A DNA stretch of 64,000 nucleotides from Kushneria aurantia DSM 21353 (GTDB lineage: Bacteria > Pseudomonadota > Gammaproteobacteria > Pseudomonadales > Halomonadaceae): the NCBI RefSeq assembly GCF_000382245.1, contig NZ_KB907869.1, forward strand, positions 62,001 to 126,000, read 5' to 3'. Each line of letters begins with the position of its first letter. Position 1 is the stretch's first letter. The translations under genes were made by a program, and so were the position numbers. Positions 1 to 64,000 of the stretch are shown here, piece by piece. Below the pieces are notes generated by a model. It was not told the origin of the DNA, ran no database searches, and saw only the letters and a program-made list of their open reading frames with translations.

Positions 1-267
1 GCGACGCTGGAGTCCGAACGTCAGCGCCAGCCCCAGTGCCAGCGTCGCCAGCGAACCCAGCCCGTAGGCGAGCAGATAATGGCCGTTAAACATCTCGTCC
101 AGTGGCTGCTCGCTCAGGGCGTGAATGATCAGTGCCGGCAGGGCGAAGTTGATCACGAAACGCCCCATGCCGCGGATGTGTTCGGCCTGCACGATCGCGC
201 CTCTGGCGGCCAGCCAGCCCAGCGCCATCAGCAGAAAGATGGGAGCGGTAATAGCAAGTACGGCCAG
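1..267 (-). CDS. AEC-family transporter, N-terminal part (runs off the window)
   Basis: The minus-strand reading gives AVLAITAPIFLLMALGWLAA followed by a second hydrophobic stretch (FALPALIIHAL) and a third (LLAYGLGSLATLALGLALTF). This is the start of an AEC (auxin efflux carrier / malate permease type) inner-membrane transporter; the rest lies left of position 1. The start is odd: an in-frame TGA sits at 276-274 and no ATG, GTG or TTG exists at the expected N-terminus. A CTG at 267-265 is 9 nt after a GGAG at 280-277 and is used here; the first in-frame ATG is at 228. Alternatively the GTG at 277 is the true start and one extra base shifts the frame. The family is fairly sure; the substrate (malate, auxin-like or other anion) cannot be told. 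Confidence 0.7.
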   Translation of the reverse strand, partial: MAVLAITAPIFLLMALGWLAARGAIVQAEHIRGMGRFVINFALPALIIHALSEQPLDEMFNGHYLLAYGLGSLATLALGLALTFGLQRR

Positions 268-404
268 GGCGAATCACTCCGTAGGTAGACAGGAAATAGA
301 AGAGTTTGTACGCACGAGCGGTGCCACGGCAAAAACTGCCGGGGTTGTATTACAGCGCTGGCGCCGTCATACAGTTCCCATATTCTCGATCAGAGGTGAT
401 GGCT

Positions 405-1448
405 ATGCGCGCACGTCCGATATCACACGGCACCCTCGAGTGTTTCCCGGCGGGCCTTGTCGACGACAGCGGCGAGCCGGTCCATGCCGAGGTGTCGGCG
501 GTGGTGTATGACGGCAAGCGGCTGATTCTGGGCAGCGACAAGCCGATACCGGGCGAAGGACGCTCCTCGGTATTCTCCGTCGATATCGACGACGAAGGCC
601 GGCCGCACCCGGAGACGCTGGGTTATTATACCCAACCGCTGATCCGCAGTGCGATCAAGTACGAGGATTTCGCTCTCACCGCCGATGGCCGCCACGTGCT
701 GGCGACCACCGGCTTCGATCGTATCAGCGATCGGGACCATTCGCTCAACGCCTACAACCACCTGCTGATCTGGCCGCTGGGCGATCCCGACCGGGTGCAG
801 GTGGTCGACCCTGACCCGCGCGACAACGTCGAGGGATCGCTGGAGCTGCGCCAGCGGCTGACGGCCGCCATTGGCGTGCCCTACTACAAGATCGAGGGGC
901 TGGCGGCGATCCCGGGCGAGCGCGACGACGGCATGCTGCTGTTCGGCGTGCGCGAACAGGGCCAGCATTTCGATGACTTCGAATACGTCTGCCGCGTGGT
1001 AGGCGCGCATTACCGCGTCAACGACAGCGGCGCACTGATATTTACCGACGATCTGCGCGAGGTCTATCGTTTCGACCCGGGCGAATTCGACGCGGTCGAG
1101 CACGTCTGCGGGCTCTCCAGCCTCGAATATGACCCCTATAATCATCGTCTCTATCTGATGACCAGTTTCGAAAACGAGAGCGAAGGGCTCGACAGCATTG
1201 GCGGCTATCTATGGCTTTTAAGCCTCGAGGCGTTCGCTCGCGGCGAGGCGCCGGCGCTGGTCGAGGATGACGAGGGCAATACCCTGGTGTTCGAGCACAA
1301 GTCGGAGGGACTGGCGGTGCTCGATCGTGATCGGCTGTTCGTCGCCTACGACAACGACCGCGAGCTGGCGCTGGGGTCGGTCGACGGCGATCGCGACGAG
1401 AAGCACGCCTGCGAAGCCCCCTGGACGCTGTTGAAAATGGTCGAGTAG
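405..1448 (+). CDS. Conserved hypothetical protein, 347 aa
   Basis: I do not recognise the family. The open frame begins upstream, but the ATG at 405 is 8 nt after AGAGG (392-396), so the protein is taken to begin MRARPISHGTLE; an ATG at 399 is the alternative. The product is acidic, without signal peptide or membrane segment, so probably cytoplasmic. It has repeated short strand-like units such as KRLILGSDKPIPG, DGRHVLATTGFDRIS, GMLLFGVREQG and DRLFVAYDNDRELALG, spaced as in a beta-propeller; that fold is only an inference. It lies divergent from the AEC transporter gene and 42 nt before the glutaredoxin-like gene on the same strand, so the two may be cotranscribed. Confidence 0.6.
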   Translation: MRARPISHGTLECFPAGLVDDSGEPVHAEVSAVVYDGKRLILGSDKPIPGEGRSSVFSVDIDDEGRPHPETLGYYTQPLIRSAIKYEDFALTADGRHVLATTGFDRISDRDHSLNAYNHLLIWPLGDPDRVQVVDPDPRDNVEGSLELRQRLTAAIGVPYYKIEGLAAIPGERDDGMLLFGVREQGQHFDDFEYVCRVVGAHYRVNDSGALIFTDDLREVYRFDPGEFDAVEHVCGLSSLEYDPYNHRLYLMTSFENESEGLDSIGGYLWLLSLEAFARGEAPALVEDDEGNTLVFEHKSEGLAVLDRDRLFVAYDNDRELALGSVDGDRDEKHACEAPWTLLKMVE

Positions 1449-1490
1449 GGCGTCGCCCCTCGGCAGTTTCGAGAATTGTGGAGTTTGATT

Positions 1491-1892
1491 ATGGGTACAG
1501 TCACACGAACCTTTTTCCGCGGCGTGCGCAGCGCGTTGACGCCCGCCATGCTGGCTTTTGACCGCTTCGGCAAGCCGACACCAGTGGAGCGCTCCGCCGA
1601 GGCGCAGGCGGAAGTCGACCGCGCCTGTCAGGATCTGACGCTCTATCAGTTTCGTACCTGCCCCTTCTGCGTGAAGGTGCGCCACGAAATCCATCGCCTG
1701 GCGCTGCCGATCGCGCTGCGCGATACCCGCGAGGATCCGGCTGCCAAAGAGGCGTTGCAGGCCGGTGGCGGGCGCACCATGGTGCCCTGTTTGGCGATCG
1801 CCGGTGAGGGCAGCGAAACCCGCTGGCTCTACGAGTCGGAGGAGATCAAGCGCTACCTGCGCCATCGCTTCGAGCCGGCGTCGACGGGATAA
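1491..1892 (+). CDS. Glutaredoxin-like / GST N-terminal domain protein
   Basis: A 133-aa protein with an N-terminal helix of about 40 residues and then a thioredoxin-fold domain containing LYQFRTCPFCVKVRHEIHRL. CPFC is the dithiol redox site of glutaredoxins and of GST N-terminal domains; later TMVPCLAI supplies the cis-Pro loop and YESEEIKRYL the glutathione-binding end of the fold. It probably reduces disulfides or mixed glutathione disulfides in the cytoplasm. The ATG at 1491 follows GGAG (about 1480), and is preferred to an upstream in-frame ATG. The protein is longer at the N-terminus than classical glutaredoxin (about 85 aa), which fits the glutathione S-transferase N-terminal domain family often found in marine gammaproteobacteria. 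The function is inferred from the motif only. Confidence 0.8.
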   Translation: MGTVTRTFFRGVRSALTPAMLAFDRFGKPTPVERSAEAQAEVDRACQDLTLYQFRTCPFCVKVRHEIHRLALPIALRDTREDPAAKEALQAGGGRTMVPCLAIAGEGSETRWLYESEEIKRYLRHRFEPASTG

Positions 1893-1923
1893 GGCAGGTC
1901 CGGTCAGAGGGTTTCTCGGGGCC

Positions 1924-2178
1924 TCAGTAGTGGTATCGCAGCTGCGCGATAAGCAGAGCATCATCCGTGACCTTGTAGACCATGCGATGCTCTTCGTTGA
2001 TGCGACGCGACCAGTAGCCGGCAAGGCTGTGTTTGAGAGGCTCGGGCTTGCCGACACCTTCGAAGGGTTCCCGACGGATCTCCTTGAGCAGTTTGTTGAT
2101 CCGCTCGAGGAGTTTTCTGTCGTTTTTTTGCCAGTATAAGTAGTCTTCCCACGCGTTTTCGGAGAAGACCAGCTTCAT
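1924..2178 (-). CDS. yoeB: YoeB toxin (ribosome-dependent mRNA endonuclease)
   Basis: An 84-aa protein almost collinear with E. coli YoeB. It keeps the blocks YLYWQ, GKPEPLKH, WSRRI, EEHR and the C-terminal RYHY. The catalytic set known for YoeB is present: Glu46, Arg65, His83 and Tyr84. YoeB binds the ribosomal A site and cleaves the mRNA being translated when the antitoxin is degraded. The gene overlaps the yefM antitoxin gene by 4 nt (ATGA, 2175-2178), so the two are translationally coupled. Nothing suggests inactivation. The pair is an accessory stability or stress module in otherwise core sequence. Confidence 0.96.
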   Translation of the reverse strand: MKLVFSENAWEDYLYWQKNDRKLLERINKLLKEIRREPFEGVGKPEPLKHSLAGYWSRRINEEHRMVYKVTDDALLIAQLRYHY

Positions 2179-2426
2179 TCGGGAAATTCCCTTTCCTGCC
2201 CACCACCGGCCTCCAGTTCGGCTACGGATTGCATTAGACGACGGGCGTTCTCCGGGGCGCGCAAGAGATAGCTGGTCTCCTGAAGCGCTTCATAATCTTC
2301 CAGAGAGATCATGACCACGGATTGCGCCCTGCTACGAGTGATGATTACGGGCGCGTGATCTTCACACACCTGCGCCATGGTTTTGGACAGGTGGGTTCTG
2401 GCGGCGGTATAGCTGATAGCGTCCAT
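2175..2426 (-). CDS. yefM: YefM antitoxin
   Basis: An 83-aa Phd/YefM-fold protein beginning MDAISYTAARTHLSKTM. The N-terminal part is the DNA-binding dimer domain. The middle (VIITRSRAQSVVMISLEDYEAL) is typical of YefM, and the acidic C-terminal tail (after about residue 55) is the flexible toxin-neutralising segment. It binds YoeB and, with it, represses its own promoter. The start codon at 2426 lies 8 bp from a TGTACA-centred inverted repeat (2434-2461) that I take as its operator. The order antitoxin then toxin with a 4-nt overlap is the standard one. Confidence 0.96.
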   Translation of the reverse strand: MDAISYTAARTHLSKTMAQVCEDHAPVIITRSRAQSVVMISLEDYEALQETSYLLRAPENARRLMQSVAELEAGGGQEREFPE

Positions 2427-2433
2427 GTTCTTT

Positions 2434-2461
2434 CCTGTACATAAAATTGTTCATGTACAGG
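2434..2461 (-). promoter_or_regulatory. yefM: YefM-YoeB operator: paired TGTACA palindromes
   Basis: The arms CCTGTACAT (2434-2442) and ATGTACAGG (2453-2461) form a perfect 9-bp inverted repeat around a 10-bp A+T-rich spacer. Each arm itself contains the 6-bp palindrome TGTACA. E. coli YefM-YoeB is known to bind adjacent palindromes with exactly this core. The repeats sit immediately upstream of yefM (start 2426), where they would overlap the promoter or the transcript start. I do not assign -10/-35 hexamers. Confidence 0.8.
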
Positions 2462-2527
2462 ATATGGTACGTTGGTGGTTTTGACAACGCTATACCGGGC
2501 CCGGGGTTAAAAATGGGCCGGATACAA

Positions 2528-2559
2528 GCGTGCCGGTCAGCCTTGACTGACCGGCACGC
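2528..2559 (-). terminator. Strong stem-loop, probable thiC terminator
   Basis: A perfect 13-bp inverted repeat (2528-2540 with 2547-2559, arms GCGTGCCGGTCAG and its complement) closes a 6-nt loop. It lies 56 bp beyond the thiC stop codon and before the divergent yefM operator. No T-run follows on the minus strand, so termination by this hairpin alone is uncertain, but its strength and position suggest an end-of-transcript structure insulating thiC from yefM-yoeB. Confidence 0.55.
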
Positions 2560-2614
2560 CTTTCGCTTCGGGATTGGCTTTATTAGCGGCGAGTGCTGCT
2601 ATCGCATCACCGGG

Positions 2615-4546
<1,932 letters not shown>

Positions 4547-4638
4547 TCAGGCCGGCGCACAGCGTAGGTGGGGCAGGGGGATGAACGGCAACAAGGCGGT
4601 GCTGCGAAGTGCCCTTCGGGTAATACACCCTGCGCTTG

Positions 4639-4740
4639 AGTCCCTACGCCGGTACTAGCCGGATCAGGTTCTGCGGGATCCAGCCTGGCGCCTCGGAAAA
4701 AGCGCATGCTGATCTCAGCCGGTTCCACCGGCACCCCGTC
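4639..4740 (-). promoter_or_regulatory. TPP riboswitch (thi-box) upstream of thiC
   Basis: On the minus strand the element reads GGGGTGCC, then GGCTGAGATC (CTGAGA at 4718-4713), a variable arm, then AACCTGATC (4670-4662) and GGCGTAGGGA (4650-4641). These are the conserved pieces of the TPP aptamer in the right order and spacing. The aptamer senses thiamine pyrophosphate in the thiC 5' leader. About 115 nt separate the aptamer from the thiC start and hold the expression platform; I could not tell whether it works by termination or by hiding the ribosome-binding site. Confidence 0.95.
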
Positions 4741-4799
4741 AAGCGTTGACGCGCCTGCTCGGCGCGCGATGGTCAGTCTGCGGTAGCTGTCGTGAGGGG

Positions 4800-5324
4800 T
4801 CAAGCAGAGGCAGGGGCAGCAGGAGTGGTCGGGTCCAGAGAGAGGAGGGCGCCCCGTTCAAAATCGAGCAGCGCCCGCTTGCGCTCGATGCCGCCGGCAT
4901 AGCCGGTCAGCTGGCCCTTGCCGCCCACCACGCGGTGGCAGGGGACCATCAGGGTCAGCGGGTTGCGCCCTACCGCGCCACCCACCGCGCGTGCTGCACC
5001 CGGTGCCAGCTGCAGCCGCTGTGCCAGCTCGCCGTAGCTCAGCCTTTGGCCATAGCCGATCTCGCTCAGCGCCTGCCACACACGCTGCTGAAAGTCGCTG
5101 CCGACAGGCGCCAGCGGCAGATCGAAATCTCGTCGACGGCCGGCGAACCAGTCCTCGAGCTGACGCTGCGCCTCACGCAGCAGAGCGTCGTCTTGGCTGG
5201 CGATCGGCTTCTCCATGCGCGGCAGGAAGCGCTGATCGTGGAAGTAGAGGCCTCTCAGGGCGTCGCCCTCGGCGCACAGCAGCATGGCGCCGAGGGGAGA
5301 GTCGATACGGGCGTGGCGAATCAT
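4800..5324 (-). CDS. ogt: Methylated-DNA--protein-cysteine methyltransferase
   Basis: A 174-aa suicide DNA-repair protein that takes the alkyl group from O6-alkylguanine (and O4-alkylthymine) onto its own cysteine. The active site LMVPCHRVVG is present with Cys129. The N-terminal ribonuclease-like domain ends near residue 70, and the helix-turn-helix part includes VWQALSEIGYGQRLSYGELA. The start at 5324 (MIRHARIDSPLG) is chosen over an upstream in-frame start because it overlaps the stop of the preceding Ada/AlkA gene by 4 nt (ATGA), which gives translational coupling. The pair is an alkylation-damage operon; the methyltransferase is separate here instead of being fused to the Ada domain. Confidence 0.95.
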   Translation of the reverse strand: MIRHARIDSPLGAMLLCAEGDALRGLYFHDQRFLPRMEKPIASQDDALLREAQRQLEDWFAGRRRDFDLPLAPVGSDFQQRVWQALSEIGYGQRLSYGELAQRLQLAPGAARAVGGAVGRNPLTLMVPCHRVVGGKGQLTGYAGGIERKRALLDFERGALLSLDPTTPAAPASA

Positions 5325-6808
5325 GAGCGGGTCTCCGCAGCACAATGGGTTGAAACGGGTGTCGGTTCGGTGGCCCGATGCCAGAGCCGCATGGCGGCGT
5401 AGGCGCGCCACGGCGACCAGTCGGCAGGGTCCGTCGCCGGGCCGAGGGCGTCGACGCAGCGGCGCAGTACCAGATCGCCCGCCGGCCAGGCGTCGGGCCA
5501 GTCCAGGGCGCGCATGGCAACCATCTGTGCGCTCCAGTCGCCAATGCCGGGGATCGCCTGCAGGGCGCTCAGTGTGGCGTCGAGCGGCGCTTCGGGCGTC
5601 AGTCTCAGAGCACCGTCGCTGACGGCGCGGGCAAGGTGGCAGATCGCCCGCGCCTTCATCCGCGTCAGCCCCAGTTCGGTCAGCGCGTCCGCAGCCACGC
5701 CGGCAAGGCGGGTGGCGGTGGGGAAGGCGTGGCTCAGCCCGGCCGGCGCCGCGGGATCCTCGAGGGCGTCGCCATGCGCCTGCACCAGCCGCGCCAGCAG
5801 AGTACGGGCGTGTTCCAGCGAGATCACCTGACCGACAACGGTGCGCACCGCGACTTCGAAACCGTCGGCGCCGCCCGGGACGCGAATGCCGGCCGTGCTG
5901 GTCAGCGTGCTCAGATGGGCGTCGATCAAATCGATGCGGGCGTCGAGGTCGAAAAGCCGGTGCGCCAGGCGCAGATAGTCGAGGCTGCGCGCCGCCTGGT
6001 GGGCGGGAAGCGTCAGATGCAGGGCGTAGCCCTGGGCGGCGGGGGCGGTATTCAGCCAGCCGAGCGAGCCGTCGGGATGGCGAATCACCCGAGCGTAGCC
6101 CTGATCATCGGTCAGCCGTTCGACGCCGGTGATGGCGCGCCGGCCGAGAAAGTCGCGCAGCGCCGACCAGGCCAGCGGCGGGCGATAGCTCGCCTGCAGC
6201 GTCATCGTGGTGGCGCCGCGCGATGCCGGCGACTCACGCCGCAGTCGGCTCGGCGGTATGCCGTAACGCTTGAGAAACAGCGCGTTGAAGCGGCGCAGGC
6301 TGCCAAAGCCGGCGAGTGCCGCCACCTCGGTGATCGGCAGGGGCGTATCGGCCAGCAGCCTTCTGGCGGTCAGTAGCCGTTGGGTCAGCGCCCAGGCCTG
6401 TGGCGATACACCGTAGACCCGTTGAAACAGCCGCCGTAGATGGCGCGGCGAGACACCGATGTGCCGGGCCAGCTCGACCAGACTGCCGCGCTCCAGCGCC
6501 CCCTGGTCGATGGCCTGCGCCGCCGCCTCGGCCAACTGGCCGTTGAGATCGCCACTGGGTAGCCTGCCGATGACCGCGGCGGCCCGTTCCGGACGGCAGC
6601 GCAGGCAGGGACGAAAGCCGGCCTGTTCCGCCTGGGCGGGGTGATCGAAAAAGCGGCAGTTCTCCGCCCTGGGCTTGCGCGCCGGACACACCGGCCGGCA
6701 GTAGATGCCGGTGGTTGCGACACCCACCACGAAGCGTCCGTCGAAGCGGGCGTCGCGGGCGAGACAGGCGCGATAGCGCAGGGATGAGTCGGTATCGGGA
6801 GTGGTCAT
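5321..6808 (-). CDS. Ada-like regulatory domain fused to AlkA 3-methyladenine DNA glycosylase
   Basis: A 495-aa fusion. Residues about 1-75 are the Ada zinc domain with the four metal cysteines Cys37, Cys41, Cys68 and Cys71, one of which in Ada accepts methyl from phosphotriesters. Residues about 85-185 are an AraC-type helix-turn-helix region (HIGVSPRHLRRLFQRVYGVS and a second helix pair). Residues about 200-490 are AlkA, with the helix-hairpin-helix AIPGIGDWSAQMVAMRAL and the catalytic Asp445 in AGDLVL. It probably excises 3-methylpurines and also activates its own operon after methylation. The downstream ogt gene overlaps by 4 nt. The fusion is known in Gram-negative genomes, so it is not novel, but it links sensing and base excision in one chain. 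Confidence 0.94.
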   Translation of the reverse strand: MTTPDTDSSLRYRACLARDARFDGRFVVGVATTGIYCRPVCPARKPRAENCRFFDHPAQAEQAGFRPCLRCRPERAAAVIGRLPSGDLNGQLAEAAAQAIDQGALERGSLVELARHIGVSPRHLRRLFQRVYGVSPQAWALTQRLLTARRLLADTPLPITEVAALAGFGSLRRFNALFLKRYGIPPSRLRRESPASRGATTMTLQASYRPPLAWSALRDFLGRRAITGVERLTDDQGYARVIRHPDGSLGWLNTAPAAQGYALHLTLPAHQAARSLDYLRLAHRLFDLDARIDLIDAHLSTLTSTAGIRVPGGADGFEVAVRTVVGQVISLEHARTLLARLVQAHGDALEDPAAPAGLSHAFPTATRLAGVAADALTELGLTRMKARAICHLARAVSDGALRLTPEAPLDATLSALQAIPGIGDWSAQMVAMRALDWPDAWPAGDLVLRRCVDALGPATDPADWSPWRAYAAMRLWHRATEPTPVSTHCAAETRS

Positions 6809-7013
6809 GACACCACCATACCCTATCCATGTCTCGCCGACCGGACGCTATCGGCCAGCGAATCAGCGCCCGGCGTCGAGGCCCATCTGCCAGAAGTCGA
6901 TCTCCAGCCTGGTGGCGTCGCGAATCGCGACCGTAACGATGGCGAGCAGGAGGAGGGCGCCAGGCCCTATAATGACGCCATCGCAGTATTGGATTGTGGC
7001 GCGAGGAGGAGAG

Positions 7014-8258
7014 ATGTCGGGCGGCAGGGATGGAGTGGCAACGCCCTCGCAGAAGCGAAGCGACAGCGGCGGGCAGCAGGGTGACTACATCGAGCGCGGT
7101 ATGCCGGGCTATCGTCCCACCATGATGGCGCTTTTTCTGGGCGCCTTTTCCACCTTTGCGCTGCTCTACTGCGTGCAGCCCATGCTGCCGATTCTCTCCG
7201 CGGCGTTCGGCATTGATCCGGCCCGCACCAGTTTGGCGCTGTCGATGTCGACCGCGCTGCTGGCGGTGGGGCTGCTCGTCACCGGTCCGGTTTCCGATGC
7301 GCTGGGACGCAAGCCGATGATGACGCTGTCGCTGCTGCTGGCATCCGGCTTTACGCTGGCCGCCGCCGCCATGCCGCAGTGGGGTGGCGTACTGGTGATG
7401 CGTGCACTGGCCGGGCTCTCCATGGCGGGGCTGTGCGGCGTGGCGATGGCCTATCTCAACGAGGAGATCGATCCGCGTTTCGTGGGCGTGTCGATGGGGC
7501 TCTACATCGCCGGCAATGCCATCGGCGGGATGAGCGGGCGCCTGATCAGCGGCGTGCTGGTCGACTTCGTCAGCTGGCGCGTTACCCTCACCGTGATGGG
7601 CGTGATTGCCCTGCTGTCAGCGATCGCCTTCATGAAGATGCTGCCGCCGTCGCGCCATTTCGAACCGCGCGCGCTGAGCCCGGCCAACCTGCTCGAGGCC
7701 TGGCGGCTGCACTTTCGCGATCCCGGCCTGCCGCTGCTGTTTCTGGAAGCCTTCCTGCTGATGGGCGGTTTCGTGACCCTTTTCAATTACATCGTCTACC
7801 GGCTGCTGGAGGCGCCCTATCATTTTAGCCAGACGGTGATCGGGCTTTTATCGGTGGTTTATCTTGCTGGCGTCTACAGCTCCGGCTGGGCCGGCTCGCT
7901 GGCCGATCGGTTGGGACGGCCGCGCGTGTTCTGGATCTTCGTGCTGGTGATGCTGGCGGGGCTTTTGCTGACCCTGGCCTCGCCGACGGCGCTGATCCTG
8001 ATCGGCATGCTGGTGTTCACCTTCGGCTTCTTTGCCGCCCACTCTCTCGCCAGCGCCTGGGTGGGGCAGCGCGCTCGCTACGCCCGCGGCCAGGCGTCGT
8101 CGCTCTATCTGTTCAGCTACTACCTGGGCTCGAGCCTCGCCGGCACGCTGGGCGGGCTTTTCTGGTACCGCTGGGCGTGGCCCGGCGTGGTCGCTTTCAT
8201 CGCTGCGCTGTTGGTGCTTGCCCTTGTGATCGGCCTGCGCCTGCGGCGACTGGCGTAA
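7014..8258 (+). CDS. MFS transporter, YnfM/AraJ-like
   Basis: A 414-aa inner-membrane protein with about 12 hydrophobic segments. The motif-A loop between segments 2 and 3 reads GPVSDALGRKP and its duplicate in the second half reads GSLADRLGRPR, as in drug:proton antiporters of the YnfM type. About 27 hydrophilic residues precede the first segment. The ATG at 7014 sits after GAGGAGGAGAG, a strong ribosome-binding site; the frame stays open upstream but overlaps the divergent Ada/AlkA gene. A perfect TATAAT lies at 6968-6973, without a good -35 at 17 bp. The substrate is unknown. It is divergent from the alkylation-repair operon and separated by about 205 bp. Confidence 0.88.
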   Translation: MSGGRDGVATPSQKRSDSGGQQGDYIERGMPGYRPTMMALFLGAFSTFALLYCVQPMLPILSAAFGIDPARTSLALSMSTALLAVGLLVTGPVSDALGRKPMMTLSLLLASGFTLAAAAMPQWGGVLVMRALAGLSMAGLCGVAMAYLNEEIDPRFVGVSMGLYIAGNAIGGMSGRLISGVLVDFVSWRVTLTVMGVIALLSAIAFMKMLPPSRHFEPRALSPANLLEAWRLHFRDPGLPLLFLEAFLLMGGFVTLFNYIVYRLLEAPYHFSQTVIGLLSVVYLAGVYSSGWAGSLADRLGRPRVFWIFVLVMLAGLLLTLASPTALILIGMLVFTFGFFAAHSLASAWVGQRARYARGQASSLYLFSYYLGSSLAGTLGGLFWYRWAWPGVVAFIAALLVLALVIGLRLRRLA

Positions 8259-8295
8259 GCGGGCTGATGTGACCGTCCGTGCGGTTGAGGCGATG

Positions 8296-8328
8296 ATAAA
8301 AAGCGTCATCCGCTACCACGAATGACGC
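8296..8328 (-). terminator. Rho-independent terminator for the DUF4870-type gene
   Basis: Read on the minus strand, a 7-bp stem (GCGTCAT at 8328-8322 pairing with 8309-8303) with a 12-nt loop is followed by TTTTTAT. It lies 30 bp past the stop of the 8358-8744 gene. The converging MFS gene ends at 8258, so read-through from either side could be blocked here. Confidence 0.6.
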
Positions 8329-8357
8329 ATATCGGCGGCCTGCTTATGGCAGTCTGC

Positions 8358-8744
8358 TCACCAGAGCCAGGAGCCCGGGTTGCGCGGTGCGGTTTTCTCC
8401 TGCAGCGCCTTGAAGCCGATAACACAGCGCACAATGATCCACACCGCCAGCAGCACAACCAGCGGAAAACCGATCAGTACAAAGATCAGAATCAACGCGA
8501 TGACGCTGTATAAAAAACCGATCCAGAAAGTGCGCACCTGATAGCGGTAGTGCTCATCGAGCCATGCAGGGCCCTTGCCCTGATAGACATAGGCGATGAT
8601 GACGCCGACGATAGTGGTCACCCCACCGGTAAAAAAACCGGCAATGTAGAGGCCGTAGACGACCAGCGGCATGGTCGTGTCGACCTGCTGTGGTGGCTGG
8701 CCGGATGGCTGCGGCTGGGGTGAAACGTCCGAATCTGAACTCAT
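8358..8744 (-). CDS. DUF4870-type small membrane protein
   Basis: A 128-aa protein with a Pro/Gln-rich N-terminal tail of about 24 residues, then three hydrophobic segments: PLVVYGLYIAGFFTGG, an IVGVIIAYVY segment, and a long SVIALILIFVLIGFPLVVLL stretch. The motif WLDEHYRYQVRTFWIG between segments 2 and 3 is the typical block of this DUF4870-like family of uncharacterised inner-membrane proteins. GGAGGGAAA before the ATG at 8744 supports the start. It stands alone, with its own terminator downstream. I cannot assign a role. Confidence 0.8.
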   Translation of the reverse strand: MSSDSDVSPQPQPSGQPPQQVDTTMPLVVYGLYIAGFFTGGVTTIVGVIIAYVYQGKGPAWLDEHYRYQVRTFWIGFLYSVIALILIFVLIGFPLVVLLAVWIIVRCVIGFKALQEKTAPRNPGSWLW

Positions 8745-8840
8745 TTTCCCTCCGAATTGATCCTGATGGTTTCTATTTGATCGCTTATGGCCCTGCCAAC
8801 GGGCCCTGTCAGGCCGGCGCTGTGGCAGGGTTGCCGCCGC

Positions 8841-8893
8841 AGGCGGCCCGTCGGGTACCCGCCAGGGATGGCCGGGTACAAAAAATCGCCGGG
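8841..8893. repeat. 53-bp REP-like repeat, copy 1
   Basis: This 53-bp unit is repeated perfectly at 8912-8964. It contains an inverted repeat GTACCCG...CGGGTAC with an 11-nt loop (8855-8879) and ends in an A-run plus TCGC. In this copy only, AAAAATCGC pairs with GCGATTTTT (8882-8903) to form a second hairpin with a T-run on either strand, which could act as a bidirectional terminator. The unit lies in the 349-bp gap between the divergent DUF4870-type and yajQ genes. Open frames across it are products of the repeat, not genes. Confidence 0.8.
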
Positions 8894-8911
8894 AGCGATT
8901 TTTGACGCCGT

Positions 8912-8964
8912 AGGCGGCCCGTCGGGTACCCGCCAGGGATGGCCGGGTACAAAAAATCGCCGGG
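8912..8964. repeat. 53-bp REP-like repeat, copy 2
   Basis: Perfect direct copy of 8841-8893, spaced 71 bp start to start. It keeps the GTACCCG/CGGGTAC hairpin but not the following GCGATTTTT arm. The tandem arrangement resembles the REP/BIME-like elements scattered between genes in gammaproteobacteria. The remainder of this gap (8745-8840 and 8965-9093) shows no gene; it should hold the promoters of the two divergent flanking genes. Confidence 0.8.
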
Positions 8965-9093
8965 TCGGCTATTCGGCAGTTGGATTTTGCCGTATTTTCT
9001 CCCCGATCGCACCCCGGGATCGATCAGTGCCGGGACCTTCGTTGCGGCGCTGATCGCGCCCCGTAGTCTTTCAATACCAGGGGGGGAAGGGCC

Positions 9094-9579
9094 ATGCCCT
9101 CTTTCGACATCGTTTCCGAATTCGACAAACACGAGGCGACCAACGCCGTCGATCAGGCCAACCGCGAGGTCGAGACGCGCTTCGATTTTCGCGGTGTGAC
9201 CGCCAGTTTCACGCTGGAGGGGGAGGCCGTGATGCTGGAGGCGGAGGCCGATTTTCAGCTGCGCCAGATGCTCGATATTCTGCGCACTCGGCTGATCGCT
9301 CGCGGTATCGACGCCCGCTGCATGGCGGAGCAGGAGCCGGTCACCAGCGGCGTACGGGCGCGCCAGCAGGTCGACCTGAAGCAGGGGCTGTCGCAGGAGG
9401 ACTGCAAGGCGATCGTCAAACAGCTCAAGGCCTCGAAGCTCAAGGTGCAGCCGGCGATCCAGGGCGACAAGGTGCGGGTCACCGGCAAGAAGCGCGACGA
9501 CCTGCAGCAGGCCATCGCGCTGTTGAAGGGCGAGGAGGGACCGGATCTGCCGCTGCAGTACAACAACTTCCGCGACTGA
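9094..9579 (+). CDS. yajQ: YajQ-family nucleotide / c-di-GMP-binding protein
   Basis: A 161-aa cytoplasmic protein beginning MPSFDIVSEFDKHEATNAVD, the near-invariant start of YajQ. It also carries the blocks REVETRFDFRGV, LRTRLIARGID and the C-terminal DLPLQYNNFRD. Xanthomonas YajQ binds cyclic di-GMP and acts with a transcription factor; other homologues bind nucleotides or RNA, so the signalling role here is inferred. A purine-rich GGGGAAGGG precedes the ATG. It is transcribed alone, with the REP-like repeats upstream. Confidence 0.95.
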   Translation: MPSFDIVSEFDKHEATNAVDQANREVETRFDFRGVTASFTLEGEAVMLEAEADFQLRQMLDILRTRLIARGIDARCMAEQEPVTSGVRARQQVDLKQGLSQEDCKAIVKQLKASKLKVQPAIQGDKVRVTGKKRDDLQQAIALLKGEEGPDLPLQYNNFRD

Positions 9580-9618
9580 ACGACGCTTTGCGCTGCCTGC
9601 TATGGCCCATGATCGGTG

Positions 9619-10560
9619 TCAGGGCTTGCGCCGCCCCTGGTGATAAAACCGCCTTTCGCGCCAGCCATCGGCGTTCTCGCGTTCGCCGGGCGTCTTGCGA
9701 TAGCGTTTGTACTCCCACTGGTACTGCATCGCATCGAGCGCTACTGCGCGCTCGACGCTGGCATTGACACCGCGCGCCGAGAGCGCCTCGTCGCGTTCGG
9801 CGTAGACCCGCTCGTCGGCTTCCAGAAAGTGAATCTCGAAGCCGTTGCGCTGCTCGCGGCGGCGTGCCACTCCGACCACCACGCGAGCGCTGGTGCGCGA
9901 TACCAGTTTCGGTAGCAGGGTGGCGGTATAGGCCGGGTGACCAAAGAAGTCGGCGAACTCGCCGCTGCCCCACTCCGGCTCCTGATCGGGCAGGATACCG
10001 ATCGCTTCGCTACGCTGCAGCGCCTTCAAAAGCGACGCCACGCCACGCGCCGAGGTGGGTACCAGCTGTGCGCCCATGCGCTCGCGGCCGCGACGAATAA
10101 GCGGGTCCAGTGCGCCGATGCGCGGCGGCGCGTACATGGCGGTAAAGGGGAAGTGACTGGAGAGCCAGAAGTTGAGCACCTCCCAGTTGCCGAAGTGAGG
10201 CGCCAGCACGATCACGCCACGTCCCTCCTCGCGCGCCCGGTCGAGCAGTTCGCGACCCTTCACCTCCTTGATCGACGCCTCCACCCGTGCCGGCTCTCCT
10301 TTCCATGCCAGCCCCAGCTCCAGCATGGTGGCGATGGAGTGGCGCAGGCTGGCGTGAATCTGTGCGCGGCGCGCTTTTTTCTCCATGCCGGGAAAGGCCT
10401 GGCGCAGGTTCATGCGCGTTACCCGCCGCTCGCGAACGGCGAGCAGGGCATAAAGTGGTTCGATAGCGGTTGCCAGGCGCCACAGTGTGGTTGGGCTGCG
10501 ACGCGACAGCAGTCGCCAGAGGCGCGCGATCAGCTTCGCCTGCAGGTTGTGCCGGTTCAT
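9619..10560 (-). CDS. Lysophospholipid / lipid A-type acyltransferase (LpxL/HtrB family)
   Basis: A 313-aa protein of the LpxL/LpxM late acyltransferase superfamily. The catalytic HX4E motif is in VLAPHFGNWEVL, followed by MYAPPR, the Arg block RRGRERMGAQLVP and the GILPDQEP block. These enzymes acylate lipid A or related lipids at the inner-membrane face. The start is set at 10560 (MNRHNLQAK); an in-frame start 7 codons upstream is possible. It is a paralogue of the clearer lpxL at 24935, so the window carries two late acyltransferases. A basic C-terminal tail of about 25 residues is unusual. The exact acceptor is not determinable from sequence. Confidence 0.88.
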   Translation of the reverse strand: MNRHNLQAKLIARLWRLLSRRSPTTLWRLATAIEPLYALLAVRERRVTRMNLRQAFPGMEKKARRAQIHASLRHSIATMLELGLAWKGEPARVEASIKEVKGRELLDRAREEGRGVIVLAPHFGNWEVLNFWLSSHFPFTAMYAPPRIGALDPLIRRGRERMGAQLVPTSARGVASLLKALQRSEAIGILPDQEPEWGSGEFADFFGHPAYTATLLPKLVSRTSARVVVGVARRREQRNGFEIHFLEADERVYAERDEALSARGVNASVERAVALDAMQYQWEYKRYRKTPGERENADGWRERRFYHQGRRKP

Positions 10561-10737
10561 TGCTATCCACATGCAAATCAAGGAAATAACGGAAGGAGTA
10601 TACCTGTTTTGACAGTGCGCCTGGCTGAATGTTTCGAGTCGAACGGTGGCCTCATGGGGGGTAATGATTTTGTTCCGGGGCAGGCGTATAGTGCGCCACG
10701 ATTTAATGCGCCATTCTCACAGAGGTAGCTGAACGTC

Positions 10738-12090
10738 ATGTCTCGACAACTGTTGGCGCTGATCTTTCCGCCGCTGCTGGGACTTTTCATTCTGGCGCTG
10801 GGCAACGGCTTTCTCTCCACCCTGGTAACGCTGCGCCTGGACCAGGCGGGTGCTTCGGTGACGACCATCGGCTGGGTGTCGGCGGCCTACTATGTGGGGC
10901 TGGCGCTGGGGGCACTGCTCAACGACCGGTTGCTGCTGCGTATCGGCCATATTCGCGCCTACGCCTGCTTTGCCTCGCTGGTGGCAGCGGCGGCGCTGGC
11001 GCAGGCGCTGTGGCTCAACGCCGGCTGGTGGTTTGTCATGCGCCTGATCGGCGGCTGGGCCACGGTGGGCGTCTACCTGGTGATCGAGAGCTGGCTGCTG
11101 ACCGGCGGCGATCCGGCACGGCGCGGACGCATTCTGGCCTTCTACATGATCTCGCTGTACGCCGCTCTGGCACTGGGGCAGCTGCTGCTGGGGCTGTTCG
11201 CCCAGCCCTTCGATGCCGCCCCCTATGTGTTGATCGGCATGCTGGCGGCCCTTTCGGTGCTACCGCTGGGGATTATTCCGCGGGTGTCGCCGCTGATCGA
11301 GCAGGCAGTGCCGCTGCCGCCGCTGAAGCTCATTCGGGTAACGCCTACCGGCGTGATGGGTGCCCTGGGTTCCGGTGTGATGGTGGCGGCGCTGTTCTCG
11401 CTGCTGCCGCTCTATCTGCAGCAGATCGGTCTCGGCGTCGAGCGCCTCGGGCAGTTGATGGCGGTGACGATCCTGGGCGGCATGGCGCTACAGTATCCCA
11501 TCGGCCGCTGGTCCGACCGTCACGACCGTCAGATCGTGCTGATTGCGCTGGGGGTCGCGCTGCTGCTGCTCTCCCTGCTGCTGCCGCTGGCCGCGCTGCT
11601 GGGCGATATCGCCCTCGGCGCCGGTCTCTTTCTGTTCGGTGGCGGGGCCTTCGCCTTCTACCCGGTGGCGATGAGTCATGCCGCCGACCGTGCGCCACCC
11701 GGCGCGCTGGTGGGCATCAGTCAGGGGCTTTTACTGATCAATGCGGTGGGCTGCACCCTCAGCGCGCCGCTGCTCAGCGCCGTGATCGGCAGGCTGGGCG
11801 CCGACGGCCTGTTCTATGCCCTGGCGGCGGCGGCCGCCGCGCTGGCGCTGTTTTTCGTCTGGCGGCGTAGCGTGCGTCCGGCACCGCAGCCGCTGGCGCC
11901 CTTCGCGGCGCACCCGGTGCAGTCGGTGGTGGGCGCCGAGCTGGAGGTGACCGAGGAGATGGTGGTGGGCGCCGAAGCGCGCGTCGAGGCCGAGAAGGAG
12001 CAGGCCGAGGAAGAAGCCTGGATCGACAACGCCGAATTCGACGCCCGGCAGGCGTCGGCGCCGGATGAGCCGCCGCAGCATCAGCCCTGA
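10738..12090 (+). CDS. MFS transporter, YcaD-like, with acidic C-terminal tail
   Basis: A 450-aa inner-membrane protein with 12 hydrophobic segments. Motif A reads GALLNDRLLLRIGHIRAY, and its second-half counterpart is GRWSDRHDRQ, in the pattern of the YcaD subgroup. After the last segment (about residue 380) follows a highly acidic, hydrophilic tail of about 70 residues (many Glu, Ala, Asp), predicted cytosolic and absent from E. coli YcaD. Such tails are common in halophile proteins. The ATG at 10738 follows AGAGGTAG. The substrate is unknown. It converges on the oxygenase gene, with only 5 bp between the stops. Confidence 0.88.
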   Translation: MSRQLLALIFPPLLGLFILALGNGFLSTLVTLRLDQAGASVTTIGWVSAAYYVGLALGALLNDRLLLRIGHIRAYACFASLVAAAALAQALWLNAGWWFVMRLIGGWATVGVYLVIESWLLTGGDPARRGRILAFYMISLYAALALGQLLLGLFAQPFDAAPYVLIGMLAALSVLPLGIIPRVSPLIEQAVPLPPLKLIRVTPTGVMGALGSGVMVAALFSLLPLYLQQIGLGVERLGQLMAVTILGGMALQYPIGRWSDRHDRQIVLIALGVALLLLSLLLPLAALLGDIALGAGLFLFGGGAFAFYPVAMSHAADRAPPGALVGISQGLLLINAVGCTLSAPLLSAVIGRLGADGLFYALAAAAAALALFFVWRRSVRPAPQPLAPFAAHPVQSVVGAELEVTEEMVVGAEARVEAEKEQAEEEAWIDNAEFDARQASAPDEPPQHQP

Positions 12091-12095
12091 GGGCT

Positions 12096-12821
12096 TCAGC
12101 GCGATGGATCGATAACGCCGCCCATGGAGGCATTGCGGCGAAACCAGCCGGCGATGCTGGCGCGTGGCAGGCGGGTCGGCAGTACCTCATGGGGCACGCT
12201 GTCGGAGAGAAAGCAGACGAAGGTGCCTGCTTCGGGGCGCACCCGGCCGACCTCGCGCGCCGGCGCCTCGGGATCGAAACCGTCCGGCCCGGCGGCGACA
12301 GGCTCGAACAGCACCATTTCGCCGCCGCCGTCGACGGGCCAGTGGCGATTGAGATAGGTGACGGTGGAGATGACCCGGTTGGCGCGGCCCTGGAAGCTGT
12401 CGAGGTGGCGCTTGTAGAAGGCGCCGGGTGGATAGCGGGCGAAGTGCGCTTCGAATTCGAACAGGCCGATGAACAGCGCCCGGTTGATTGCTTCGCGCAG
12501 CCCGTCAAGCAGGTCGAGATAGGCCCGCTGCGCCGGGCTGATGCGATCGAGCCAGCGGATGGCGTCACCGCGCACCCGGGTGGCAAGCTGGTGTTCGCCG
12601 AGGCGGCCGATGCCGGCAGCGCTGAGCGCGTCCTCTTCGTAAAGGGCGTCGAGCTCGGCGATCAGCGCATCGATCAGCGACGCATCGAAAAAGCGGGTCT
12701 GATAGCTGAAGCCCCGGTGAGCCAGGTCGTCGATCAGCGCTTCGATGCGCGCGGCCTGCGGTCGTTCGTTGGCCTGCAGTTCGCCGCTCGGTGGCGATGA
12801 AGGGGGGTAACGGTCGGTCAT
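12096..12821 (-). CDS. 2OG-Fe(II) oxygenase (prolyl 4-hydroxylase type)
   Basis: A 241-aa cytoplasmic dioxygenase. The iron ligands are visible as His and Asp in YKRHLDSF and the distal His in SDSVPHEVLP; the 2-oxoglutarate-binding Arg is in ASIAGWFRR. Between them is ISTVTYLNRHW followed by GGGEMVLFEP, the standard double-stranded beta-helix of the 2OG-Fe(II) oxygenase superfamily. The ATG at 12821 follows GAGG by 9 nt and is preferred to a TTG three codons upstream. It is the second gene after a CoA pyrophosphatase gene, 5 bp downstream, so probably cotranscribed. The substrate is unknown; protein prolyl or ribosomal-protein hydroxylation is one possibility. Confidence 0.88.
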   Translation of the reverse strand: MTDRYPPSSPPSGELQANERPQAARIEALIDDLAHRGFSYQTRFFDASLIDALIAELDALYEEDALSAAGIGRLGEHQLATRVRGDAIRWLDRISPAQRAYLDLLDGLREAINRALFIGLFEFEAHFARYPPGAFYKRHLDSFQGRANRVISTVTYLNRHWPVDGGGEMVLFEPVAAGPDGFDPEAPAREVGRVRPEAGTFVCFLSDSVPHEVLPTRLPRASIAGWFRRNASMGGVIDPSR

Positions 12822-12826
12822 GGCGG

Positions 12827-13459
12827 TCAACCTCGTGACAGGGGCGGCGGTGTTTTACGCCCCGGGTGGCGCAGCGGCGAGCCGGCCGGATAGCGGTCGA
12901 GACCAATATCGACGTGGAAGGCGACATCGAGCAGTTCTACCACCATCATCGCCGACAGCCCCCACAGGCAGTGCTCGCCGATACGGTAGCTGGGCACGTA
13001 GAGCGGCGTGTCGCCGCGCTGGATAACATCGGTATGCTGGCGCGGGTCGTTCATCAGGGTGGCAAGTGCGACCTCGAAGATCGCCTCGATCTCGTTCGGA
13101 CTGGCAAGCGTCGTCGAGTGCGGTGCGATCAGGCCGACGAAGGGCGTGACCGCCATGCCATTGGCGGAGAGGCGCTCGGAGAGCCGGCCGATGATCTGCA
13201 CCCGGTTGGCGGCGAGCCCTACCTCTTCGCCGCTTTCGCGCAGCGCACAGGCCTCGAGGGTGACGTCGCCGGGGTCGCGCTTGCCGCCCGGGAAAGCCAC
13301 CTGGCCGGCGTGCGAGCGCATCCGGGCGTGGCGCCGGGTCAGCAGCAGAGTGGGGGCGTCATGGGTGACGATCGGCATCAGTACCGCGGCGCGCGGGTAG
13401 TGGTCGGCCAGCCGCTGCGGCCGGTAGCGATGCAGTCGGGCGATGGCTTGTTCAAGCAT
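12827..13459 (-). CDS. CoA pyrophosphatase (Nudix)
   Basis: A 210-aa Nudix hydrolase of the NudL type that splits CoA to 3',5'-ADP and phosphopantetheine. The CoA-specific block LLTRRHARMRSHAGQVAFPG is followed by the Nudix box GGKRDPGDVTLEACALRESGEEVGL, read with the catalytic REXXEE variant RESGEE. The start at 13459 (MLEQAIARLHRYRP) is chosen because AGAGAAA precedes it and it matches the usual N-terminus; the frame runs upstream for 66 codons without family similarity. It is transcribed divergently from the next Nudix gene (13614) and ahead of the 2OG oxygenase gene. Confidence 0.92.
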   Translation of the reverse strand: MLEQAIARLHRYRPQRLADHYPRAAVLMPIVTHDAPTLLLTRRHARMRSHAGQVAFPGGKRDPGDVTLEACALRESGEEVGLAANRVQIIGRLSERLSANGMAVTPFVGLIAPHSTTLASPNEIEAIFEVALATLMNDPRQHTDVIQRGDTPLYVPSYRIGEHCLWGLSAMMVVELLDVAFHVDIGLDRYPAGSPLRHPGRKTPPPLSRG

Positions 13460-13613
13460 GACGTTTCTCTTGCGCGCCATCGATTGGCCCGTTGGCGTCA
13501 TACAGGCAGCCCTCTCCGGAGCATTCACCAATCGACAGCGCTGCGGGCGGCAGGGTAGCGTAGTGCATTCGGCAACCCGCCCCGACAACAGAGAGCCGGT
13601 GATCGAGGGAATC

Positions 13614-14183
13614 ATGAACTTTTGCAGCCACTGCGGCGCTCCGGTGCGTTTTGCCATTCCGATGGACGATGACCGCCCCCGTTATCTATGCGACAACTGC
13701 GGCACGATCCACTACCAGAATCCACGCATCGTGGCCGGCAGTCTACCGATCATGGCAGACCGGGTACTGCTCTGTCGCCGCGCGATCACGCCCCGTGAGG
13801 GCTACTGGACGCTGCCCGCCGGTTTCATGGAAAACGGCGAAACCACCCGCGAGGCGGCGATTCGCGAAACCCGCGAGGAGGCCTGTGCCGAGATCGAGGT
13901 GGGTGGGCTCTACACCCTGGTCGACCTGCCGCATATCAATCAGGTTTACATGATCTATCTGGCCCGCCTGGCACCGCAGCGCGAGCCCGCTTTTGCCGCC
14001 GGGCCGGAGAGCCTCGAAGTGCGGCTTTTCAGCGAGGCGGAGATTCCCTGGGCGTCGCTGGCCTTCTCGACGGTTACCCTGACGCTCGAGCACTTTTTCG
14101 CCGATCGCCGTCATGACGGCCTCGCCGGCGACCGGGCGCTGGCGGACTATCCGCTGCACGATGGCGTGATTCGCCGCTGGTAG
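13614..14183 (+). CDS. Nudix hydrolase with zinc ribbon (NudC-like)
   Basis: A 189-aa protein starting MNFCSHCGAPV. Two CxxC pairs (FCSHC and LCDNC) form a zinc ribbon, then IHYQNPRIVAG leads to the Nudix box GFMENGETTREAAIRETREE. The layout resembles the C-terminal half of NADH pyrophosphatase NudC, but the N-terminal NudC domain is absent, so the substrate may be NADH, ADP-ribose or another nucleoside diphosphate. The ATG at 13614 follows CGAGGGAATC. It stands alone between the CoA pyrophosphatase gene and ftsB. Confidence 0.9.
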   Translation: MNFCSHCGAPVRFAIPMDDDRPRYLCDNCGTIHYQNPRIVAGSLPIMADRVLLCRRAITPREGYWTLPAGFMENGETTREAAIRETREEACAEIEVGGLYTLVDLPHINQVYMIYLARLAPQREPAFAAGPESLEVRLFSEAEIPWASLAFSTVTLTLEHFFADRRHDGLAGDRALADYPLHDGVIRRW

Positions 14184-14337
14184 TCTCATCACCGAGTACG
14201 ACACAAGAGGGCATGTCAGAACATCGACGGTCAGCCCTGAAAAGCCCTCTCGAGGAGGCGGCATAACGGTTCGGATTAAAGTCGTTCGGCAAGGATGGCA
14301 TAATCTCCGCCCATAACGATCACCCTACGGACTCCGG

Positions 14338-14718
14338 ATGCTCAAATGGCTCTCCCTGGCGCTGCTGTTGATAGTGGCAGCGCTGCAGTATCACCTCTGG
14401 ATCGGCGAAGGCGGCCTGCTGGAGCACGGCCGCGTCGAGGCGCGTGCCGATCAGCTGGCAGCCGGCAACGAGGTGCTCGCCGAACGCAATGATCGTCTGG
14501 CGGCCGAGGTGGTGGATCTCAAAAGCGGTCTCGATGCCATCGAAGAGCGTGCCCGTAACGATCTTGGTATGGTGCGCAACGAAGAGCAGTTTTACTGGGT
14601 GCCCAGCCAGCGCGCCAGCAACAACCCGCCGCAGGTGGCGCCCCCGGGCGCCGACCAGGGCGGCGAAAGCGTCATCGATCAGATTGCCGCCGAAGGTGGC
14701 AGCGGGGAGGCGCCTTGA
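14338..14718 (+). CDS. ftsB: Cell division protein FtsB
   Basis: A 126-aa bitopic protein: one N-terminal membrane segment (residues 3-20, WLSLALLLIVAALQYHLW), then a periplasmic leucine-zipper coiled coil (about 28-75) with conserved ARNDLGMVRNEEQFYWV. FtsB with FtsL and FtsQ forms the divisome subcomplex that activates FtsWI. The Gly/Pro/Gln-rich C-terminus beyond residue 90 is longer than in E. coli FtsB (103 aa). The stop overlaps the TTG start of ispD (14715-14718). It is the first gene of the ftsB-ispD-ispF-truD run, the conserved order in gammaproteobacteria. Confidence 0.95.
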   Translation: MLKWLSLALLLIVAALQYHLWIGEGGLLEHGRVEARADQLAAGNEVLAERNDRLAAEVVDLKSGLDAIEERARNDLGMVRNEEQFYWVPSQRASNNPPQVAPPGADQGGESVIDQIAAEGGSGEAP

Positions 14719-15440
14719 GCCTCGCCCCCTGGCTGATCGTACCCGCCGCCGGTCGCGGTACCCGTATGCGCGCCGACTGCCCCAAACAGTATCTCGAACT
14801 CGACGGCCGGCCGGTGCTGACGCATACGCTGGCGCGCCTTCACGACGCCTTTCCGCACGGGCGCCTGCTGCTCTGTCTCGACCCCCACGACCGCTGGTTC
14901 GACGACGCCATGGTGCCGTTCGCCGACTGGCGCCGTATCGATGGCGGCGCCGAGCGCGCCGACTCGGTGGCCGCGGCGGTCGGCTGGCTGGGCGAGCGCG
15001 TTGGCGACGACGAGCCGGTGCTGGTCCACGATCTGGCCCGCCCCTGCGTCACGGTGGAGGATCTGCGCCGCCTTTATGCCGCGGTGGCATCGAACGAGGC
15101 GGGGGCGCTGCTGGCAACCCCGGTAACCGATACGTTGAAGCACGCCGACGGCGCCGGCCGGGTCGCGGCCACGGTGCCGCGCGACGGGCTGTGGCGCGCC
15201 CTGACGCCGCAGGGGTTTCGCCTCGGGGTGCTGCGCGCCGCCTTTGAGCGCGCCCGTGAACAGGGTGTGGCGATGACCGACGAGGCCGCCGGCGTCGAGC
15301 GGCTGGGGCTTGCGCCAACCCTGGTCGAGGGGCGTAGCGATAACCTGAAGATTACCCATCCGGAAGATCTGGCGCTCGCCGCGCTGATCCTGCGGGCCCA
15401 GCGGGAGGCGAAGACGCCGCTGCAAGGAGTTTCCCCATGA
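14715..15440 (+). CDS. ispD: 2-C-methyl-D-erythritol 4-phosphate cytidylyltransferase IspD
   Basis: A 241-aa MEP-pathway enzyme that joins CTP and MEP to give CDP-ME. The nucleotide-binding loop [20 protein letters not shown] contains the conserved Arg and Lys; VHDLARPC and [11 protein letters not shown] are further signature blocks. The start is a TTG at 14715, supported by GGGAGG just upstream and by the 4-nt overlap with ftsB. The stop overlaps the ispF ATG, so the two isoprenoid genes are coupled. Its products feed undecaprenyl phosphate, on which the surface glycan genes further right depend. Confidence 0.96.
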
Positions 15441-15937
15441 GTTCCGCCGACTTCTCCCGGCTGCGTATCGGCCACGGCTTTGATGTTCACCGCTTCGGCG
15501 ACGGCGATCATCTGATGCTGGGCGGTGTGCGCGTGCCCTTCGAGCACGGCTTCGTCGCCCACTCCGACGGCGATGTGGTGCTGCATGCCCTCAGCGACGC
15601 CCTGCTGGGGGCGGCAGCGCTGGGCGATATCGGCCGCCACTTCCCGGACAGCGACGAGCGCTGGCGCGGTGCCAACAGTCGCGACCTGCTGCGCCAGGTG
15701 GTGGCGCTGCTCGATGAACGTGGTCTGGCGCCGCTCAACGTCGATGTCACCATTCTGGCCCAGGCACCGAAGATGGCACCGCACGTTGACGCCATGCGTG
15801 AGGCGATCGCCGCCGATCTGGGTGTCGATGCCGGCTGCGTCAACGTCAAGGCCACCACTACCGAGAAACTCGGTTTTACCGGCCGCGGCGAAGGCATTGC
15901 GACCGAGGCGGTCGCCCTGCTGATCGCCGGCTCATGA
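15437..15937 (+). CDS. ispF: 2-C-methyl-D-erythritol 2,4-cyclodiphosphate synthase IspF
   Basis: A 166-aa enzyme that cyclises CDP-ME 2-phosphate to MEcPP with release of CMP. The zinc-binding GHGFDVHRF and [18 protein letters not shown] blocks are both present, as are KMAPHVDAM and the closing [15 protein letters not shown]. The ATG overlaps the ispD stop by 4 nt, and its own stop overlaps the truD start by 4 nt (15934-15937). It is full length with no oddities. Confidence 0.97.
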
Positions 15938-16982
15938 CCTTGAGCGAACAACCGGCACTGCCCGACTGGCCGCGCGCGCTGGGGACGCCGCCCCATGGTG
16001 GCCGCTTTCGCGAATCGGCGGAGGATTTTCGGGTCGAAGAGGTGCTGCCTTTCGAGCCCGAAGGCGAGGGCCAACATCTATGGCTCGAGTGCGAGAAACG
16101 CGCACTCTCCACGCCCCAACTGGTGCGCCACCTGAGCCACTGTTTCGAGGTGGCGCCGCGGGATATCGGCGTCAGCGGTCTCAAGGATCACACTGCCATT
16201 ACCCGACAGTGGCTGTCGGTGGCGCTCGACGGGCACGCCCTGCCGGCCGATCCCGCCGCCCTGATCGAGAACGACAGCGTGCGGCTTTTGCAGTGGCGGC
16301 GTCATCCGCGCAAATTGAAGCGCGGCGTGCATCGCGCCAACCGTTTCAGTCTGGTGGTCAGGGGGGCGAGGCCGTGGCGGCCGGTTCGCTGGCGGCGCGC
16401 TTTGCCCAGCTGTGCGAGGGCGGCGTGCCCAACTACTTCGGTCCGCAGCGCTTCGGCCATGGCGGCAGCAATATAGCGCGGGCGCGAGCGCTGCTGGCGC
16501 AGGGGTGGCGCAAAAAGCGTGACCGCGATGGCCTGCTGCTCTCCAGCGCCCGCAGCCTGGTGTTCAATAATCTGCTGGCCGAGCGCATTGCCGATGCCAG
16601 CTGGTGCCGGGGGCTCGACGGCGACATCTTCAACCTTGCCGGTAGCGCCAGCCAATTTGCCGCCGGCGTGCTGGATGATGACCTGCGGCGCCGACTGGCG
16701 GCGCTGGATATTCACCCCACCGGGCCGCTGTGGGGCATTGGATCGCCGGAAAGCGACGGCGAAGCGGCAGCGCTCGAGCGCCGCATAGCGCAGCAGGAGG
16801 CTGGCCTGGTGAGCGGCATCGAGGCCGCCGGTGCCCGGCCGGCACGGCGTGCGCTGCGTGTGGCGCTGGCGAATACCGCCATCGCGTCGCAGGGCGAGTG
16901 CGCGCGGCTGCGCTTCGAGTTGCCGCGCGGCAGCTTCGCCACCGCAGTGCTGAGAGAACTTGTCGTGGCGCCCGGTCTGTAA
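15934..16982 (+). pseudogene. truD: tRNA pseudouridine(13) synthase TruD, frameshifted at a G run
   Basis: The first frame gives a good TruD N-terminus (FRVEEVLPFEPEGEGQHLWL, then GVSGLKDHTAITRQWLSV with the catalytic Asp, then RKLKRGVHRANRFSLVVRG). At a run of six G (16361-16366) similarity moves to the +1 frame, which continues GGEAVAAGSLAARFAQLCEG, VPNYFGPQRFG and so on to a normal C-terminus at 16982. Adding one G to the run restores a single frame of about 350 aa, the usual TruD length. As written, the first frame stops at 16476 after 180 aa. TruD modifies U13 in tRNA-Glu. A sequencing or assembly error in the homopolymer is the simplest cause; real loss or slippage is possible. Confidence 0.9.
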
Positions 16983-17063
16983 CATCCGGTCGCTTTCGAT
17001 GTCTTCATGCATACTGCTTTTACGCCGAGTTTTTACGAACTGTCTTCACCAAAAGGATTGTCC

Positions 17064-17828
17064 ATGCGCAAGCTGCTGCTCTCCAACGATGACGGCGTCC
17101 ACGCGCCGGGTCTTCGCGCGCTCTACGACGCCCTCGAAGGTCAGGCGCGGCTGCGCGTCATCGCCCCCGATCGTGACCGCAGCGGCGCCAGCAATTCGCT
17201 GACGCTGGCATGGCCGCTGTCGCTGACACCGATGGACAACGGCTTCTACAGCGTCGACGGCACGCCGGCGGACTGCGTCTATCTGGGCGTCAGCGACGTG
17301 TTCGACGAAAGCGTCGATATGGTCATCTCGGGGATCAATCACGGTGGTAACCTGGGCGACGACGTGCTCTATTCGGGTACGGTGGCGGCGGCCATGGAGG
17401 GGCGTTCGCTGGGACTGTCGGCGATCGCCATGTCGCTGGTGGGGCAGCACCACTTCGAGACCGCCGGCCGGGTGGCGGCGACCCTGCTGGGGGCGGTGGA
17501 GCAGCTGGCGCTGCCGCCACGCAGCCTGCTCAACGTCAACGTGCCCGATCTGCCCTGGGAAGAGATCCAGGGATTCCGCGTTACCCGCCAGGGCCAGCGC
17601 GGCACGGGTAGTCAGCCGCACCGGATGACCGACCCGCGCGGGCGGACGCGCTACTGGATTGCCGCTTCCGGGGAGAGCGCCGATACCGGCAGTGATACCG
17701 ACTTTGCCGCCATCGAGGCGGGCTTCGTGTCGATCACGCCGCTCCAGACCGACCTCACGCGTTTTGGCGCCATCGACGCGGTGCAGGGCTGGCTGGACAC
17801 CCTGACCGCTTCGCACCGGCATGGCTGA
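17064..17828 (+). CDS. surE: 5'/3'-nucleotidase SurE
   Basis: A 254-aa stationary-phase survival nucleotidase acting on nucleoside monophosphates and short polyphosphate. The metal-binding start [20 protein letters not shown] carries the paired Asp; the blocks [28 protein letters not shown] and [20 protein letters not shown] are all intact. The ATG at 17064 follows AAAAGGA; the open frame extends 19 codons upstream without family similarity. It lies in the surE-pcm-(DUF368)-nlpD-rpoS order shared with many gammaproteobacteria. Confidence 0.97.
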
Positions 17829-17891
17829 CAGCGGCCCAGTGGATATCGACGGGGCCGTCTGCGGCGTCAAAAGTCGTGGCGAGCGGCGCTC

Positions 17892-18530
17892 ATGATCTCG
17901 TCGCGACGGCGTCGCCGTGAGGAGCTGGTCGAGAGACTGAGGCAGCGCGGTATCGTCAATGAGCGCGTGCTCGAGGCCATGGCGCGGGTGCCTCGTCATC
18001 TTTTTATCGACGAAGCGCTGGGCTATAGCGCCTATGAAGATACGGCGCTGCCGCTGGGCGGTGGGCAGACCATTTCGCAGCCCTTCATGGTCGCGCGCAT
18101 GACCGAGCTGGCGATTGCCGATAATCCCGCCAGCGTGCTGGAGGTCGGTACCGGCTCGGGGTATCAGGCAAGGGTGCTGGCCGAGCTGGTGGCACGGGTC
18201 TACTCCATCGAGCGTAGTGCCAGCCTGGCGCGGCGAGCGCGCGCCTGTCTCGAGTTGCTGGGTCCGCCATGGGTACATCTCGAACACGGCGACGGCTGCC
18301 AGGGCTGGCCGACGGCGGCGCCCTTCGACGCCATCATGCTGACCGCCGTGGCACCGCAGGTGCCACCGGCGCTGATCGATCAGACCAGAATCGGCGGTGT
18401 GATTATCGCCCCGCTGGGCGACCCGGACGGCGAGCAGTGGCTGACGCGCATCGTGCGTACCCGCCATGCGCCCTCGATCAAAAGGCTCGAGCCGGTATGC
18501 TTCGTGCCGCTACAGACGGGAGTAGAATAA
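17892..18530 (+). CDS. pcm: Protein-L-isoaspartate O-methyltransferase
   Basis: A 212-aa SAM-dependent repair enzyme that methylates isoaspartyl residues in aged proteins. Typical blocks: VPRHLFIDEALGYSAYEDTA, the QTISQPFMVARM loop, and SAM motif I VLEVGTGSGYQA, followed by VYSIER. The ATG at 17892 is 63 nt after surE, and the stop directly abuts the GTG start of the DUF368 gene at 18531, so the two are coupled. Full length. Confidence 0.96.
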   Translation: MISSRRRRREELVERLRQRGIVNERVLEAMARVPRHLFIDEALGYSAYEDTALPLGGGQTISQPFMVARMTELAIADNPASVLEVGTGSGYQARVLAELVARVYSIERSASLARRARACLELLGPPWVHLEHGDGCQGWPTAAPFDAIMLTAVAPQVPPALIDQTRIGGVIIAPLGDPDGEQWLTRIVRTRHAPSIKRLEPVCFVPLQTGVE

Positions 18531-19490
18531 GTGAAAAGGCCGTTCTCGCTCTTTTTCAAGGGCATGGGCATGGGTGCGGCGGATGCCGTGCCGGGCGTTT
18601 CCGGCGGCACTATCGCCTTCGTGACCGGTATTTATCGGGAGCTGATCGAGACCGTGCGCCGCTTCGGCCCCTCGGCGCTCAAGGCGCTACGGGAAGGCGG
18701 CCTGCGCGGTCTTGCTGTGCATCTCAATCTTGCCTTTCTGCTGCCGCTGCTGGGCGGTATTGCGGTCAGTATCGCCAGCCTTGCGCATCTGATCGGCTAT
18801 CTGCTGGAACATCAGGCCCTGCTGCTCAACGCCTTCTTTTTCGGCCTGGTGGCGGCTTCGGCGGTGGTGGTGTCGCGGCGGGTGGAGCGCCTGCGCATCG
18901 GCTTTGTGCTGCCGCTTCTGCTGGGCGCACTGCTGGCCCACTATCTGCCGGTTATACTGCCTTCGGGCGGCGGCTCGCTGATGCTGTTCGTCGCCGGCGC
19001 GATTGCCATCAGCGCCATGCTGCTGCCGGGGGTGTCGGGTAGCTTTCTGCTGCTGACGATGGGCATGTACGACACCATTATCGAGGCGATTCGCGGTCTC
19101 GATATCGCCATTCTCGTGCAGTTCGCGTTAGGCTGCCTGGTCGGGCTTTTCACCTTCTCGCGGCTGTTGTCATGGCTATTCAGGCATCACTACGCCACGA
19201 CGTTGTATCTTCTGATTGGTTTTATCGTCGGCTCGCTGCCGGTGCTGTGGCCGTGGCGGACGCTTTCAAGCTATGAAATGACCGGCGACGGTAAGGTGGT
19301 GCCGCTGGGTTACAATCTGCTGAGCCCTGGGTCCTTCACTGCCATCACCGGCCAGCCGGCCCAGCTGTGGTGGGCGCTGGCGCTGATGCTGGTGGGCTTT
19401 GCGCTGGTGGTACTGGTCGGTGAGCGCAGCGGCAGCGACCGGCCGCAGGCGCCCAACGGGAGCGACAGCGCGCGCCGGGTGTCGAAGTAG
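18531..19490 (+). CDS. DUF368 membrane protein, probable undecaprenyl-phosphate transporter (PopT type)
   Basis: A 319-aa polytopic inner-membrane protein. The two family signature loops are visible: AVPGVSGGTIAFVTGIY near the N-terminus and LLPGVSGSFLLLTMGMYD in the middle, an internal duplication expected of an inverted-repeat transporter. Members of DUF368 (PopT) have been shown in other bacteria to return undecaprenyl phosphate across the membrane, a need sharper at alkaline pH. The gene starts with GTG at 18531 directly after the pcm stop and precedes nlpD. The molecular role is by family; the location next to cell-wall gene nlpD agrees with it. Confidence 0.9.
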   Translation: MKRPFSLFFKGMGMGAADAVPGVSGGTIAFVTGIYRELIETVRRFGPSALKALREGGLRGLAVHLNLAFLLPLLGGIAVSIASLAHLIGYLLEHQALLLNAFFFGLVAASAVVVSRRVERLRIGFVLPLLLGALLAHYLPVILPSGGGSLMLFVAGAIAISAMLLPGVSGSFLLLTMGMYDTIIEAIRGLDIAILVQFALGCLVGLFTFSRLLSWLFRHHYATTLYLLIGFIVGSLPVLWPWRTLSSYEMTGDGKVVPLGYNLLSPGSFTAITGQPAQLWWALALMLVGFALVVLVGERSGSDRPQAPNGSDSARRVSK

Positions 19491-19533
19491 CGGATTGCTG
19501 GAAACGGAATGTCAAAGGAGCAGGGACAGGGAT

Positions 19534-20754
19534 ATGTGGAGCACATCTTTTTTGCCATCGCGATCTCTCTATCGACTCGGCATGGTCGGTTCGCTGGTGC
19601 TGCTGGGAGCACTGGGAGGGTGTGCACAAGGCGGCGGCCCGCCGCCGGTGCAGGAGGCCTCGCTCAACCAGAACGCGATGGCCGAGGGCATTTATCACGT
19701 TCAGCGCGGTGACACTATTTATTCGATCGGCTGGAAAACCGGCATCGACTATCGGCGTATCGCCGAGCTCAATAACCTTCAGCCGCCCTATGATATCGAC
19801 CCCGGGCAGGCGCTGCGGATCAGCCAGAATGCCTCGCTTGCCGACAGTGGCGCTGGCGCCTCGGGCGCAACGACCGGCGGCAGCGGCACTCGGGCGATCG
19901 CCATGAACGGCAGTGACAGCGGGGCGAGCAGTGGCGGTGACGATAGCTGGCTGGCGCCGGACAATAGCGCCATCGAGCGCAACCGCAGCAGTGCCGATGG
20001 CGGCGCCGCTCAGGGAGCCGGCGGCGCATCAGGAGCGGCGGGTGTCGCAGCCGGCGCAGCGACCGCTGGAGGCGGCAGTGGCAGCACTTCCGGTAGTGGC
20101 GGGAGCGCCTCGGGCAGCAGCGCTCAAAGCGCCGATCAGAGCCGCAGCAACGCCGGCCAGAGCGGTAACGCCGGCCAGAGTTCAGGTAACCAGAGTTCAG
20201 GTAACCAGAGTGCCGCTGGCCGCAACGACAGCGCTACTCGCAGCAGCAGTGCCACGAGCCAGGGCGGCGGCGCGCCCGGCTCGAGTTCGAGCCGGCAGAG
20301 CAGCGGCCAGGACACCGGCGGCACCGCGGTGGCCGGTGGTGGCGCCAATGACCGCTCCGATCGCACCTACACGCCGGCTGAAAACATCAACTGGCAGTGG
20401 CCTACCGAGGGCAGGGTCGTCGGCAATTTCAGCGACCAGACAAATATCACCGCCGGGATTGATATCGCCGGGCAAAAAGGTCAACCTGTCAAAGCAGCCG
20501 GTCCGGGCATCGTCGTTTACGCAGGCGACGGCGTTCGCGGCTACGGCAACCTCGTCATCCTCAAGCACAACGATCAATTTCTCAGCGCCTATGCGCACAA
20601 TGATACGTTGAACGTCAAGGAAAACGATGTTGTCAGACAGGGTGAGACCATCGCCACGATGGGCTCGACCGACGCTGATAGCGTCAAGCTGCACTTCGAA
20701 ATACGCCAGGATGGCCAGCCTCGGGATCCGCTGCAGTATCTGCCGGATCGCTGA
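19534..20754 (+). CDS. nlpD: NlpD lipoprotein, amidase activator (LysM + degenerate LytM)
   Basis: A 406-aa outer-membrane lipoprotein. The signal peptide ends at the lipobox LGGC (Cys30). A LysM domain follows at about 52-96 (IYHVQRGDTIYSIGWKTG...), then a long low-complexity Ser/Gly/Gln linker (about 100-290) containing a duplicated SSGNQ unit, and a C-terminal M23/LytM domain (about 300-400). The LytM domain lacks the first zinc His (ITAGIDIA instead of H-x3-D), so it should not be a peptidase. It would activate amidase AmiC for septal cell-wall splitting. The start ATG at 19534 is the best choice, although an in-frame ATG at 19582 would also give a signal peptide. The rpoS promoter often lies within this gene. 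Confidence 0.94.
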   Translation: MWSTSFLPSRSLYRLGMVGSLVLLGALGGCAQGGGPPPVQEASLNQNAMAEGIYHVQRGDTIYSIGWKTGIDYRRIAELNNLQPPYDIDPGQALRISQNASLADSGAGASGATTGGSGTRAIAMNGSDSGASSGGDDSWLAPDNSAIERNRSSADGGAAQGAGGASGAAGVAAGAATAGGGSGSTSGSGGSASGSSAQSADQSRSNAGQSGNAGQSSGNQSSGNQSAAGRNDSATRSSSATSQGGGAPGSSSSRQSSGQDTGGTAVAGGGANDRSDRTYTPAENINWQWPTEGRVVGNFSDQTNITAGIDIAGQKGQPVKAAGPGIVVYAGDGVRGYGNLVILKHNDQFLSAYAHNDTLNVKENDVVRQGETIATMGSTDADSVKLHFEIRQDGQPRDPLQYLPDR

Positions 20755-20857
20755 GTACCAGGGAGATGCTCGACCGTGACGGGCGAGCGTATAGTGTGAT
20801 GAGCCCCCGCGCCGTACAGCGGTCTGCGGGAGCCTCAGACGAAAAGGGGAAGTCGAC

Positions 20858-21832
20858 ATGAGCGTTGTTGAACAGGGATTGCACGAAGACGTTGAGTTCG
20901 ATGAAAGCGAAAACGAACTCTCGCTCGAGGATAGCGACAAGGAAAGTGGTGACGACGCCTTCGAAAAAGCCCTCAATCGTGAAGAACGTCAGTATCACCA
21001 GAGTCTTGACGCCACCCAGATCTATCTCAACGAAATTGGCTTTTCGCCACTGCTGACACCGGAAGAAGAGGTCCACTTCGGACGTCTCGCCCGCAAGGGT
21101 GATCCCGCCGGTCGTCAGCGCATGATCGAATCCAACCTGCGACTGGTGGTCAAAATCGCCCGTCGTTATCTCAACCGCGGCCTGACGCTGCTCGATCTGA
21201 TCGAAGAGGGCAATCTCGGCCTGATCCGTGCCGTCGAGAAGTTCGACCCCGAGCGCGGCTTCCGCTTTTCGACCTATGCCACCTGGTGGATTCGTCAGAC
21301 CATCGAGCGGGCGTTGATGAACCAGACCCGCACCATTCGTCTACCGATTCACGTGGTCAAGGAGCTCAACGTTTATCTGCGCGCCTCGCGCGAGCTGACT
21401 CAGAAGCTCGATCACGAACCTACCGCCGACGACATCGCCAACTATCTCGACAAGCCGGTGGAAACCGTCAAGAAGATGATGGGGCTCAACGAGCGCATCT
21501 CCTCCGTTGACTATCCGGTTGGCGCCGAGAGCGACAAGCCGCTGCTGGATACCCTGGCCGACGAAAACGAAGCCGGCCCGGAATCCGACCTGGTTGACTT
21601 CGACGTCAAGGCCCACGTCAACGACTGGCTGGGCGAGCTGAGCGAGAAGCAGATGGAAGTGGTCGTGCGCCGCTTCGGCCTGCGCGGTCACGAGGCCGCC
21701 ACCCTCGAACAGGTGGGCGAGGAGATCGGCCTGACCCGCGAGCGTGTGCGCCAGATTCAGGTCGAGGCGCTCAAGAAGCTGCGCCGCATGCTCGAAAAGC
21801 AGGGGCTATCGCTCGACTCCATTTTCGAGTGA
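20858..21832 (+). CDS. rpoS: RNA polymerase sigma factor RpoS
   Basis: A 324-aa sigma-38, master regulator of stationary phase and the general stress response. An acidic N-terminus (region 1.1-like) is followed by [20 protein letters not shown] (region 1.2), region 2 with [20 protein letters not shown] and the -10-recognition helix [20 protein letters not shown], region 3, and region 4 with the helix-turn-helix [20 protein letters not shown]. The ATG at 20858 follows AGGGGAAG. It lies 103 nt after nlpD in the usual order, and a strong terminator (21881-21906) closes the unit. Confidence 0.98.
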
Positions 21833-21880
21833 TCCGGAACATTCAGTCCGGGGCGCTGATCGTGCCGTCCAATGACAAAA

Positions 21881-21906
21881 GCAGCGCCTGCGGGCGCTGT
21901 TTTTGT
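21881..21906 (+). terminator. Rho-independent terminator after rpoS
   Basis: A 7-bp stem CAGCGCC/GGCGCTG (21882-21888 with 21893-21899) with a TGCG loop is followed by TTTTT. It lies about 50 nt past the rpoS stop. The remaining gap up to 22147 shows no gene; it should contain the promoter of the TolC-type gene, of which I could not define hexamers with confidence. Confidence 0.85.
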
Positions 21907-22147
21907 GTCGCGATAAGCGGCAAGACCTGGTCGCGCTAAACATTCAGGGATGTATGTAAAGAAGCAATCTGTGATAAGCTCACGCCCACCACATCGACGC
22001 CGAGCGGTTGCCGCAAGGGCAGGTTAAAAAACACCCGTGCGCCATACTGTTCGGCTGTCTGAACCGGCGGCGCGGCGCAGCCGGTGGCAACATATCAAAG
22101 GTTCGAACCCGGGACAGATGCCGTGGTCCCCCATAGGGAATTCCCCG

Positions 22148-23755
22148 ATGCGTAAATTCAGAGTACTGCCACTGCTGGTTGCTGTTTCACTGGCCGGTCA
22201 GGCCCAGGGCGCGGATCTGATGTCGATTGCCCGTGATGCACTGATTTACAACGCCGATCTTTCCGCCTCACGCGCGGGTTTCGAGAGCACCCGGGCCGGC
22301 GAGGATATCGAGCGTGGTGACCTGCTGCCGCAGATCAGTGCCACCGGCTCGGTGACCCGCTACGACACCATGTCGTCGCAGAGCAGCAGTGCCGGTGCCG
22401 CCGGGGGCGGTGGTGCATCGGGCGGCGCTGCCGCGAGCGGCGGTGATGACAACTACGTTGGCGAATCGGTACAGCTGCAGGCCACTCAGTCGCTTTTCAA
22501 TGCCACCAACTGGTATCAGCTCGAAACCGCCGAGCGCCAGACGGCCCAGCAGGCACTCACCCTGCGCGCTGATCGCCAGCAGTTGCTCTACAACGTTGCC
22601 GAGGCCTACTTCGAGGTGCTGCGCGCCAGGGAGCTACTGGATACCCTTCGCGCCGAAGAGCTTGCGGTTGAGCGTCAGCTCGAACAGGTACGCCAGCAGT
22701 TCGATGTCGGCATCGTGGCGGCCACCGATGTTTACGAGGCGCAGGCCACCTTTGATCTGACCCGCGCCCAGCGCATCGCTCAGGAGAGTACCCTGCGGGT
22801 CAATTTCGAAGCTCTCGAGCAGCTCACCGGCAAGCAGTACGCAAGCATCGACGGTCTGACCGAAGCAATGCCCGTCGAGCGACCCGAGCCGAGCGCGCCA
22901 CAGGCCTGGGTCGATATGGCCTCGACGCAAAACCTTGATGTACTGGCCGCTCGTGCCGGTGTCGAGATAGCGCGGTCGCGCCTTGATGTCTCGCGCGCCG
23001 GTCACCTGCCCACCGTATCGGCCTTTGCCAACTACAGCTACAGCGACAACAATCGTGACGCGCTGCGCGGTCACAACGAGGAGAATCAGATCGGCGTCGA
23101 GGCCAGCATTCCGATCTATACCGGCGGCTCGACCAGCGCTCAGGTGCGCCAGAGCACCTGGTCGCTTGAGCAGACCCAGTACCAGCAGACCTCGGCGCTG
23201 CGCAGCGCTATTCAGCAGGTGCGCTCCTTCTACGCCCAGTCGGTCAATAACGTACTGACTGTGCAGGCCCAGCAGCGTGCTATCGAATCAAGCCGCAGTG
23301 CACTGATTGCCACCCGCAACGGCTATCAGGCCGGCACTCGTACCATCGTCGACGTGTTGCAGGCGCAGCAGAGTCTGTTCTCCGCCATCGCCAACTACGC
23401 CGAGGCACGCTACAACTACGTTCTCAACATGCTCAGCCTGCGCCAGCAGGCGGGGGTGCTGGATGTCGATACCCTCGAGGTGCTCAACAACTATCTGAGC
23501 GCCGATCAGGCGGTTTCGCTGGATATCAGCGCTCAGGACAACGTCAATCCCCGGGTGGACGATACCCTCTCCGAGCTGGGCATGGACGGGCCGAGCCCGC
23601 TGGAGCAAAGCGGCGATGTGCCGAGTCGTGATCTGCCACCGCCCGAGCAGCTCGACTCCCCCCGTGGTGGACTGGGGGTCGATAATCTCGACGAGCTGGA
23701 TACCGGTCTCGACGAGAGTGGCGGCGGTGCGCTCTACGACGACAGCGGCTACTGA
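22148..23755 (+). CDS. TolC-family outer-membrane channel (first paralogue)
   Basis: A 535-aa outer-membrane protein with signal peptide MRKFRVLPLLVAVSLAGQAQ cut before ADL. The mature part shows the two structural repeats of TolC, with long coiled-coil helices (e.g. LRADRQQLLYNVAEAYFEVL, EQVRQQFDVGIVAATDVYEA) and the TolC-type YRAGTRTIVDVL block read as YQAGTRTIVDVLQAQQSL. Two oddities are a Gly/Ser/Ala-rich insertion in the first strand region (about residues 78-98) and an acidic, Pro-rich C-terminal tail of about 65 residues. It is the exit duct for efflux pumps or type I secretion. No pump gene is adjacent, so it is probably the housekeeping TolC; a second paralogue lies at 45993 in the secretion operon. 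The start ATG follows AGGGAA. Confidence 0.9.
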   Translation: MRKFRVLPLLVAVSLAGQAQGADLMSIARDALIYNADLSASRAGFESTRAGEDIERGDLLPQISATGSVTRYDTMSSQSSSAGAAGGGGASGGAAASGGDDNYVGESVQLQATQSLFNATNWYQLETAERQTAQQALTLRADRQQLLYNVAEAYFEVLRARELLDTLRAEELAVERQLEQVRQQFDVGIVAATDVYEAQATFDLTRAQRIAQESTLRVNFEALEQLTGKQYASIDGLTEAMPVERPEPSAPQAWVDMASTQNLDVLAARAGVEIARSRLDVSRAGHLPTVSAFANYSYSDNNRDALRGHNEENQIGVEASIPIYTGGSTSAQVRQSTWSLEQTQYQQTSALRSAIQQVRSFYAQSVNNVLTVQAQQRAIESSRSALIATRNGYQAGTRTIVDVLQAQQSLFSAIANYAEARYNYVLNMLSLRQQAGVLDVDTLEVLNNYLSADQAVSLDISAQDNVNPRVDDTLSELGMDGPSPLEQSGDVPSRDLPPPEQLDSPRGGLGVDNLDELDTGLDESGGGALYDDSGY

Positions 23756-23773
23756 CAGCCGGGGCGTTTTCGC

Positions 23774-24931
23774 ATGAGGCCGCTGCAGGCGCGTATCGAT
23801 CTTGATGCGCTACGCGACAACTATCGACTGGCCTGCGAGCGTGCGCCGGGTGCCAGCGCCATGGCGGTGCTCAAGGCCAATGCCTATGGCCATGGGGCTG
23901 TTTCCTGTGCTCGCGCATTGGCACCGCTGGCGCCGGCCATGGCGCTGGCCTCGCTGGAAGAGGGGCGCGAACTGCGCGCGGCGGGTATCGACTGCCCGCT
24001 GGTGCTGCTGGAGGGTTTTTTCGAGGCCGACGAGATCGACGAGGCGGTCGATAACGGCTACTGGTGCGTGCTGCACAGCCACTGGCAGGTCGAGGCGCTG
24101 CTGGTGGCGCTACGGGCGCGCCCCGGGCGACGCCCGCCGGTGCTCATCAAGTGCGACAGCGGCATGCACCGGCTGGGCTTCTTCCCGGACGAGGCGCGCA
24201 GCGTCTGCCGGCGGTTGATGGCCCATCCGGATGTCGGCCGCTGCACTCTGATGACCCATTTCGCTACCGCCGATACCGCCGACGACGCGCAGTTGCGTCA
24301 CCAAATGGCGGTGGTCGAGGCGCTGCGCGTAGACCTCGATATGCCCGCCTGTTTTGCCAATTCTCCCGCTACTCTGAGTGCGCCGCGTTCGCACGCTGAG
24401 TGGGTGCGCCCCGGTATCATGCTCTACGGTGCCAACCCGCTGGAGCGTGACCATCCCGACCATGACCGCTTTGCCTCCCGGCTTCGGCCCGTCATGACCC
24501 TCGAAAGCCGCGTTATCGCGGTGCGCGAGCTGGGCGTCGGCGAGCCGGTGGGTTATGGTGCTCGTTTCGTCACCGAGCGTCCCACTCGGGTCGGCGTGGT
24601 CGCCTGCGGCTATGGCGACGGCTATGATCGCCATGCGCCAGACGGCACCCCGGTGCTGGTCAACGGCCAGCGTACTGGTTTGATTGGACGCATTTCGATG
24701 GATATGCTGACGGTCGATCTGAGCGACATCCCGGGGGCGGATGTTGGCGCGCGAGTGACGCTGTGGGGGCGTGACGAGAACGGCGGTCATCTGGCGGTCG
24801 ATGAAGTGGCCCGCTGGTGCGATACCATTCCCTATACGTTGCTGACCGGCGTGCTGCCGCGCGTGCCGCGCCGCTACTATCACCATCACGATGATGAGCA
24901 TGGCGGCGACGATTCGAGCCGGACACCCTGA
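23774..24931 (+). CDS. alr: Alanine racemase
   Basis: A 385-aa PLP enzyme giving D-alanine for peptidoglycan. The cofactor Lys34 lies in AVLKANAYGHGA, and the second-base Tyr in VGYGARFVTERPTRV; GYGDGYDRHAPDG and GRISMDMLTVDLS are further signature blocks. The C-terminus ends in an unusual His/Asp-rich stretch (YYHHHDDEHGGDDSS), absent from typical Alr and possibly metal-binding or simply acidic adaptation. The gene starts 18 bp after the TolC-type gene, so the two may be cotranscribed, and it is followed at 3 bp by lpxL. Confidence 0.95.
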   Translation: MRPLQARIDLDALRDNYRLACERAPGASAMAVLKANAYGHGAVSCARALAPLAPAMALASLEEGRELRAAGIDCPLVLLEGFFEADEIDEAVDNGYWCVLHSHWQVEALLVALRARPGRRPPVLIKCDSGMHRLGFFPDEARSVCRRLMAHPDVGRCTLMTHFATADTADDAQLRHQMAVVEALRVDLDMPACFANSPATLSAPRSHAEWVRPGIMLYGANPLERDHPDHDRFASRLRPVMTLESRVIAVRELGVGEPVGYGARFVTERPTRVGVVACGYGDGYDRHAPDGTPVLVNGQRTGLIGRISMDMLTVDLSDIPGADVGARVTLWGRDENGGHLAVDEVARWCDTIPYTLLTGVLPRVPRRYYHHHDDEHGGDDSSRTP

Positions 24932-24934
24932 CCG

Positions 24935-25876
24935 ATGCGTCAACGCAAACGACATCACTATCCCGACAGCTTCGCCCATCCGCGCTACTGGCCCACCTGG
25001 CTGGCGATAGCGCTGATGCGTGCCGGGGCCTGGCTGCCCTGGCGTCTCAAGCTGTGGATCGGCACCGCCATCGGCGAAATGGCCTTTCGGCTGGGGCGGC
25101 GGCGACGGCATATCACTCGCACCAACCTGCAGCTCTGTTTTCCCGAGCTTGGCGAACGTGAACTGGCCCGGCTGGTGCGTCGTACCTTTCACGCCAACGG
25201 CATCGGCATTCTCGAAACCGCCACCGGCTGGTGCCGCGACCCGCGCCACCTGCGCCATCGCGTCACGCTCAAGGGCGGCGAACATATGGACGCCGCCAGG
25301 GCGCAGGGCAAGGGGGTGCTGGTGATCGGTATCCACTTCTCCACCCTCGACCTGGGGGGGGCGCTGCACTCGCTCTATTACGATGCGGATGTGGTCTATC
25401 GGCCGCACAATAATCCGCTTTTCGAGCGTTTCATGACCCGTGCCCGGCGCCATATTTTCGGCGCCGCCATCGACCGCCACGACCTGCGTGGCGTGGTCAG
25501 GCGTATCCGCGAGGGGCATACGGTGTGGTACTCACCGGATCAGGACTTCGGCCGCGACGCGAGTGTCTTCGCCCCCTTTTTCGGCGTGCAGGCGGCGAGT
25601 CTCAAAATGACCTCGCGTATCGCCCGCATGACCGGCGCGCCGGTCATGCCCTTCATGTTTCACCGCAACCCCGACAACCGCACCTATACGCTTGAGTACC
25701 TGCCGGCTTTCGAGAACTTCCCCGGCGGCAATGACGTCGAGGACGCTACCCGCATCAATGCCTTTATCGAGCAGGCGATCCGCCGCCACCCCGAGCAGTA
25801 TCTGTGGCTGCACCGACGCTTCAAGACCCGCCCGGAAGGGGAGGCGTCGCTCTATCGGCGGGAAAACAGTGCATGA
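24935..25876 (+). CDS. lpxL: Lipid A lauroyl-type acyltransferase LpxL
   Basis: A 313-aa late acyltransferase of lipid A synthesis that transfers an acyl chain from acyl-ACP to Kdo2-lipid IVA. The catalytic HX4D appears as GIHFSTLDLGG, then VYRPHNNPLFERFMTRARR and VWYSPDQDFG, which match the LpxL subgroup better than LpxM. A hydrophobic N-terminal segment (WLAIALMRAGAWLPW) anchors it to the inner membrane. The ATG is 3 bp after alr, suggesting cotranscription. Compare the second family member at 9619-10560. Confidence 0.92.
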   Translation: MRQRKRHHYPDSFAHPRYWPTWLAIALMRAGAWLPWRLKLWIGTAIGEMAFRLGRRRRHITRTNLQLCFPELGERELARLVRRTFHANGIGILETATGWCRDPRHLRHRVTLKGGEHMDAARAQGKGVLVIGIHFSTLDLGGALHSLYYDADVVYRPHNNPLFERFMTRARRHIFGAAIDRHDLRGVVRRIREGHTVWYSPDQDFGRDASVFAPFFGVQAASLKMTSRIARMTGAPVMPFMFHRNPDNRTYTLEYLPAFENFPGGNDVEDATRINAFIEQAIRRHPEQYLWLHRRFKTRPEGEASLYRRENSA

Positions 25877-25963
25877 ACGCGGCGTCGGTTGTCGTTCAAG
25901 GACAGCCGGCCATATGGATATGAAAAATGTCCATTTAGAATAAAGAGGCCGATTCTTTATATT

Positions 25964-25985
25964 CCCCGTTAATAAGGAAACGGGG
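25964..25985 (+). promoter_or_regulatory. cysB: Stem-loop with the cysB ribosome-binding site in its loop
   Basis: CCCCGTT (25964-25970) and AACGGGG (25979-25985) form a perfect 7-bp stem. The 8-nt loop is AATAAGGA, so the AAGGA of the cysB ribosome-binding site is in the loop and the ATG is 5 nt after the stem. A second dyad, ATAAAGA/TCTTTAT (25940-25960), lies just upstream in an A+T-rich stretch and is a candidate for the CysB autoregulatory site. Both are by eye only. Confidence 0.4.
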
Positions 25986-25990
25986 CCATC

Positions 25991-26917
25991 ATGAATTTTC
26001 AGCAGTTACGCATCGTTCGCGAGACGGTTCGCCAGCACTTCAATCTGACCGAAGCCGCCAACGCGCTGTTTACCTCGCAGTCCGGGGCGAGCAAGCATAT
26101 CCGCGATCTGGAGGACGAGCTGGGGATTGCGCTGTTCGAGCGTCGCGGCAAGCGTATTCTGGGCCTGACGCCGGCGGGCGGCGTGCTGATCGAAACGGTG
26201 GAGCGCATTCTGCTGGATGCCGAGAATCTCAAGCGCTCGGCCCATCAGCTGGCCAATCAGGACCAGGGGCGGCTGGCCATCGCCACCACCCATACCCAGG
26301 CGCGCTACGCGCTGCCCGGCATTATTACCCGCTTCAAACAGCGCTTTCCCAACGTGCATCTGGAGCTGCACCAGTGCAGCCCCGCCGAGATCGTCTCGCT
26401 TCTCAAGGTGGGCAGCGTCGATATCGGTATCGCCACCGAAAGCGTCAACGCCGAGGACTCGCCCTTCGTCTGCTTTCCCTTTCACCACTGGCACCACGCC
26501 GTAGTGGTGCCCGAGGGCCATCCGCTGACGCAGGTGTCGCCACTGACGCTGGCCGACATCGCCGACTACCCCATCGTCACCTACCACCACGGCTTTACCG
26601 GCCGAACCCGGGTCGATCAGGCCTTCAGCGCCGCCGGCCTGACGCCCGACGTGGTGCTCACAGCGCTTGATGCCGACGTGATCAAGACCTACGTCGAGCT
26701 GGGGCTGGGGATCGGCGTGATCGCGTCGCTGGCCTATACGCCGGGCCGCGACAGCGGCCTCGAACTGCTCGCCAGCGATACGCTCTTCCCGCGCAACACG
26801 ACCTATCTGGCGCTGCGCCGGGGCCACTTCCTGCGCTCCTTCGCCTATGAATTTCTGCAGCTGTGCAGTTCACAACTCAGCGCTGAAACGGTGCAGCAGG
26901 CGCTGAACGCACGCTGA
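25991..26917 (+). CDS. cysB: LysR-type regulator CysB
   Basis: A 308-aa LysR-family activator of sulfate assimilation. The N-terminus MNFQQLRIVRETVRQHFNLT and the helix-turn-helix ANALFTSQSGASKHIRDLED match CysB specifically (most LysR proteins differ here). The effector domain contains TTHTQARYALPGII, the known sulfate/thiosulfate/N-acetylserine-binding region of CysB, with the Thr pair intact, and THHGFTGRTRVDQAF later. E. coli CysB is 324 aa; this is slightly shorter at the C-terminus. It probably activates cys genes when N-acetylserine accumulates. It stands alone, convergent with ettA. Confidence 0.95.
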   Translation: MNFQQLRIVRETVRQHFNLTEAANALFTSQSGASKHIRDLEDELGIALFERRGKRILGLTPAGGVLIETVERILLDAENLKRSAHQLANQDQGRLAIATTHTQARYALPGIITRFKQRFPNVHLELHQCSPAEIVSLLKVGSVDIGIATESVNAEDSPFVCFPFHHWHHAVVVPEGHPLTQVSPLTLADIADYPIVTYHHGFTGRTRVDQAFSAAGLTPDVVLTALDADVIKTYVELGLGIGVIASLAYTPGRDSGLELLASDTLFPRNTTYLALRRGHFLRSFAYEFLQLCSSQLSAETVQQALNAR

Positions 26918-26962
26918 CGTCGCTTTTCACGACATCGCGGGCGGTCCACGACGCCCGAAACG

Positions 26963-27000
26963 ACGCTGCCCCCGGCCGCAAGGGCGACAGGGGGCAGCGT
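26963..27000. terminator. Strong inverted repeat between convergent cysB and ettA
   Basis: An 11-bp perfect inverted repeat ACGCTGCCCCC/GGGGGCAGCGT (26963-26973 with 26990-27000) spans a 16-nt loop. It lies between the stop codons of cysB (26917) and ettA (27024). There is no T-run on either side. Its position suggests a shared transcription-end or mRNA 3'-stabilising hairpin. Confidence 0.5.
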
Positions 27001-27023
27001 AGCGCCTTCGGATCGGAACCCGA

Positions 27024-28685
<1,662 letters not shown>

Positions 28686-28869
28686 AGGTCAGTAGAGTCG
28701 ATAGCGTTGGGGAAATGAAAGGAGGCTGTCCGCCACGATGATGAATGACTGTGATGATAGAGATCAGCGGCGGCGGCGACCAGCCCGTCGGCGTTCGACG
28801 CGCGCATGGCGCTGACGAAAAGAGCGCCGAACGGCGCACCGTCGCCGCGCTGGACGCAGGGGAGGCGTG

Positions 28870-29058
28870 CTACTCCTCTTCGTCGTCGTACGGCCAGTCG
28901 TCCTTCAATAGCCTGGCCAGACAGCGCTCCTCGAGCAGTGCCTCGACCCGGCGGCGAGCACAAGGTTCGCCTTTTCGTGGGCGCGTGGAAGGCGACCAGC
29001 TGTCGTCGTTGACGGCCTCGAAGTCACCGTCTTCCTGCTGATACAGCTCGCTACTCAT
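28870..29058 (-). CDS. Small acidic protein, resembles the PA3496-type family
   Basis: A 62-aa protein with an acidic N-terminal third, a basic middle (RPRKGEPCARRRVEALLEER) and an acidic end (DDWPYDDEEE). The pattern of a basic RRR-(I/V)-E-x-L-E-E-R helix followed by DDW resembles the small PA3496-type proteins of pseudomonads, whose role is unclear. GAGGG lies 9 nt before the ATG at 29058, which supports a real gene. It sits between ettA and the LOV gene on the same strand. The family call is from memory of the pattern only. Confidence 0.55.
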   Translation of the reverse strand: MSSELYQQEDGDFEAVNDDSWSPSTRPRKGEPCARRRVEALLEERCLARLLKDDWPYDDEEE

Positions 29059-29120
29059 GGCGCGCGCCCTCGGCTGTCCAAAAGCGCTATATACGCCTCG
29101 GGCCGGCGTTTGGCAAGCGC

Positions 29121-29558
29121 TCAGGAGAGCTCGTCGACGCGCGCGCGCAGGCGCTCCATCTCCTGTTGCGCCTCGACCAGCGCGGTGACGTTTTTCTGCA
29201 CGCCGATGAAGTAGAGCAGCTGATCCTCTTCATCGTGTACCGGGGTGATCGACAGCTCGTTCCAGAACAGCGTGCCGTCCTTGCGATAATTGCGAATCAC
29301 TTCCCGGCAGGGCAGTCCGTCCTTCAACGCATCGCGAATGCGATCCAGCCCGGGCTGCTGATTGTCGCCGTTTTGCAGGAAACGGCAGTCGCGATAGAGA
29401 ATCTCGTCGGCGCTGTAGCCGGTCAGTCCCTCGAAGCCGCGGTTGACATAGATCAGAATATTTTCGTTGCCTTCCTGCTCTGCGACAACAATGCCATCCC
29501 CGGAGGCGTTGACCACCCGTTCCAGCAGTTCCGGGCTGATCATTCGCGGTGTTTGCAT
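29121..29558 (-). CDS. Short LOV blue-light photoreceptor (PAS/LOV, no effector domain)
   Basis: A 145-aa single-domain protein. The LOV signature is present as YRDCRFLQ, with the photoactive Cys58 that forms the flavin adduct; Asn90 and Asn100 (NYRKDGTLFWNELSITP) and Gln121 (FIGVQKNVT) are the flavin-contact residues in their usual places. Short helices precede and follow the core (the C-terminal one is EAQQEMERLRARVDEL, coiled-coil-like). The layout matches the short LOV proteins of Pseudomonas putida, which dimerise and lack an output domain. It should bind FMN and switch on blue light; what it signals to is unknown. No partner gene is adjacent. Confidence 0.9.
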   Translation of the reverse strand: MQTPRMISPELLERVVNASGDGIVVAEQEGNENILIYVNRGFEGLTGYSADEILYRDCRFLQNGDNQQPGLDRIRDALKDGLPCREVIRNYRKDGTLFWNELSITPVHDEEDQLLYFIGVQKNVTALVEAQQEMERLRARVDELS

Positions 29559-29739
29559 GAGCGATACTTCCTTGATAAAGACTGTCCTGATACTGCAGGG
29601 ACTTCCCCGGCCGGTCCCCGTTATCCTGGTTCTGATGCACCAGCGTCATAAAAGCCCATCATATTGATGATCGCTTTCATCGCGCCAGTGTTGATAGTAG
29701 CAAAGCGGCTATGTTCGGTTTTTTCAATCAAAAAATCCA

Positions 29740-29885
29740 AGGAACCACTGCATAAATGCCTGCACGAGCGAATCGCTGCGTTGCGTGGTACTCGAAGACT
29801 CGCCTAACCCCATGTTATGTCTCGCCTTCTGCGTTCCATGCGCCTTACCCTTCATCTCGTTCGGCGATTTATTCAGCGCTTCCCT
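29740..29885. mobile_element. MITE-like element, 146 bp, imperfect terminal inverted repeats
   Basis: The left end (from 29740) and the complement of the right end (from 29885) align over about 30 bp with 22 matches and one gap; the shared core is CTG-x-ATAAAT and the inner end ACGAG. The interior has no transposase. An open frame of 72 codons runs across it on the minus strand but looks like read-through of the element. No clear target-site duplication is visible. It sits in the 434-bp gap between the LOV gene and the SelW-like gene; the rest of the gap (29559-29739, 29886-29992) shows no gene and is A+T-richer than the surroundings. It could be the remnant of an insertion sequence. Confidence 0.55.
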
Positions 29886-29992
29886 AATGCTCGCTGTACA
29901 ATTTTTCCTTTTCTGCTGACGGTGGCTTTTTGCAGTATGCATATTGGCTGCAATGTTTACGGCCTCGGCGGCGATCGCCTCGGGAGTCCCCG

Positions 29993-30280
29993 ATGAAAGT
30001 AACGATTCACTACTGTACCGGCTGCAACTGGCTGCTGCGCGCCGGCTGGTACGCTCAGGAGCTGCTCTCTACCTTTGGCGAGTCACTCGAACAGGTAGCG
30101 CTGGCGCCGAGTCACGGCGGCCACTTCGAGGTGGTCATCGAGGCCGACGGCGAGAGCGAAGCCCTCTGGGAGCGCAAGCGCGACGGCGGCTTCCCGGAGA
30201 TCAAGGAGCTCAAGCGACGCGTGCGCGATCGGCTCGATCCGCAGCGCGACCTGGGCCACCTCGACCGCCAGACCCCATAG
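29993..30280 (+). CDS. SelT/SelW/SelH-family Rdx protein
   Basis: A 95-aa thioredoxin-like protein starting MKVTIHYCTGCNWLLRAGWY. CTGC (Cys8, Cys11) is the redox CxxC; in eukaryotic SelW the second position is selenocysteine, here both are cysteine. The block PSHGGHFEVVIEADGE and the later WERKRDGGFPEIKELKRRVR match the Rdx family. It probably works in thiol redox in the cytoplasm. The start at 29993 is chosen for family agreement; the frame opens 21 codons earlier inside the A+T-rich gap. Confidence 0.9.
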   Translation: MKVTIHYCTGCNWLLRAGWYAQELLSTFGESLEQVALAPSHGGHFEVVIEADGESEALWERKRDGGFPEIKELKRRVRDRLDPQRDLGHLDRQTP

Positions 30281-30298
30281 GCGGCGACCGGCGCGGCG

Positions 30299-31282
30299 CT
30301 ACCACCAGCGCCACTTCTTGAGCACCGCCATCACCAGCGCGCCCACCAGCATCGACAGGCCCACGACGACTGCGAAGCCCAGCGGGCTGTCGGCGCCGGG
30401 AATGCCGCCCACGTTGATGCCCAGCAGACCGGTCAGAAAGGTCAGCGGCAGAAATACCGCAGTAATGATCGCCAGTAGATACATGCGCTCGTTGAGACGC
30501 TCGTTATGATCGCTGGTGAGCTGCTCCTGCAGAATCATGGCGCGCTCCTGCAGGGCGCGAAAATCGTCGGCGTAGCGAAACAGCTGGTTGGCCGCTTCGC
30601 GCAGCCACAGACGCGCTGCTTCATCGATCAGGTCGTCCTCGGCGAGCTTCGCCAGGCAGTGACTCTGTGGGTCCATGAAGCGGCGCAGGGTGATCAGCGG
30701 ATGGCGGATTTCGGTCAGCTCGTCGCTGTCGATATCGTCGCGATTGTCATCCATCTGACGGTCTTCAAGTTCGCCCAGCGCGTCATCGAGCTGATGGGCG
30801 CGCTCGCCCACCCGGTCGACCATGGCATCGGCAATGGCAGCGAAGACCTGGCTGACGCTTTCGGGGCCCTCTGCGTCACCTTCCAGCAGCTCGCTGACCC
30901 GCATTACCGACTGCAGCCGGCGTCGGCGCAGCGTGACCAGCCGGTTGGCGCCGAGCCACACGCGCAGCGACACCAGATCGTCCGGGTCGGCCCCCGGATT
31001 GAGGTTGATACCGCGCAGGGTGGTGATACGGCCGCCGCTGAAGTTGGCGACCCTGGGACGGGTATCCTCCTCGGTGAGCGCCTCGATCAGATCCTCGTCG
31101 AGGCCGGCGATATCCGCCAGGAAGTAATCGAAATCGGTCTGACTGAAGTCGAGATGCAGCCAGATCGGCGCCTCGCTTCCACGCCAGGCGTGCCCGAGCG
31201 CCGAGACGTCGAGCTTTTCACCGCCGCCCTTGCCGTCGAGGCGCCAGGCAAATACCAGTGAGCTTGAAGGTTGAGATGACAT
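30299..31282 (-). CDS. zntB: CorA-family zinc transporter ZntB
   Basis: A 327-aa protein with a long cytosolic N-terminal domain and two C-terminal membrane segments (YLLAIITAVFLPLTFLTGLL and FAVVVGLSMLVGALVMAVL). Between them is GINVGGIPG, the GxN loop of the ZntB subgroup, which sets it apart from GMN-type Mg transporters. It forms a pentameric channel/transporter for Zn2+ (import coupled to protons in the E. coli protein). The start at 31282 is one of two choices; a GTG five codons upstream is possible. A near-perfect 12-bp inverted repeat (31311-31338) lies just upstream and could be an operator. Confidence 0.9.
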   Translation of the reverse strand: MSSQPSSSLVFAWRLDGKGGGEKLDVSALGHAWRGSEAPIWLHLDFSQTDFDYFLADIAGLDEDLIEALTEEDTRPRVANFSGGRITTLRGINLNPGADPDDLVSLRVWLGANRLVTLRRRRLQSVMRVSELLEGDAEGPESVSQVFAAIADAMVDRVGERAHQLDDALGELEDRQMDDNRDDIDSDELTEIRHPLITLRRFMDPQSHCLAKLAEDDLIDEAARLWLREAANQLFRYADDFRALQERAMILQEQLTSDHNERLNERMYLLAIITAVFLPLTFLTGLLGINVGGIPGADSPLGFAVVVGLSMLVGALVMAVLKKWRWW

Positions 31283-31310
31283 GGCAGGCTTTTCCACCCC
31301 GGATGTTGCA

Positions 31311-31338
31311 GGTCATGTCATGTTGTCATGACGTGACC
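31311..31338 (-). promoter_or_regulatory. Long palindrome upstream of zntB, candidate operator
   Basis: GGTCATGTCATG (31311-31322) and CATGACGTGACC (31327-31338) form a 12-bp inverted repeat with one mismatch and a 4-bp centre. It is 29 bp upstream of the zntB ATG. Its size and symmetry suit a dimeric regulator. It does not resemble the Zur box I know, so the binding protein is unknown. The rest of the 192-bp gap up to the tesA stop holds no gene. Confidence 0.4.
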
Positions 31339-31489
31339 ACTGGCTGATTGTCTTGCCGCTCAGCGGCAATGTCAGCGCCAAGTGTAAACGAGGGTGGTGC
31401 AACGTGCCGCCGCGGCGTGAGCCGGCGGCGGTTGGTGCGCTCATATCCGGTCCGGGGAGGGTGGAGGACCGCCTGCGATGAGCCATGTC

Positions 31490-32185
31490 TTAAGAGTCGC
31501 TGGCACCCGAGCGCGACTCGGACGATGCTTGCAGTAGCTGCTCGACCAGCGGCCAGACGTTGTCGAGGATCAGCGGCTGGCCCTGCGCATTGGGGTGAAT
31601 GCCGTCGTTCTGCATCAGGTCGTCGTTGAGGGCCACGCCCTCGAGGATAAAGGTCACCAGCGGGATGTCGAAGCGCTCGGCCAGCGCGGGGTATACCGCT
31701 TCAAAGGCCTGGCTGTAGGCGGGGCCATAGTTGGGCGGGATGCGAATGCCGAGCAGCCCCACCCGAGCACCGGCATCACGGCCGAGTTCGATCATTTGTG
31801 CCAGGTTGGATTCCAGCTGCGTCGGCGGCAAACCGCGCAGGCCGTCATTGCCGCCCAGCTCGAGCAGCAGGATGTCCGGCGAGTGCTGCTCGAGCGCCTG
31901 TGGCAGGCGTGCCAGGCCGCCGGCCGAGGTATCGCCGCTGATGCTCGCGTTGACCACCTCGTATTCACCCGGGTATTGCGTCTCGAGGCGCTCGCGCAGC
32001 AGGTTGACCCAGCCCTGGCGCTGCTCGATGCCGTAGGCGGCGCTGAGGCTGTCGCCCAGCACCATGATGGTATCCGCCCGCGCCGGGGCGCTCAGAGTAA
32101 AGGCCAGCAGTGGCGTCAACAGCAGGGCGCCACGGGCGAGCCGGCGCAGACAGAATTTCTCTTTCAGGCCATTCAGGTAGCGCAA
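31490..32185 (-). CDS. tesA: TesA-type arylesterase / lysophospholipase
   Basis: A 231-aa SGNH-fold hydrolase with a signal peptide (hydrophobic LLLTPLLAFTLSAPARA). The block I residues are IMVLGDSLSAAYG (Ser46), with NASISGDTSAGG, LLELGGNDGLRG and the Asp-His pair in NDGIHPNAQG. It works in the periplasm on thioesters, lysophospholipids or aryl esters. The start is TTG at 32185, supported by GGAG 8 nt upstream. That site lies inside the divergent ABC gene, whose ATG is at 32187, so the two genes are back to back with one base between start codons. Confidence 0.92.
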   Translation of the reverse strand: MRYLNGLKEKFCLRRLARGALLLTPLLAFTLSAPARADTIMVLGDSLSAAYGIEQRQGWVNLLRERLETQYPGEYEVVNASISGDTSAGGLARLPQALEQHSPDILLLELGGNDGLRGLPPTQLESNLAQMIELGRDAGARVGLLGIRIPPNYGPAYSQAFEAVYPALAERFDIPLVTFILEGVALNDDLMQNDGIHPNAQGQPLILDNVWPLVEQLLQASSESRSGASDS

Positions 32186-32186
32186 G

Positions 32187-32957
32187 ATGTCGACTCCAGA
32201 AACTCAGGGTTCAGCCACGACGACACAGCACGGCGAAGCGGATCACAGCCAGCCCCCGCCGGTGCTGCGTGCGCAGCGTCTCAACAAGACGGTCACCAGT
32301 GGCGCTCGCGATCTCACCATACTCGATGATCTTGAACTGAGTATAAGCGCCGGCGAGTGCGTTGCCATTGTCGGCAGCTCCGGAGCGGGCAAATCCACCC
32401 TGCTGTCGCTGTTGGCGGGTCTGGATACCATCACCGCGGGAGAGCTCGAGCTGTTTGGCCATCCGCTGGCGCCGCTCGACGAGGACGGCCGTGCCGGACT
32501 GCGGGCCGGTCGGGTCGGCTTTGTGTTTCAGAATTTCCAGCTGCTGCCCACCCTGACGGCGCTGGAGAACGTCATGCTGCCGCTGGAGCTTGCCGAGGGC
32601 GGCGGGCGCGGCGACGCCGGGGACTGGCTTGAACGGGTTGGTCTCGGCGAGCGCACCCATCACCTGCCGCGTCATCTCTCCGGCGGCGAACAGCAGCGAG
32701 TCGCCATTGCCCGCGCCTTCGTTACCGAGCCCGAGCTGGTGTTCGCCGACGAGCCCACCGGCAACCTGGATCGCGACACCGGCGAGCACATCGCCGAGCT
32801 GCTGTTTGCTCTCAACCGCGAGGCTGGTACCACCCTGGTACTGGTCACCCACGATCTAACCCTGGCGGAGCGCTGCGATCGTGTCCTCAGCCTGGATGAC
32901 GGCCGGCTGAACGAGCGACCGGGGCAGGGTGCCCGGCAGCGTACGGAGGCCTCATGA
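32187..32957 (+). CDS. ybbA: ABC transporter ATP-binding protein, YbbA-like
   Basis: A 256-aa ATPase of the LolD/MacB/YbbA group. Walker A is GSSGAGKS, the signature is LSGGEQQRVAIARAF, Walker B is LVFADEPTGNLD, and the switch His is in VTHD. An N-terminal tail of about 30 residues precedes the domain. It pairs with the FtsX-type permease gene that overlaps it by 4 nt (32954-32957). The tesA-ybbA-ybbP arrangement (divergent) is the classical one in gammaproteobacteria. The transported substrate is not known; extraction of a lipid or hydrophobic compound toward the periplasm is the common suggestion for the family. Confidence 0.92.
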   Translation: MSTPETQGSATTTQHGEADHSQPPPVLRAQRLNKTVTSGARDLTILDDLELSISAGECVAIVGSSGAGKSTLLSLLAGLDTITAGELELFGHPLAPLDEDGRAGLRAGRVGFVFQNFQLLPTLTALENVMLPLELAEGGGRGDAGDWLERVGLGERTHHLPRHLSGGEQQRVAIARAFVTEPELVFADEPTGNLDRDTGEHIAELLFALNREAGTTLVLVTHDLTLAERCDRVLSLDDGRLNERPGQGARQRTEAS

Positions 32958-35488
32958 GTCGCGCGCGTTGCAGCGCCGGCGCCATCCTGCGACTGGCCTT
33001 TTCCGGGCTGCGCCGTGACCTGCGCGCCGCCGACGTGCGCGCGCTCTTTCTCGCCCTGGTGCTGGCAGTCGCCGCCACCACCATGATCGGCTTTTTTCTC
33101 GACCGCCTTGACAGCGCCCTGACGCGCCAGTCCGGTCAACTGCTGGGCGGCGATCTGGTGCTGCGCGACAGCAACCCCTTCGATCCGCGCATCATCGAGG
33201 CGGTCGAGGGGGCCGGGCTGACGACCGCACGGGAGCTGACGCTGGTCACCATGGCCGCTGCCGGCGGCCGCTTTCAGCTCTCCACGCTCAAGGGGGTGGA
33301 GCCCGACTACCCGCTCTACGGCGAACTGCGGGTCGATCTCGGCGAAGGCCCGGTGAACACGACCCGACTGCCCGAACGCGGTACGGTGTGGATTCAGCCA
33401 CGCCTGGGCAGCGCCCTGCAGCTCGAACTCGGCGATGCCATTACGCTGGGCAATCGCGACTACCGCGTGGCCGGCTGGCTGCTGCGGGAGCCCGACCAGA
33501 GCATCGGTTTTTCCAGCTTCAATCCGCGCGTCATGATGGACCTTGAAGACCTGCGCCAGTCCGGGCTGGTGCAGCCGGGCTCGCGGGTCGGCTGGAAGCT
33601 GCTGGCCGCGGGGCCGATCGACGCCGTCGCCTCTCTCGATAACCGGTTGGAGTCGTGGCGCAATCAGGGCATTCGGGTGATCGACGTGCGCGAGGACAGC
33701 CCGCGCATCGGCCGCGCGCTGGAGCGCTCGCAGCAGTATCTGAGCCTCTCCGGGCTGGCCGCGGTGCTGCTCGCCGGGGTTGCGGTGGCAATGGCGACGC
33801 GGCGCTACGTCGAGCGCCACCTGGATACCGCCGCCCTGATGCGCTGTTTCGGTGCCACCCAGCAGGTGCTGACGCGCGTTTTTGCCCTGCAGCTGGGTCT
33901 GCTGGCGCTGGCCGCGGCGCTGCTCGGCGCGGTGCTGGGACTGATCGGCCAGTGGGCGCTGCTGCGGCTGCTGGTGCAGTTCCTGCCGCTGGAGCTGCCG
34001 CCGCCCGGGCCGCTGCCGCTGCTGCTCGGCATGCTGACCGCCGTCGCGGTGCTGATCGGCTTTGCCGGGCCGACGCTCTTGCGCCTCAAACGGGTCAGCG
34101 CCCTCAAGGTGCTGCGCCGCGAGCTGGAGCCGATGCCGGCCGCCGGCTGGCTGGTGGTGGCGATCGCCAGCCTGATGTTCGGCGCCCTGCTGTGGCTCTA
34201 CAGCGGTAATCTGCTGCTGTCGATGGGTATTCTGGTCGGCGGCCTGGTGGCGCTGGCGCTGCTGTGGCTGGTCACCCGCCTGCTGCTGACGCTGCTGTTG
34301 AAACTGGCCGCACTGCTGCCCGCCAGCGCGCGGCTGGGCGGGCGCCAGCTGGCACGGCGGCGCGATTCGAGTATCGGCCAGATCATCGCCTTTGCCGTCA
34401 CCTTCGCGCTGATGGCGCTGATCTCGCTGGTACGCACCGACCTCATCAGCGACTGGCAGACGCGGCTGCCGGCGGATGCCCCCAACCAGTTCGCTATCAA
34501 CATTCAGCCCGCCCAGCGCGACGGCTTCGTCGACACGCTGGATGGCATTACCGACAGCCGCTCGGCGCTCTACCCCATCGTGCGTGGTCGGCTGGTCGCC
34601 ATCAACGGCGTCAACGCTCGCGACGCCGTCCCTCCCGAGGAGCGCGACGACGACGAGCTGACCCGCGAGATCAACCTCACCTGGTCCAGCGAGATGCCCG
34701 ACAACAACCGCCTCAACACCGGTGAGTGGTTCAGCGGCCGCTGGCAGCCGAGCGCCGACGGCGAAGAGCTGCCGCCGCTGTCGGTAGAGCAGGGCATCGC
34801 CGATGAGTTCGCACTGTCGCTCGGTGACCGCCTCACCTTCGATATCGGTGGTGAACCGGTCACCGCCGAGATCACCAGTCTGCGCCAGGTCGACTGGGAG
34901 TCGTTTCAGCCCAACTTCTTCATGATCTTCCCGCCGGGCGTGCTGGAGAACTTCAGCCATACCTTCATTACCGCCTTCCACGTCGAGGGTAACCCGCAGC
35001 AGCGGCTGACACCGCTGATCGAGCAGTATCCGTCGGTATCGCTGCTGGATATCGACGCCGTGCTCAATCAGGTGCGCGACCTGCTCGGCCAGGTGTCGCG
35101 CGCGGTGGAGATCGTGCTGCTGTTTATCCTGCTGGCGGGGGTGGCGGTGCTCTACGCGGCGTTGACCGCTTCGCGCCCGGCACGCGAGCGCGAAGGCGCG
35201 CTGTTGCGGGTATTCGGTGCCGGGGACCGTCGCCTGGTGCGCACCCAGCTGGCCGAATTTGCCCTGCTGGGAGCGGCCAGCGGCCTGCTTGGCGCGCTGT
35301 TGGCAGAGAGCGCGGCGGCGCTTTTGTATGGCGTGTGGCTCGAACTGCCGCCGCGCCCGCATCTGCTGATGTGGCTGATCATGCCGCTGGGCGGCGCACT
35401 GCTGATCGGCGCCATTGGCTACCTGCTGTCACGTCCGCTGCGCCGCCAGGCGCCGATGGAGAGCCTGCGCCTGCTGGGCGACGGCTGA
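32954..35488 (+). CDS. ybbP: FtsX-like ABC permease, YbbP-like
   Basis: An 844-aa inner-membrane protein with about 10 hydrophobic segments and two large periplasmic domains. One segment lies near residue 25-45, a cluster at about 270-480, and a last set at about 715-835, the layout of YbbP (two FtsX domains). The periplasmic domains contain DLVLRDSNPFDPRI and a long acidic section around residues 540-610. The ATG overlaps ybbA by 4 nt. Full length by comparison with YbbP (about 800 aa). A very long antisense open frame across this gene is a codon-composition artefact. Confidence 0.9.
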   Translation: MSRARCSAGAILRLAFSGLRRDLRAADVRALFLALVLAVAATTMIGFFLDRLDSALTRQSGQLLGGDLVLRDSNPFDPRIIEAVEGAGLTTARELTLVTMAAAGGRFQLSTLKGVEPDYPLYGELRVDLGEGPVNTTRLPERGTVWIQPRLGSALQLELGDAITLGNRDYRVAGWLLREPDQSIGFSSFNPRVMMDLEDLRQSGLVQPGSRVGWKLLAAGPIDAVASLDNRLESWRNQGIRVIDVREDSPRIGRALERSQQYLSLSGLAAVLLAGVAVAMATRRYVERHLDTAALMRCFGATQQVLTRVFALQLGLLALAAALLGAVLGLIGQWALLRLLVQFLPLELPPPGPLPLLLGMLTAVAVLIGFAGPTLLRLKRVSALKVLRRELEPMPAAGWLVVAIASLMFGALLWLYSGNLLLSMGILVGGLVALALLWLVTRLLLTLLLKLAALLPASARLGGRQLARRRDSSIGQIIAFAVTFALMALISLVRTDLISDWQTRLPADAPNQFAINIQPAQRDGFVDTLDGITDSRSALYPIVRGRLVAINGVNARDAVPPEERDDDELTREINLTWSSEMPDNNRLNTGEWFSGRWQPSADGEELPPLSVEQGIADEFALSLGDRLTFDIGGEPVTAEITSLRQVDWESFQPNFFMIFPPGVLENFSHTFITAFHVEGNPQQRLTPLIEQYPSVSLLDIDAVLNQVRDLLGQVSRAVEIVLLFILLAGVAVLYAALTASRPAREREGALLRVFGAGDRRLVRTQLAEFALLGAASGLLGALLAESAAALLYGVWLELPPRPHLLMWLIMPLGGALLIGAIGYLLSRPLRRQAPMESLRLLGDG

Positions 35489-35592
35489 CGCTCGAATGGC
35501 CGCCGGTCGACTATGCTGAAGGGCGACGCTGAAGGGCGAAAGGCGGTGCTCATCGTAATCGCTGGAAATGAACGACTTAACGGGACAACGCC

Positions 35593-36945
35593 ATGCAGGA
35601 AAATGACAACAACGAAAGCGGTATCCCGCTGCTGTACATTCAGGAGCTTGTCGACGAGGGCGACAGCGCTACCCTGAAGACGCTCTTTGCCGAGCTCGAT
35701 GCCTCGCTCATTGCGCGCACCCTGGAGTCCTTCCCGGAGAAATCCGTCGACGAGCTGTGGAGCTGCGTTGCCGAGGGCGTTGTCGGTGAAGTGCTGGCGG
35801 AAGTTGATGAGGACATCCGTCAGCGCTACGTCGAAGCGCTCTCCGCGCAGGAAGTGGAGACGATCGTTCAGGGGCTCGACGCTCAGGAAGTGGCGGAGGT
35901 TCTCGAGGTCGCCGACGACGACACCCGAGCCAGGGTGTATGCCAGCCTTGAAGGCGGTATACGCGCTCAGGTCGAAATCCTTCACGCCTACGAAGACGAC
36001 GTGGTGGGTCGCTACATGGACCCGGACACGGTCAACGTCAAACAGGGGGTGTCGCTGGGCGAGGTGCAGCGCTACATCCGTATCTATCATCTGCTCGACG
36101 ACGACTCCGAGCAGATCATGGTCACCGACCGGGACAAGCGCCTGCTCGGCACGCTGACGCTGATCGATCTGATCAAGCAGCCGCAGAAGGGGCTGGTCGA
36201 GGATTACATGGAGGCGCCCTTCACCCTCAACGACCAGATGAAGATCAGCGACGCCGCCACGCTGTTGCGCTCCCGGGAGCTGCGCTTCGCCCCGGTATGC
36301 GACAGCAACGGCCTGCTGGTCGGCCAGTTGGACGCCGCCGACGTGCTGGAGATCACCCGCGACGACGCCGACATGACCCTCAAGCACCTTTCCGGCGTCA
36401 GCGACGAGGAGGAGGTGTTTACACCGATCATGCGCAGCGCCAGAAGCCGCGGCCTGTGGCTGGGTATCAACCTGCTGACGGCCTTTCTGGCCGCCTTCGT
36501 TATCGGCCGCTTCGAAGCGGTGCTCGATCAGATCGTGGCGCTGGCTATCCTGATGCCGGTGGTGGCCAGCATGGGCGGTATCGCCGGTAGCCAGACCCTG
36601 ACGGTGGTCATTCGCGGTCTGGCGCTGGGGCAGATCGCCGGCAACAACAAGCGCTGGTTGTACAACAAGGAGCTGTGGGTCGGTACCAGCAATGGCGTGG
36701 TGTGGGCGCTGGTGGTCGGCCTGATCTCCTTTTTGTGGTTTGGCAGCGCGCTGATCACCCTGGTGATCACGCTGGCCATTTTTATCAACATGAGCGTTGC
36801 CAACCTGGCGGGGGTGCTGATCCCGCTGGTGCTGAAACGGCTGAGGATCGACCCGGCGCTATCCGGCTCCGTCATCCTTACCACCGTGACCGACGTGGTG
36901 GGCTTTCTCTCCTTTCTGGGGCTGGCGACGGTGATTATTTTGTGA
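35593..36945 (+). CDS. mgtE: Magnesium transporter MgtE
   Basis: A 450-aa Mg2+ channel/transporter. An N-terminal superhelical domain (about 10-130) is followed by a CBS pair (about 135-255; VGRYMDPDTVNVKQGVSLGE and VEDYMEAPFTLNDQMKISDA) that senses cytosolic Mg2+, then five membrane segments from about residue 285. The pore-lining MPVVASMGGIAGSQTLTVVI and the last-segment DPALSGSVILTTVTDVVGF are intact. The gene follows the ABC unit at about 100 bp and converges on the Xre-RES/ligase region. Confidence 0.95.
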   Translation: MQENDNNESGIPLLYIQELVDEGDSATLKTLFAELDASLIARTLESFPEKSVDELWSCVAEGVVGEVLAEVDEDIRQRYVEALSAQEVETIVQGLDAQEVAEVLEVADDDTRARVYASLEGGIRAQVEILHAYEDDVVGRYMDPDTVNVKQGVSLGEVQRYIRIYHLLDDDSEQIMVTDRDKRLLGTLTLIDLIKQPQKGLVEDYMEAPFTLNDQMKISDAATLLRSRELRFAPVCDSNGLLVGQLDAADVLEITRDDADMTLKHLSGVSDEEEVFTPIMRSARSRGLWLGINLLTAFLAAFVIGRFEAVLDQIVALAILMPVVASMGGIAGSQTLTVVIRGLALGQIAGNNKRWLYNKELWVGTSNGVVWALVVGLISFLWFGSALITLVITLAIFINMSVANLAGVLIPLVLKRLRIDPALSGSVILTTVTDVVGFLSFLGLATVIIL

Positions 36946-36966
36946 GCAGCGTGGCCGGGCGTCATT

Positions 36967-37037
36967 CTCAATGACAGTACCCGGCGTGGCCGGCCTGCTC
37001 GGTCAGCCGCCGGCGCATGCTGAAGGTGTAGGCCATG
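36967..37037. repeat. 71-bp direct repeat, left copy (3' end remnant of an O-antigen-ligase gene)
   Basis: It is identical over 71 bp to 38149-38219, the last 22 codons and stop of the ligase gene (minus strand). To its right (37038 to about 37086) the minus-strand reading goes on as RTVMLFIAFIFKATGA, which resembles but does not equal the ligase (RTGVYVIGAIGG). The left copy is therefore the tail of a diverged ligase allele whose remainder is lost. Together with the right copy it brackets the Xre-RES genes, which suggests insertion or allele exchange at this gene end. Confidence 0.85.
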
Positions 37038-37151
37038 GCGCCTGTCGCCTTGAAGATGAAGGCGATAAAAAGCATGACGGTGCGATCAAGAGTTGTAGTA
37101 TGATGTATTGATGCTGCATTTTTGACGTATAAGCGTTGCGAGGTGATTCTC

Positions 37152-37580
37152 ATGTCCTCCGAAGCCATCCGCGCCCCCCTGGAGCCGAGTAGCTACCGCG
37201 CTCCCGAAAGCTTCGACCGTTTCGTCCAGGACCTGCGGGTCGCGGCACGTCCCGGTGGCCAGCCGATCATCAATCCACGGCTCTTCGCCAGTGCACTGAG
37301 CATGGACATACAGGTACTGGCCAATCGGGCGCATGTGCACCGTACGACCATCGCGCGTGCCGAGAGCGCGGAAAAACTGCAGGCGTTTCTGCGCGAGGCG
37401 ATCCGCATTCTTGCTGCCGCCACGGATATCAATGGCAACTTTCAGGATGCGCTGTTCTGGTTTCGTAACGAGCCCATCAGCACTTTCGACTATCAGACTG
37501 CCGAGCAGCTGGTCAGTGAAGGCCGTAGCGAAGACCTGCTGCGTTACATTCGAGCGCTTCGGGCCGGAGTTGTCGGTTGA
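37152..37580 (+). CDS. Xre/MbcA/ParS-type antitoxin
   Basis: A 142-aa antitoxin of Xre-RES systems. An N-terminal helix-turn-helix-like region (FASALSMDIQVLANRAHVHR then TTIARAESAEKLQAFLREAI) is followed by the MbcA/ParS/Xre toxin-binding domain with the typical ALFWFRNEPISTFDYQTAEQ and LVSEGRSEDLLRYI. It should bind the RES toxin and repress the operon. The ATG at 37152 follows GCGAGGTGATT; the frame extends 10 codons upstream. The stop TGA overlaps the TTG start of the toxin. The pair lies between 71-bp direct repeats. Confidence 0.92.
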   Translation: MSSEAIRAPLEPSSYRAPESFDRFVQDLRVAARPGGQPIINPRLFASALSMDIQVLANRAHVHRTTIARAESAEKLQAFLREAIRILAAATDINGNFQDALFWFRNEPISTFDYQTAEQLVSEGRSEDLLRYIRALRAGVVG

Positions 37581-38095
37581 TCGAGGTGCCCGCCTACAGG
37601 GGACCGGCCTATCGTGTTCATGATCCTCGCTGGGCGTTTATGCCGACAAGTGGTGCAGGCGCCATGGAGCATGGTGGACGCCTCAACAGGATAGGGGTGT
37701 CAGCGCTCTATCTGGCTCTGGATGAAGCGACAGCCCTGGCTGAATACAAGCAGTTATCCGCGCTTGTGCCGCCGGGTTTGATGGTGAGCTACGAGCTGGA
37801 TATATCCAGAATCGTTGATTTCAGTCAGGGCTATTCCTCTGGCCGGGATTCGCTGTGGCAGGAGCTTTTCTGTGATTGGCGAAAACTCTGGTTCAATCAG
37901 AGAGTTGAACCTCCTTCCTGGCTTATCGGCGATATGGTGCTGGCATCAGGCGCCAGGGGAATAATGTTTCCCTCCATGGTACGACCAGAGGGTATTAACC
38001 TTGTCCTCTTTACCGATCAGCTTATCGACGAGGACAGGCTCTCTGTTTTCGATCCTGATCACCAGCTTCCTCACGACTCAAGCTCATGGAGATGA
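37577..38095 (+). CDS. RES-domain toxin
   Basis: A 172-aa toxin with the RES fold. The conserved Arg, Tyr and Glu appear in GGRLNRIGVSALYLALDE and ATALAEY, and the Ser/Asn of the name motif in ASGARGIMFPSMVRPEGINL. RES toxins either degrade NAD+ or ADP-ribosylate a target (e.g. phosphoribosylpyrophosphate synthetase), so growth stops when the antitoxin fails. The start is TTG at 37577 overlapping the antitoxin stop by 4 nt. The gene is A+T-richer than its neighbours in its second half, consistent with recent transfer. Confidence 0.92.
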   Translation: MIEVPAYRGPAYRVHDPRWAFMPTSGAGAMEHGGRLNRIGVSALYLALDEATALAEYKQLSALVPPGLMVSYELDISRIVDFSQGYSSGRDSLWQELFCDWRKLWFNQRVEPPSWLIGDMVLASGARGIMFPSMVRPEGINLVLFTDQLIDEDRLSVFDPDHQLPHDSSSWR

Positions 38096-38148
38096 CAAAG
38101 CGCCTTTCATGCTTTTTGCCGGCACTCATGGCGTATTGCTCGGCATTG

Positions 38149-38219
38149 CTCAATGACAGTACCCGGCGTGGCCGGCCTGCTCGGTCAGCCGCCGGCGCAT
38201 GCTGAAGGTGTAGGCCATG
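38149..38219. repeat. 71-bp direct repeat, right copy (3' end of the O-antigen-ligase gene)
   Basis: Exact copy of 36967-37037, offset 1182 bp. It includes the stop and last 22 codons of the intact ligase gene. A short CATT/CATTG similarity continues to its left with a single-base indel. The sharp end of identity on the right (38220) against the left copy marks where the two ligase alleles diverge. Confidence 0.9.
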
Positions 38220-39547
38220 CCGCCGATGGCGCCGATCACGTAAACCCCGGTGCGATAGTCGATATAGCTCTCGAAGCCGTTGACCACCGCCCAGAAGACG
38301 AAGAAAAGTGCCAGAAAGATCATCATGTCGCCGGGCATGTCGCCACGCCGCCAGCTCTGCCAGGCGGCGCGGCCGATGACGGCAATCACACCCAGATAGA
38401 TCATCACCCCGGCCAGGCCGTTGGCGACGAGCAGCGTTACATAGCTGCTGTGGAAGTGGCGCAGGCCGTACTGTTGCGCAATAGCGCCCAGGGTGGTGTT
38501 CTCTATCGGGCTGGTGCTCTGCAAAAGCAGCGGGATATGGCTTTTCGGCCCCCAGCCGAACCAGGGGTGCTCGGCAAAAAGCTGCAGGGCGTAGTGCCAG
38601 GCGTGGATGCGAAAGCCGATACTGGAGAAGGGCACGTTCGCCAGGTTGCCGGAGAGTACCTCGGCCATCACATGCTGCTCGGCAAACAGCCGGTCGGCGA
38701 TCTGACTACCGTAGACCAGCGCTACTAGAATGACGGCCACAAGACTCGGCAGCAGCGCCCACAAAAGGCGTCGCCGCAGGGCCGGGTCGCGCAGCCGGCC
38801 GCTCGCCAGCGCCACCAGCAGTCCTGCCAGCGCCAGCGCCACCACGACCGCCATACCCAGCCAGGCGGCGCGCGTCATGGTAATCATCCAGGCCGTCAGC
38901 GCCCACAGCGCTACCAGCGCGAAAACGCCGCGCAGCAGCCACTTCTGCCAGCCCTTGTGCTGTCCGCTGGCGCGCAGAAAGCGGTGCGCGAAACAGGCCT
39001 GAGCAAGCAGCATAACCCCGGCGCACACGCCGGCGTGCTGCCAGTTCTGAAAGCCCAGGGTGGGGCGTCGGCCGTCGACAATGTAATGCGCCAGCGTCGT
39101 CGGCGTCTCGCCGGTCAAAAGCGACCCCATCACCATGCCCAGCAGCAGCGCGCTCAGCGTCCACAGTGCGATGCGCACGCTGCCCGCCATGACCCAGGCG
39201 ATAGGCAGAATCATGAACACCTTGGTCAAGCCACGCATGCTGTTGACCTGGCCCTCCGCCCAGTCGGGAAACATCGCTATCGCCGCCGGCAGGGTAATCA
39301 GCTGCGCGGCCAGCCATAGCCCCAGCAGTATCCACAGCGGGTCGGCGAAGGCGTAGCGGCGCCCCGGCTGGCTGCCCAGCGCAATCAGGTAGACCAGCAT
39401 CAGCAGCGGCTCGAAGGAGCGCGATACATCCAGACTCAACACCCAGGCGAACATATAAAGCAGCAGTGAAAAGACACCGATGCGGTGGCACCAGCGTGTG
39501 GTGTTGCTGTAGTTCCAGGCGGGAAGGGGGGAGAGCGGGGGTGTCAT
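38150..39547 (-). CDS. O-antigen ligase (WaaL-type)
   Basis: A 465-aa inner-membrane protein with about 12 hydrophobic segments and one large periplasmic loop (about residues 280-380). The loop contains GFRIHAWHYALQLFAEHPWF and FHSSYVTLLVANGLAGVMIY; the His-Ser-x-Tyr pattern is typical of the ligase family, which transfers O-polysaccharide from undecaprenyl diphosphate to lipid A-core (or sugar to proteins in some members). The start at 39547 (MTPPLSPLPAW) is likely; a GTG 23 codons upstream is possible. The 3' end is duplicated at 36967-37037 beyond the Xre-RES genes. Confidence 0.9.
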   Translation of the reverse strand: MTPPLSPLPAWNYSNTTRWCHRIGVFSLLLYMFAWVLSLDVSRSFEPLLMLVYLIALGSQPGRRYAFADPLWILLGLWLAAQLITLPAAIAMFPDWAEGQVNSMRGLTKVFMILPIAWVMAGSVRIALWTLSALLLGMVMGSLLTGETPTTLAHYIVDGRRPTLGFQNWQHAGVCAGVMLLAQACFAHRFLRASGQHKGWQKWLLRGVFALVALWALTAWMITMTRAAWLGMAVVVALALAGLLVALASGRLRDPALRRRLLWALLPSLVAVILVALVYGSQIADRLFAEQHVMAEVLSGNLANVPFSSIGFRIHAWHYALQLFAEHPWFGWGPKSHIPLLLQSTSPIENTTLGAIAQQYGLRHFHSSYVTLLVANGLAGVMIYLGVIAVIGRAAWQSWRRGDMPGDMMIFLALFFVFWAVVNGFESYIDYRTGVYVIGAIGGMAYTFSMRRRLTEQAGHAGYCH

Positions 39548-39774
39548 GAATCGGTCTGCCGAAAGATGGGCCGAAGGGCTGTGCAGTGCCGCCGCTGCCA
39601 GGGGCAGAAGCGCCACGCAAGCGAGTCTAGCAGGACATGGTATGTGTCGTATTCGCGATAGTCATGGCCGCCTTTCAAGTGAAAGCGATTTCGGCGTTGT
39701 GTATCATGGCGAGCAGTTTTACACACCCTTTGGGCTGCGTTTTTCCACCGTGGCCCCGGCAGCGAGGTAGGCTC

Positions 39775-41043
39775 ATGTTCACGCGCGATATGACGATTGC
39801 AGGCTATGACGACCAGCTCTGGCAGGCGATGCAGGATGAAAACACCCGCCAGGAAGACCATATCGAGCTGATCGCCTCGGAGAACTACACCAGCCCGCGC
39901 GTGCTGATCGCCCAGGGCTCGCAGCTGACCAACAAGTATGCTGAAGGTTACCCCGGCAAGCGTTATTACGGTGGCTGTGAATTTGTTGACGTGGTGGAAG
40001 AACTGGCGATCTCCCGCGCCTGTGAGCTGTTTGGCTGCGACTACGCCAACGTTCAGCCGCACTCCGGCTCGCAGGCCAACAGTGCCGTCTTTCAGGCACT
40101 GGTCAAGCCGGGCGATACCGTGCTGGGCATGAGCCTCAACGCCGGCGGCCACCTGACCCACGGCGCCAGACCCAACTTCTCCGGCAAGCACTACAACGCC
40201 GTGCAGTATGGCCTCGATGAGCAGGGCATGATCGACTACGACGAAGTCGAAAAGCTCGCTCGCGAGCACCAGCCGAAGATGATCATCGCCGGCTTCTCGG
40301 CCTACTCGCAGATCATCGACTGGGCGCATTTCCGTCGCATTGCCGATGAGGTGGGCGCCTGGCTGCTGGTCGACATGGCCCACATCGCCGGGCTGGTCGC
40401 GGCCGGTGTCTACCCCAGCCCGCTGCCCCATGCCCATGTGGTGACCACCACCACCCACAAGACCCTGCGCGGCCCACGCAGCGGCCTGATCCTCTCCGCC
40501 CATGGCGACGCCGATCTGTACAAAAAGCTCAACGCGGCGGTATTCCCCGGCGGCCAGGGCGGCCCGCTGATGCATGCCATCGCCGGCAAGGCGGTGTGCT
40601 TCAAGGAGGCCATGGAGCCGGAGTTCAAGAGCTACCAGCAGCAGGTCGTCAAAAACGCTCAGGCGATGGCCGGCGTCTTCATCGAGCGCGGCTACCACGT
40701 CGTCTCCGGCGGCACCGAGGACCACCTCTTTCTGCTCTCGCTGGTCAGCCAGGGCCTGACCGGCAAGGACGCCGACGCGGCACTGGGGCGCGCTCACATT
40801 ACGGTCAACAAGAACGCCGTACCCGGCGACCCGCAGAGCCCCTTCGTCACCTCCGGGCTGCGGATCGGCACCCCGGCGGTGACCACCCGCGGCTTCGGCG
40901 AGAGCGAATGCCGCGAGTTGGCCGGCTGGATCAGCGATATTCTCGATGCCATGCAGCAGGGCGACAGCAGCGCCGCCGAAGCGCAGGTGAAAGAGCAGGT
41001 CGCGGCGGTGTGCGAGCGCCTGCCGGTCTATCGCGCAGGTTAA
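39775..41043 (+). CDS. glyA: Serine hydroxymethyltransferase
   Basis: A 422-aa PLP enzyme making glycine and methylene-tetrahydrofolate from serine. Diagnostic blocks: [40 protein letters not shown], and the PLP Lys in [16 protein letters not shown]. The ATG at 39775 follows GAGGTAGG. It is a core one-carbon gene placed between the ligase gene (divergent) and the glycan/secretion genes; a strong terminator follows at 41067-41107. It does not look part of the surface locus. Confidence 0.97.
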
Positions 41044-41066
41044 GCGCTTTCAAAAGCGGTATGATC

Positions 41067-41107
41067 AACGGTGGGCACGCCAGCGGGCGGCCCACCGTTT
41101 TGTTTTT
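41067..41107 (+). terminator. Rho-independent terminator after glyA
   Basis: The stem AACGGTGGGC (41067-41076) pairs with GCCCACCGTT (41090-41099) around a 13-nt loop and runs into TTTTGTTTTT. It begins 24 nt after the glyA stop and separates glyA from the glycan genes to the right. Confidence 0.9.
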
Positions 41108-41260
41108 GGCGCCCGTGCTACAACGCCCGAAAGGCCCCGGCACCCCGGGATGCTATTGTTGAACCCCTTGCCGCAGGCGTATACAGGGGGAGGGCGATGC
41201 TTTAATTCGGCTATTGGCAACTGGAGCGCAAACTCACTACCCCATGTTTACCGGCGCATC

Positions 41261-42643
41261 ATGAAAGGCAGAACCCTGCTGGTTACCGAGCGGTTTCCGC
41301 TGCACTACTTCGGCCCCCTGTTCGATGCCGTCATGATCTGGCTGTCCGGGATGCTGGCCTCCCGGGTACGCTTTGGCAGCTTCGTCCCCCACGACCGCTA
41401 TCAGCTGGTGCTGATCATCATTGTGCTGCTGATACTGCTGGTCAACATTGCCAGCCGCGGCTACGTGCGCTGGCGCACCACCTCGCTGGCGACCCTCATC
41501 TTCAGGACTACCTGCGTCTGGCTGGTAGTGGGCATCGCCGCCGCCTCGCTGATCTATTTCTTCCAGGCCGCGCCGCGCTACTCGCGGCTGTGGTTCGGCA
41601 TGACGCTGGCGTTCTCCTTCGTTCTCTGCGTCAGTGCTCGCATTCTGGCCAAGACGCTGCTCTCCTGGCTGCGCCTGCGCGGCATCAACCGGCGCCGGGT
41701 GTTTCTGATCGGCCCGGGCATTACCCTGCGCGGCATTACCCGCCACATGCGCGCCGAACAGAGCGCTGGCTTCTCGATCAGCGGCATGCACCGCCTGCAC
41801 GGTGACCCTACCGCCGAGGAGATGGCCGCCATCAACCGCCGCGTGGCCGAACGCCATGTGCACGAGGTATGGATCTGCATGCCGCTGGCGCTGGGCGGCA
41901 CGGTCAAGTCGCTGATGCAGTCGCTGCGCCACCAGACCGTCGAGATTCGCTTTTTCCCCGAGTTTTCCGATCTGCCGCTGCTCAACCACCGGGTCAGCCG
42001 CATAGTGGGGCTCTATGCCATCGACTTGAGCGTCAGCCCCATGAGTGGTAGTGCGCGGCTGGTCAAGCGCGCCGAGGACCTGATTCTGGGCTCGCTGATC
42101 ATGCTGCTGTGCCTGCCGCTCTATGCCGCTATCGCTCTGGCAGTCAGGCTCTCATCGCCCGGGCCGGTGCTGTTCAAGCAGTATCGCACCGGTCTCAACG
42201 GCAAGCGCTTCAAGGTCTACAAGTTCCGCTCCATGGTGATGCACGACGAACCGCCCGGGCAGGTCACTCAGGCCAGCCGACAGGACGCGCGCTTTACCCG
42301 GGTGGGCGCTTTCCTGCGACGCACCTCGCTGGACGAGCTGCCGCAGTTTTTCAACGTCCTGCAGGGGCGCATGTCGATCGTCGGCCCCCGGCCTCATGCG
42401 CTGGTGCACAACGACCACTACAAGGAGCTGGTGGAGTCCTACATGCAGCGCCACATGGTCAAGCCCGGCATTACCGGCTGGGCGCAAGTGAAAGGCTATC
42501 GGGGGCAGACCGATACGCTGGAGAAGATGCAGGGGCGCGTCGAGCGCGATCTGTGGTACATCGAAAACTGGACGCTGGGGCTCGATCTGTGGGTGATTTT
42601 TCGCACCGTCGTGATCGGTTTTTGTAACAAGGACGTTTTTTAG
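41261..42643 (+). CDS. Undecaprenyl-phosphate hexose-1-phosphate transferase (WbaP/WcaJ family)
   Basis: A 460-aa polyprenyl-phosphate hexose-1-phosphate transferase that begins glycan assembly on undecaprenyl phosphate. Four or five N-terminal membrane segments and a middle Rossmann-like part are followed by the catalytic domain (about 270-460) with [47 protein letters not shown] with the Asp-Glu pair, VGPRPHA, and [15 protein letters not shown]. The sugar is probably glucose or galactose-type, not fixed by sequence. The start at 41261 ([18 protein letters not shown]) is preferred; the frame is open 37 codons upstream. It is the first gene after glyA and precedes the secretion operon by about 110 bp. 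Confidence 0.93.
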
Positions 42644-42753
42644 CTGTCCATGTCATGCCCTTGAGAGGGGGCCTGACACACTGTGAATAGCAGTGAAAAT
42701 CGCCCCCTGGTTCTGGTAGAATTATTGGCCCTGTAATTCGCTCTTACCAACCA

Positions 42754-44526
42754 ATGAGCATCTCCATGGCTTCGAAACAGCAACAGCCCCTCACTGACCT
42801 TGGTCAGGCGCTGAAGGCGTGCAGGCGCTCTTTCGCCTCTGTCGGGGCATTCAGCATGTTCATCAATCTTTTGATGCTGGTGCCGCCGCTCTACATGCTG
42901 CAGGTCTACGACCGCGTGATCACCTCGCGTAGCGGGGACACGCTTTTTATGTTGACCATGATCGTGGTGTTTCTCTTTCTGGTCATGGGCGGGCTGGAGA
43001 TCGTCCGCTCACGGATGCTGGTGCGCGTGGGTAACCGACTCGACACCCTGGTCAGCGATCGCCTCTACGGCGCCATGTTCCGCAAGAGCCTGCTCACGCC
43101 CGGCAGGCAGACCGCGCAGCCGCTCAACGACCTGACCAGCCTGCGTCAGTTCATGACCGGCAACGGCCTGTTTGCCTTCTTCGATGCCCCCTGGATTCCC
43201 ATCTATATCGGGGTGCTGTTTCTGTTCAACGTCTGGTTTGGCGTTTTCGCCATCTGCGCCGCCCTGATCCTGCTGTCGCTGGCGATCGCCAACGAATACG
43301 CTACCCGCGGCCTGCTGGCGGACGCCAATAACGAGCATATCAAGGCCCAGGAGCTGGCCAACTCCAACCTGCGCAACGCCGAGGTACTGCACGCCATGGG
43401 CATCCTGCCCGGCATTCGCAGTCGCTGGCAGGCGCGCCATCGTGAGTTCCTGCTCAAGCAGTCGTGGGCCAGCGATCGCGCCGGTACGCTCTCCAACGTC
43501 TCCAAGGTGCTGCGGCTGATGTTCCAGTCGCTGATTCTGGGTCTCGGTGCGCTGCTGGTGCTGCGGGGCGAGGTCTCGCCGGGCATGATGATCGCCGGCT
43601 CCATCCTGATGGGCCGTGCGCTGGCGCCCATCGACCAGATGATCGGCGCCTGGAAGGGCTTTGTCAGCGCGCGCAGCGCCCACGGTCGGCTGGAAGCGCT
43701 GCTGACGGAGATTCCCGCCGAAAGCGAGCGCATGTCGCTGCCCGCGCCGGAAGGTCGGGTCAGCATCGAAAGCATTGCCGCCGGCCCGCCGGGGGCGCGC
43801 ATGTCGACCATTCGCGGCATCAACTTCGAGGCCGAAAAGGGCGAGCATATCGGCATCATCGGCCCCAGCGCCTCGGGTAAATCGACCTTCGCCCGCGTAC
43901 TGCTGGGCATCTGGCCCTCTCAGGTAGGCAAGGTGCGCCTTGACGGCGCCGACATTTCGCAGTGGAACCGCCACGAGCTGGGTCCCTATATCGGCTACCT
44001 GCCGCAGGATATCGAGCTCTTCGACGGCACCATCAGCGAGAATATCGCCCGCTTCGGCGAAGTCGATCCGGACAAGGTGGTCGAGGCCGCCAAGCGCGCC
44101 GGCGTGCATGAAATGGTCCTGCAGCAGCCCGAGGGCTACGATACCTTTATCTCCGCTTCCAGCGGCGCGCTCTCCGGCGGCCAGCGTCAGCGCGTCGGGC
44201 TGGCCCGTGCGCTCTACGGCAATCCGCGGCTGGTAGTGCTCGACGAGCCCAACTCGAATCTCGACGACAGCGGTGAAAAGGCACTGGCACGGGCGATCGA
44301 GGCCCTCAAGGCGCAGGGCGTCACCCTCTTCGTGATCTCTCACCGCAACAGTGTGCTCTCCGGCATGGACAAGCTGCTGGTGCTCAAGGATGGCGAGGTC
44401 AGCATGTTCGGCCCGCGTGATGAAGTGCTCAGCCGCTTCGCTCGTCAGCGCCAGCCCGACAAGCGCCCCGCCTCGCTCGCCGAGCACAGCCGCAAGGCGG
44501 CGTTGGGCAGCAACGGCAACGGTTAA
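42754..44526 (+). CDS. Type I secretion system ATPase/permease (PrtD/RsaD type)
   Basis: A 590-aa ABC exporter half-molecule. An N-terminal membrane domain (about 30-300; SVGAFSMFINLLMLVPPLYM is the family's first segment) is followed by an ATPase domain with Walker A GPSASGKS (about 370), signature LSGGQRQRVGLARALY (about 473), Walker B LVVLDEPNSNLD and switch His in VISHRN. No C39 peptidase precedes it, so it should export signal-bearing proteins whole, in the PrtD/AprD/RsaD way. The neighbouring HlyD and TolC genes complete the apparatus. Likely cargo are the S-layer-like protein (56156) and the RTX protease (62072), both without signal peptides. Confidence 0.94.
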   Translation: MSISMASKQQQPLTDLGQALKACRRSFASVGAFSMFINLLMLVPPLYMLQVYDRVITSRSGDTLFMLTMIVVFLFLVMGGLEIVRSRMLVRVGNRLDTLVSDRLYGAMFRKSLLTPGRQTAQPLNDLTSLRQFMTGNGLFAFFDAPWIPIYIGVLFLFNVWFGVFAICAALILLSLAIANEYATRGLLADANNEHIKAQELANSNLRNAEVLHAMGILPGIRSRWQARHREFLLKQSWASDRAGTLSNVSKVLRLMFQSLILGLGALLVLRGEVSPGMMIAGSILMGRALAPIDQMIGAWKGFVSARSAHGRLEALLTEIPAESERMSLPAPEGRVSIESIAAGPPGARMSTIRGINFEAEKGEHIGIIGPSASGKSTFARVLLGIWPSQVGKVRLDGADISQWNRHELGPYIGYLPQDIELFDGTISENIARFGEVDPDKVVEAAKRAGVHEMVLQQPEGYDTFISASSGALSGGQRQRVGLARALYGNPRLVVLDEPNSNLDDSGEKALARAIEALKAQGVTLFVISHRNSVLSGMDKLLVLKDGEVSMFGPRDEVLSRFARQRQPDKRPASLAEHSRKAALGSNGNG

Positions 44527-44597
44527 TCCAGCACACCTCCCGCAGGATCGATCGGGCTTCATCGCCAGGCGGCGTCGAAGCCCCGGAGTACAAGGTT

Positions 44598-45983
44598 ATG
44601 TCAAGTAGTCAGATAGCCCACGGCGGCCAGCAACCGCTGCCAGGCAAAGCGGTGCAGCGCGGCAAGGGCGAGCAGCAAGGCAACCCCGAACTGCCCACCA
44701 GCGACCGCAGGGTCAAATGGGCGGGCATTATCATTTTGCTGGTCGCCTTCGGCGGCTTCGGTACCTGGGCGGCGCTGGCTCATCTGTCAGTGGCGGTGGT
44801 TGCCAGCGGCACCGTCTCGGTGGAGAGCTTCAAGCGCACCGTGCAGCATCTCGAAGGGGGTATCGTCTCGCAGATCAACGTCGCGGATGGCGACCACGTC
44901 GAGGCCGGCGATGTGCTGCTGGTGCTCGACGGCACCCAGTCCCAGTCACAGCTCGATATCTCCCGCTCCAACTGGTTCATCGCCAGTGCCCAGGAGGCGC
45001 GGCTGCTGGCCGAGCAGCAGGGTGCCGACAGCGTCACCTTTCCCGACGAGCTGCAGAACATGGCGCAGGATAACCAGCGCCTGAGCCAGATTCTCGATGT
45101 CCAGCGCAGCCTGTTTCTTTCCCGGCGCAGCTCACTGCAGGGTGAGATCAGCGCCCTCAATGACCAGATTCAGCAGTTCAATGAACAGATCGACGGCCTG
45201 CAACAGACCACCGGCATCAATCAGCAGCGCATCGCTTCGCTCAACGGCGAGATCGACGACTATCAGTCGCTGTTCCGCGAGGGGCTGGGCAACAACCAGC
45301 GCATCCGCGAGCTGCAGCGCCAGGTGCTGTCGTTCAAATCCGATAACGCCGACGCGCGCGCGCAGATCGCTCAGCTCAAATCGCGCATCAGCGAAAACCA
45401 CTCGCGCATCGAAACCCAGCGCCAGAACTACCAGCAGGAGATCGGCGAGCAACTGCGCCAGGCCCAGTCGCAGATATCCGACTCCCGTGAACGCATCGTC
45501 GCTCTGCAGGACCAGGTGGGTCGCACCGAAATCACCGCGCCGGTTACCGGTACCGTGGTGGGCTTCGATATCCATACCGTGGGCGCCGTGATCAAGGGGG
45601 GGGACCCCATCATGAGCATTGTGCCCGACAACGAGGGTTTCATCGTCGAGGCGCGTATTCCGGCCCAGGATATCGACAATATCTACCCCGGCCAGACCGC
45701 CGAGATTCGCTTCAGCGCCTTCAACCAGCGCCGTGCCCCGGTGGTCGAGGGCGTGGTCGACCACGTCAGCGCCGACAGCTTCCAGGATGAGAATACCGGC
45801 GCCCGCTACTACCGTGCGCTGCTGCAGGTCTCCGAACAGGGGCGGCAGGAGATGACCGACAATATGCAGCTGCTCTCCGGTATGCCCGCCGAGATAATGA
45901 TCCGCACCGGTGAAAAGACCCTGTTCGAGTATCTTGCCCAGCCGGTGACCGACATGCTCAATCGCGCCATGCGTCAGGACTGA
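44598..45983 (+). CDS. Type I secretion periplasmic adaptor (HlyD/PrtE family)
   Basis: A 461-aa membrane-fusion protein. A cytosolic tail of about 37 residues, one membrane segment (WAGIIILLVAFGGFGTWAAL), then the lipoyl/barrel half VVASGTVSVESFKRTVQHLE, GGIVSQINVADGDHVEAGDV, a long periplasmic coiled coil (about 125-310) rich in Gln, and the return half GRTEITAPVTGTVVGFDIHT. It connects the ABC exporter to the TolC-type channel. The start ATG is 71 nt after the ABC gene, and the third gene follows at 9 nt, so the three form an operon. Confidence 0.94.
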   Translation: MSSSQIAHGGQQPLPGKAVQRGKGEQQGNPELPTSDRRVKWAGIIILLVAFGGFGTWAALAHLSVAVVASGTVSVESFKRTVQHLEGGIVSQINVADGDHVEAGDVLLVLDGTQSQSQLDISRSNWFIASAQEARLLAEQQGADSVTFPDELQNMAQDNQRLSQILDVQRSLFLSRRSSLQGEISALNDQIQQFNEQIDGLQQTTGINQQRIASLNGEIDDYQSLFREGLGNNQRIRELQRQVLSFKSDNADARAQIAQLKSRISENHSRIETQRQNYQQEIGEQLRQAQSQISDSRERIVALQDQVGRTEITAPVTGTVVGFDIHTVGAVIKGGDPIMSIVPDNEGFIVEARIPAQDIDNIYPGQTAEIRFSAFNQRRAPVVEGVVDHVSADSFQDENTGARYYRALLQVSEQGRQEMTDNMQLLSGMPAEIMIRTGEKTLFEYLAQPVTDMLNRAMRQD

Positions 45984-45992
45984 GGAGGTAGC

Positions 45993-47705
45993 GTGGCAGA
46001 ATCGACGAAAATCGCCCGCGGGACCGGCCGGCTGATGCTCAGCGGACTGCTGCTGGCCGCCATGCCCGCCTGGAGTGCCAGCTTTGTTGACAGCGTGGCC
46101 GTACAGCGCAGCGACGTGGCGCGCCCGGCCTCGGCGCAGCAGAGTGACGGCCTGCCGGGTTCCGGAGTAGTGCCTGCCGGCAGCACCCGCCGTGGCGACG
46201 ACCTCCCGGCGATCACCCGCGGCAGCCGGATCAGCCTTGATCTGGACGAGAGTGCTCGGGATATCAGCTTGAGTGCCGATAATAGTGCAGGCCATAGCGG
46301 CGAAGCCCGTGTGCCCTCGTTGCCGGCACTGTTTGCGCTGGCGCTGGAGCACGACGCCTCGCTGACCAGCCAGCGCCTGCAGGCCGAGGCGCGCGGCCTT
46401 GAAGTGCCGCTGGCCTGGTCGCAGCTCAAGCCGAAGGTCGATGTCAGCGTGCAGCGTAGCTATACTCAGACCGACAACATCTACACTGCCGGCGAGGTGA
46501 GCAGCTGTCTCGAAAACCCTGAAACCGGCGAGCCGGTCGGCGGCGAGGACTTCGAGCGTCGCTGTGCCGGTGAATCCACCGACACCGTCAGCCAGATCTC
46601 GCTCTCCCAGCCGCTCTTCTCCATGGAGCGTTTTCGCCAGGTGCAGAAGGCCAACCAGCAGCGCGACGCTGCGCAGCTGCAGGTCGCGGTCGGCGAACGC
46701 GATCTTGCCCTGCAGACCGCCAAGGCCTGGCTCAGTGCCTTCTATCTCTCCCGCCGGGTCGATCTGCTGGAGAGCAAGCGCGAGTCCCTCGATCTGCAGG
46801 TGACTCAGGCGCAGCGCGCCTACGATCTCGGCATCGGCGATCGTATCGATCTGTTGGCTGCCCGGTCCAAGTTCGATACTACCCTGGCCGACATTGCCGC
46901 CGCCCGCAACGAGTACGACAACGCCCTCTCCACCCTGGAGCGGCTGACCGGCACCTCGCCGGATTTCAGCAACTTCGCCCTGCGCGACCTGCCCGGCGAG
47001 GGCTTCGCAACACCGCCGCCGCTGGAGACGCTGGAGGACTCCATCGTCAACAACGCCGACGTACTGCTCGCCGAGGCGCAGCAGGACGTCGCCCGCGCCG
47101 ACGTCTCGCTGCGTCAGGCCGGCTACTGGCCGGAAGTAAACCTCAACCTGTCGTACTCCGACCGCAACAGCAACGACCCCTACCGCGCAAGCGAGGATGC
47201 CCGCGCCGCTGTTCAGGCCAGCATGAACCTCTATGCCGGCGGCCGCACCAGCACCAGCGTGGAGCAGGGCACCCTGCTGCAGAGCGCTGCCATGGCGGAT
47301 GTCAGCAACGCCCGCCGCACCGCGCTTGAACAGCTGCGCCAGTACCACCGCAGCATCGGTGGCGACATCACCCGCTTGCAGGCGCTGGCGCAGTCGATCC
47401 GTTCCGGCGAGCTCTACCTGGAAGCCGCCGACAGGGGCGCGGCGCTCGGTCTACGCGACCTGGTGGACGTGCTCAACGCCCGCGCCGATCTCTACTCCCA
47501 GCGCATTCAGTACGTCGAGTCTTTTCGTCAGCTGCTGCTTGATCGCCTCAACATGCGCGCTGCCACTGGCGAACTGGGCACCGACGATATGCTCGCCGTG
47601 ATGCAGCAGGTGGGTGCCATCGTCGGCCCGCCAGATGGAGGCGATGCAGGCCTGCCTATGCGCGATGCACAAGCAAGTGGGGAGGATAGAGACACGCGAG
47701 GATAA
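45993..47705 (+). CDS. TolC-family outer-membrane channel of the type I system
   Basis: A 570-aa outer-membrane protein starting at GTG (45993) after GGAGGTA. A signal peptide (LMLSGLLLAAMPAWSA) is followed by about 80 residues of low-complexity extension before the first TolC repeat (VPSLPALFALALEHDASLTS). Helical hairpins such as LQVTQAQRAYDLGIGDRIDL and ALGLRDLVDVLNARADLYSQ mark both repeats. Two cysteines (in SSCLENPE and RRCAGES) lie in the extracellular-loop region and could form a disulfide. It is the third gene of the secretion operon and distinct from the housekeeping-type TolC at 22148. Confidence 0.92.
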   Translation: MAESTKIARGTGRLMLSGLLLAAMPAWSASFVDSVAVQRSDVARPASAQQSDGLPGSGVVPAGSTRRGDDLPAITRGSRISLDLDESARDISLSADNSAGHSGEARVPSLPALFALALEHDASLTSQRLQAEARGLEVPLAWSQLKPKVDVSVQRSYTQTDNIYTAGEVSSCLENPETGEPVGGEDFERRCAGESTDTVSQISLSQPLFSMERFRQVQKANQQRDAAQLQVAVGERDLALQTAKAWLSAFYLSRRVDLLESKRESLDLQVTQAQRAYDLGIGDRIDLLAARSKFDTTLADIAAARNEYDNALSTLERLTGTSPDFSNFALRDLPGEGFATPPPLETLEDSIVNNADVLLAEAQQDVARADVSLRQAGYWPEVNLNLSYSDRNSNDPYRASEDARAAVQASMNLYAGGRTSTSVEQGTLLQSAAMADVSNARRTALEQLRQYHRSIGGDITRLQALAQSIRSGELYLEAADRGAALGLRDLVDVLNARADLYSQRIQYVESFRQLLLDRLNMRAATGELGTDDMLAVMQQVGAIVGPPDGGDAGLPMRDAQASGEDRDTRG

Positions 47706-47720
47706 CTCGTGCGCTGCAGT

Positions 47721-48695
47721 TTAACGGCCCGCCTGCCAATAACCCGGCTGCATGGAAAGATGCCGCTTGAGTTTTGTCGGTAGCCACCGCTCGGCGCGCC
47801 CTAGCCGATAGCCGAGATACTTGAGCGCGTTGCGCAGCAGGGCGGCGGGAATGCCGCCCGGCTGACGGCGGCGCAAATAGCGTAGTTCCGATACCACAAA
47901 GCGCTGGCCTTCTTCCTCGGCGCGGCCGGTCATGTCCAGAATCCAGTGCTCGCGGGTGTGCAGCACACCGATATCGAAATAGCGTCGAAACTCCTCGACC
48001 TGTGAATAGTTGTGTGAATGATAGACGCGAGCCTCGGCGCAGTAGGCAAGCTGCCAGCCGGCACGCAGCAGCCTTGCCCCGGCCACCATGTCCTCGCCGA
48101 GAATAGCGTTATCGGGAAAACCGCCGGCCTCGACAAGCGCCCGGCGTCGATAGGCCGTAAAGGAGTTGGACAGAAAGGCGGCCTTGATACCCAGCCCGCG
48201 CATCTGCTCCGGGCTGACTCGATGGGAGCGCTGCGGATAGTTGAAACAGCGCGCATGGGCGGCCACCGGGGTGGCATCGGTGTGCGGCAACTGACGGCCG
48301 TAGGCGGCAGCCAGATCGGGGTCGTCGAACGCCTCGATCAGTCGGGCGAGCGCCTGTGGCTCGGCGGGCAGGGCGTCCTGCGTCATGAAGATCACCACCT
48401 CGCAGTCGCTCAGCACCTCCAGCGCCCGGTTGCGCGTTGCGCCGTGATTGAATTCGTGGCGGGCAATGACGATTACCTCGCAGCCCGCTTCGCGGGCAGT
48501 GCGGGCGGTATCGTCATCGGAGTCGGAGTCGATCACCAGCAGGCGAAAGCCTGCGGCAGCGCTCACTACTTCGGTCAGTCGTTGCCGCCATAGGGTGCCC
48601 GCGTTACAGCTGGGAATACATACCCCGGTGCGTCCGGCGAATTTGGCTGCGAAAGAGCTTTTCATATCGGTGTGTGGTTTACTTTTTACTTCCAT
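47721..48695 (-). CDS. GT2-family glycosyltransferase, rhamnosyltransferase-like
   Basis: A 324-aa GT-A-fold glycosyltransferase. The nucleotide-sugar site begins GVCIPSCNAGTLW, and LLVIDSDSDDDTARTARE, RHEFNHGATRNRAL and VIFMTQDALPAE (the DxD-equivalent) follow; FLSNSFTAYRRRALVEAGGF and EDMVAGARLLRAGWQLAYC complete the domain. The HEFNHGxTRN block is typical of WbbL/RfbN-like rhamnosyltransferases. It would add a sugar to the O-polysaccharide in the cytoplasm. The start is uncertain: 48695 (MEVKSKPHTDMK) or 48665; neither has a clear ribosome-binding site. It is on the opposite strand, tail to tail with the secretion operon and 30 bp from the divergent glycosyltransferase gene. Confidence 0.9.
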   Translation of the reverse strand: MEVKSKPHTDMKSSFAAKFAGRTGVCIPSCNAGTLWRQRLTEVVSAAAGFRLLVIDSDSDDDTARTAREAGCEVIVIARHEFNHGATRNRALEVLSDCEVVIFMTQDALPAEPQALARLIEAFDDPDLAAAYGRQLPHTDATPVAAHARCFNYPQRSHRVSPEQMRGLGIKAAFLSNSFTAYRRRALVEAGGFPDNAILGEDMVAGARLLRAGWQLAYCAEARVYHSHNYSQVEEFRRYFDIGVLHTREHWILDMTGRAEEEGQRFVVSELRYLRRRQPGGIPAALLRNALKYLGYRLGRAERWLPTKLKRHLSMQPGYWQAGR

Positions 48696-48725
48696 TACAG
48701 TAGTTGCCAGCGTTAGTGTTTTTTC

Positions 48726-49706
48726 ATGAAGGATGAGCCACTCCCCAGCGGCAGCATGACCACACCGCACCGGTCCGAAGGCGACAGCAGCCATGTTGCC
48801 ATTCTGATGGCCACCTATCAGGGGGCCGATTATCTCGCCGCCCAGCTCGATTCCATCGAGGCGCAATCCCTTGAACGCTGGACCCTGTGGGTCTCCGACG
48901 ACGGCTCGCAGGATGGTACCAGAGAGATATTGGCGCACTACCGTCAGCGCTGGGGGGAGCAGCGGCTCAAATGCTTTGATGGCCCCCGCGAGGGGTTCGC
49001 CCGCAACTTCATGTCCCTGCTCTGCAACGGCGGCATCCGGGCGGACTACTACGCCTTCGCCGACCAGGACGACATCTGGCTTCCCGGTAAGCTCGAAGAT
49101 GCTATTGAATGCCTTGCCCGACGGGATGCCGAAACCCCGGCGCTCTACTGTTCCCGAACCCGGCTGGTGAACCAGCAGGGTATCGAAACCGGAATTTCCG
49201 CCAGCCTGCGTCGCCCACCGGGCTTCGCTAACGCCCTGGTGCAGAACATCGCCAGCGGCAATACCATGGTTTTCAATCACTGCGCGCGCCAGTTCGCCGC
49301 CCGTCATGGTGCCCGGCAGGATATACCGCTACACGATTGGTGGATCTATCTTGTGGTTACCGGCTGTGGTGGCTTTGTGTATTTCAGTGATCAGCCCGGC
49401 CTGTTCTATCGTCAGCACGCCGGCAATGCCATCGGCATGCGGCTGGGGCCCGGCACGCTCCCACGCCGTCTGTGTCGTCTCTGGCGCGGCGGGCACTACC
49501 TGCAGATCGAGCGCAATCTAAAGGCACTCTCCCTGCTACAGAGCGATCTCACGGTGGACAGCCGCCAGAGGTTCGAAGCCTATCTCTCTTCACGTCGTCG
49601 CCATGGTTTTCGAAGGCTGGCCTCCCTGCACGCCTCGGGTGTTTACCGTCAGACCCTGACCGGCCAGCTCGCCATGCTGATCGCCGCAGTTTTCAACAAA
49701 ACATGA
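48726..49706 (+). CDS. GT2-family glycosyltransferase
   Basis: A 326-aa glycosyltransferase. The block HVAILMATYQGADYLAAQLD, then LWVSDDGSQDGTREILAHY and the DxD region YYAFADQDDIWLPGKLEDAI define the GT-A domain; the FADQDDIW form is typical of O-antigen transferases of the rhamnosyl type. The C-terminal part contains HDWWIYLV and FYRQHAGNAIG, a pattern common in these enzymes. It opens the rightward glycan run, followed by the Wzm-type permease at 82 bp. Confidence 0.92.
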   Translation: MKDEPLPSGSMTTPHRSEGDSSHVAILMATYQGADYLAAQLDSIEAQSLERWTLWVSDDGSQDGTREILAHYRQRWGEQRLKCFDGPREGFARNFMSLLCNGGIRADYYAFADQDDIWLPGKLEDAIECLARRDAETPALYCSRTRLVNQQGIETGISASLRRPPGFANALVQNIASGNTMVFNHCARQFAARHGARQDIPLHDWWIYLVVTGCGGFVYFSDQPGLFYRQHAGNAIGMRLGPGTLPRRLCRLWRGGHYLQIERNLKALSLLQSDLTVDSRQRFEAYLSSRRRHGFRRLASLHASGVYRQTLTGQLAMLIAAVFNKT

Positions 49707-49788
49707 GGTACTGTAGTATCTCAGCCCGCTTTAACTCCGATGGCCCCATACTCTAAAAGACGCCATCGATATCGGCACATGAGGCAGT

Positions 49789-50616
49789 ATGGATAACCAC
49801 ACTTTGCGAGCAGCGGCCCCCTCCGGTGCGATGGAGCTATGGCGCTCGCGCGACCTGATTCAGCGCATGGTGCGTCGTGATATCACCTCGCGTTATCGCG
49901 GCTCGGTGCTCGGGCTTGCCTGGTCGATGCTCAACCCGCTCATCATGCTGGGGGTCTACACCTTCGTATTTACCGTGGTGTTTCGCGCGCGCTGGGGCAC
50001 CGGCGGCGATGCCCAGCACGCCGCCTTTGCCGTTAACCTGTTCGTCGGCATCATCGTTCACGGCGTACTGGCCGAAATGCTCAACCGTGCTCCCGGACTG
50101 GTGCTTGCCAACCAGAACTACGTCAAGAAAGTAATCTTTCCACTGCAGGTGCTCCCTCTGGTAACGCTGGGCAGTGCCCTGTTTCATGCTGCCACCAGTC
50201 TGGCCGTGCTGGTGGCAGCCGAGTTTCTGATTCTGGGTTACGTGCCGTTTACCGCGCTGCTGTTTCCGCTGGTGCTGGCACCGCTGCTGCTGGTGACGCT
50301 GGGTGCGGGCTGGCTGCTGGCTTCACTGGGCGTTTTCCTGCGCGACATCGGCCAGACCATGGGGCTGATTACCACCATGCTGCTGTTCCTCTCGCCGATC
50401 TTCTATCCGGCCTCGGCACTGCCGCCGGAGTTCAGGGTCATCATGACCCTGAATCCGCTCACCTTCATTATCGAACAGTCACGGCTGGTCATGATCGAAG
50501 GCGTACTGCCCAATTGGTGGGGGCTGCTGCTCTACGCCCTGGCCGCCTGGCTGTTTGCCTGGCTGGGCTTTACATGGTTCCAGAAAACCCGCAAGGGGTT
50601 TGCCGATGTCCTCTGA
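49789..50616 (+). CDS. O-antigen ABC exporter permease (Wzm type)
   Basis: A 275-aa ABC-2-type membrane protein with six hydrophobic segments. The N-terminal amphipathic part SRDLIQRMVRRDITSRYRGS and the first segment LGLAWSMLNPLIMLGVYTFV are characteristic of Wzm/TagG permeases; NQNYVKKVIFPLQVLP and IFYPASALPPEFRVIMTLNP are further family blocks. It forms the channel through which the finished undecaprenyl-linked polysaccharide crosses the inner membrane. The ATPase gene overlaps its end by 11 nt (50606-50616). Confidence 0.94.
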   Translation: MDNHTLRAAAPSGAMELWRSRDLIQRMVRRDITSRYRGSVLGLAWSMLNPLIMLGVYTFVFTVVFRARWGTGGDAQHAAFAVNLFVGIIVHGVLAEMLNRAPGLVLANQNYVKKVIFPLQVLPLVTLGSALFHAATSLAVLVAAEFLILGYVPFTALLFPLVLAPLLLVTLGAGWLLASLGVFLRDIGQTMGLITTMLLFLSPIFYPASALPPEFRVIMTLNPLTFIIEQSRLVMIEGVLPNWWGLLLYALAAWLFAWLGFTWFQKTRKGFADVL

Positions 50617-52006
50617 TCACCTCACCCCGGCAGAGCAAGGGCAACCTGTCATCTCGCTGCGCCACGTTGCCAAAAGCCACTTTATCTACGCCTCACCGCG
50701 CGAACGGCTCAAGCAGTTCATCGTGCCGCGCCTACAGCGCCGGCTGGGACTCGAACCGCGTCGCTACGGCCACGAATTTCGCGCCCTTCAGGATATCTCC
50801 TTCGATATCGGTCGCGGCGAGACGGTGGGTATCATCGGCCGTAACGGCTCGGGCAAGTCGACTCTGCTGCAGATCATCTGCGGTACCTTGAGTGCCAGCG
50901 GCGGTGAAATTCACACCAGCGGGCGAGTTGCCGCACTGTTGGAATTGGGCGCCGGCTTCGACCCGGAGTTCACCGGTCGCGAGAACGTCTATCTCAATGC
51001 CTCCATCCTGGGTCTCTCCCGTGAGGAGACGACCGCTCGCATGGACGACATTCTCGCCTTCGCCGATATCGGCGACTTTATCGACCAGCCGGTCAAGACC
51101 TACTCCAGTGGCATGTACGTGCGCCTCGCCTTCGCCGTCATCGCCCACGTCGATGCCGACGTTCTGGTGATCGATGAAGCTCTGGCGGTGGGCGATGCCT
51201 TCTTCGTGCAGAAGTGCATGCGTTTTCTGCGCCGCTTCATGAAAACCGGTACCGTACTCTTCGTCAGCCACGACACCTCCGCCGTGCTCAGCCTTTGTCA
51301 GCGTGCCATCTGGCTGGAACAGGGCTGCATTGTCGCGGATGACGAGCCCAAAACCGTTACCGACCAGTATTTAAAGGCTTTTTTCGAAGCCCAGCAGGGT
51401 ACTGGCAGTCGTGTCGAAAGTGGCGAAAGCCGATGCGAAGCGCCGCATGAAGACATGGCGCCGCGCGACATGCGCCAGGACCTGATCAACGCCAGCCCCT
51501 GGCGCAACGACATTCAGCTCTTCTCCTTCGACCCGGACGCCGAGCACTTCGGCAAGGGCGGTGCCACCATCGAATCGGTGCGCCTGACGGATCGCCATGG
51601 CCATCCGCTGGCCTGGGTGGTGGGGGGCGAGGAAGTGTGCCTTGAAGTCGTCGCCCGCATCGAGGACAACACCTTCCTTGAAAGCCCTATCCTCGGCTTT
51701 TATATCAAGGATCGCCTGGGGCAGACCCTGTTCGGTGACAACACCTATCTGAGCTACCATGACGCCCCGCCCAGGGGCGGCCCGGGCGATAGTCTCGACG
51801 CCATATTCGGCTTTCGTATGCCGACCTTGCCGCGCGGCGACTACAGCATCAGCGTGGCGATCGCCGAAGGCACCCAGGATGAGCACGTCCAGCACCACTG
51901 GATCCACGATGCGCTGATGTTCACGTCCCACTCCAGCAGCGTAACGCACGGCCTTGTCGGGCTGCCGATTCACGATATTCGTCTGAAGGTCAGGACACCA
52001 GCATGA
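50606..52006 (+). CDS. O-antigen ABC exporter ATPase with C-terminal glycan-binding domain (Wzt type)
   Basis: A 466-aa protein. The N-terminal ATPase has Walker A GRNGSGKS (about residue 77), the degenerate signature YSSGMYVRLAFAVIAH typical of polysaccharide exporters, Walker B VLVIDEALAVGD and switch His in VSHDTS. From about residue 300 follows a Wzt-type beta-sandwich (RLTDRHGHPLAWVVGGEEVC, GFYIKDRLGQTLFGDNTYL, RMPTLPRGDYSISVAIAEGT), which in other systems recognises a modified non-reducing end of the O-chain. The next gene starts with a methyltransferase domain, which could provide that terminal cap. The ATG at 50606 follows AAGGGG. The stop overlaps the next gene by 4 nt. Confidence 0.94.
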   Translation: MSSDHLTPAEQGQPVISLRHVAKSHFIYASPRERLKQFIVPRLQRRLGLEPRRYGHEFRALQDISFDIGRGETVGIIGRNGSGKSTLLQIICGTLSASGGEIHTSGRVAALLELGAGFDPEFTGRENVYLNASILGLSREETTARMDDILAFADIGDFIDQPVKTYSSGMYVRLAFAVIAHVDADVLVIDEALAVGDAFFVQKCMRFLRRFMKTGTVLFVSHDTSAVLSLCQRAIWLEQGCIVADDEPKTVTDQYLKAFFEAQQGTGSRVESGESRCEAPHEDMAPRDMRQDLINASPWRNDIQLFSFDPDAEHFGKGGATIESVRLTDRHGHPLAWVVGGEEVCLEVVARIEDNTFLESPILGFYIKDRLGQTLFGDNTYLSYHDAPPRGGPGDSLDAIFGFRMPTLPRGDYSISVAIAEGTQDEHVQHHWIHDALMFTSHSSSVTHGLVGLPIHDIRLKVRTPA

Positions 52007-55000
52007 GCGATAATAAAACAGATACCCTGCCGACCACCGGCGAGCGCTTTGTCCCCGAGCTGAGCGGTGACATGGCGCCCGAGCATCTTCATCGCTATCT
52101 TGTCGCCTGCCGGCACGTCGCCGGTAGAAAAGTGCTGGATATCGCCAGCGGTGAAGGCTATGGCAGTGCCATGCTGGCCGAACAGGCCGCTCATGTCATC
52201 GGTGTGGATATCGACGCCGACAGCGTGGCGCACGCGCTGAGACACTATCAGCGCGACAATCTCGAGTTCCGCCAGGGCGACTGCGCCGACATTCCGATAC
52301 CCGACGCAAGCGTTGATGTGGTGGTCAGTTTCGAAACTATCGAACACCACGATCAACACCGGGAAATGATGGCGGAAATCCGTCGAGTGCTGCGACCCCA
52401 CGGCCTGCTGGTAATTTCCAGCCCCGACAAGCGCGAATACAGTGACCGCAGCGGCTATCGCAACCCCTTTCATGTACATGAACTCTATCGCGATCAGTTC
52501 GAGGCGCTGCTGGGCGATCATTTTGCTCACTACCGTGTTCTTGGCCAGCGCATGATCTACGGCTCCGCACTTGTGGTCTCTTCGGAGAGTACATTCAGCG
52601 CCCTTGAAAACGGCGCCTTGCAAGCGCTCGATCGTCCCGTCTATCTGATCGCCCTTGCCAGCGACGTTGAGCTGCCGCCGATTGATGGCACCCTGTTGCT
52701 GCACGATATTCATGACAGTAGCGCCCTGCATGACGCTCGCCGCCGAGCGCGAGAGGACCTTCTTGGCAAGGAGAGCGAGATAGACCAGCTGTATCGGCAG
52801 CGTAGTGAATCCGAAGAGCGTATTGCCGGCCTTGAAAGCGAGCGGGACGCCCTGTGCGCTCAGCGCCGTGATCTTGAAGCCCACATCGCCGGACAGCAAA
52901 GGGAGCTCGAAGACACGCTTGGCGAGCATCGACAGCAGCAGGCCACCCTTGAAGATGAGAGACAGCGGCGTATGGACGCCGAAACACGGCTGGCCTCCTT
53001 GTGCGAGGAAAACGCCAGCCTGGGCGAGCAGATCGCTCACACTCAATGGCTGCATCAGGCCTACCTGTTACTGCACAGCCATCTCTATTCCCCGCAGTGG
53101 CTGCTGAAACGCCTGCTTAAGCAGCTGCTGCTGTGGCCCCGGCGGCGGCTGCAGGAGCAAGAAGACCGGCGCCGTATCGCCGCATCCGGTCTCTTTGATG
53201 CCGATTGGTATCGTCAGCACAATGTCGATATCGAACAGCGTGGTATCGACCCTCTGAGCCACTATCTGCGCCACGGCGGTTTCGAGGGGCGCAGTGCCTC
53301 CGAACGATTTGACAGCGCCGACTGGCTGCGTCGTTATCCTCACCTGATCGGTGACCATTATCACCCCCTGCTGCACTACCTCGACGTCCAGCAGGCGCCG
53401 AACGGGCAACAACAAGAGCCACACGAATTGCCATCGTCGTCGGCAGTCCGGTCCGATGACGCCGAACGCCAGCCGGCTATCAACGACCGCCTCTTTCAGC
53501 AGCTCTTTGCCGATGCCTCCTGCACCAGCAATGCCTTCGCCGAGCTGAGCGAGCATCACCTGCGCGGTGATACCCGTATTCGCGCCATAGCGCTCTATCT
53601 GCCGCAGTTCCATCCTATCGAAGAGAACAGCCGCTGGTGGGGCAAGGGCTTCACCGAATGGACCAACGTCACCAAGGCGGTGCCGCAGTTCGTCGGCCAC
53701 GAACAGCCCAAACTGCCTGCCGAGTTGGGCTTTTACGATCTGCGTCTGCCCGCCGTGCAGGAGCGCCAGGCTGAACTGGCCCACCAGCACGGTATCGAGG
53801 CCTTCTGCTTTCACTACTACTGGTTCAGTGGCCGAAAGCGCCTGCTCGAAACCCCCGTCGACAATTACGTTGCCAACCGTAATATCGACTTTCCTTTCTG
53901 CATCTGCTGGGCCAACGAAAACTGGACGCGCCGTTGGGACGGCCAGGAGAATGACGTTCTCATGGCCCAGTTGCATCGCCCCGAGGACGATCTCGAATTT
54001 ATCGAGGACCTTGCTCCGCTGCTGCGTGACCCGCGCTACCTGCGTGTCGACGGCAGGGCAGTGCTACTGGTCTATCGCGTCGATATCATCCCTGATGCCC
54101 CCGCCATGACCGATACATGGCGACGTTACTGCCGTGAGCAGGGAATCGGCGAGCTGCATCTGGTCGCCGCCCAGAGCTTCGGTATCGGCGACCCGCGCCC
54201 CTATGGTTTCGACGCCGCCATGGAGTTTCCGCCCCATGCTCTTCACGTCGGGCAGATCGAGGATCAACTCGACATCCTCAACCCCGACTACGCCGGCCGT
54301 GTTTTCGACTACCGTGAAGTCGTGAGCGCGCAACTGGCGCGTCCTGCCCCCGACTATACCCTCTATCGCGGCCTCTTCCCCGGCTGGGATAACGAAGCGC
54401 GCAAGCCCGGTCGTGGCCACGTTTTTCACTACGCCAGCCCCAACGCCTACCGACGCTGGCTGGCCGGCGCCTGCCGGCACGCGGACAGCCTTGGCGGCGA
54501 CAGCCGCCTTGTCTTTCTCAACGCCTGGAACGAATGGGCCGAGGGCGCTTACCTGGAACCGGATCGCCGCCATGGCTACGCCTCGCTGCAGGCCACCCAG
54601 GAAGTGCTGGCACAGTTTCCGCAGCCGCACGCCCTGCCCGTCGCCCTGAGTGAACTGGCTCCCGAGCGCCGCCACGATACCGCTGTGATTCTCCACCTCT
54701 ACTATCCCGAACTATGGGACGAGATCGCCCCTGCGCTTTCTCATCTGGAGGCTGGTTTTGACCTCTATATCTCGCTGCCTGAACAGGTTGAAGATGAGAC
54801 GCTGGCGCGCCTGCGTGTCGAGCAGCCCGCCGCTTATCTACTGCCTCTGCCCAATCGCGGGCGCGATGTGGCGCCCTTTATCGAAATTATGCGGCGCCTG
54901 CTACCCCTGGGCTACAAGAATGTTTGCAAGGTGCATGCCAAGAAAAGCGTTCACCGTGGTGACGGCGATATCTGGCGTGAAGAGATGTTCGACAGCCTGC

Positions 55001-55566
55001 TGGGCTCAACGGCACGCGTCGACGCCATCCTCGACGCCTTCGCACAGCATCCCGAAGTGGGACTGATCGGCCCCGCCGGTCACTGGCTGGACTACCAGAG
55101 CTTCTGGGGGATTGCCGAGGAGAGCCCCGAGCGTCTCGCCGCGCTACTGATGGCGCTGGGAGACATCAAGGGCGTTCCCGAGCGGCTTGGCTTCTTCGCC
55201 GGCTCCATGTTCTGGTGCCGCCCGCAGGCAGTGGCAGGGCTGATTGAAGGGCTTCACTGGCAGGACTTCGAGGCGGAGCTGGGTCAACGGGATGGCGCCC
55301 TGGGGCACATCGTCGAGCGCGCTCTTGGTCGCGCCGTCGAGCTGGCCGGCTACAGCGCCACCGACACCCTTCATCTCGACGACCCCAGTGGCATGCCCGC
55401 GCCGGCCAACGTCTACCGCTATGCCGTCAACTGCCCGCCAGCGGGAGAGGTGCCGCCTCGTCCGGCCGACATCAGCCGCAGGGGGATGCAGGCCTTGCGC
55501 CAGCTGGCGCGTAAAAGCACTCTGGCGCGCCGACTGCATCGCGAAATTCGTGCCCGACTGGACTGA
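52003..55566 (+). CDS. Methyltransferase - coiled coil - repeat module - WbsX - RgpF multidomain glycan protein
   Basis: A 1187-aa cytoplasmic protein with five recognisable parts. (1) A SAM methyltransferase (about 10-215; motif I VLDIASGEGYGSAM). (2) A coiled coil (about 245-352), which in chain-length regulators acts as a ruler. (3) About residues 396-465, two copies of the short module shared with the S-layer-like protein and protease: FDADWYRQHNVDIEQRG then IDPLSHYLRHGGFEGR. (4) A WbsX-type domain (about 526-870; IRAIALYLPQFHPIEENSRW, WGKGFTEWTNVTKAVPQF, CWANENWTRRWDG). (5) An RgpF-type rhamnan-synthesis domain (about 888-1160; HLYYPELWDEI, LPNRGRDVAPFIEIMRR, KVHAKKS). It overlaps the Wzt gene by 4 nt. 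It may extend and cap the O-chain, like WbdD/WbdA pairs but in one chain; that is inference. Confidence 0.85.
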   Translation: MSDNKTDTLPTTGERFVPELSGDMAPEHLHRYLVACRHVAGRKVLDIASGEGYGSAMLAEQAAHVIGVDIDADSVAHALRHYQRDNLEFRQGDCADIPIPDASVDVVVSFETIEHHDQHREMMAEIRRVLRPHGLLVISSPDKREYSDRSGYRNPFHVHELYRDQFEALLGDHFAHYRVLGQRMIYGSALVVSSESTFSALENGALQALDRPVYLIALASDVELPPIDGTLLLHDIHDSSALHDARRRAREDLLGKESEIDQLYRQRSESEERIAGLESERDALCAQRRDLEAHIAGQQRELEDTLGEHRQQQATLEDERQRRMDAETRLASLCEENASLGEQIAHTQWLHQAYLLLHSHLYSPQWLLKRLLKQLLLWPRRRLQEQEDRRRIAASGLFDADWYRQHNVDIEQRGIDPLSHYLRHGGFEGRSASERFDSADWLRRYPHLIGDHYHPLLHYLDVQQAPNGQQQEPHELPSSSAVRSDDAERQPAINDRLFQQLFADASCTSNAFAELSEHHLRGDTRIRAIALYLPQFHPIEENSRWWGKGFTEWTNVTKAVPQFVGHEQPKLPAELGFYDLRLPAVQERQAELAHQHGIEAFCFHYYWFSGRKRLLETPVDNYVANRNIDFPFCICWANENWTRRWDGQENDVLMAQLHRPEDDLEFIEDLAPLLRDPRYLRVDGRAVLLVYRVDIIPDAPAMTDTWRRYCREQGIGELHLVAAQSFGIGDPRPYGFDAAMEFPPHALHVGQIEDQLDILNPDYAGRVFDYREVVSAQLARPAPDYTLYRGLFPGWDNEARKPGRGHVFHYASPNAYRRWLAGACRHADSLGGDSRLVFLNAWNEWAEGAYLEPDRRHGYASLQATQEVLAQFPQPHALPVALSELAPERRHDTAVILHLYYPELWDEIAPALSHLEAGFDLYISLPEQVEDETLARLRVEQPAAYLLPLPNRGRDVAPFIEIMRRLLPLGYKNVCKVHAKKSVHRGDGDIWREEMFDSLLGSTARVDAILDAFAQHPEVGLIGPAGHWLDYQSFWGIAEESPERLAALLMALGDIKGVPERLGFFAGSMFWCRPQAVAGLIEGLHWQDFEAELGQRDGALGHIVERALGRAVELAGYSATDTLHLDDPSGMPAPANVYRYAVNCPPAGEVPPRPADISRRGMQALRQLARKSTLARRLHREIRARLD

Positions 55567-55620
55567 AGGCCAATATAAGGGCGCCTGGCCAATTGCCCAG
55601 GGGCGACGTTTTTATTGACC

Positions 55621-55650
55621 GGGGAAAACGCGTCAGTTTTCGCCCTTTTT
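55621..55650 (+). terminator. Probable terminator of the glycan operon
   Basis: GGGGAAAAC (55621-55629) pairs with GTTTTCGCCC (55636-55645) with one bulged base, followed by TTTTT. It is 55 nt after the stop of the multidomain gene and separates the glycan run from the S-layer-like gene. Confidence 0.75.
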
Positions 55651-56155
55651 CCGGATGGCAATTGTTGTTGCGGCAAGGGGGGGGATCTTGTGCGCGCATA
55701 TAAAGAACACTGTTCTTTTTTTAAAAGCCAGTATTATCAATGGGGTAGAGAAGGTTGCGGCGTTTTCTGGCGCGCCGGTTCCCCGAAAGCTCTGAAAATA
55801 GCGGTTTTTCCCTCTTTGCTTTCCACTGTCTGGCACGGTCTCGGTGCTTGCAAAGCGAAGGTGGAGGCTCTAGCATCCCTGATCAGGTGATGTCAGCCAT
55901 ACGAAATTGATTAGCCGGATAGTGCTGAAACAATTAGTTTGATGTCTCACTCAGGGGGCGTGCTGATCGCTTCATTGCCGCGGGGCAGAGCGCGCAGGCG
56001 CTACCGCAACGATCGGCGCTGATCGCGGGGAAAGCCCTGATTTGTCCTCCACCAGCGTCGTGGTGGAGGCGGCGCAGGGAAATCACCCAACTGGATCCTG
56101 GCGTGGCGGGTGTCGCGCCCAATGCAATAAGTGCACAAGCAAGGAGATTGCCATA
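55651..56155 (+). promoter_or_regulatory. Long leader of the S-layer-like gene with two hairpins
   Basis: This 505-bp region carries no convincing gene; the open frames across it lack family features. It is A+T-richer up to about 55930. A 7-bp dyad AAAGAAC/GTTCTTT (55702-55718, 3-nt centre) is followed by a T-run and may be an operator or an extra terminator. Near the gene, CCTCCACCA/TGGTGGAGG (56046-56054 with 56061-56069, 6-nt loop) makes a perfect 9-bp stem about 87 nt before the ATG. AAGGAG precedes the start by 9 nt. Long structured 5' leaders are typical of highly expressed S-layer mRNAs, where they stabilise the message. I could not identify promoter hexamers. Confidence 0.5.
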
Positions 56156-59100
56156 ATGGCAACGATTAACTTCAATACCAGTTACTACCTTCAGGATAAG
56201 CTGGAACAGCTTCAGAACGGCGAAGATGCGGCCCAGTACTCCGACTGGACCACTCAGGACGTCGAGGAGGCCTTCTCGGCTGCCAATCTGACGCCCGAGC
56301 AGCACTATGAGCAGTTCGGTTCGGTTGAAGGTCTGAATCCCAGCCCGCAGTTCGACACCGACGCCTACCTGCAGGAGAAACTGGCTCAACTGCAGGACCA
56401 GGATGCTACTCAGGCCAACGGCGAGCCCTACGAAACCGCCGCTGATGTCCTCAATGCCTTCCGCGATGCTGGCCTTTCGCCGCTGGAGCACTATAACGAG
56501 TACGGCCAGGAAGAAGGTCTGACAGCGCCCGCGGTTCCCGGTAGTGGTGGAGACGACGGTGGTGAAGGTCCCGATGTGCCGACACCGGAATATACTGTCA
56601 ACTTCGACTCTTCCGAGAAGAGCGGCAGCACCGTTACCGTCGGCGAAGATGGTAATCTCGTGCTGACAGACGTTTCTCAGGGCGACACTGTTAGTCACAT
56701 CGGCAAGGCGCAGTACGACGAAACCGGGCAGTATCCGACCAGCTCCGACTTCCGTTTCACCCTGAGCAATCAGCTCAACTATGGGAATACTGAAGGTGGT
56801 GATACTTTCCAGGGCACTTTCCTCAGCCCGCTGCTGACCCCCACCGGCGGCATTGGTGACGGCTCCATTCTCGATCTGCGTTTCGCCGACCGTCTGGCGC
56901 CGGCCGATGATCCCTCGCAGACACTCAGCAACACCCAGGTCAACTACTTCGAGTTCACCTATAACGGTACCGAGTACCAGGTCAACGACGACAACACCAA
57001 CGGTCTGCTGGGTCAGGCGCGTGACTACGACGCCCTGCTGGAAGCCATCGAAACCGGCATCGAAAACCTTCAGGAAGCCAACCCGGAGCTTTCCGGCCTG
57101 AGCGTTACCCGCGGCTCCACCTTCAGCGTCAACCAGTACGACCGCGAAACCGATAACCTCACCGGTGATGATGTGCAGGGTATCTCCATCGTGCTGAGCG
57201 CTCGTCAAGGCGATCTGGGTGGCTTCAGCGCCAACGTCACCAGCGTTGATGAAGGCGGCGTCGACTCCTACGCTCGTGCCTTCGACCAGACCACTACCGG
57301 CGTTGAGGGTCTGATCCAGACCACCCTCGACCTCAGTAACATCGGCTACGGCTCCCAGGGCGGCTCCGTTAACATCGCCGGTGAGTCCAACTCCAACGTT
57401 GGCGTCGAGAAGTTCAACGTCACCACCGAGAGTGGCGTTTGGCTGACCGAACTCAGCTCTACCGACACTGCCAACAACTCGGGCTTCGACCACCTCAAGG
57501 TTGTTGAGGTCAGTGGCAGTGGCTACTTCCGCGTCGGCCAGCAGAGCCAGAGCTGGGGCCACAGCAACAACCTGGGTGAGTACTTCACGCAAAATGCCCA
57601 GACCGCCGACTGGGTTAGCCCACTGGTAGCCGATACGACTGGCGGCGCTCAGGGCCTGACTAACGTTCAGGACCTCGACCTGACCGGTATCACCGGCAGC
57701 AGCGCCTCCTCGGCGATCAATGCTGCGATCGATAACCGCGTAATCGACCGCGACCTCAACCTGACCGACGTCAACGGCAATCCGGCACAGGACAACGTGG
57801 TGTACAACTACGACCTGACCGGCGGTGACGACGTGCTCAACATGGGTGTCGATGGCAGCGTGCTGGCCCAGTCCGACTTCGAGCTGGAAATCAGCACCGG
57901 TGCCGGCGCTGACGTTGTGCATCTCAGCAATGGCATCACTACCTCGGCTCAGCTGGTTAACCAGCAGCTCAATGACAACATCACCATCGACACCGGCGCC
58001 GGTAACGACCGCGTCTGGAGTGAAGGTGCAGGCAACGCCACCATCACCACAGGTTCCGGTGACGACCTGGTGCTGGCCGATAACAGCGGTGATCAGGCTG
58101 GAGTCGGCACTAACAGCGGTCGTGCCCAGTTCGTCTTCAACAATGCGACTCAGAACATCAATGATCTCGAGTCCAACAGCGATGTTGACCTGTCCAACGG
58201 CGCCAACGGCACTGCACAGAGCTTCACTATCAGCGGCCTGACCGGTGCTGCCACCATGGCCGTTCGGGTGAACTTCCAGGGCTTTGAAGCCGTTACCAAC
58301 ATCAACATTGCCAGCGGAAGCGTCAACGGCGACGGTGAAGCCAGCATTACTGCACTGCAAATCAATCAGGCGATCAAGTCGGCCATCAATGGTAACGATG
58401 TTCTGAAAGAGCTGCTGCAGGCGCAGGACGGCAACGGCAACTCGTTGATCGTTAATTCCCGCATCGACGGTGGTATGGAACTGAGCGATCTGAATATCAG
58501 CTTCAGCGGTCAGAATTCCGACGGTGAAGGTACGATTTCCTTCCCCGATCTCCTGAGCAATAACGGTACTGAAGACGATAACTCTGACGGCGTCTACGAA
58601 ACCCAGTTTGGTCAGGACACTGTTGGTGGTACTGATACTGATGTCACTGGCGCTGACAGTACCGTCGAGAGCGACAATACCATCAATGTCGGCACCGGCA
58701 CTGATGAGATCGTGCTCGGCACTGGCGCGAACAGCAACGATACTGTGGCATTCACCGACTACAACAATGGTTTCAACACCATTGTGAACTTCACTGACGG
58801 TGAGGTTGTGGGTAACGGTGCCGATGCAAACGATGGCGACATTCTCGACTTCACCAGCTATCTCGGTGGCAGCTCGAGCGGTCTGACCACCACTGCTGGC
58901 GCCCTGAACGATGATCAGATTGCACTGGTCAACAACTTCACCTCCACTGGTTCTGGTGACAATGCCATCAGCTTTGCTGACCTGAACGCCAGCAATCTGC
59001 TGCAAGCGCTTAACAGTGATTCCGGAACCTTCTCTGGTTTCTCTGCAGTCTCGGGTGATGCGGGCAGCAATGCTACCAACTACATCCTGCTGGTTGAGAG

Positions 59101-59236
59101 CGGCGGCACTGCCGGCGAGCACAAGGCGTTCCATCTGACGTCCAACGCGGAGTCGACAGATTTCGCATCTGCTCAACTGATCGGCACGATTGACTTCGGT
59201 GTTGATCAGAATTTCGATGCCACCAATTTTGCCTGA
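56156..59236 (+). CDS. S-layer-like / RTX-type surface protein, 1026 aa
   Basis: A very acidic protein without cysteine and with few Lys/Arg, rich in Asn, Asp, Gly, Ser and Thr, in the S-layer pattern. There is no signal peptide. Residues about 1-125 hold two copies of a module (NTSYYLQDKLEQLQ ... HYEQFGSVEGL and DTDAYLQEKLAQLQ ... HYNEYGQEEGL); an acidic Gly/Asp linker (about 128-145) follows. Degenerate RTX calcium motifs occur at about 555 (TGGDDVLNMG), 612 (TGAGNDRVWS), 632 (TGSGDDLVLA) and 845 (GTGTDEIVLG). The C-terminal end (IGTIDFGVDQNFDATNFA) is uncharged-hydrophobic as in type I secretion signals. The start at 56156 follows AAGGAG. Probably exported by the nearby ABC/HlyD/TolC system and assembled on the O-chain. 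It is the largest gene of the locus and looks highly expressed. Confidence 0.85.
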   Translation: MATINFNTSYYLQDKLEQLQNGEDAAQYSDWTTQDVEEAFSAANLTPEQHYEQFGSVEGLNPSPQFDTDAYLQEKLAQLQDQDATQANGEPYETAADVLNAFRDAGLSPLEHYNEYGQEEGLTAPAVPGSGGDDGGEGPDVPTPEYTVNFDSSEKSGSTVTVGEDGNLVLTDVSQGDTVSHIGKAQYDETGQYPTSSDFRFTLSNQLNYGNTEGGDTFQGTFLSPLLTPTGGIGDGSILDLRFADRLAPADDPSQTLSNTQVNYFEFTYNGTEYQVNDDNTNGLLGQARDYDALLEAIETGIENLQEANPELSGLSVTRGSTFSVNQYDRETDNLTGDDVQGISIVLSARQGDLGGFSANVTSVDEGGVDSYARAFDQTTTGVEGLIQTTLDLSNIGYGSQGGSVNIAGESNSNVGVEKFNVTTESGVWLTELSSTDTANNSGFDHLKVVEVSGSGYFRVGQQSQSWGHSNNLGEYFTQNAQTADWVSPLVADTTGGAQGLTNVQDLDLTGITGSSASSAINAAIDNRVIDRDLNLTDVNGNPAQDNVVYNYDLTGGDDVLNMGVDGSVLAQSDFELEISTGAGADVVHLSNGITTSAQLVNQQLNDNITIDTGAGNDRVWSEGAGNATITTGSGDDLVLADNSGDQAGVGTNSGRAQFVFNNATQNINDLESNSDVDLSNGANGTAQSFTISGLTGAATMAVRVNFQGFEAVTNINIASGSVNGDGEASITALQINQAIKSAINGNDVLKELLQAQDGNGNSLIVNSRIDGGMELSDLNISFSGQNSDGEGTISFPDLLSNNGTEDDNSDGVYETQFGQDTVGGTDTDVTGADSTVESDNTINVGTGTDEIVLGTGANSNDTVAFTDYNNGFNTIVNFTDGEVVGNGADANDGDILDFTSYLGGSSSGLTTTAGALNDDQIALVNNFTSTGSGDNAISFADLNASNLLQALNSDSGTFSGFSAVSGDAGSNATNYILLVESGGTAGEHKAFHLTSNAESTDFASAQLIGTIDFGVDQNFDATNFA

Positions 59237-59270
59237 TCTCCGTGTTTAGGTAATGAGCCTGGCTCGACAG

Positions 59271-59299
59271 AACCCCCCGCCCAAGGCGGGGGGTTTTTC
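59271..59299 (+). terminator. Strong terminator after the S-layer-like gene
   Basis: The stem AACCCCCCGCC (59271-59281) pairs with GGCGGGGGGTT (59285-59295) around a CAA loop and runs into a TTTTT tail. It lies about 35 nt after the stop, so the S-layer-like gene is probably its own transcription unit. Confidence 0.95.
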
Positions 59300-59353
59300 A
59301 TTTTTATCTTCTGCACAATGACCCCATCACTGCGCTTATCGGTTTGAACCCCC

Positions 59354-60151
59354 ATGCCCCGCTATATCGCACTCAGTTCACTGCGCCATGCCGAGCACGG
59401 CTGGCTGGCAAACCCGGATTACACTTTCGCCGCTGAGCGGCCACTGGCCGAGCTGGTGGCCGAGGAGATGCCACACGCATTGCCCACCCTGCCGCTCGCC
59501 TTCCTGCCGGAGGGCGGGGAGTGGCGGCTGGTATCGCTGCTCTCTCTCGATGCCCGCCATAACCTCTTCGTTCACCCCGATGGCCGCTGGCTGGGGGGCT
59601 ATATTCCTGCCGCCCTGCGCAGCTATCCTTTCGCCCTGCTGCCGGTCGAGAGGAGTGCAAAGAAGGCGCTCTGCTTCGACGAGGAGAGCGGCCTGCTGCT
59701 CGAGCACGCCGAGGGCGGGCAGCGCTTTTTTACCCCGGAGGGTGAACTCAACGGCTCGACGTATCAGGTAATGAATTTTCTGCAGCAGCTTGATCAGCGC
59801 CGCCGCACCACTCGCCGCGCGGTGACGCGGCTCGCCGAGGCGGAGCTGATCGTGCCCTGGGAAATCAGCCTGGATGGCGAGGAGGGCCAGCGGCAGGCGG
59901 TCGAGGGACTTTACAGGCTCGACGAGGCGGCGCTGCGCGCCCTGCCGGGCGAGAAGCTGAGCCAGCTGGCGGACGGCGGTGCGCTCTCTATCGCCTATGC
60001 CCAGCTCTTTTCCCAGCACCGCCTGCCGGGGCTCTCAAGGCTGGTGGCGCTGCAGAAAAAGCTCGGCGAACAGCAGCAGAGCGCGGTGGCGGATGTCGAG
60101 TCGCTGATGAACGAGGGCGACGACGACCTGACCTTCGATTTCGATAGCTGA
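59354..60151 (+). CDS. SapC-family protein
   Basis: A 265-aa soluble protein of the SapC family, named after a gene next to the S-layer secretion genes of Campylobacter fetus. Family blocks: LPLAFLPEGGEWRLVSLLSL, NLFVHPDGRWLGGYIPAALR, SYPFALLPVERSAKKALCFD, and the helical C-terminal half around NFLQQLDQRRRTTRRAVTRL and VPWEISLDG. There is no signal peptide. The biochemical role is unknown in the family; it is commonly found beside secreted repeat proteins and glycan-modifying genes. Its place directly after the S-layer-like gene supports a joint role. Confidence 0.88.
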   Translation: MPRYIALSSLRHAEHGWLANPDYTFAAERPLAELVAEEMPHALPTLPLAFLPEGGEWRLVSLLSLDARHNLFVHPDGRWLGGYIPAALRSYPFALLPVERSAKKALCFDEESGLLLEHAEGGQRFFTPEGELNGSTYQVMNFLQQLDQRRRTTRRAVTRLAEAELIVPWEISLDGEEGQRQAVEGLYRLDEAALRALPGEKLSQLADGGALSIAYAQLFSQHRLPGLSRLVALQKKLGEQQQSAVADVESLMNEGDDDLTFDFDS

Positions 60152-60232
60152 ACCGCCACTGGATGGCGCTATGAAGGTGTCGTCATGACGGCTAGACTAC
60201 CCGCTTTTATGACAGCGAAAGGACAATATCCC

Positions 60233-60445
60233 ATGGCACAGCAGGACAATACCGTCACCATCAATGGCAAACCCTACGTATGGAGCGAGCTCAGCGAAGC
60301 GGCGCGCGATCAGTTGACCAACCTGCGCGCCTGCGACGAGGAGATCGCCCGCCTCAAGCGTCAGCAGGCGATCGCCCAGGCAGCGCGTATGACCTACTCC
60401 CATCTGCTCGAACGTGAGTTGCCGGCTTCGGCCGAAAAGCACTGA
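60233..60445 (+). CDS. DUF6447-type small protein
   Basis: A 70-aa protein starting MAQQDNTVTINGKPYVWSEL. The pattern VTINGKxY-x4-LS-x2-A-x-DQL-x-NLRACDEEIARLKRQQAIAQ and then AARMTYSHLLERELP is that of the small DUF6447 family. It is mostly helical and probably cytosolic. I know no function, but the family is met beside SapC-type genes, as here (82 bp apart). The start at 60233 follows AAAGGA; two upstream in-frame ATGs are less likely. Confidence 0.75.
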   Translation: MAQQDNTVTINGKPYVWSELSEAARDQLTNLRACDEEIARLKRQQAIAQAARMTYSHLLERELPASAEKH

Positions 60446-60567
60446 TCCGTTTGCCGGGTCAAGCCAGCCCTGATACGCCAATGGTCCGCTGACTGGGTGG
60501 CGGCGTGGGTGCTGTGGCCCGGGTGGGGGCAGCTGTTGGCGAACTTTATACGGGGCAGGGAGGGGCG

Positions 60568-61944
60568 ATGACGTCAAGGGGAGTATCCGATCTGCGGCTG
60601 CGTTTGCTGCTGGGACTGGTGGCACTGTGCTGTCTCGCGACGGTGGGCTGGGTGCAGGCGCACCTGCCGCTCAACGGTGAGGATTACGCCTTTGCCCGGC
60701 CTTTTGAGGTGTGGCAGTGGGGGGCGCGTTTCGACTGGATCGTGTTCAAGATCGGCGTGCAGTTCAGCGACTGGAACGCCCGCTTTGGCGAGCAGCTGGC
60801 GATCATCTGGCTGAATATGCCGAGCGTGGTGTTCTGGCTGCTCGCGCTGGGCGCCTTTGTGGCCCTCAATCTGGTCATGGCGGCGCTACCCGAGCCCGGC
60901 CCCGGCACCCGCGGTAGTGCCTCGCGGGATGCCTTTTGGGTGCGCCTGGGTTGGTCGCTGGGCCTGTTGTTTCTGCTCTGGCCCGGTTTTGAGCTGTTTT
61001 TCTGGAAGACCATTATCGCTGGCTATCTGACCCCCATGGTGCTCTGTCTGCTGACGATACTGCCCTTTACTACTGCCGGCCGGCTGAGAAACATGACGTC
61101 GAGCGGCAGACGGCTGACGGCGGGCGCCGTGGTTGCCTTTCTGGCCGGCTGGTCGTTTGAAAACGTACCGGTGGCGCTGGTGGTCTATATGCTGGTCAGC
61201 TGGTTGCTGCTGCCCGACCGCTTTCGCCAGTGGCGTGCGCTGCTGCCACTGGGTGCGCTGTTAGCGGGCTGGACGATGCTGATGCTGGTGCCATCAACAA
61301 TGCACCGCATTCACTACTATCGCGAGATTTTCGGTATTACCACCACCGGGCCGGCCTACTATCTGGATCGTGCCGGGCAGGTGACCGCCACTTTTTTCGA
61401 CACCGCCTGGCCGCTGTTTCTGTTTGCCGTTATGGCGCTGATCGGGCTGGTGCTGCTGCATCGTACCGGGCGGATGCGTCGCGATGTCCGCTTTTGGCTG
61501 TTGATGCTACCTGCCCTGCTGACGGTCGGCTCGGTCGCCTCTGCGCCCTATACCGAGCCCCGCTCCTTCATGTTTGCCTGGGTCATCATGTTTGCTTTCG
61601 TGATCGAGGGCGCGCGGCTGGCCTGGCACTATCGGCCATCGCTGCGCTGGTTACTGGTGTTGGGGCTTTGCGGCGCGCTGTTCACCCAGGGGGTGGTGCT
61701 GGGCACCTATCAGCGCGTCGATGAAATTTTCGACAAGCGTATCGCCTATATCCAGTCTCCGGCGAACCAGGCGGTCTGCAGCAATGCCACCGAGCAGCGG
61801 CTGGCGATCGCACCTATCGAGGTGGATATTCCCTATCGCCTGTTCAACAACCGCGATGGTTGGGTGACGGGTAATCTGGATGCCATTGGCACCTACTACG
61901 GATGTCAACTGCGCCTTGCAGAAGAGGGTAGCGGCAGTGGCTGA
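60568..61944 (+). CDS. Polytopic membrane protein, Gtr/DUF6056-like
   Basis: A 458-aa inner-membrane protein with about 10-11 hydrophobic segments and a periplasmic tail of about 70 residues. After the first segment comes LPLNGEDYAFARPFEVWQWG, where a Gly-x-Asp/Glu-Asp-Tyr pattern is shared with GtrII-type O-antigen glucosyltransferases and DUF6056 proteins; the periplasmic tail has two cysteines (AVCSNATEQ and YYGCQLRL). Such enzymes add sugars to O-antigen on the periplasmic side using a lipid-linked donor, which would fit here, but the call rests on topology and one motif. The ATG at 60568 follows GGGAGGGGCG. Confidence 0.7.
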   Translation: MTSRGVSDLRLRLLLGLVALCCLATVGWVQAHLPLNGEDYAFARPFEVWQWGARFDWIVFKIGVQFSDWNARFGEQLAIIWLNMPSVVFWLLALGAFVALNLVMAALPEPGPGTRGSASRDAFWVRLGWSLGLLFLLWPGFELFFWKTIIAGYLTPMVLCLLTILPFTTAGRLRNMTSSGRRLTAGAVVAFLAGWSFENVPVALVVYMLVSWLLLPDRFRQWRALLPLGALLAGWTMLMLVPSTMHRIHYYREIFGITTTGPAYYLDRAGQVTATFFDTAWPLFLFAVMALIGLVLLHRTGRMRRDVRFWLLMLPALLTVGSVASAPYTEPRSFMFAWVIMFAFVIEGARLAWHYRPSLRWLLVLGLCGALFTQGVVLGTYQRVDEIFDKRIAYIQSPANQAVCSNATEQRLAIAPIEVDIPYRLFNNRDGWVTGNLDAIGTYYGCQLRLAEEGSGSG

Positions 61945-62071
61945 GCGTTTTCCCCAGCAGAATGTGAGGCCATTGCCTAAAGCATGGCGTCCCGAGGTCG
62001 ATAAAAAGACGGTAGTGAAATATCCTGTGTATTGTCGGACATTCTGAAACCTGCCTCCAGCGAGACGCCGC

Positions 62072-63592
62072 ATGCCTACCATTGCCAGCGACACCGGCAG
62101 CAATGTCTCCCGCCCAGGGGATGGGTATGACGGGGTAGGGCGGGTCAGCACCGCTACGGCAGTTGGCAGCGGTACGCTGCTGGCCGGCGGCCAGGCGGTA
62201 TTGACAGCCGCCCATGTAGTGGAAGGCGATGGCCCGATTCGCGTCGCTTTCGATAGTACGGCGGGGCGTCTCTGGATGTCGGTGGAAAGCATGCGTATCC
62301 ACAGCGGATACAATGACGGCAACTTCTCCCACGACCTGGCGCTACTGTGGCTAAACGAAGAAGCGCCGCTCTTTATTCCCCGCTATGAGCTTTACCGCGA
62401 CAACGATGAACTCGCCAGGATCGCTACCATTGTGGGTTACGGTGCCACCGGCAGTGGAACCAGTGGCTACATCCGCGGGGAAGGTGATCAACGCAGCCTG
62501 GTGCACAATCGCATCGATCTGTTCAACAGCGATCTTTCCCTTTCGAAGGCTCCCGCCGGTTCTCAACTGCTGGCCGATTTCGACGATGGTAGCTGGCGAT
62601 ATGACACCATTGGCAGGCTCGGCGGGGTGCAGAACACCGGGCTGGGCGATGCCGAGGGAGCCATTGCCCCGGGAGACAGCGGTGGCCCGGCCTTTATCGA
62701 TGGCCTGCTGGCCGGCGTTGCCAGCTACATCGCCACCTTTACCTATGCCGGGGAGCGTCTGGATATCAATAATGAAACCGACAGCAGCTTCGGTGAGGTC
62801 ATGGGCTGGCAGCGGGTCAGTCATTACCAGAGTTGGATTGACGATACGTTGGCCGGATTTTCCGGAAGCTCCGTGGACGATGAGGACGGCACGGCTATCG
62901 ACATGATCGGTAGTGGCGGTGACGATTTGCTGCTGGCGGATAACGGCAGCGGCACCATGAGCGGGCTTGGAGGCAATGACCGTTTTTATGTCGGTTCCGG
63001 CGACCTTCGTATCGACGGTGGCGCCGGTACCGATGTGGTACGTGTCGACCTGCCGCTTGCAGCGGTTGTCGTCGGCGAACAGAATAACGGCGTCATTCGG
63101 CTTGAATCCGCTGCATTCGGTAGCGACAGGCTCGTCAATGTCGAACTGCTGCGTTTTGCCGACCAGGTGGTATTGACCCGGGAGCCCACCCACCACGCCA
63201 GTCAGCAGACGCTTTTCGATCCGGCCTTCTATCTGGCCGTCAACCCTGACGTGGCGCGGGCGGGCGTCGATCCGCTGACCCACTATCAACAGTGGGGCGC
63301 CGCCGAGGGACGCGATCCCAATGCCCTGTTCGACGAACGTTTCTATCGCCACGAGAACCCGGATGTCGATGCCGCCATTTCCCGTGGTGAGTTGAACAGT
63401 GGCTGGGAGCACTACAGTGCCTGGGGATGGCAGGAGAGTCGCCTGCCGTCGGCCTGGATGGATACCGAAGCCTATCTTCAGGACTATCCGGATATCGCGG
63501 CAGCCGGTGTTAACCCTTTCGAGCACTATTTGCGCTGGGGCATTGATGAAGGTCGTACTATCAGTGCCATCGATGGTGAATTGTGGGGCTAA
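62072..63592 (+). CDS. Trypsin-like serine protease with RTX motifs and C-terminal repeat modules
   Basis: A 506-aa protein. Residues about 20-260 are a trypsin/S1 fold with the triad His48 (LTAAHVVE), Asp88 (SHDLALLWL) and Ser203 (APGDSGGPAF). Residues about 275-325 hold RTX-type motifs (GSGGDDLLLADNGS, GLGGNDRFYVG, GGAGTDVVRVD). The rest has three copies of a module: FDPAFYLAVNPDVARAG-VDPLTHYQQWGAAEGR, then FDERFYRHENPDVDAA..., then MDTEAYLQDYPDIAAAG-VNPFEHYLRWGIDEGR. There is no signal peptide, so export by the nearby type I system is likely. It may trim, shed or mature surface proteins. It stands alone at the right end of the locus, with a weak ribosome-binding site before 62072. Confidence 0.88.
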   Translation: MPTIASDTGSNVSRPGDGYDGVGRVSTATAVGSGTLLAGGQAVLTAAHVVEGDGPIRVAFDSTAGRLWMSVESMRIHSGYNDGNFSHDLALLWLNEEAPLFIPRYELYRDNDELARIATIVGYGATGSGTSGYIRGEGDQRSLVHNRIDLFNSDLSLSKAPAGSQLLADFDDGSWRYDTIGRLGGVQNTGLGDAEGAIAPGDSGGPAFIDGLLAGVASYIATFTYAGERLDINNETDSSFGEVMGWQRVSHYQSWIDDTLAGFSGSSVDDEDGTAIDMIGSGGDDLLLADNGSGTMSGLGGNDRFYVGSGDLRIDGGAGTDVVRVDLPLAAVVVGEQNNGVIRLESAAFGSDRLVNVELLRFADQVVLTREPTHHASQQTLFDPAFYLAVNPDVARAGVDPLTHYQQWGAAEGRDPNALFDERFYRHENPDVDAAISRGELNSGWEHYSAWGWQESRLPSAWMDTEAYLQDYPDIAAAGVNPFEHYLRWGIDEGRTISAIDGELWG

Positions 63593-64000
63593 GAGGTTGT
63601 TTCAGAACCGGCTTTTGCCGTCGAGAGCACCATGGGCGCTACTATTATCGCCATCCCGATAGACTCTTGCTTCAACCTCCTCGGCTGCTGGCACATGGCG
63701 GTGTTTTAAAATGCACTGTAATCCTGTTCGTCATTGGGGCCGCCCGGTTCATGGGAAAGATGAAAACACCAGGAAAACTCTAGAGCTATGTTTCGAAAAC
63801 GTGGATTCCTGTAAGTTTTTTTATTTTTCTTTTGGAGATTTGTAGTTTTCATCTCAATTGGCCTGCTAGCAATTGGCCCTCCTTCTGATTTGTGTTTATG
63901 ATAAGAGCCTGTCTCATCCTCGTGGGTGAGCGATGCTGTTGTCTGCATCTCTAGAGTCTTTCCAATAAGACTTGTCCGATTGGAGTTTGTCTGAGAATCA
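63593..64000. other. Right-end region without a recognised gene
   Basis: Nothing coding is convincing in these 408 bp. From about 63740 the sequence becomes clearly A+T-richer than the rest of the window (runs such as TTTTTTTATTTTTC near 63817), which may mark a junction with transferred DNA or a promoter region for a gene beyond 64000. An 8-bp direct repeat AATTGGCC occurs twice (63857 and 63872). No tRNA or clear terminator for the protease gene was seen. Confidence 0.4.

Follow-up and report, generated by a model that had tools for sequence, protein, structure and literature searches.

A short repeat shared by an S-layer-like protein, a protease and a glycan-synthesis protein of Kushneria aurantia, probably a surface-sugar docking piece

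The hold of a Gram-negative S-layer on lipopolysaccharide (LPS) has been solved in atomic detail for RsaA (PMC6978808, PMC12175726); the N-terminus of RsaA binds the O-antigen and its lattice domain is separate (PMC6978808). In Caulobacter crescentus RsaA the N-terminal part, about 240 residues long, is a single domain and needs its Ca2+ sites. What links RsaA with DUF4214 (PF13946), a small N-terminal region of S-layer-like proteins, is the published model of a different Halomonas protein. The SapA/SapC surface-array system of Campylobacter fetus is a further likeness of the locus described here, in which a SapC homologue adjoins a coat-like protein amid genes for type I secretion and LPS; the module analyzed below is not known to be SapA's anchor, and no paper on the part of SapA that binds LPS came up in a search. 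Finally, carbohydrate-binding modules on processive glycosyltransferases and Wzt_C resemble our module in the proposed holding of a polysaccharide near an enzyme or exporter, but differ from it in that ours is a predicted small helical repeat.

The window analyzed here is a stretch of 64,000 nucleotides of the Kushneria aurantia genome. A sequence-only reading of it had claimed seven copies of one module in three proteins, and all seven were found. These copies and the genes around them are as follows (aa, amino acids):

42754..47705, + strand: three genes fitting a type I secretion set (ABC transporter, HlyD-type fusion protein, outer-membrane efflux protein)
49789..50616, + strand: Wzm-like ABC-2 permease of an O-chain exporter (PF01061)
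50624..52006, + strand: Wzt, ATPase with Wzt C-terminal domain (PF14524; domain search)
52003..55566, + strand: 1187-aa GT protein with methyltransferase, WbsX (PF14307) and RgpF (PF05045), two modules between (domain search)
53194..53304, + strand: module GT-1, short form, aa 398-434 of the GT protein (seven-copy profile E 4e-18, GT-1 itself being a profile member)
53308..53415, + strand: module GT-2, degenerate short form, aa 436-471 of the GT protein
56156..59236, + strand: 1026-aa S-layer-like protein, two long-form modules at its N-terminus
56171..56347, + strand: module SL-1, long form, aa 6-64, N-terminus of the 1026-aa protein (model made)
56351..56533, + strand: module SL-2, long form, aa 66-126 of the 1026-aa protein (model made)
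59354..60151, + strand: SapC (PF07277; domain search), adjoining the S-layer-like gene downstream
62072..63592, + strand: 506-aa trypsin-like protein (PF00089), weak RTX-type matches, three modules (domain search)
63215..63325, + strand: module PR-1, short form, aa 382-418, C-terminus of the trypsin-like protein (model made)
63329..63454, + strand: module PR-2, aa 420-461 of the trypsin-like protein (model made)
63458..63568, + strand: module PR-3, aa 463-499 of the trypsin-like protein (model made)

The earlier description of these copies was accurate in number but had to be amended in form. The two in the 1026-aa protein are longer (59 and 61 aa), with some 20 extra residues in their middle and EGL instead of EGR, and the second of the two in the GT protein is degenerate and lacks the G..EGR. 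When a profile of nothing but the three protease copies was run on the 326 six-frame open reading frames (ORFs) of the window, it recovered the GT protein (E 1.8e-7) and the 1026-aa protein (E 2.2e-7), with the next ORF at 0.96 and best scores of 0.11 on reversed and 0.97 on shuffled ORFs; this search and its controls rule out a chance origin of the repeat. The SL-only profile reached the protease at 1e-8 and the GT protein at 1.4 (best shuffled-ORF score 0.048), and the GT-only profile reached the protease at 8.8e-8 and the S-layer-like protein at 0.26 (best shuffled-ORF score 0.056). Because these two profiles reach the protease and not each other, the protease copies form the bridge between the short and long forms.

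As searched, neither Pfam, NCBIfam nor the PDB has a name for the module. Among the matches listed at E<=1 for the three window proteins, none from Pfam or NCBIfam lies over the modules; no curated Pfam model covers the module in sets of 45 and 24 module proteins, no NCBIfam model does so among the best 25 of 83 matches of the 45, and no CBM family figures among the Pfam matches of module proteins. PF13946 gave no match above its cut-off in the scanned window proteins or in the rest of the genome, and no description of the motif, or of its combination of contexts, was found in open-access papers. The predicted model of the module is helical (pLDDT 91), and its helices correspond in the predictions for two of the three proteins; the unrelated folds that would have spoken against a common module were not seen in these two. 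A known fold was also sought by sequence, the seven-copy profile giving chance-level matches only against solved structures (best E 1.1). Small repeats can escape Foldseek, which returned no PDB match for the short-form model at E<=10 and, for the long-form model, a best match with E 1.5 and TM 0.16.

Where the long form occurs, its genomic position is constant. Our family sample comprised 151 genomes, own genome included, of which 52 have the short form and 9 the long form. In 9/9 long-form genomes a module-bearing S-layer-like gene is situated between wzt and sapC, that of G023 being merely a 137-aa frame. Both Wzt_C and SapC, present in 37/151 and 55/151 genomes overall, occur in all nine. 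In each, a long-form match is 2.6-9 kb away from that of Wzt_C, and SapC is at most about 6 kb from a long-form match. For the association of the long form with Wzt_C across the 151 genomes, Fisher's test gave 1.4e-6, a value that ignores the relatedness of the genomes.

In relatives that have Wzt_C and lack the long form, a DUF4214-type region opens 15 S-layer-like ORFs, selected by us, at 13 loci; PF13946 was confirmed in all ten of these ORFs that were scanned. The body of the 1026-aa protein aligns with two DUF4214-bearing proteins at 36.6% identity over 863 columns (G141) and 36.9% over 867 (G010). DUF4214 resembles the module in being a small N-terminal region of S-layer-like proteins at the same locus in relatives, but the N-termini themselves are dissimilar: similar pairs number 91/91 among module-bearing N-termini, 103/105 among those of DUF4214 type and 0/210 between the two types. 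On these alignments the module stands where homologous S-layer-like bodies of relatives carry DUF4214. Among module-bearing S-layer-like proteins, moreover, the anchor is constant and the body variable, with 78/78 N-terminal pairs similar versus 16/78 body pairs. The sequence-only reading had proposed that the module anchors exported proteins on the O-chain; for the coat protein, the nine wzt-sapC loci and the exchange with DUF4214 support such anchoring well, if indirectly, but the O-chain as single ligand was too narrow a claim. It is very improbable that the module has no ligand and is a mobile element of neutral effect, serving as spacer or as folding repeat and spread by inter-repeat recombination. 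Short repeats do recombine easily and the copies per ORF range from 1 to 20, but such a spacer would hardly occupy a non-random N-terminal slot in S-layer-like genes, where relatives have DUF4214; nor would one expect a prophage protein likewise to show either module or DUF4214, or core residues to be kept in relatives from several phyla.

A module-bearing protein of one relative (G088) matches Caulobacter RsaA at E 4.8e-55, the match running to the last residue, and its first 190 or so amino acids, containing the modules, occupy the position of the helical domain by which RsaA binds O-antigen. The body of this protein is not detectably related to that of the window's 1026-aa protein, which had no PDB match below E 0.01 and hence none to an RsaA-type lattice domain. 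The neighborhood is nonetheless of the RsaA kind, the 1026-aa gene being near both the type I secretion set (42754-47705), which probably exports its product, and Wzm/Wzt (49789-52006). The module region thus shares with the RsaA N-terminal domain a (predicted) helical structure at the N-terminus of an S-layer protein; unlike that domain, it is a string of 36-61-residue modules, has no sequence match to solved chains and, in either model, no Foldseek match at E<=0.001. As for DUF4214, PF13946 has no match in the Caulobacter control genome, a profile of the DUF4214-type N-termini found no RsaA chain among solved chains, and the notion that DUF4214-type proteins are RsaA relatives was dropped after two whole proteins gave no PDB match. 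The exchange with DUF4214 and the fusion partners of the module suggest that it binds a carbohydrate; on the coat protein this ligand is probably the O-chain.

The module is by no means confined to coat proteins. With the seven-copy profile at E<=1, the own genome has 21 copies (weakest 6.4e-4). The window accounts for seven, and the other 14 include copies in additional glycosyltransferases, in a phytase-like RTX protein and in a protein of a prophage. Glycosyltransferase domains are frequent fusion partners according to overlapping Pfam tallies, quoted here in place of a phmmer count (29/71) that is too insensitive. In the family sample, Wzt_C or RgpF occurs in 43/52 short-form versus 19/99 other genomes, so that the module is not found mainly where O-chain genes are lacking, although RgpF proteins can themselves bear the module. 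Nine other sampled genomes of the same genus had no short form, long form, Wzt_C or SapC, an absence that counts against the glycan-docking reading; among 398 genomes of the phylum the own genome was the sole match to the long form. Matches in relatives of several phyla rule out a purely family-specific short form. The module is also present in proteins that match sulfotransferases, in giant-virus proteins predicted from weak structural matches to be glycosyltransferases, and in contigs whose titles name Chloroflexi or actinobacteria, groups not known to have LPS. This spread, together with the phage proteins described below, argues against an O-chain-only ligand; since the module occurs in phyla without LPS and beside domains other than glycosyltransferases, it is not restricted to the O-chain.

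Phage structural, DNA-ejection-family and tape-measure proteins also carry the module, and phage-borne long modules occur in 5/9 long-form genomes and 0/142 others. One prophage family is present in 6/151 genomes, and one of its proteins bears the module, DUF4214 or neither. In these six genomes host and prophage anchors were module and module in three, DUF4214 and DUF4214 in one, and of mismatched class in none; of the others, one host has no Wzt_C, SapC or module matches and its prophage protein no visible anchor, and G023, which counts against the glycan-docking reading, has module-type S-layer-like genes in the host with no anchor seen on the prophage copy. It is a tentative suggestion, and one we would not yet favor, that coat proteins and prophages share one interchangeable set of LPS-docking domains, the anchor class of the prophage matching that of its host because the phage grips the O-chain of the coat. 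A PHROGs search gave no function for the family of the own prophage protein. The first 250 aa of this protein found nothing by tblastn in 50,697 phage records, nor did L287 in the same records; L314, a relative from a viral contig, matched 10 Rhizobium and Sulfitobacter phage records, the matched pieces in the seven Sulfitobacter records lying outside the module.

Tape-measure and DNA-ejection proteins do their work at the cell wall and membranes, and they remain inside the virion until infection, with no obvious need to bind an O-chain, which counts against the O-chain as ligand. Their possession of the module, like its presence in phyla without LPS, would suit a different envelope glycan or glycolipid, such as peptidoglycan, an undecaprenol-linked sugar or capsule. 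We nevertheless regard this alternative as quite unlikely: the Wzt_C exporter is the constant neighbor of the long-form S-layer-like gene, cytosolic glycosyltransferases do not meet peptidoglycan, and the solved RsaA-type body is anchored on O-antigen. Also unlikely, in our estimate, is a homotypic protein-protein module by which enzymes would dock on coat modules, glycosyltransferases would assemble into complexes and phages would attach to the modules of the coat protein. Homotypic binding accounts no less well than glycan binding for copies in tandem, for the mixture of protein classes and for co-occurrence in phage and host, and a 196-aa protein consisting mostly of modules adjoins the S-layer-like gene of one relative (L166). 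But the long form is missing from 43/52 genomes with the short form, and a coat partner is therefore not general (a count of the long form only, G145 having one short-form coat protein), and homotypic binding leaves unexplained both the exchange with DUF4214 next to wzt and the anchor position in an RsaA-type protein whose lattice domain is separate.

The classes of protein that bear the module, and its replacement of another domain on the coat protein of relatives, indicate that it is probably a surface-sugar docking piece. With moderate confidence, we favor a small helical glycan-docking module whose long copies would anchor the S-layer-like protein on the O-chain. The two N-terminal long-form copies would hold the 1026-aa S-layer (or S-layer-like) protein on the O-polysaccharide, the latter being exported by the nearby Wzm/Wzt and the protein probably by the nearby type I system. 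On secreted enzymes, such as the protease and the phytase-like protein, the module may keep them at the cell surface. In glycosyltransferases it may retain the acceptor polysaccharide, much as carbohydrate-binding modules do for processive enzymes, and such holding of the growing chain fits the frequent glycosyltransferase fusions. In phages, where it is found on tape-measure, DNA-ejection-family and virion-region proteins, the module may serve to grip this surface glycan while the phage infects.

If glycan docking is correct, this would be a second S-layer anchor module, unrelated to that of RsaA and easily recognized, so that anchors could be read from sequence, and it would offer small domains for reading or labeling specific polysaccharides. 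It would also tie S-layer anchoring, polysaccharide synthesis and phage entry together through one directly testable ligand.

The sequence-only reading had proposed that one short module is common to three proteins of the window (G000:C8:62001-126000 of the 3.75 Mb genome); this was borne out, and all seven of its copies were located and aligned. The proteins that carry them are:

52003-55566, the 1187-aa glycosyltransferase (GT) protein (methyltransferase/WbsX/RgpF)
56156-59236, the 1026-aa S-layer-like protein
62072-63592, the 506-aa trypsin-like protease

The copies in the protease and the GT protein are of a short form, 36-42 aa as cut, that reads roughly FDxxxYLxxxPDVxxAGxxPLxHYxxxGxxEGR; the two in the 1026-aa protein are of a long form (59 and 61 aa), extended in its middle. 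The two forms can be linked because a profile-profile comparison joins them (E 1.8e-6, across the final 23 columns) and because an independent profile, made from the protease copies only, ranks the protease first, the GT protein second and the S-layer-like protein third of 326 ORFs. The next ORF scored 0.96; of the controls, reversed ORFs reached 0.11 at best and shuffled ones 0.97. Profiles from the S-layer-like or the GT copies only each match the protease but not each other's protein; their best shuffled-ORF scores were 0.048 and 0.056, respectively.

With the seven-copy profile the genome holds 21 copies, 14 of them outside the window. Three are in a phytase-like RTX protein of 569 aa just past the window's end, and a DUF6056 (PF19528) membrane-protein gene lies before a module-bearing enzyme of secreted type twice in a row, at 60505-61944 (before the protease) and at L021:4342-5865 (before the phytase-like protein). 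A second sugar-gene cluster, on contig C34, has eight copies in all, in three proteins:

a 752-aa protein with modules and a sub-threshold methyltransferase match
a 966-aa GT2+GT4 protein with modules
a 531-aa GT2 protein with modules

Twice in the genome (52003-55566 and L022:9643-11901) modules occur together with a methyltransferase match, which is weak in the latter case, and with a long region of coiled-coil appearance by eye. This combination resembles WbdD, a chain-terminating ruler; one of the two cases is fused to WbsX/RgpF. Finally, a 432-aa prophage protein on contig C2 carries three long-form copies, tail-fibre matches were obtained for a gene near it, and the same protein is present on an IMG/VR viral contig.

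The short form was found in 52 of 151 family genomes (E<=1e-4) and in 55 of 398 genomes of a phylum sample; the long form occurs in nine of the 151 and, in the phylum sample, in one, which is the genome studied here. When species genomes were scanned with a single strict pattern, 363 relatives came up; the best of these, retained as 78 loci, have titles that name Proteobacteria, among others, Cyanobacteria, Acidobacteria, Planctomycetes, Verrucomicrobia, Chloroflexi and actinobacteria. Two ORFs (L112 and L234) have 17 and 20 copies in a single chain. Fusion partners were tallied with Pfam, in overlapping families, for ORFs taken from a set of 71 that carry modules at 60 loci of the phylum sample. 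The 45 scanned with modules in their first half matched GT2 (23), GT group 1 families (17 and 16), RgpF (6), WbsX (5), WsaF (4) and others; the 24 scanned with modules in their second half matched RTX repeats (3), GT2 (3), sulfotransferase (2), subtilase (1) and others. By these tallies a glycosyltransferase domain is the commonest partner of the module in the sample, secreted-type proteins being fewer.

The short form tends to co-occur with O-chain genes: Wzt_C (the C-terminal domain of the O-chain exporter ATPase) or RgpF is found in 43/52 genomes with the short form versus 19/99 without it, an association that is not independent, since RgpF proteins can carry modules themselves. It remains in RgpF-free genomes, where Wzt_C is present in 11/20 with and 17/97 without the short form (p 0.0009; all such p-values ignore relatedness).

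Among the matches listed, Pfam and NCBIfam gave none over the modules of the window proteins at E<=1, and no NCBIfam model of the module for the module proteins. None of the Pfam families matching the 45 and 24 ORFs is a model of it, PHROGs gave no match to the 432-aa prophage protein, and a sequence search of solved chains gave no module match beyond chance. AlphaFold2, given the three protease modules together with 56 relatives, predicted three helices per module (mean pLDDT 91.4, pTM 0.83); given the two long modules and six relatives (82.9 and 0.52), it predicted a longer first helix followed by helices corresponding to those of the short form. The models cover two of the three proteins, the protease and the S-layer-like protein. 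Against the PDB, Foldseek found no match at E<=10 for the protease-module model and none better than E 1.5 for the long-module model. Predicted viral structures gave the former 30 matches at E<=10, three of them at E<=0.001, with TM at most 0.38; by name, giant-virus glycosyltransferases account for 11 of the 30, one O-fucosyltransferase included. Such predicted enzymes, from Hyperionvirus, Fadolivirus and others, rank with the module's best structural matches, weak as these are.

In all nine long-form genomes a long-form match lies 2.6-9 kb from the Wzt_C match, SapC (PF07277) is within about 6 kb of a long-form match of that locus, and a module-bearing frame separates Wzt_C from SapC; in G023 this frame is of only 137 aa, and a 677-aa frame lies beyond SapC. 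Among 13 coat-like proteins of these genomes, the window's included, the N-termini are similar in 78/78 pairs and the bodies in 16/78 (E<=1e-3), the pattern that a constant anchor on changing bodies would give. One of the 13 (L171, genome G088) has modules in its first 190 aa or so and matches RsaA, the Caulobacter S-layer protein, down to the last residue (E 4.8e-55), and another (L344, G001) matches the C-terminal end of RsaA at about 1e-5; the window's S-layer-like protein has no such match. A passage of PMC6978808 describes the helical N-terminal domain of RsaA as binding O-antigen with Ca2+.

Sixteen regions around SapC were fetched. In 13, from genomes with Wzt_C and without the long form, we picked by eye 15 S-layer-like ORFs with another N-terminus, of the DUF4214 type (PF13946, confirmed in 10/10 scanned, nine plus L356); these N-termini are similar in 103/105 pairs. 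In G145 and G098:C17 a protein beside SapC carries short modules; in the G078 region no module was found, and the one ORF to pass the composition filter is truncated at the region's boundary. The body of the window protein is 37% identical to its counterparts in G141 and G010 across about 865 columns (E 1e-110 and 9e-105). Of 210 pairs across the two types, 31 have bodies that match at E<=1e-5, many of them partially and in at least three body groups, and in none do the N-termini match at that level; therefore, the module occupies DUF4214's place on homologous S-layer-like bodies. The N-terminus of a Halomonas DUF4214 protein is, in a passage of PMC11970703, modelled on the Caulobacter S-layer protein; our sequence tests gave no connection between DUF4214 and RsaA. 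SapC itself (59354-60151, 3' of the S-layer-like gene) is found across the family beside both module-type and DUF4214-type genes, and because of this it may serve the export or assembly of coat-like proteins whatever their anchor.

Prophage genes with long-form modules were found in 5/9 long-form genomes and 0/142 others: the gene of the 432-aa protein, its relatives in G001 and G125, and tape-measure genes in G104 (two), G088 and G125. The four tape-measure proteins (L181-L184), each with PHROGs tape-measure matches, have long-form modules near their C-terminal ends. A marker of the genome's own prophage is present in 6/151 genomes. The 432-aa-type protein carries three modules here, two in G001 and one in G125, all hosts with modules on their S-layer-like proteins; in G008 it has DUF4214, and the host's S-layer-like protein is of the DUF4214 type. 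In G014, which is without Wzt_C, SapC or module matches, and in G023, which has module-type S-layer-like genes, this protein showed similarity to neither the module nor DUF4214. One relative (L342:6952-8058) matches Pfam DUF4214 at its C-terminus (E 2.2e-10), and its N-terminus looks DUF4214-like by eye. Of a chosen set of 48 module proteins from viruses or prophages, nine match a virion structural family; DNA-ejection families are matched by six and by four, and a given tape-measure family by up to five, within the best 25 of 67 families.

The exchange with DUF4214, the coat locus and the RsaA-type body argue that the module would anchor coat-like proteins on LPS. A glycan ligand would suit the glycosyltransferase fusions and the phages, but so could a protein partner. 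The simplest account would be that the module docks on glycans, the O-chain being its probable ligand on the coat-like protein.
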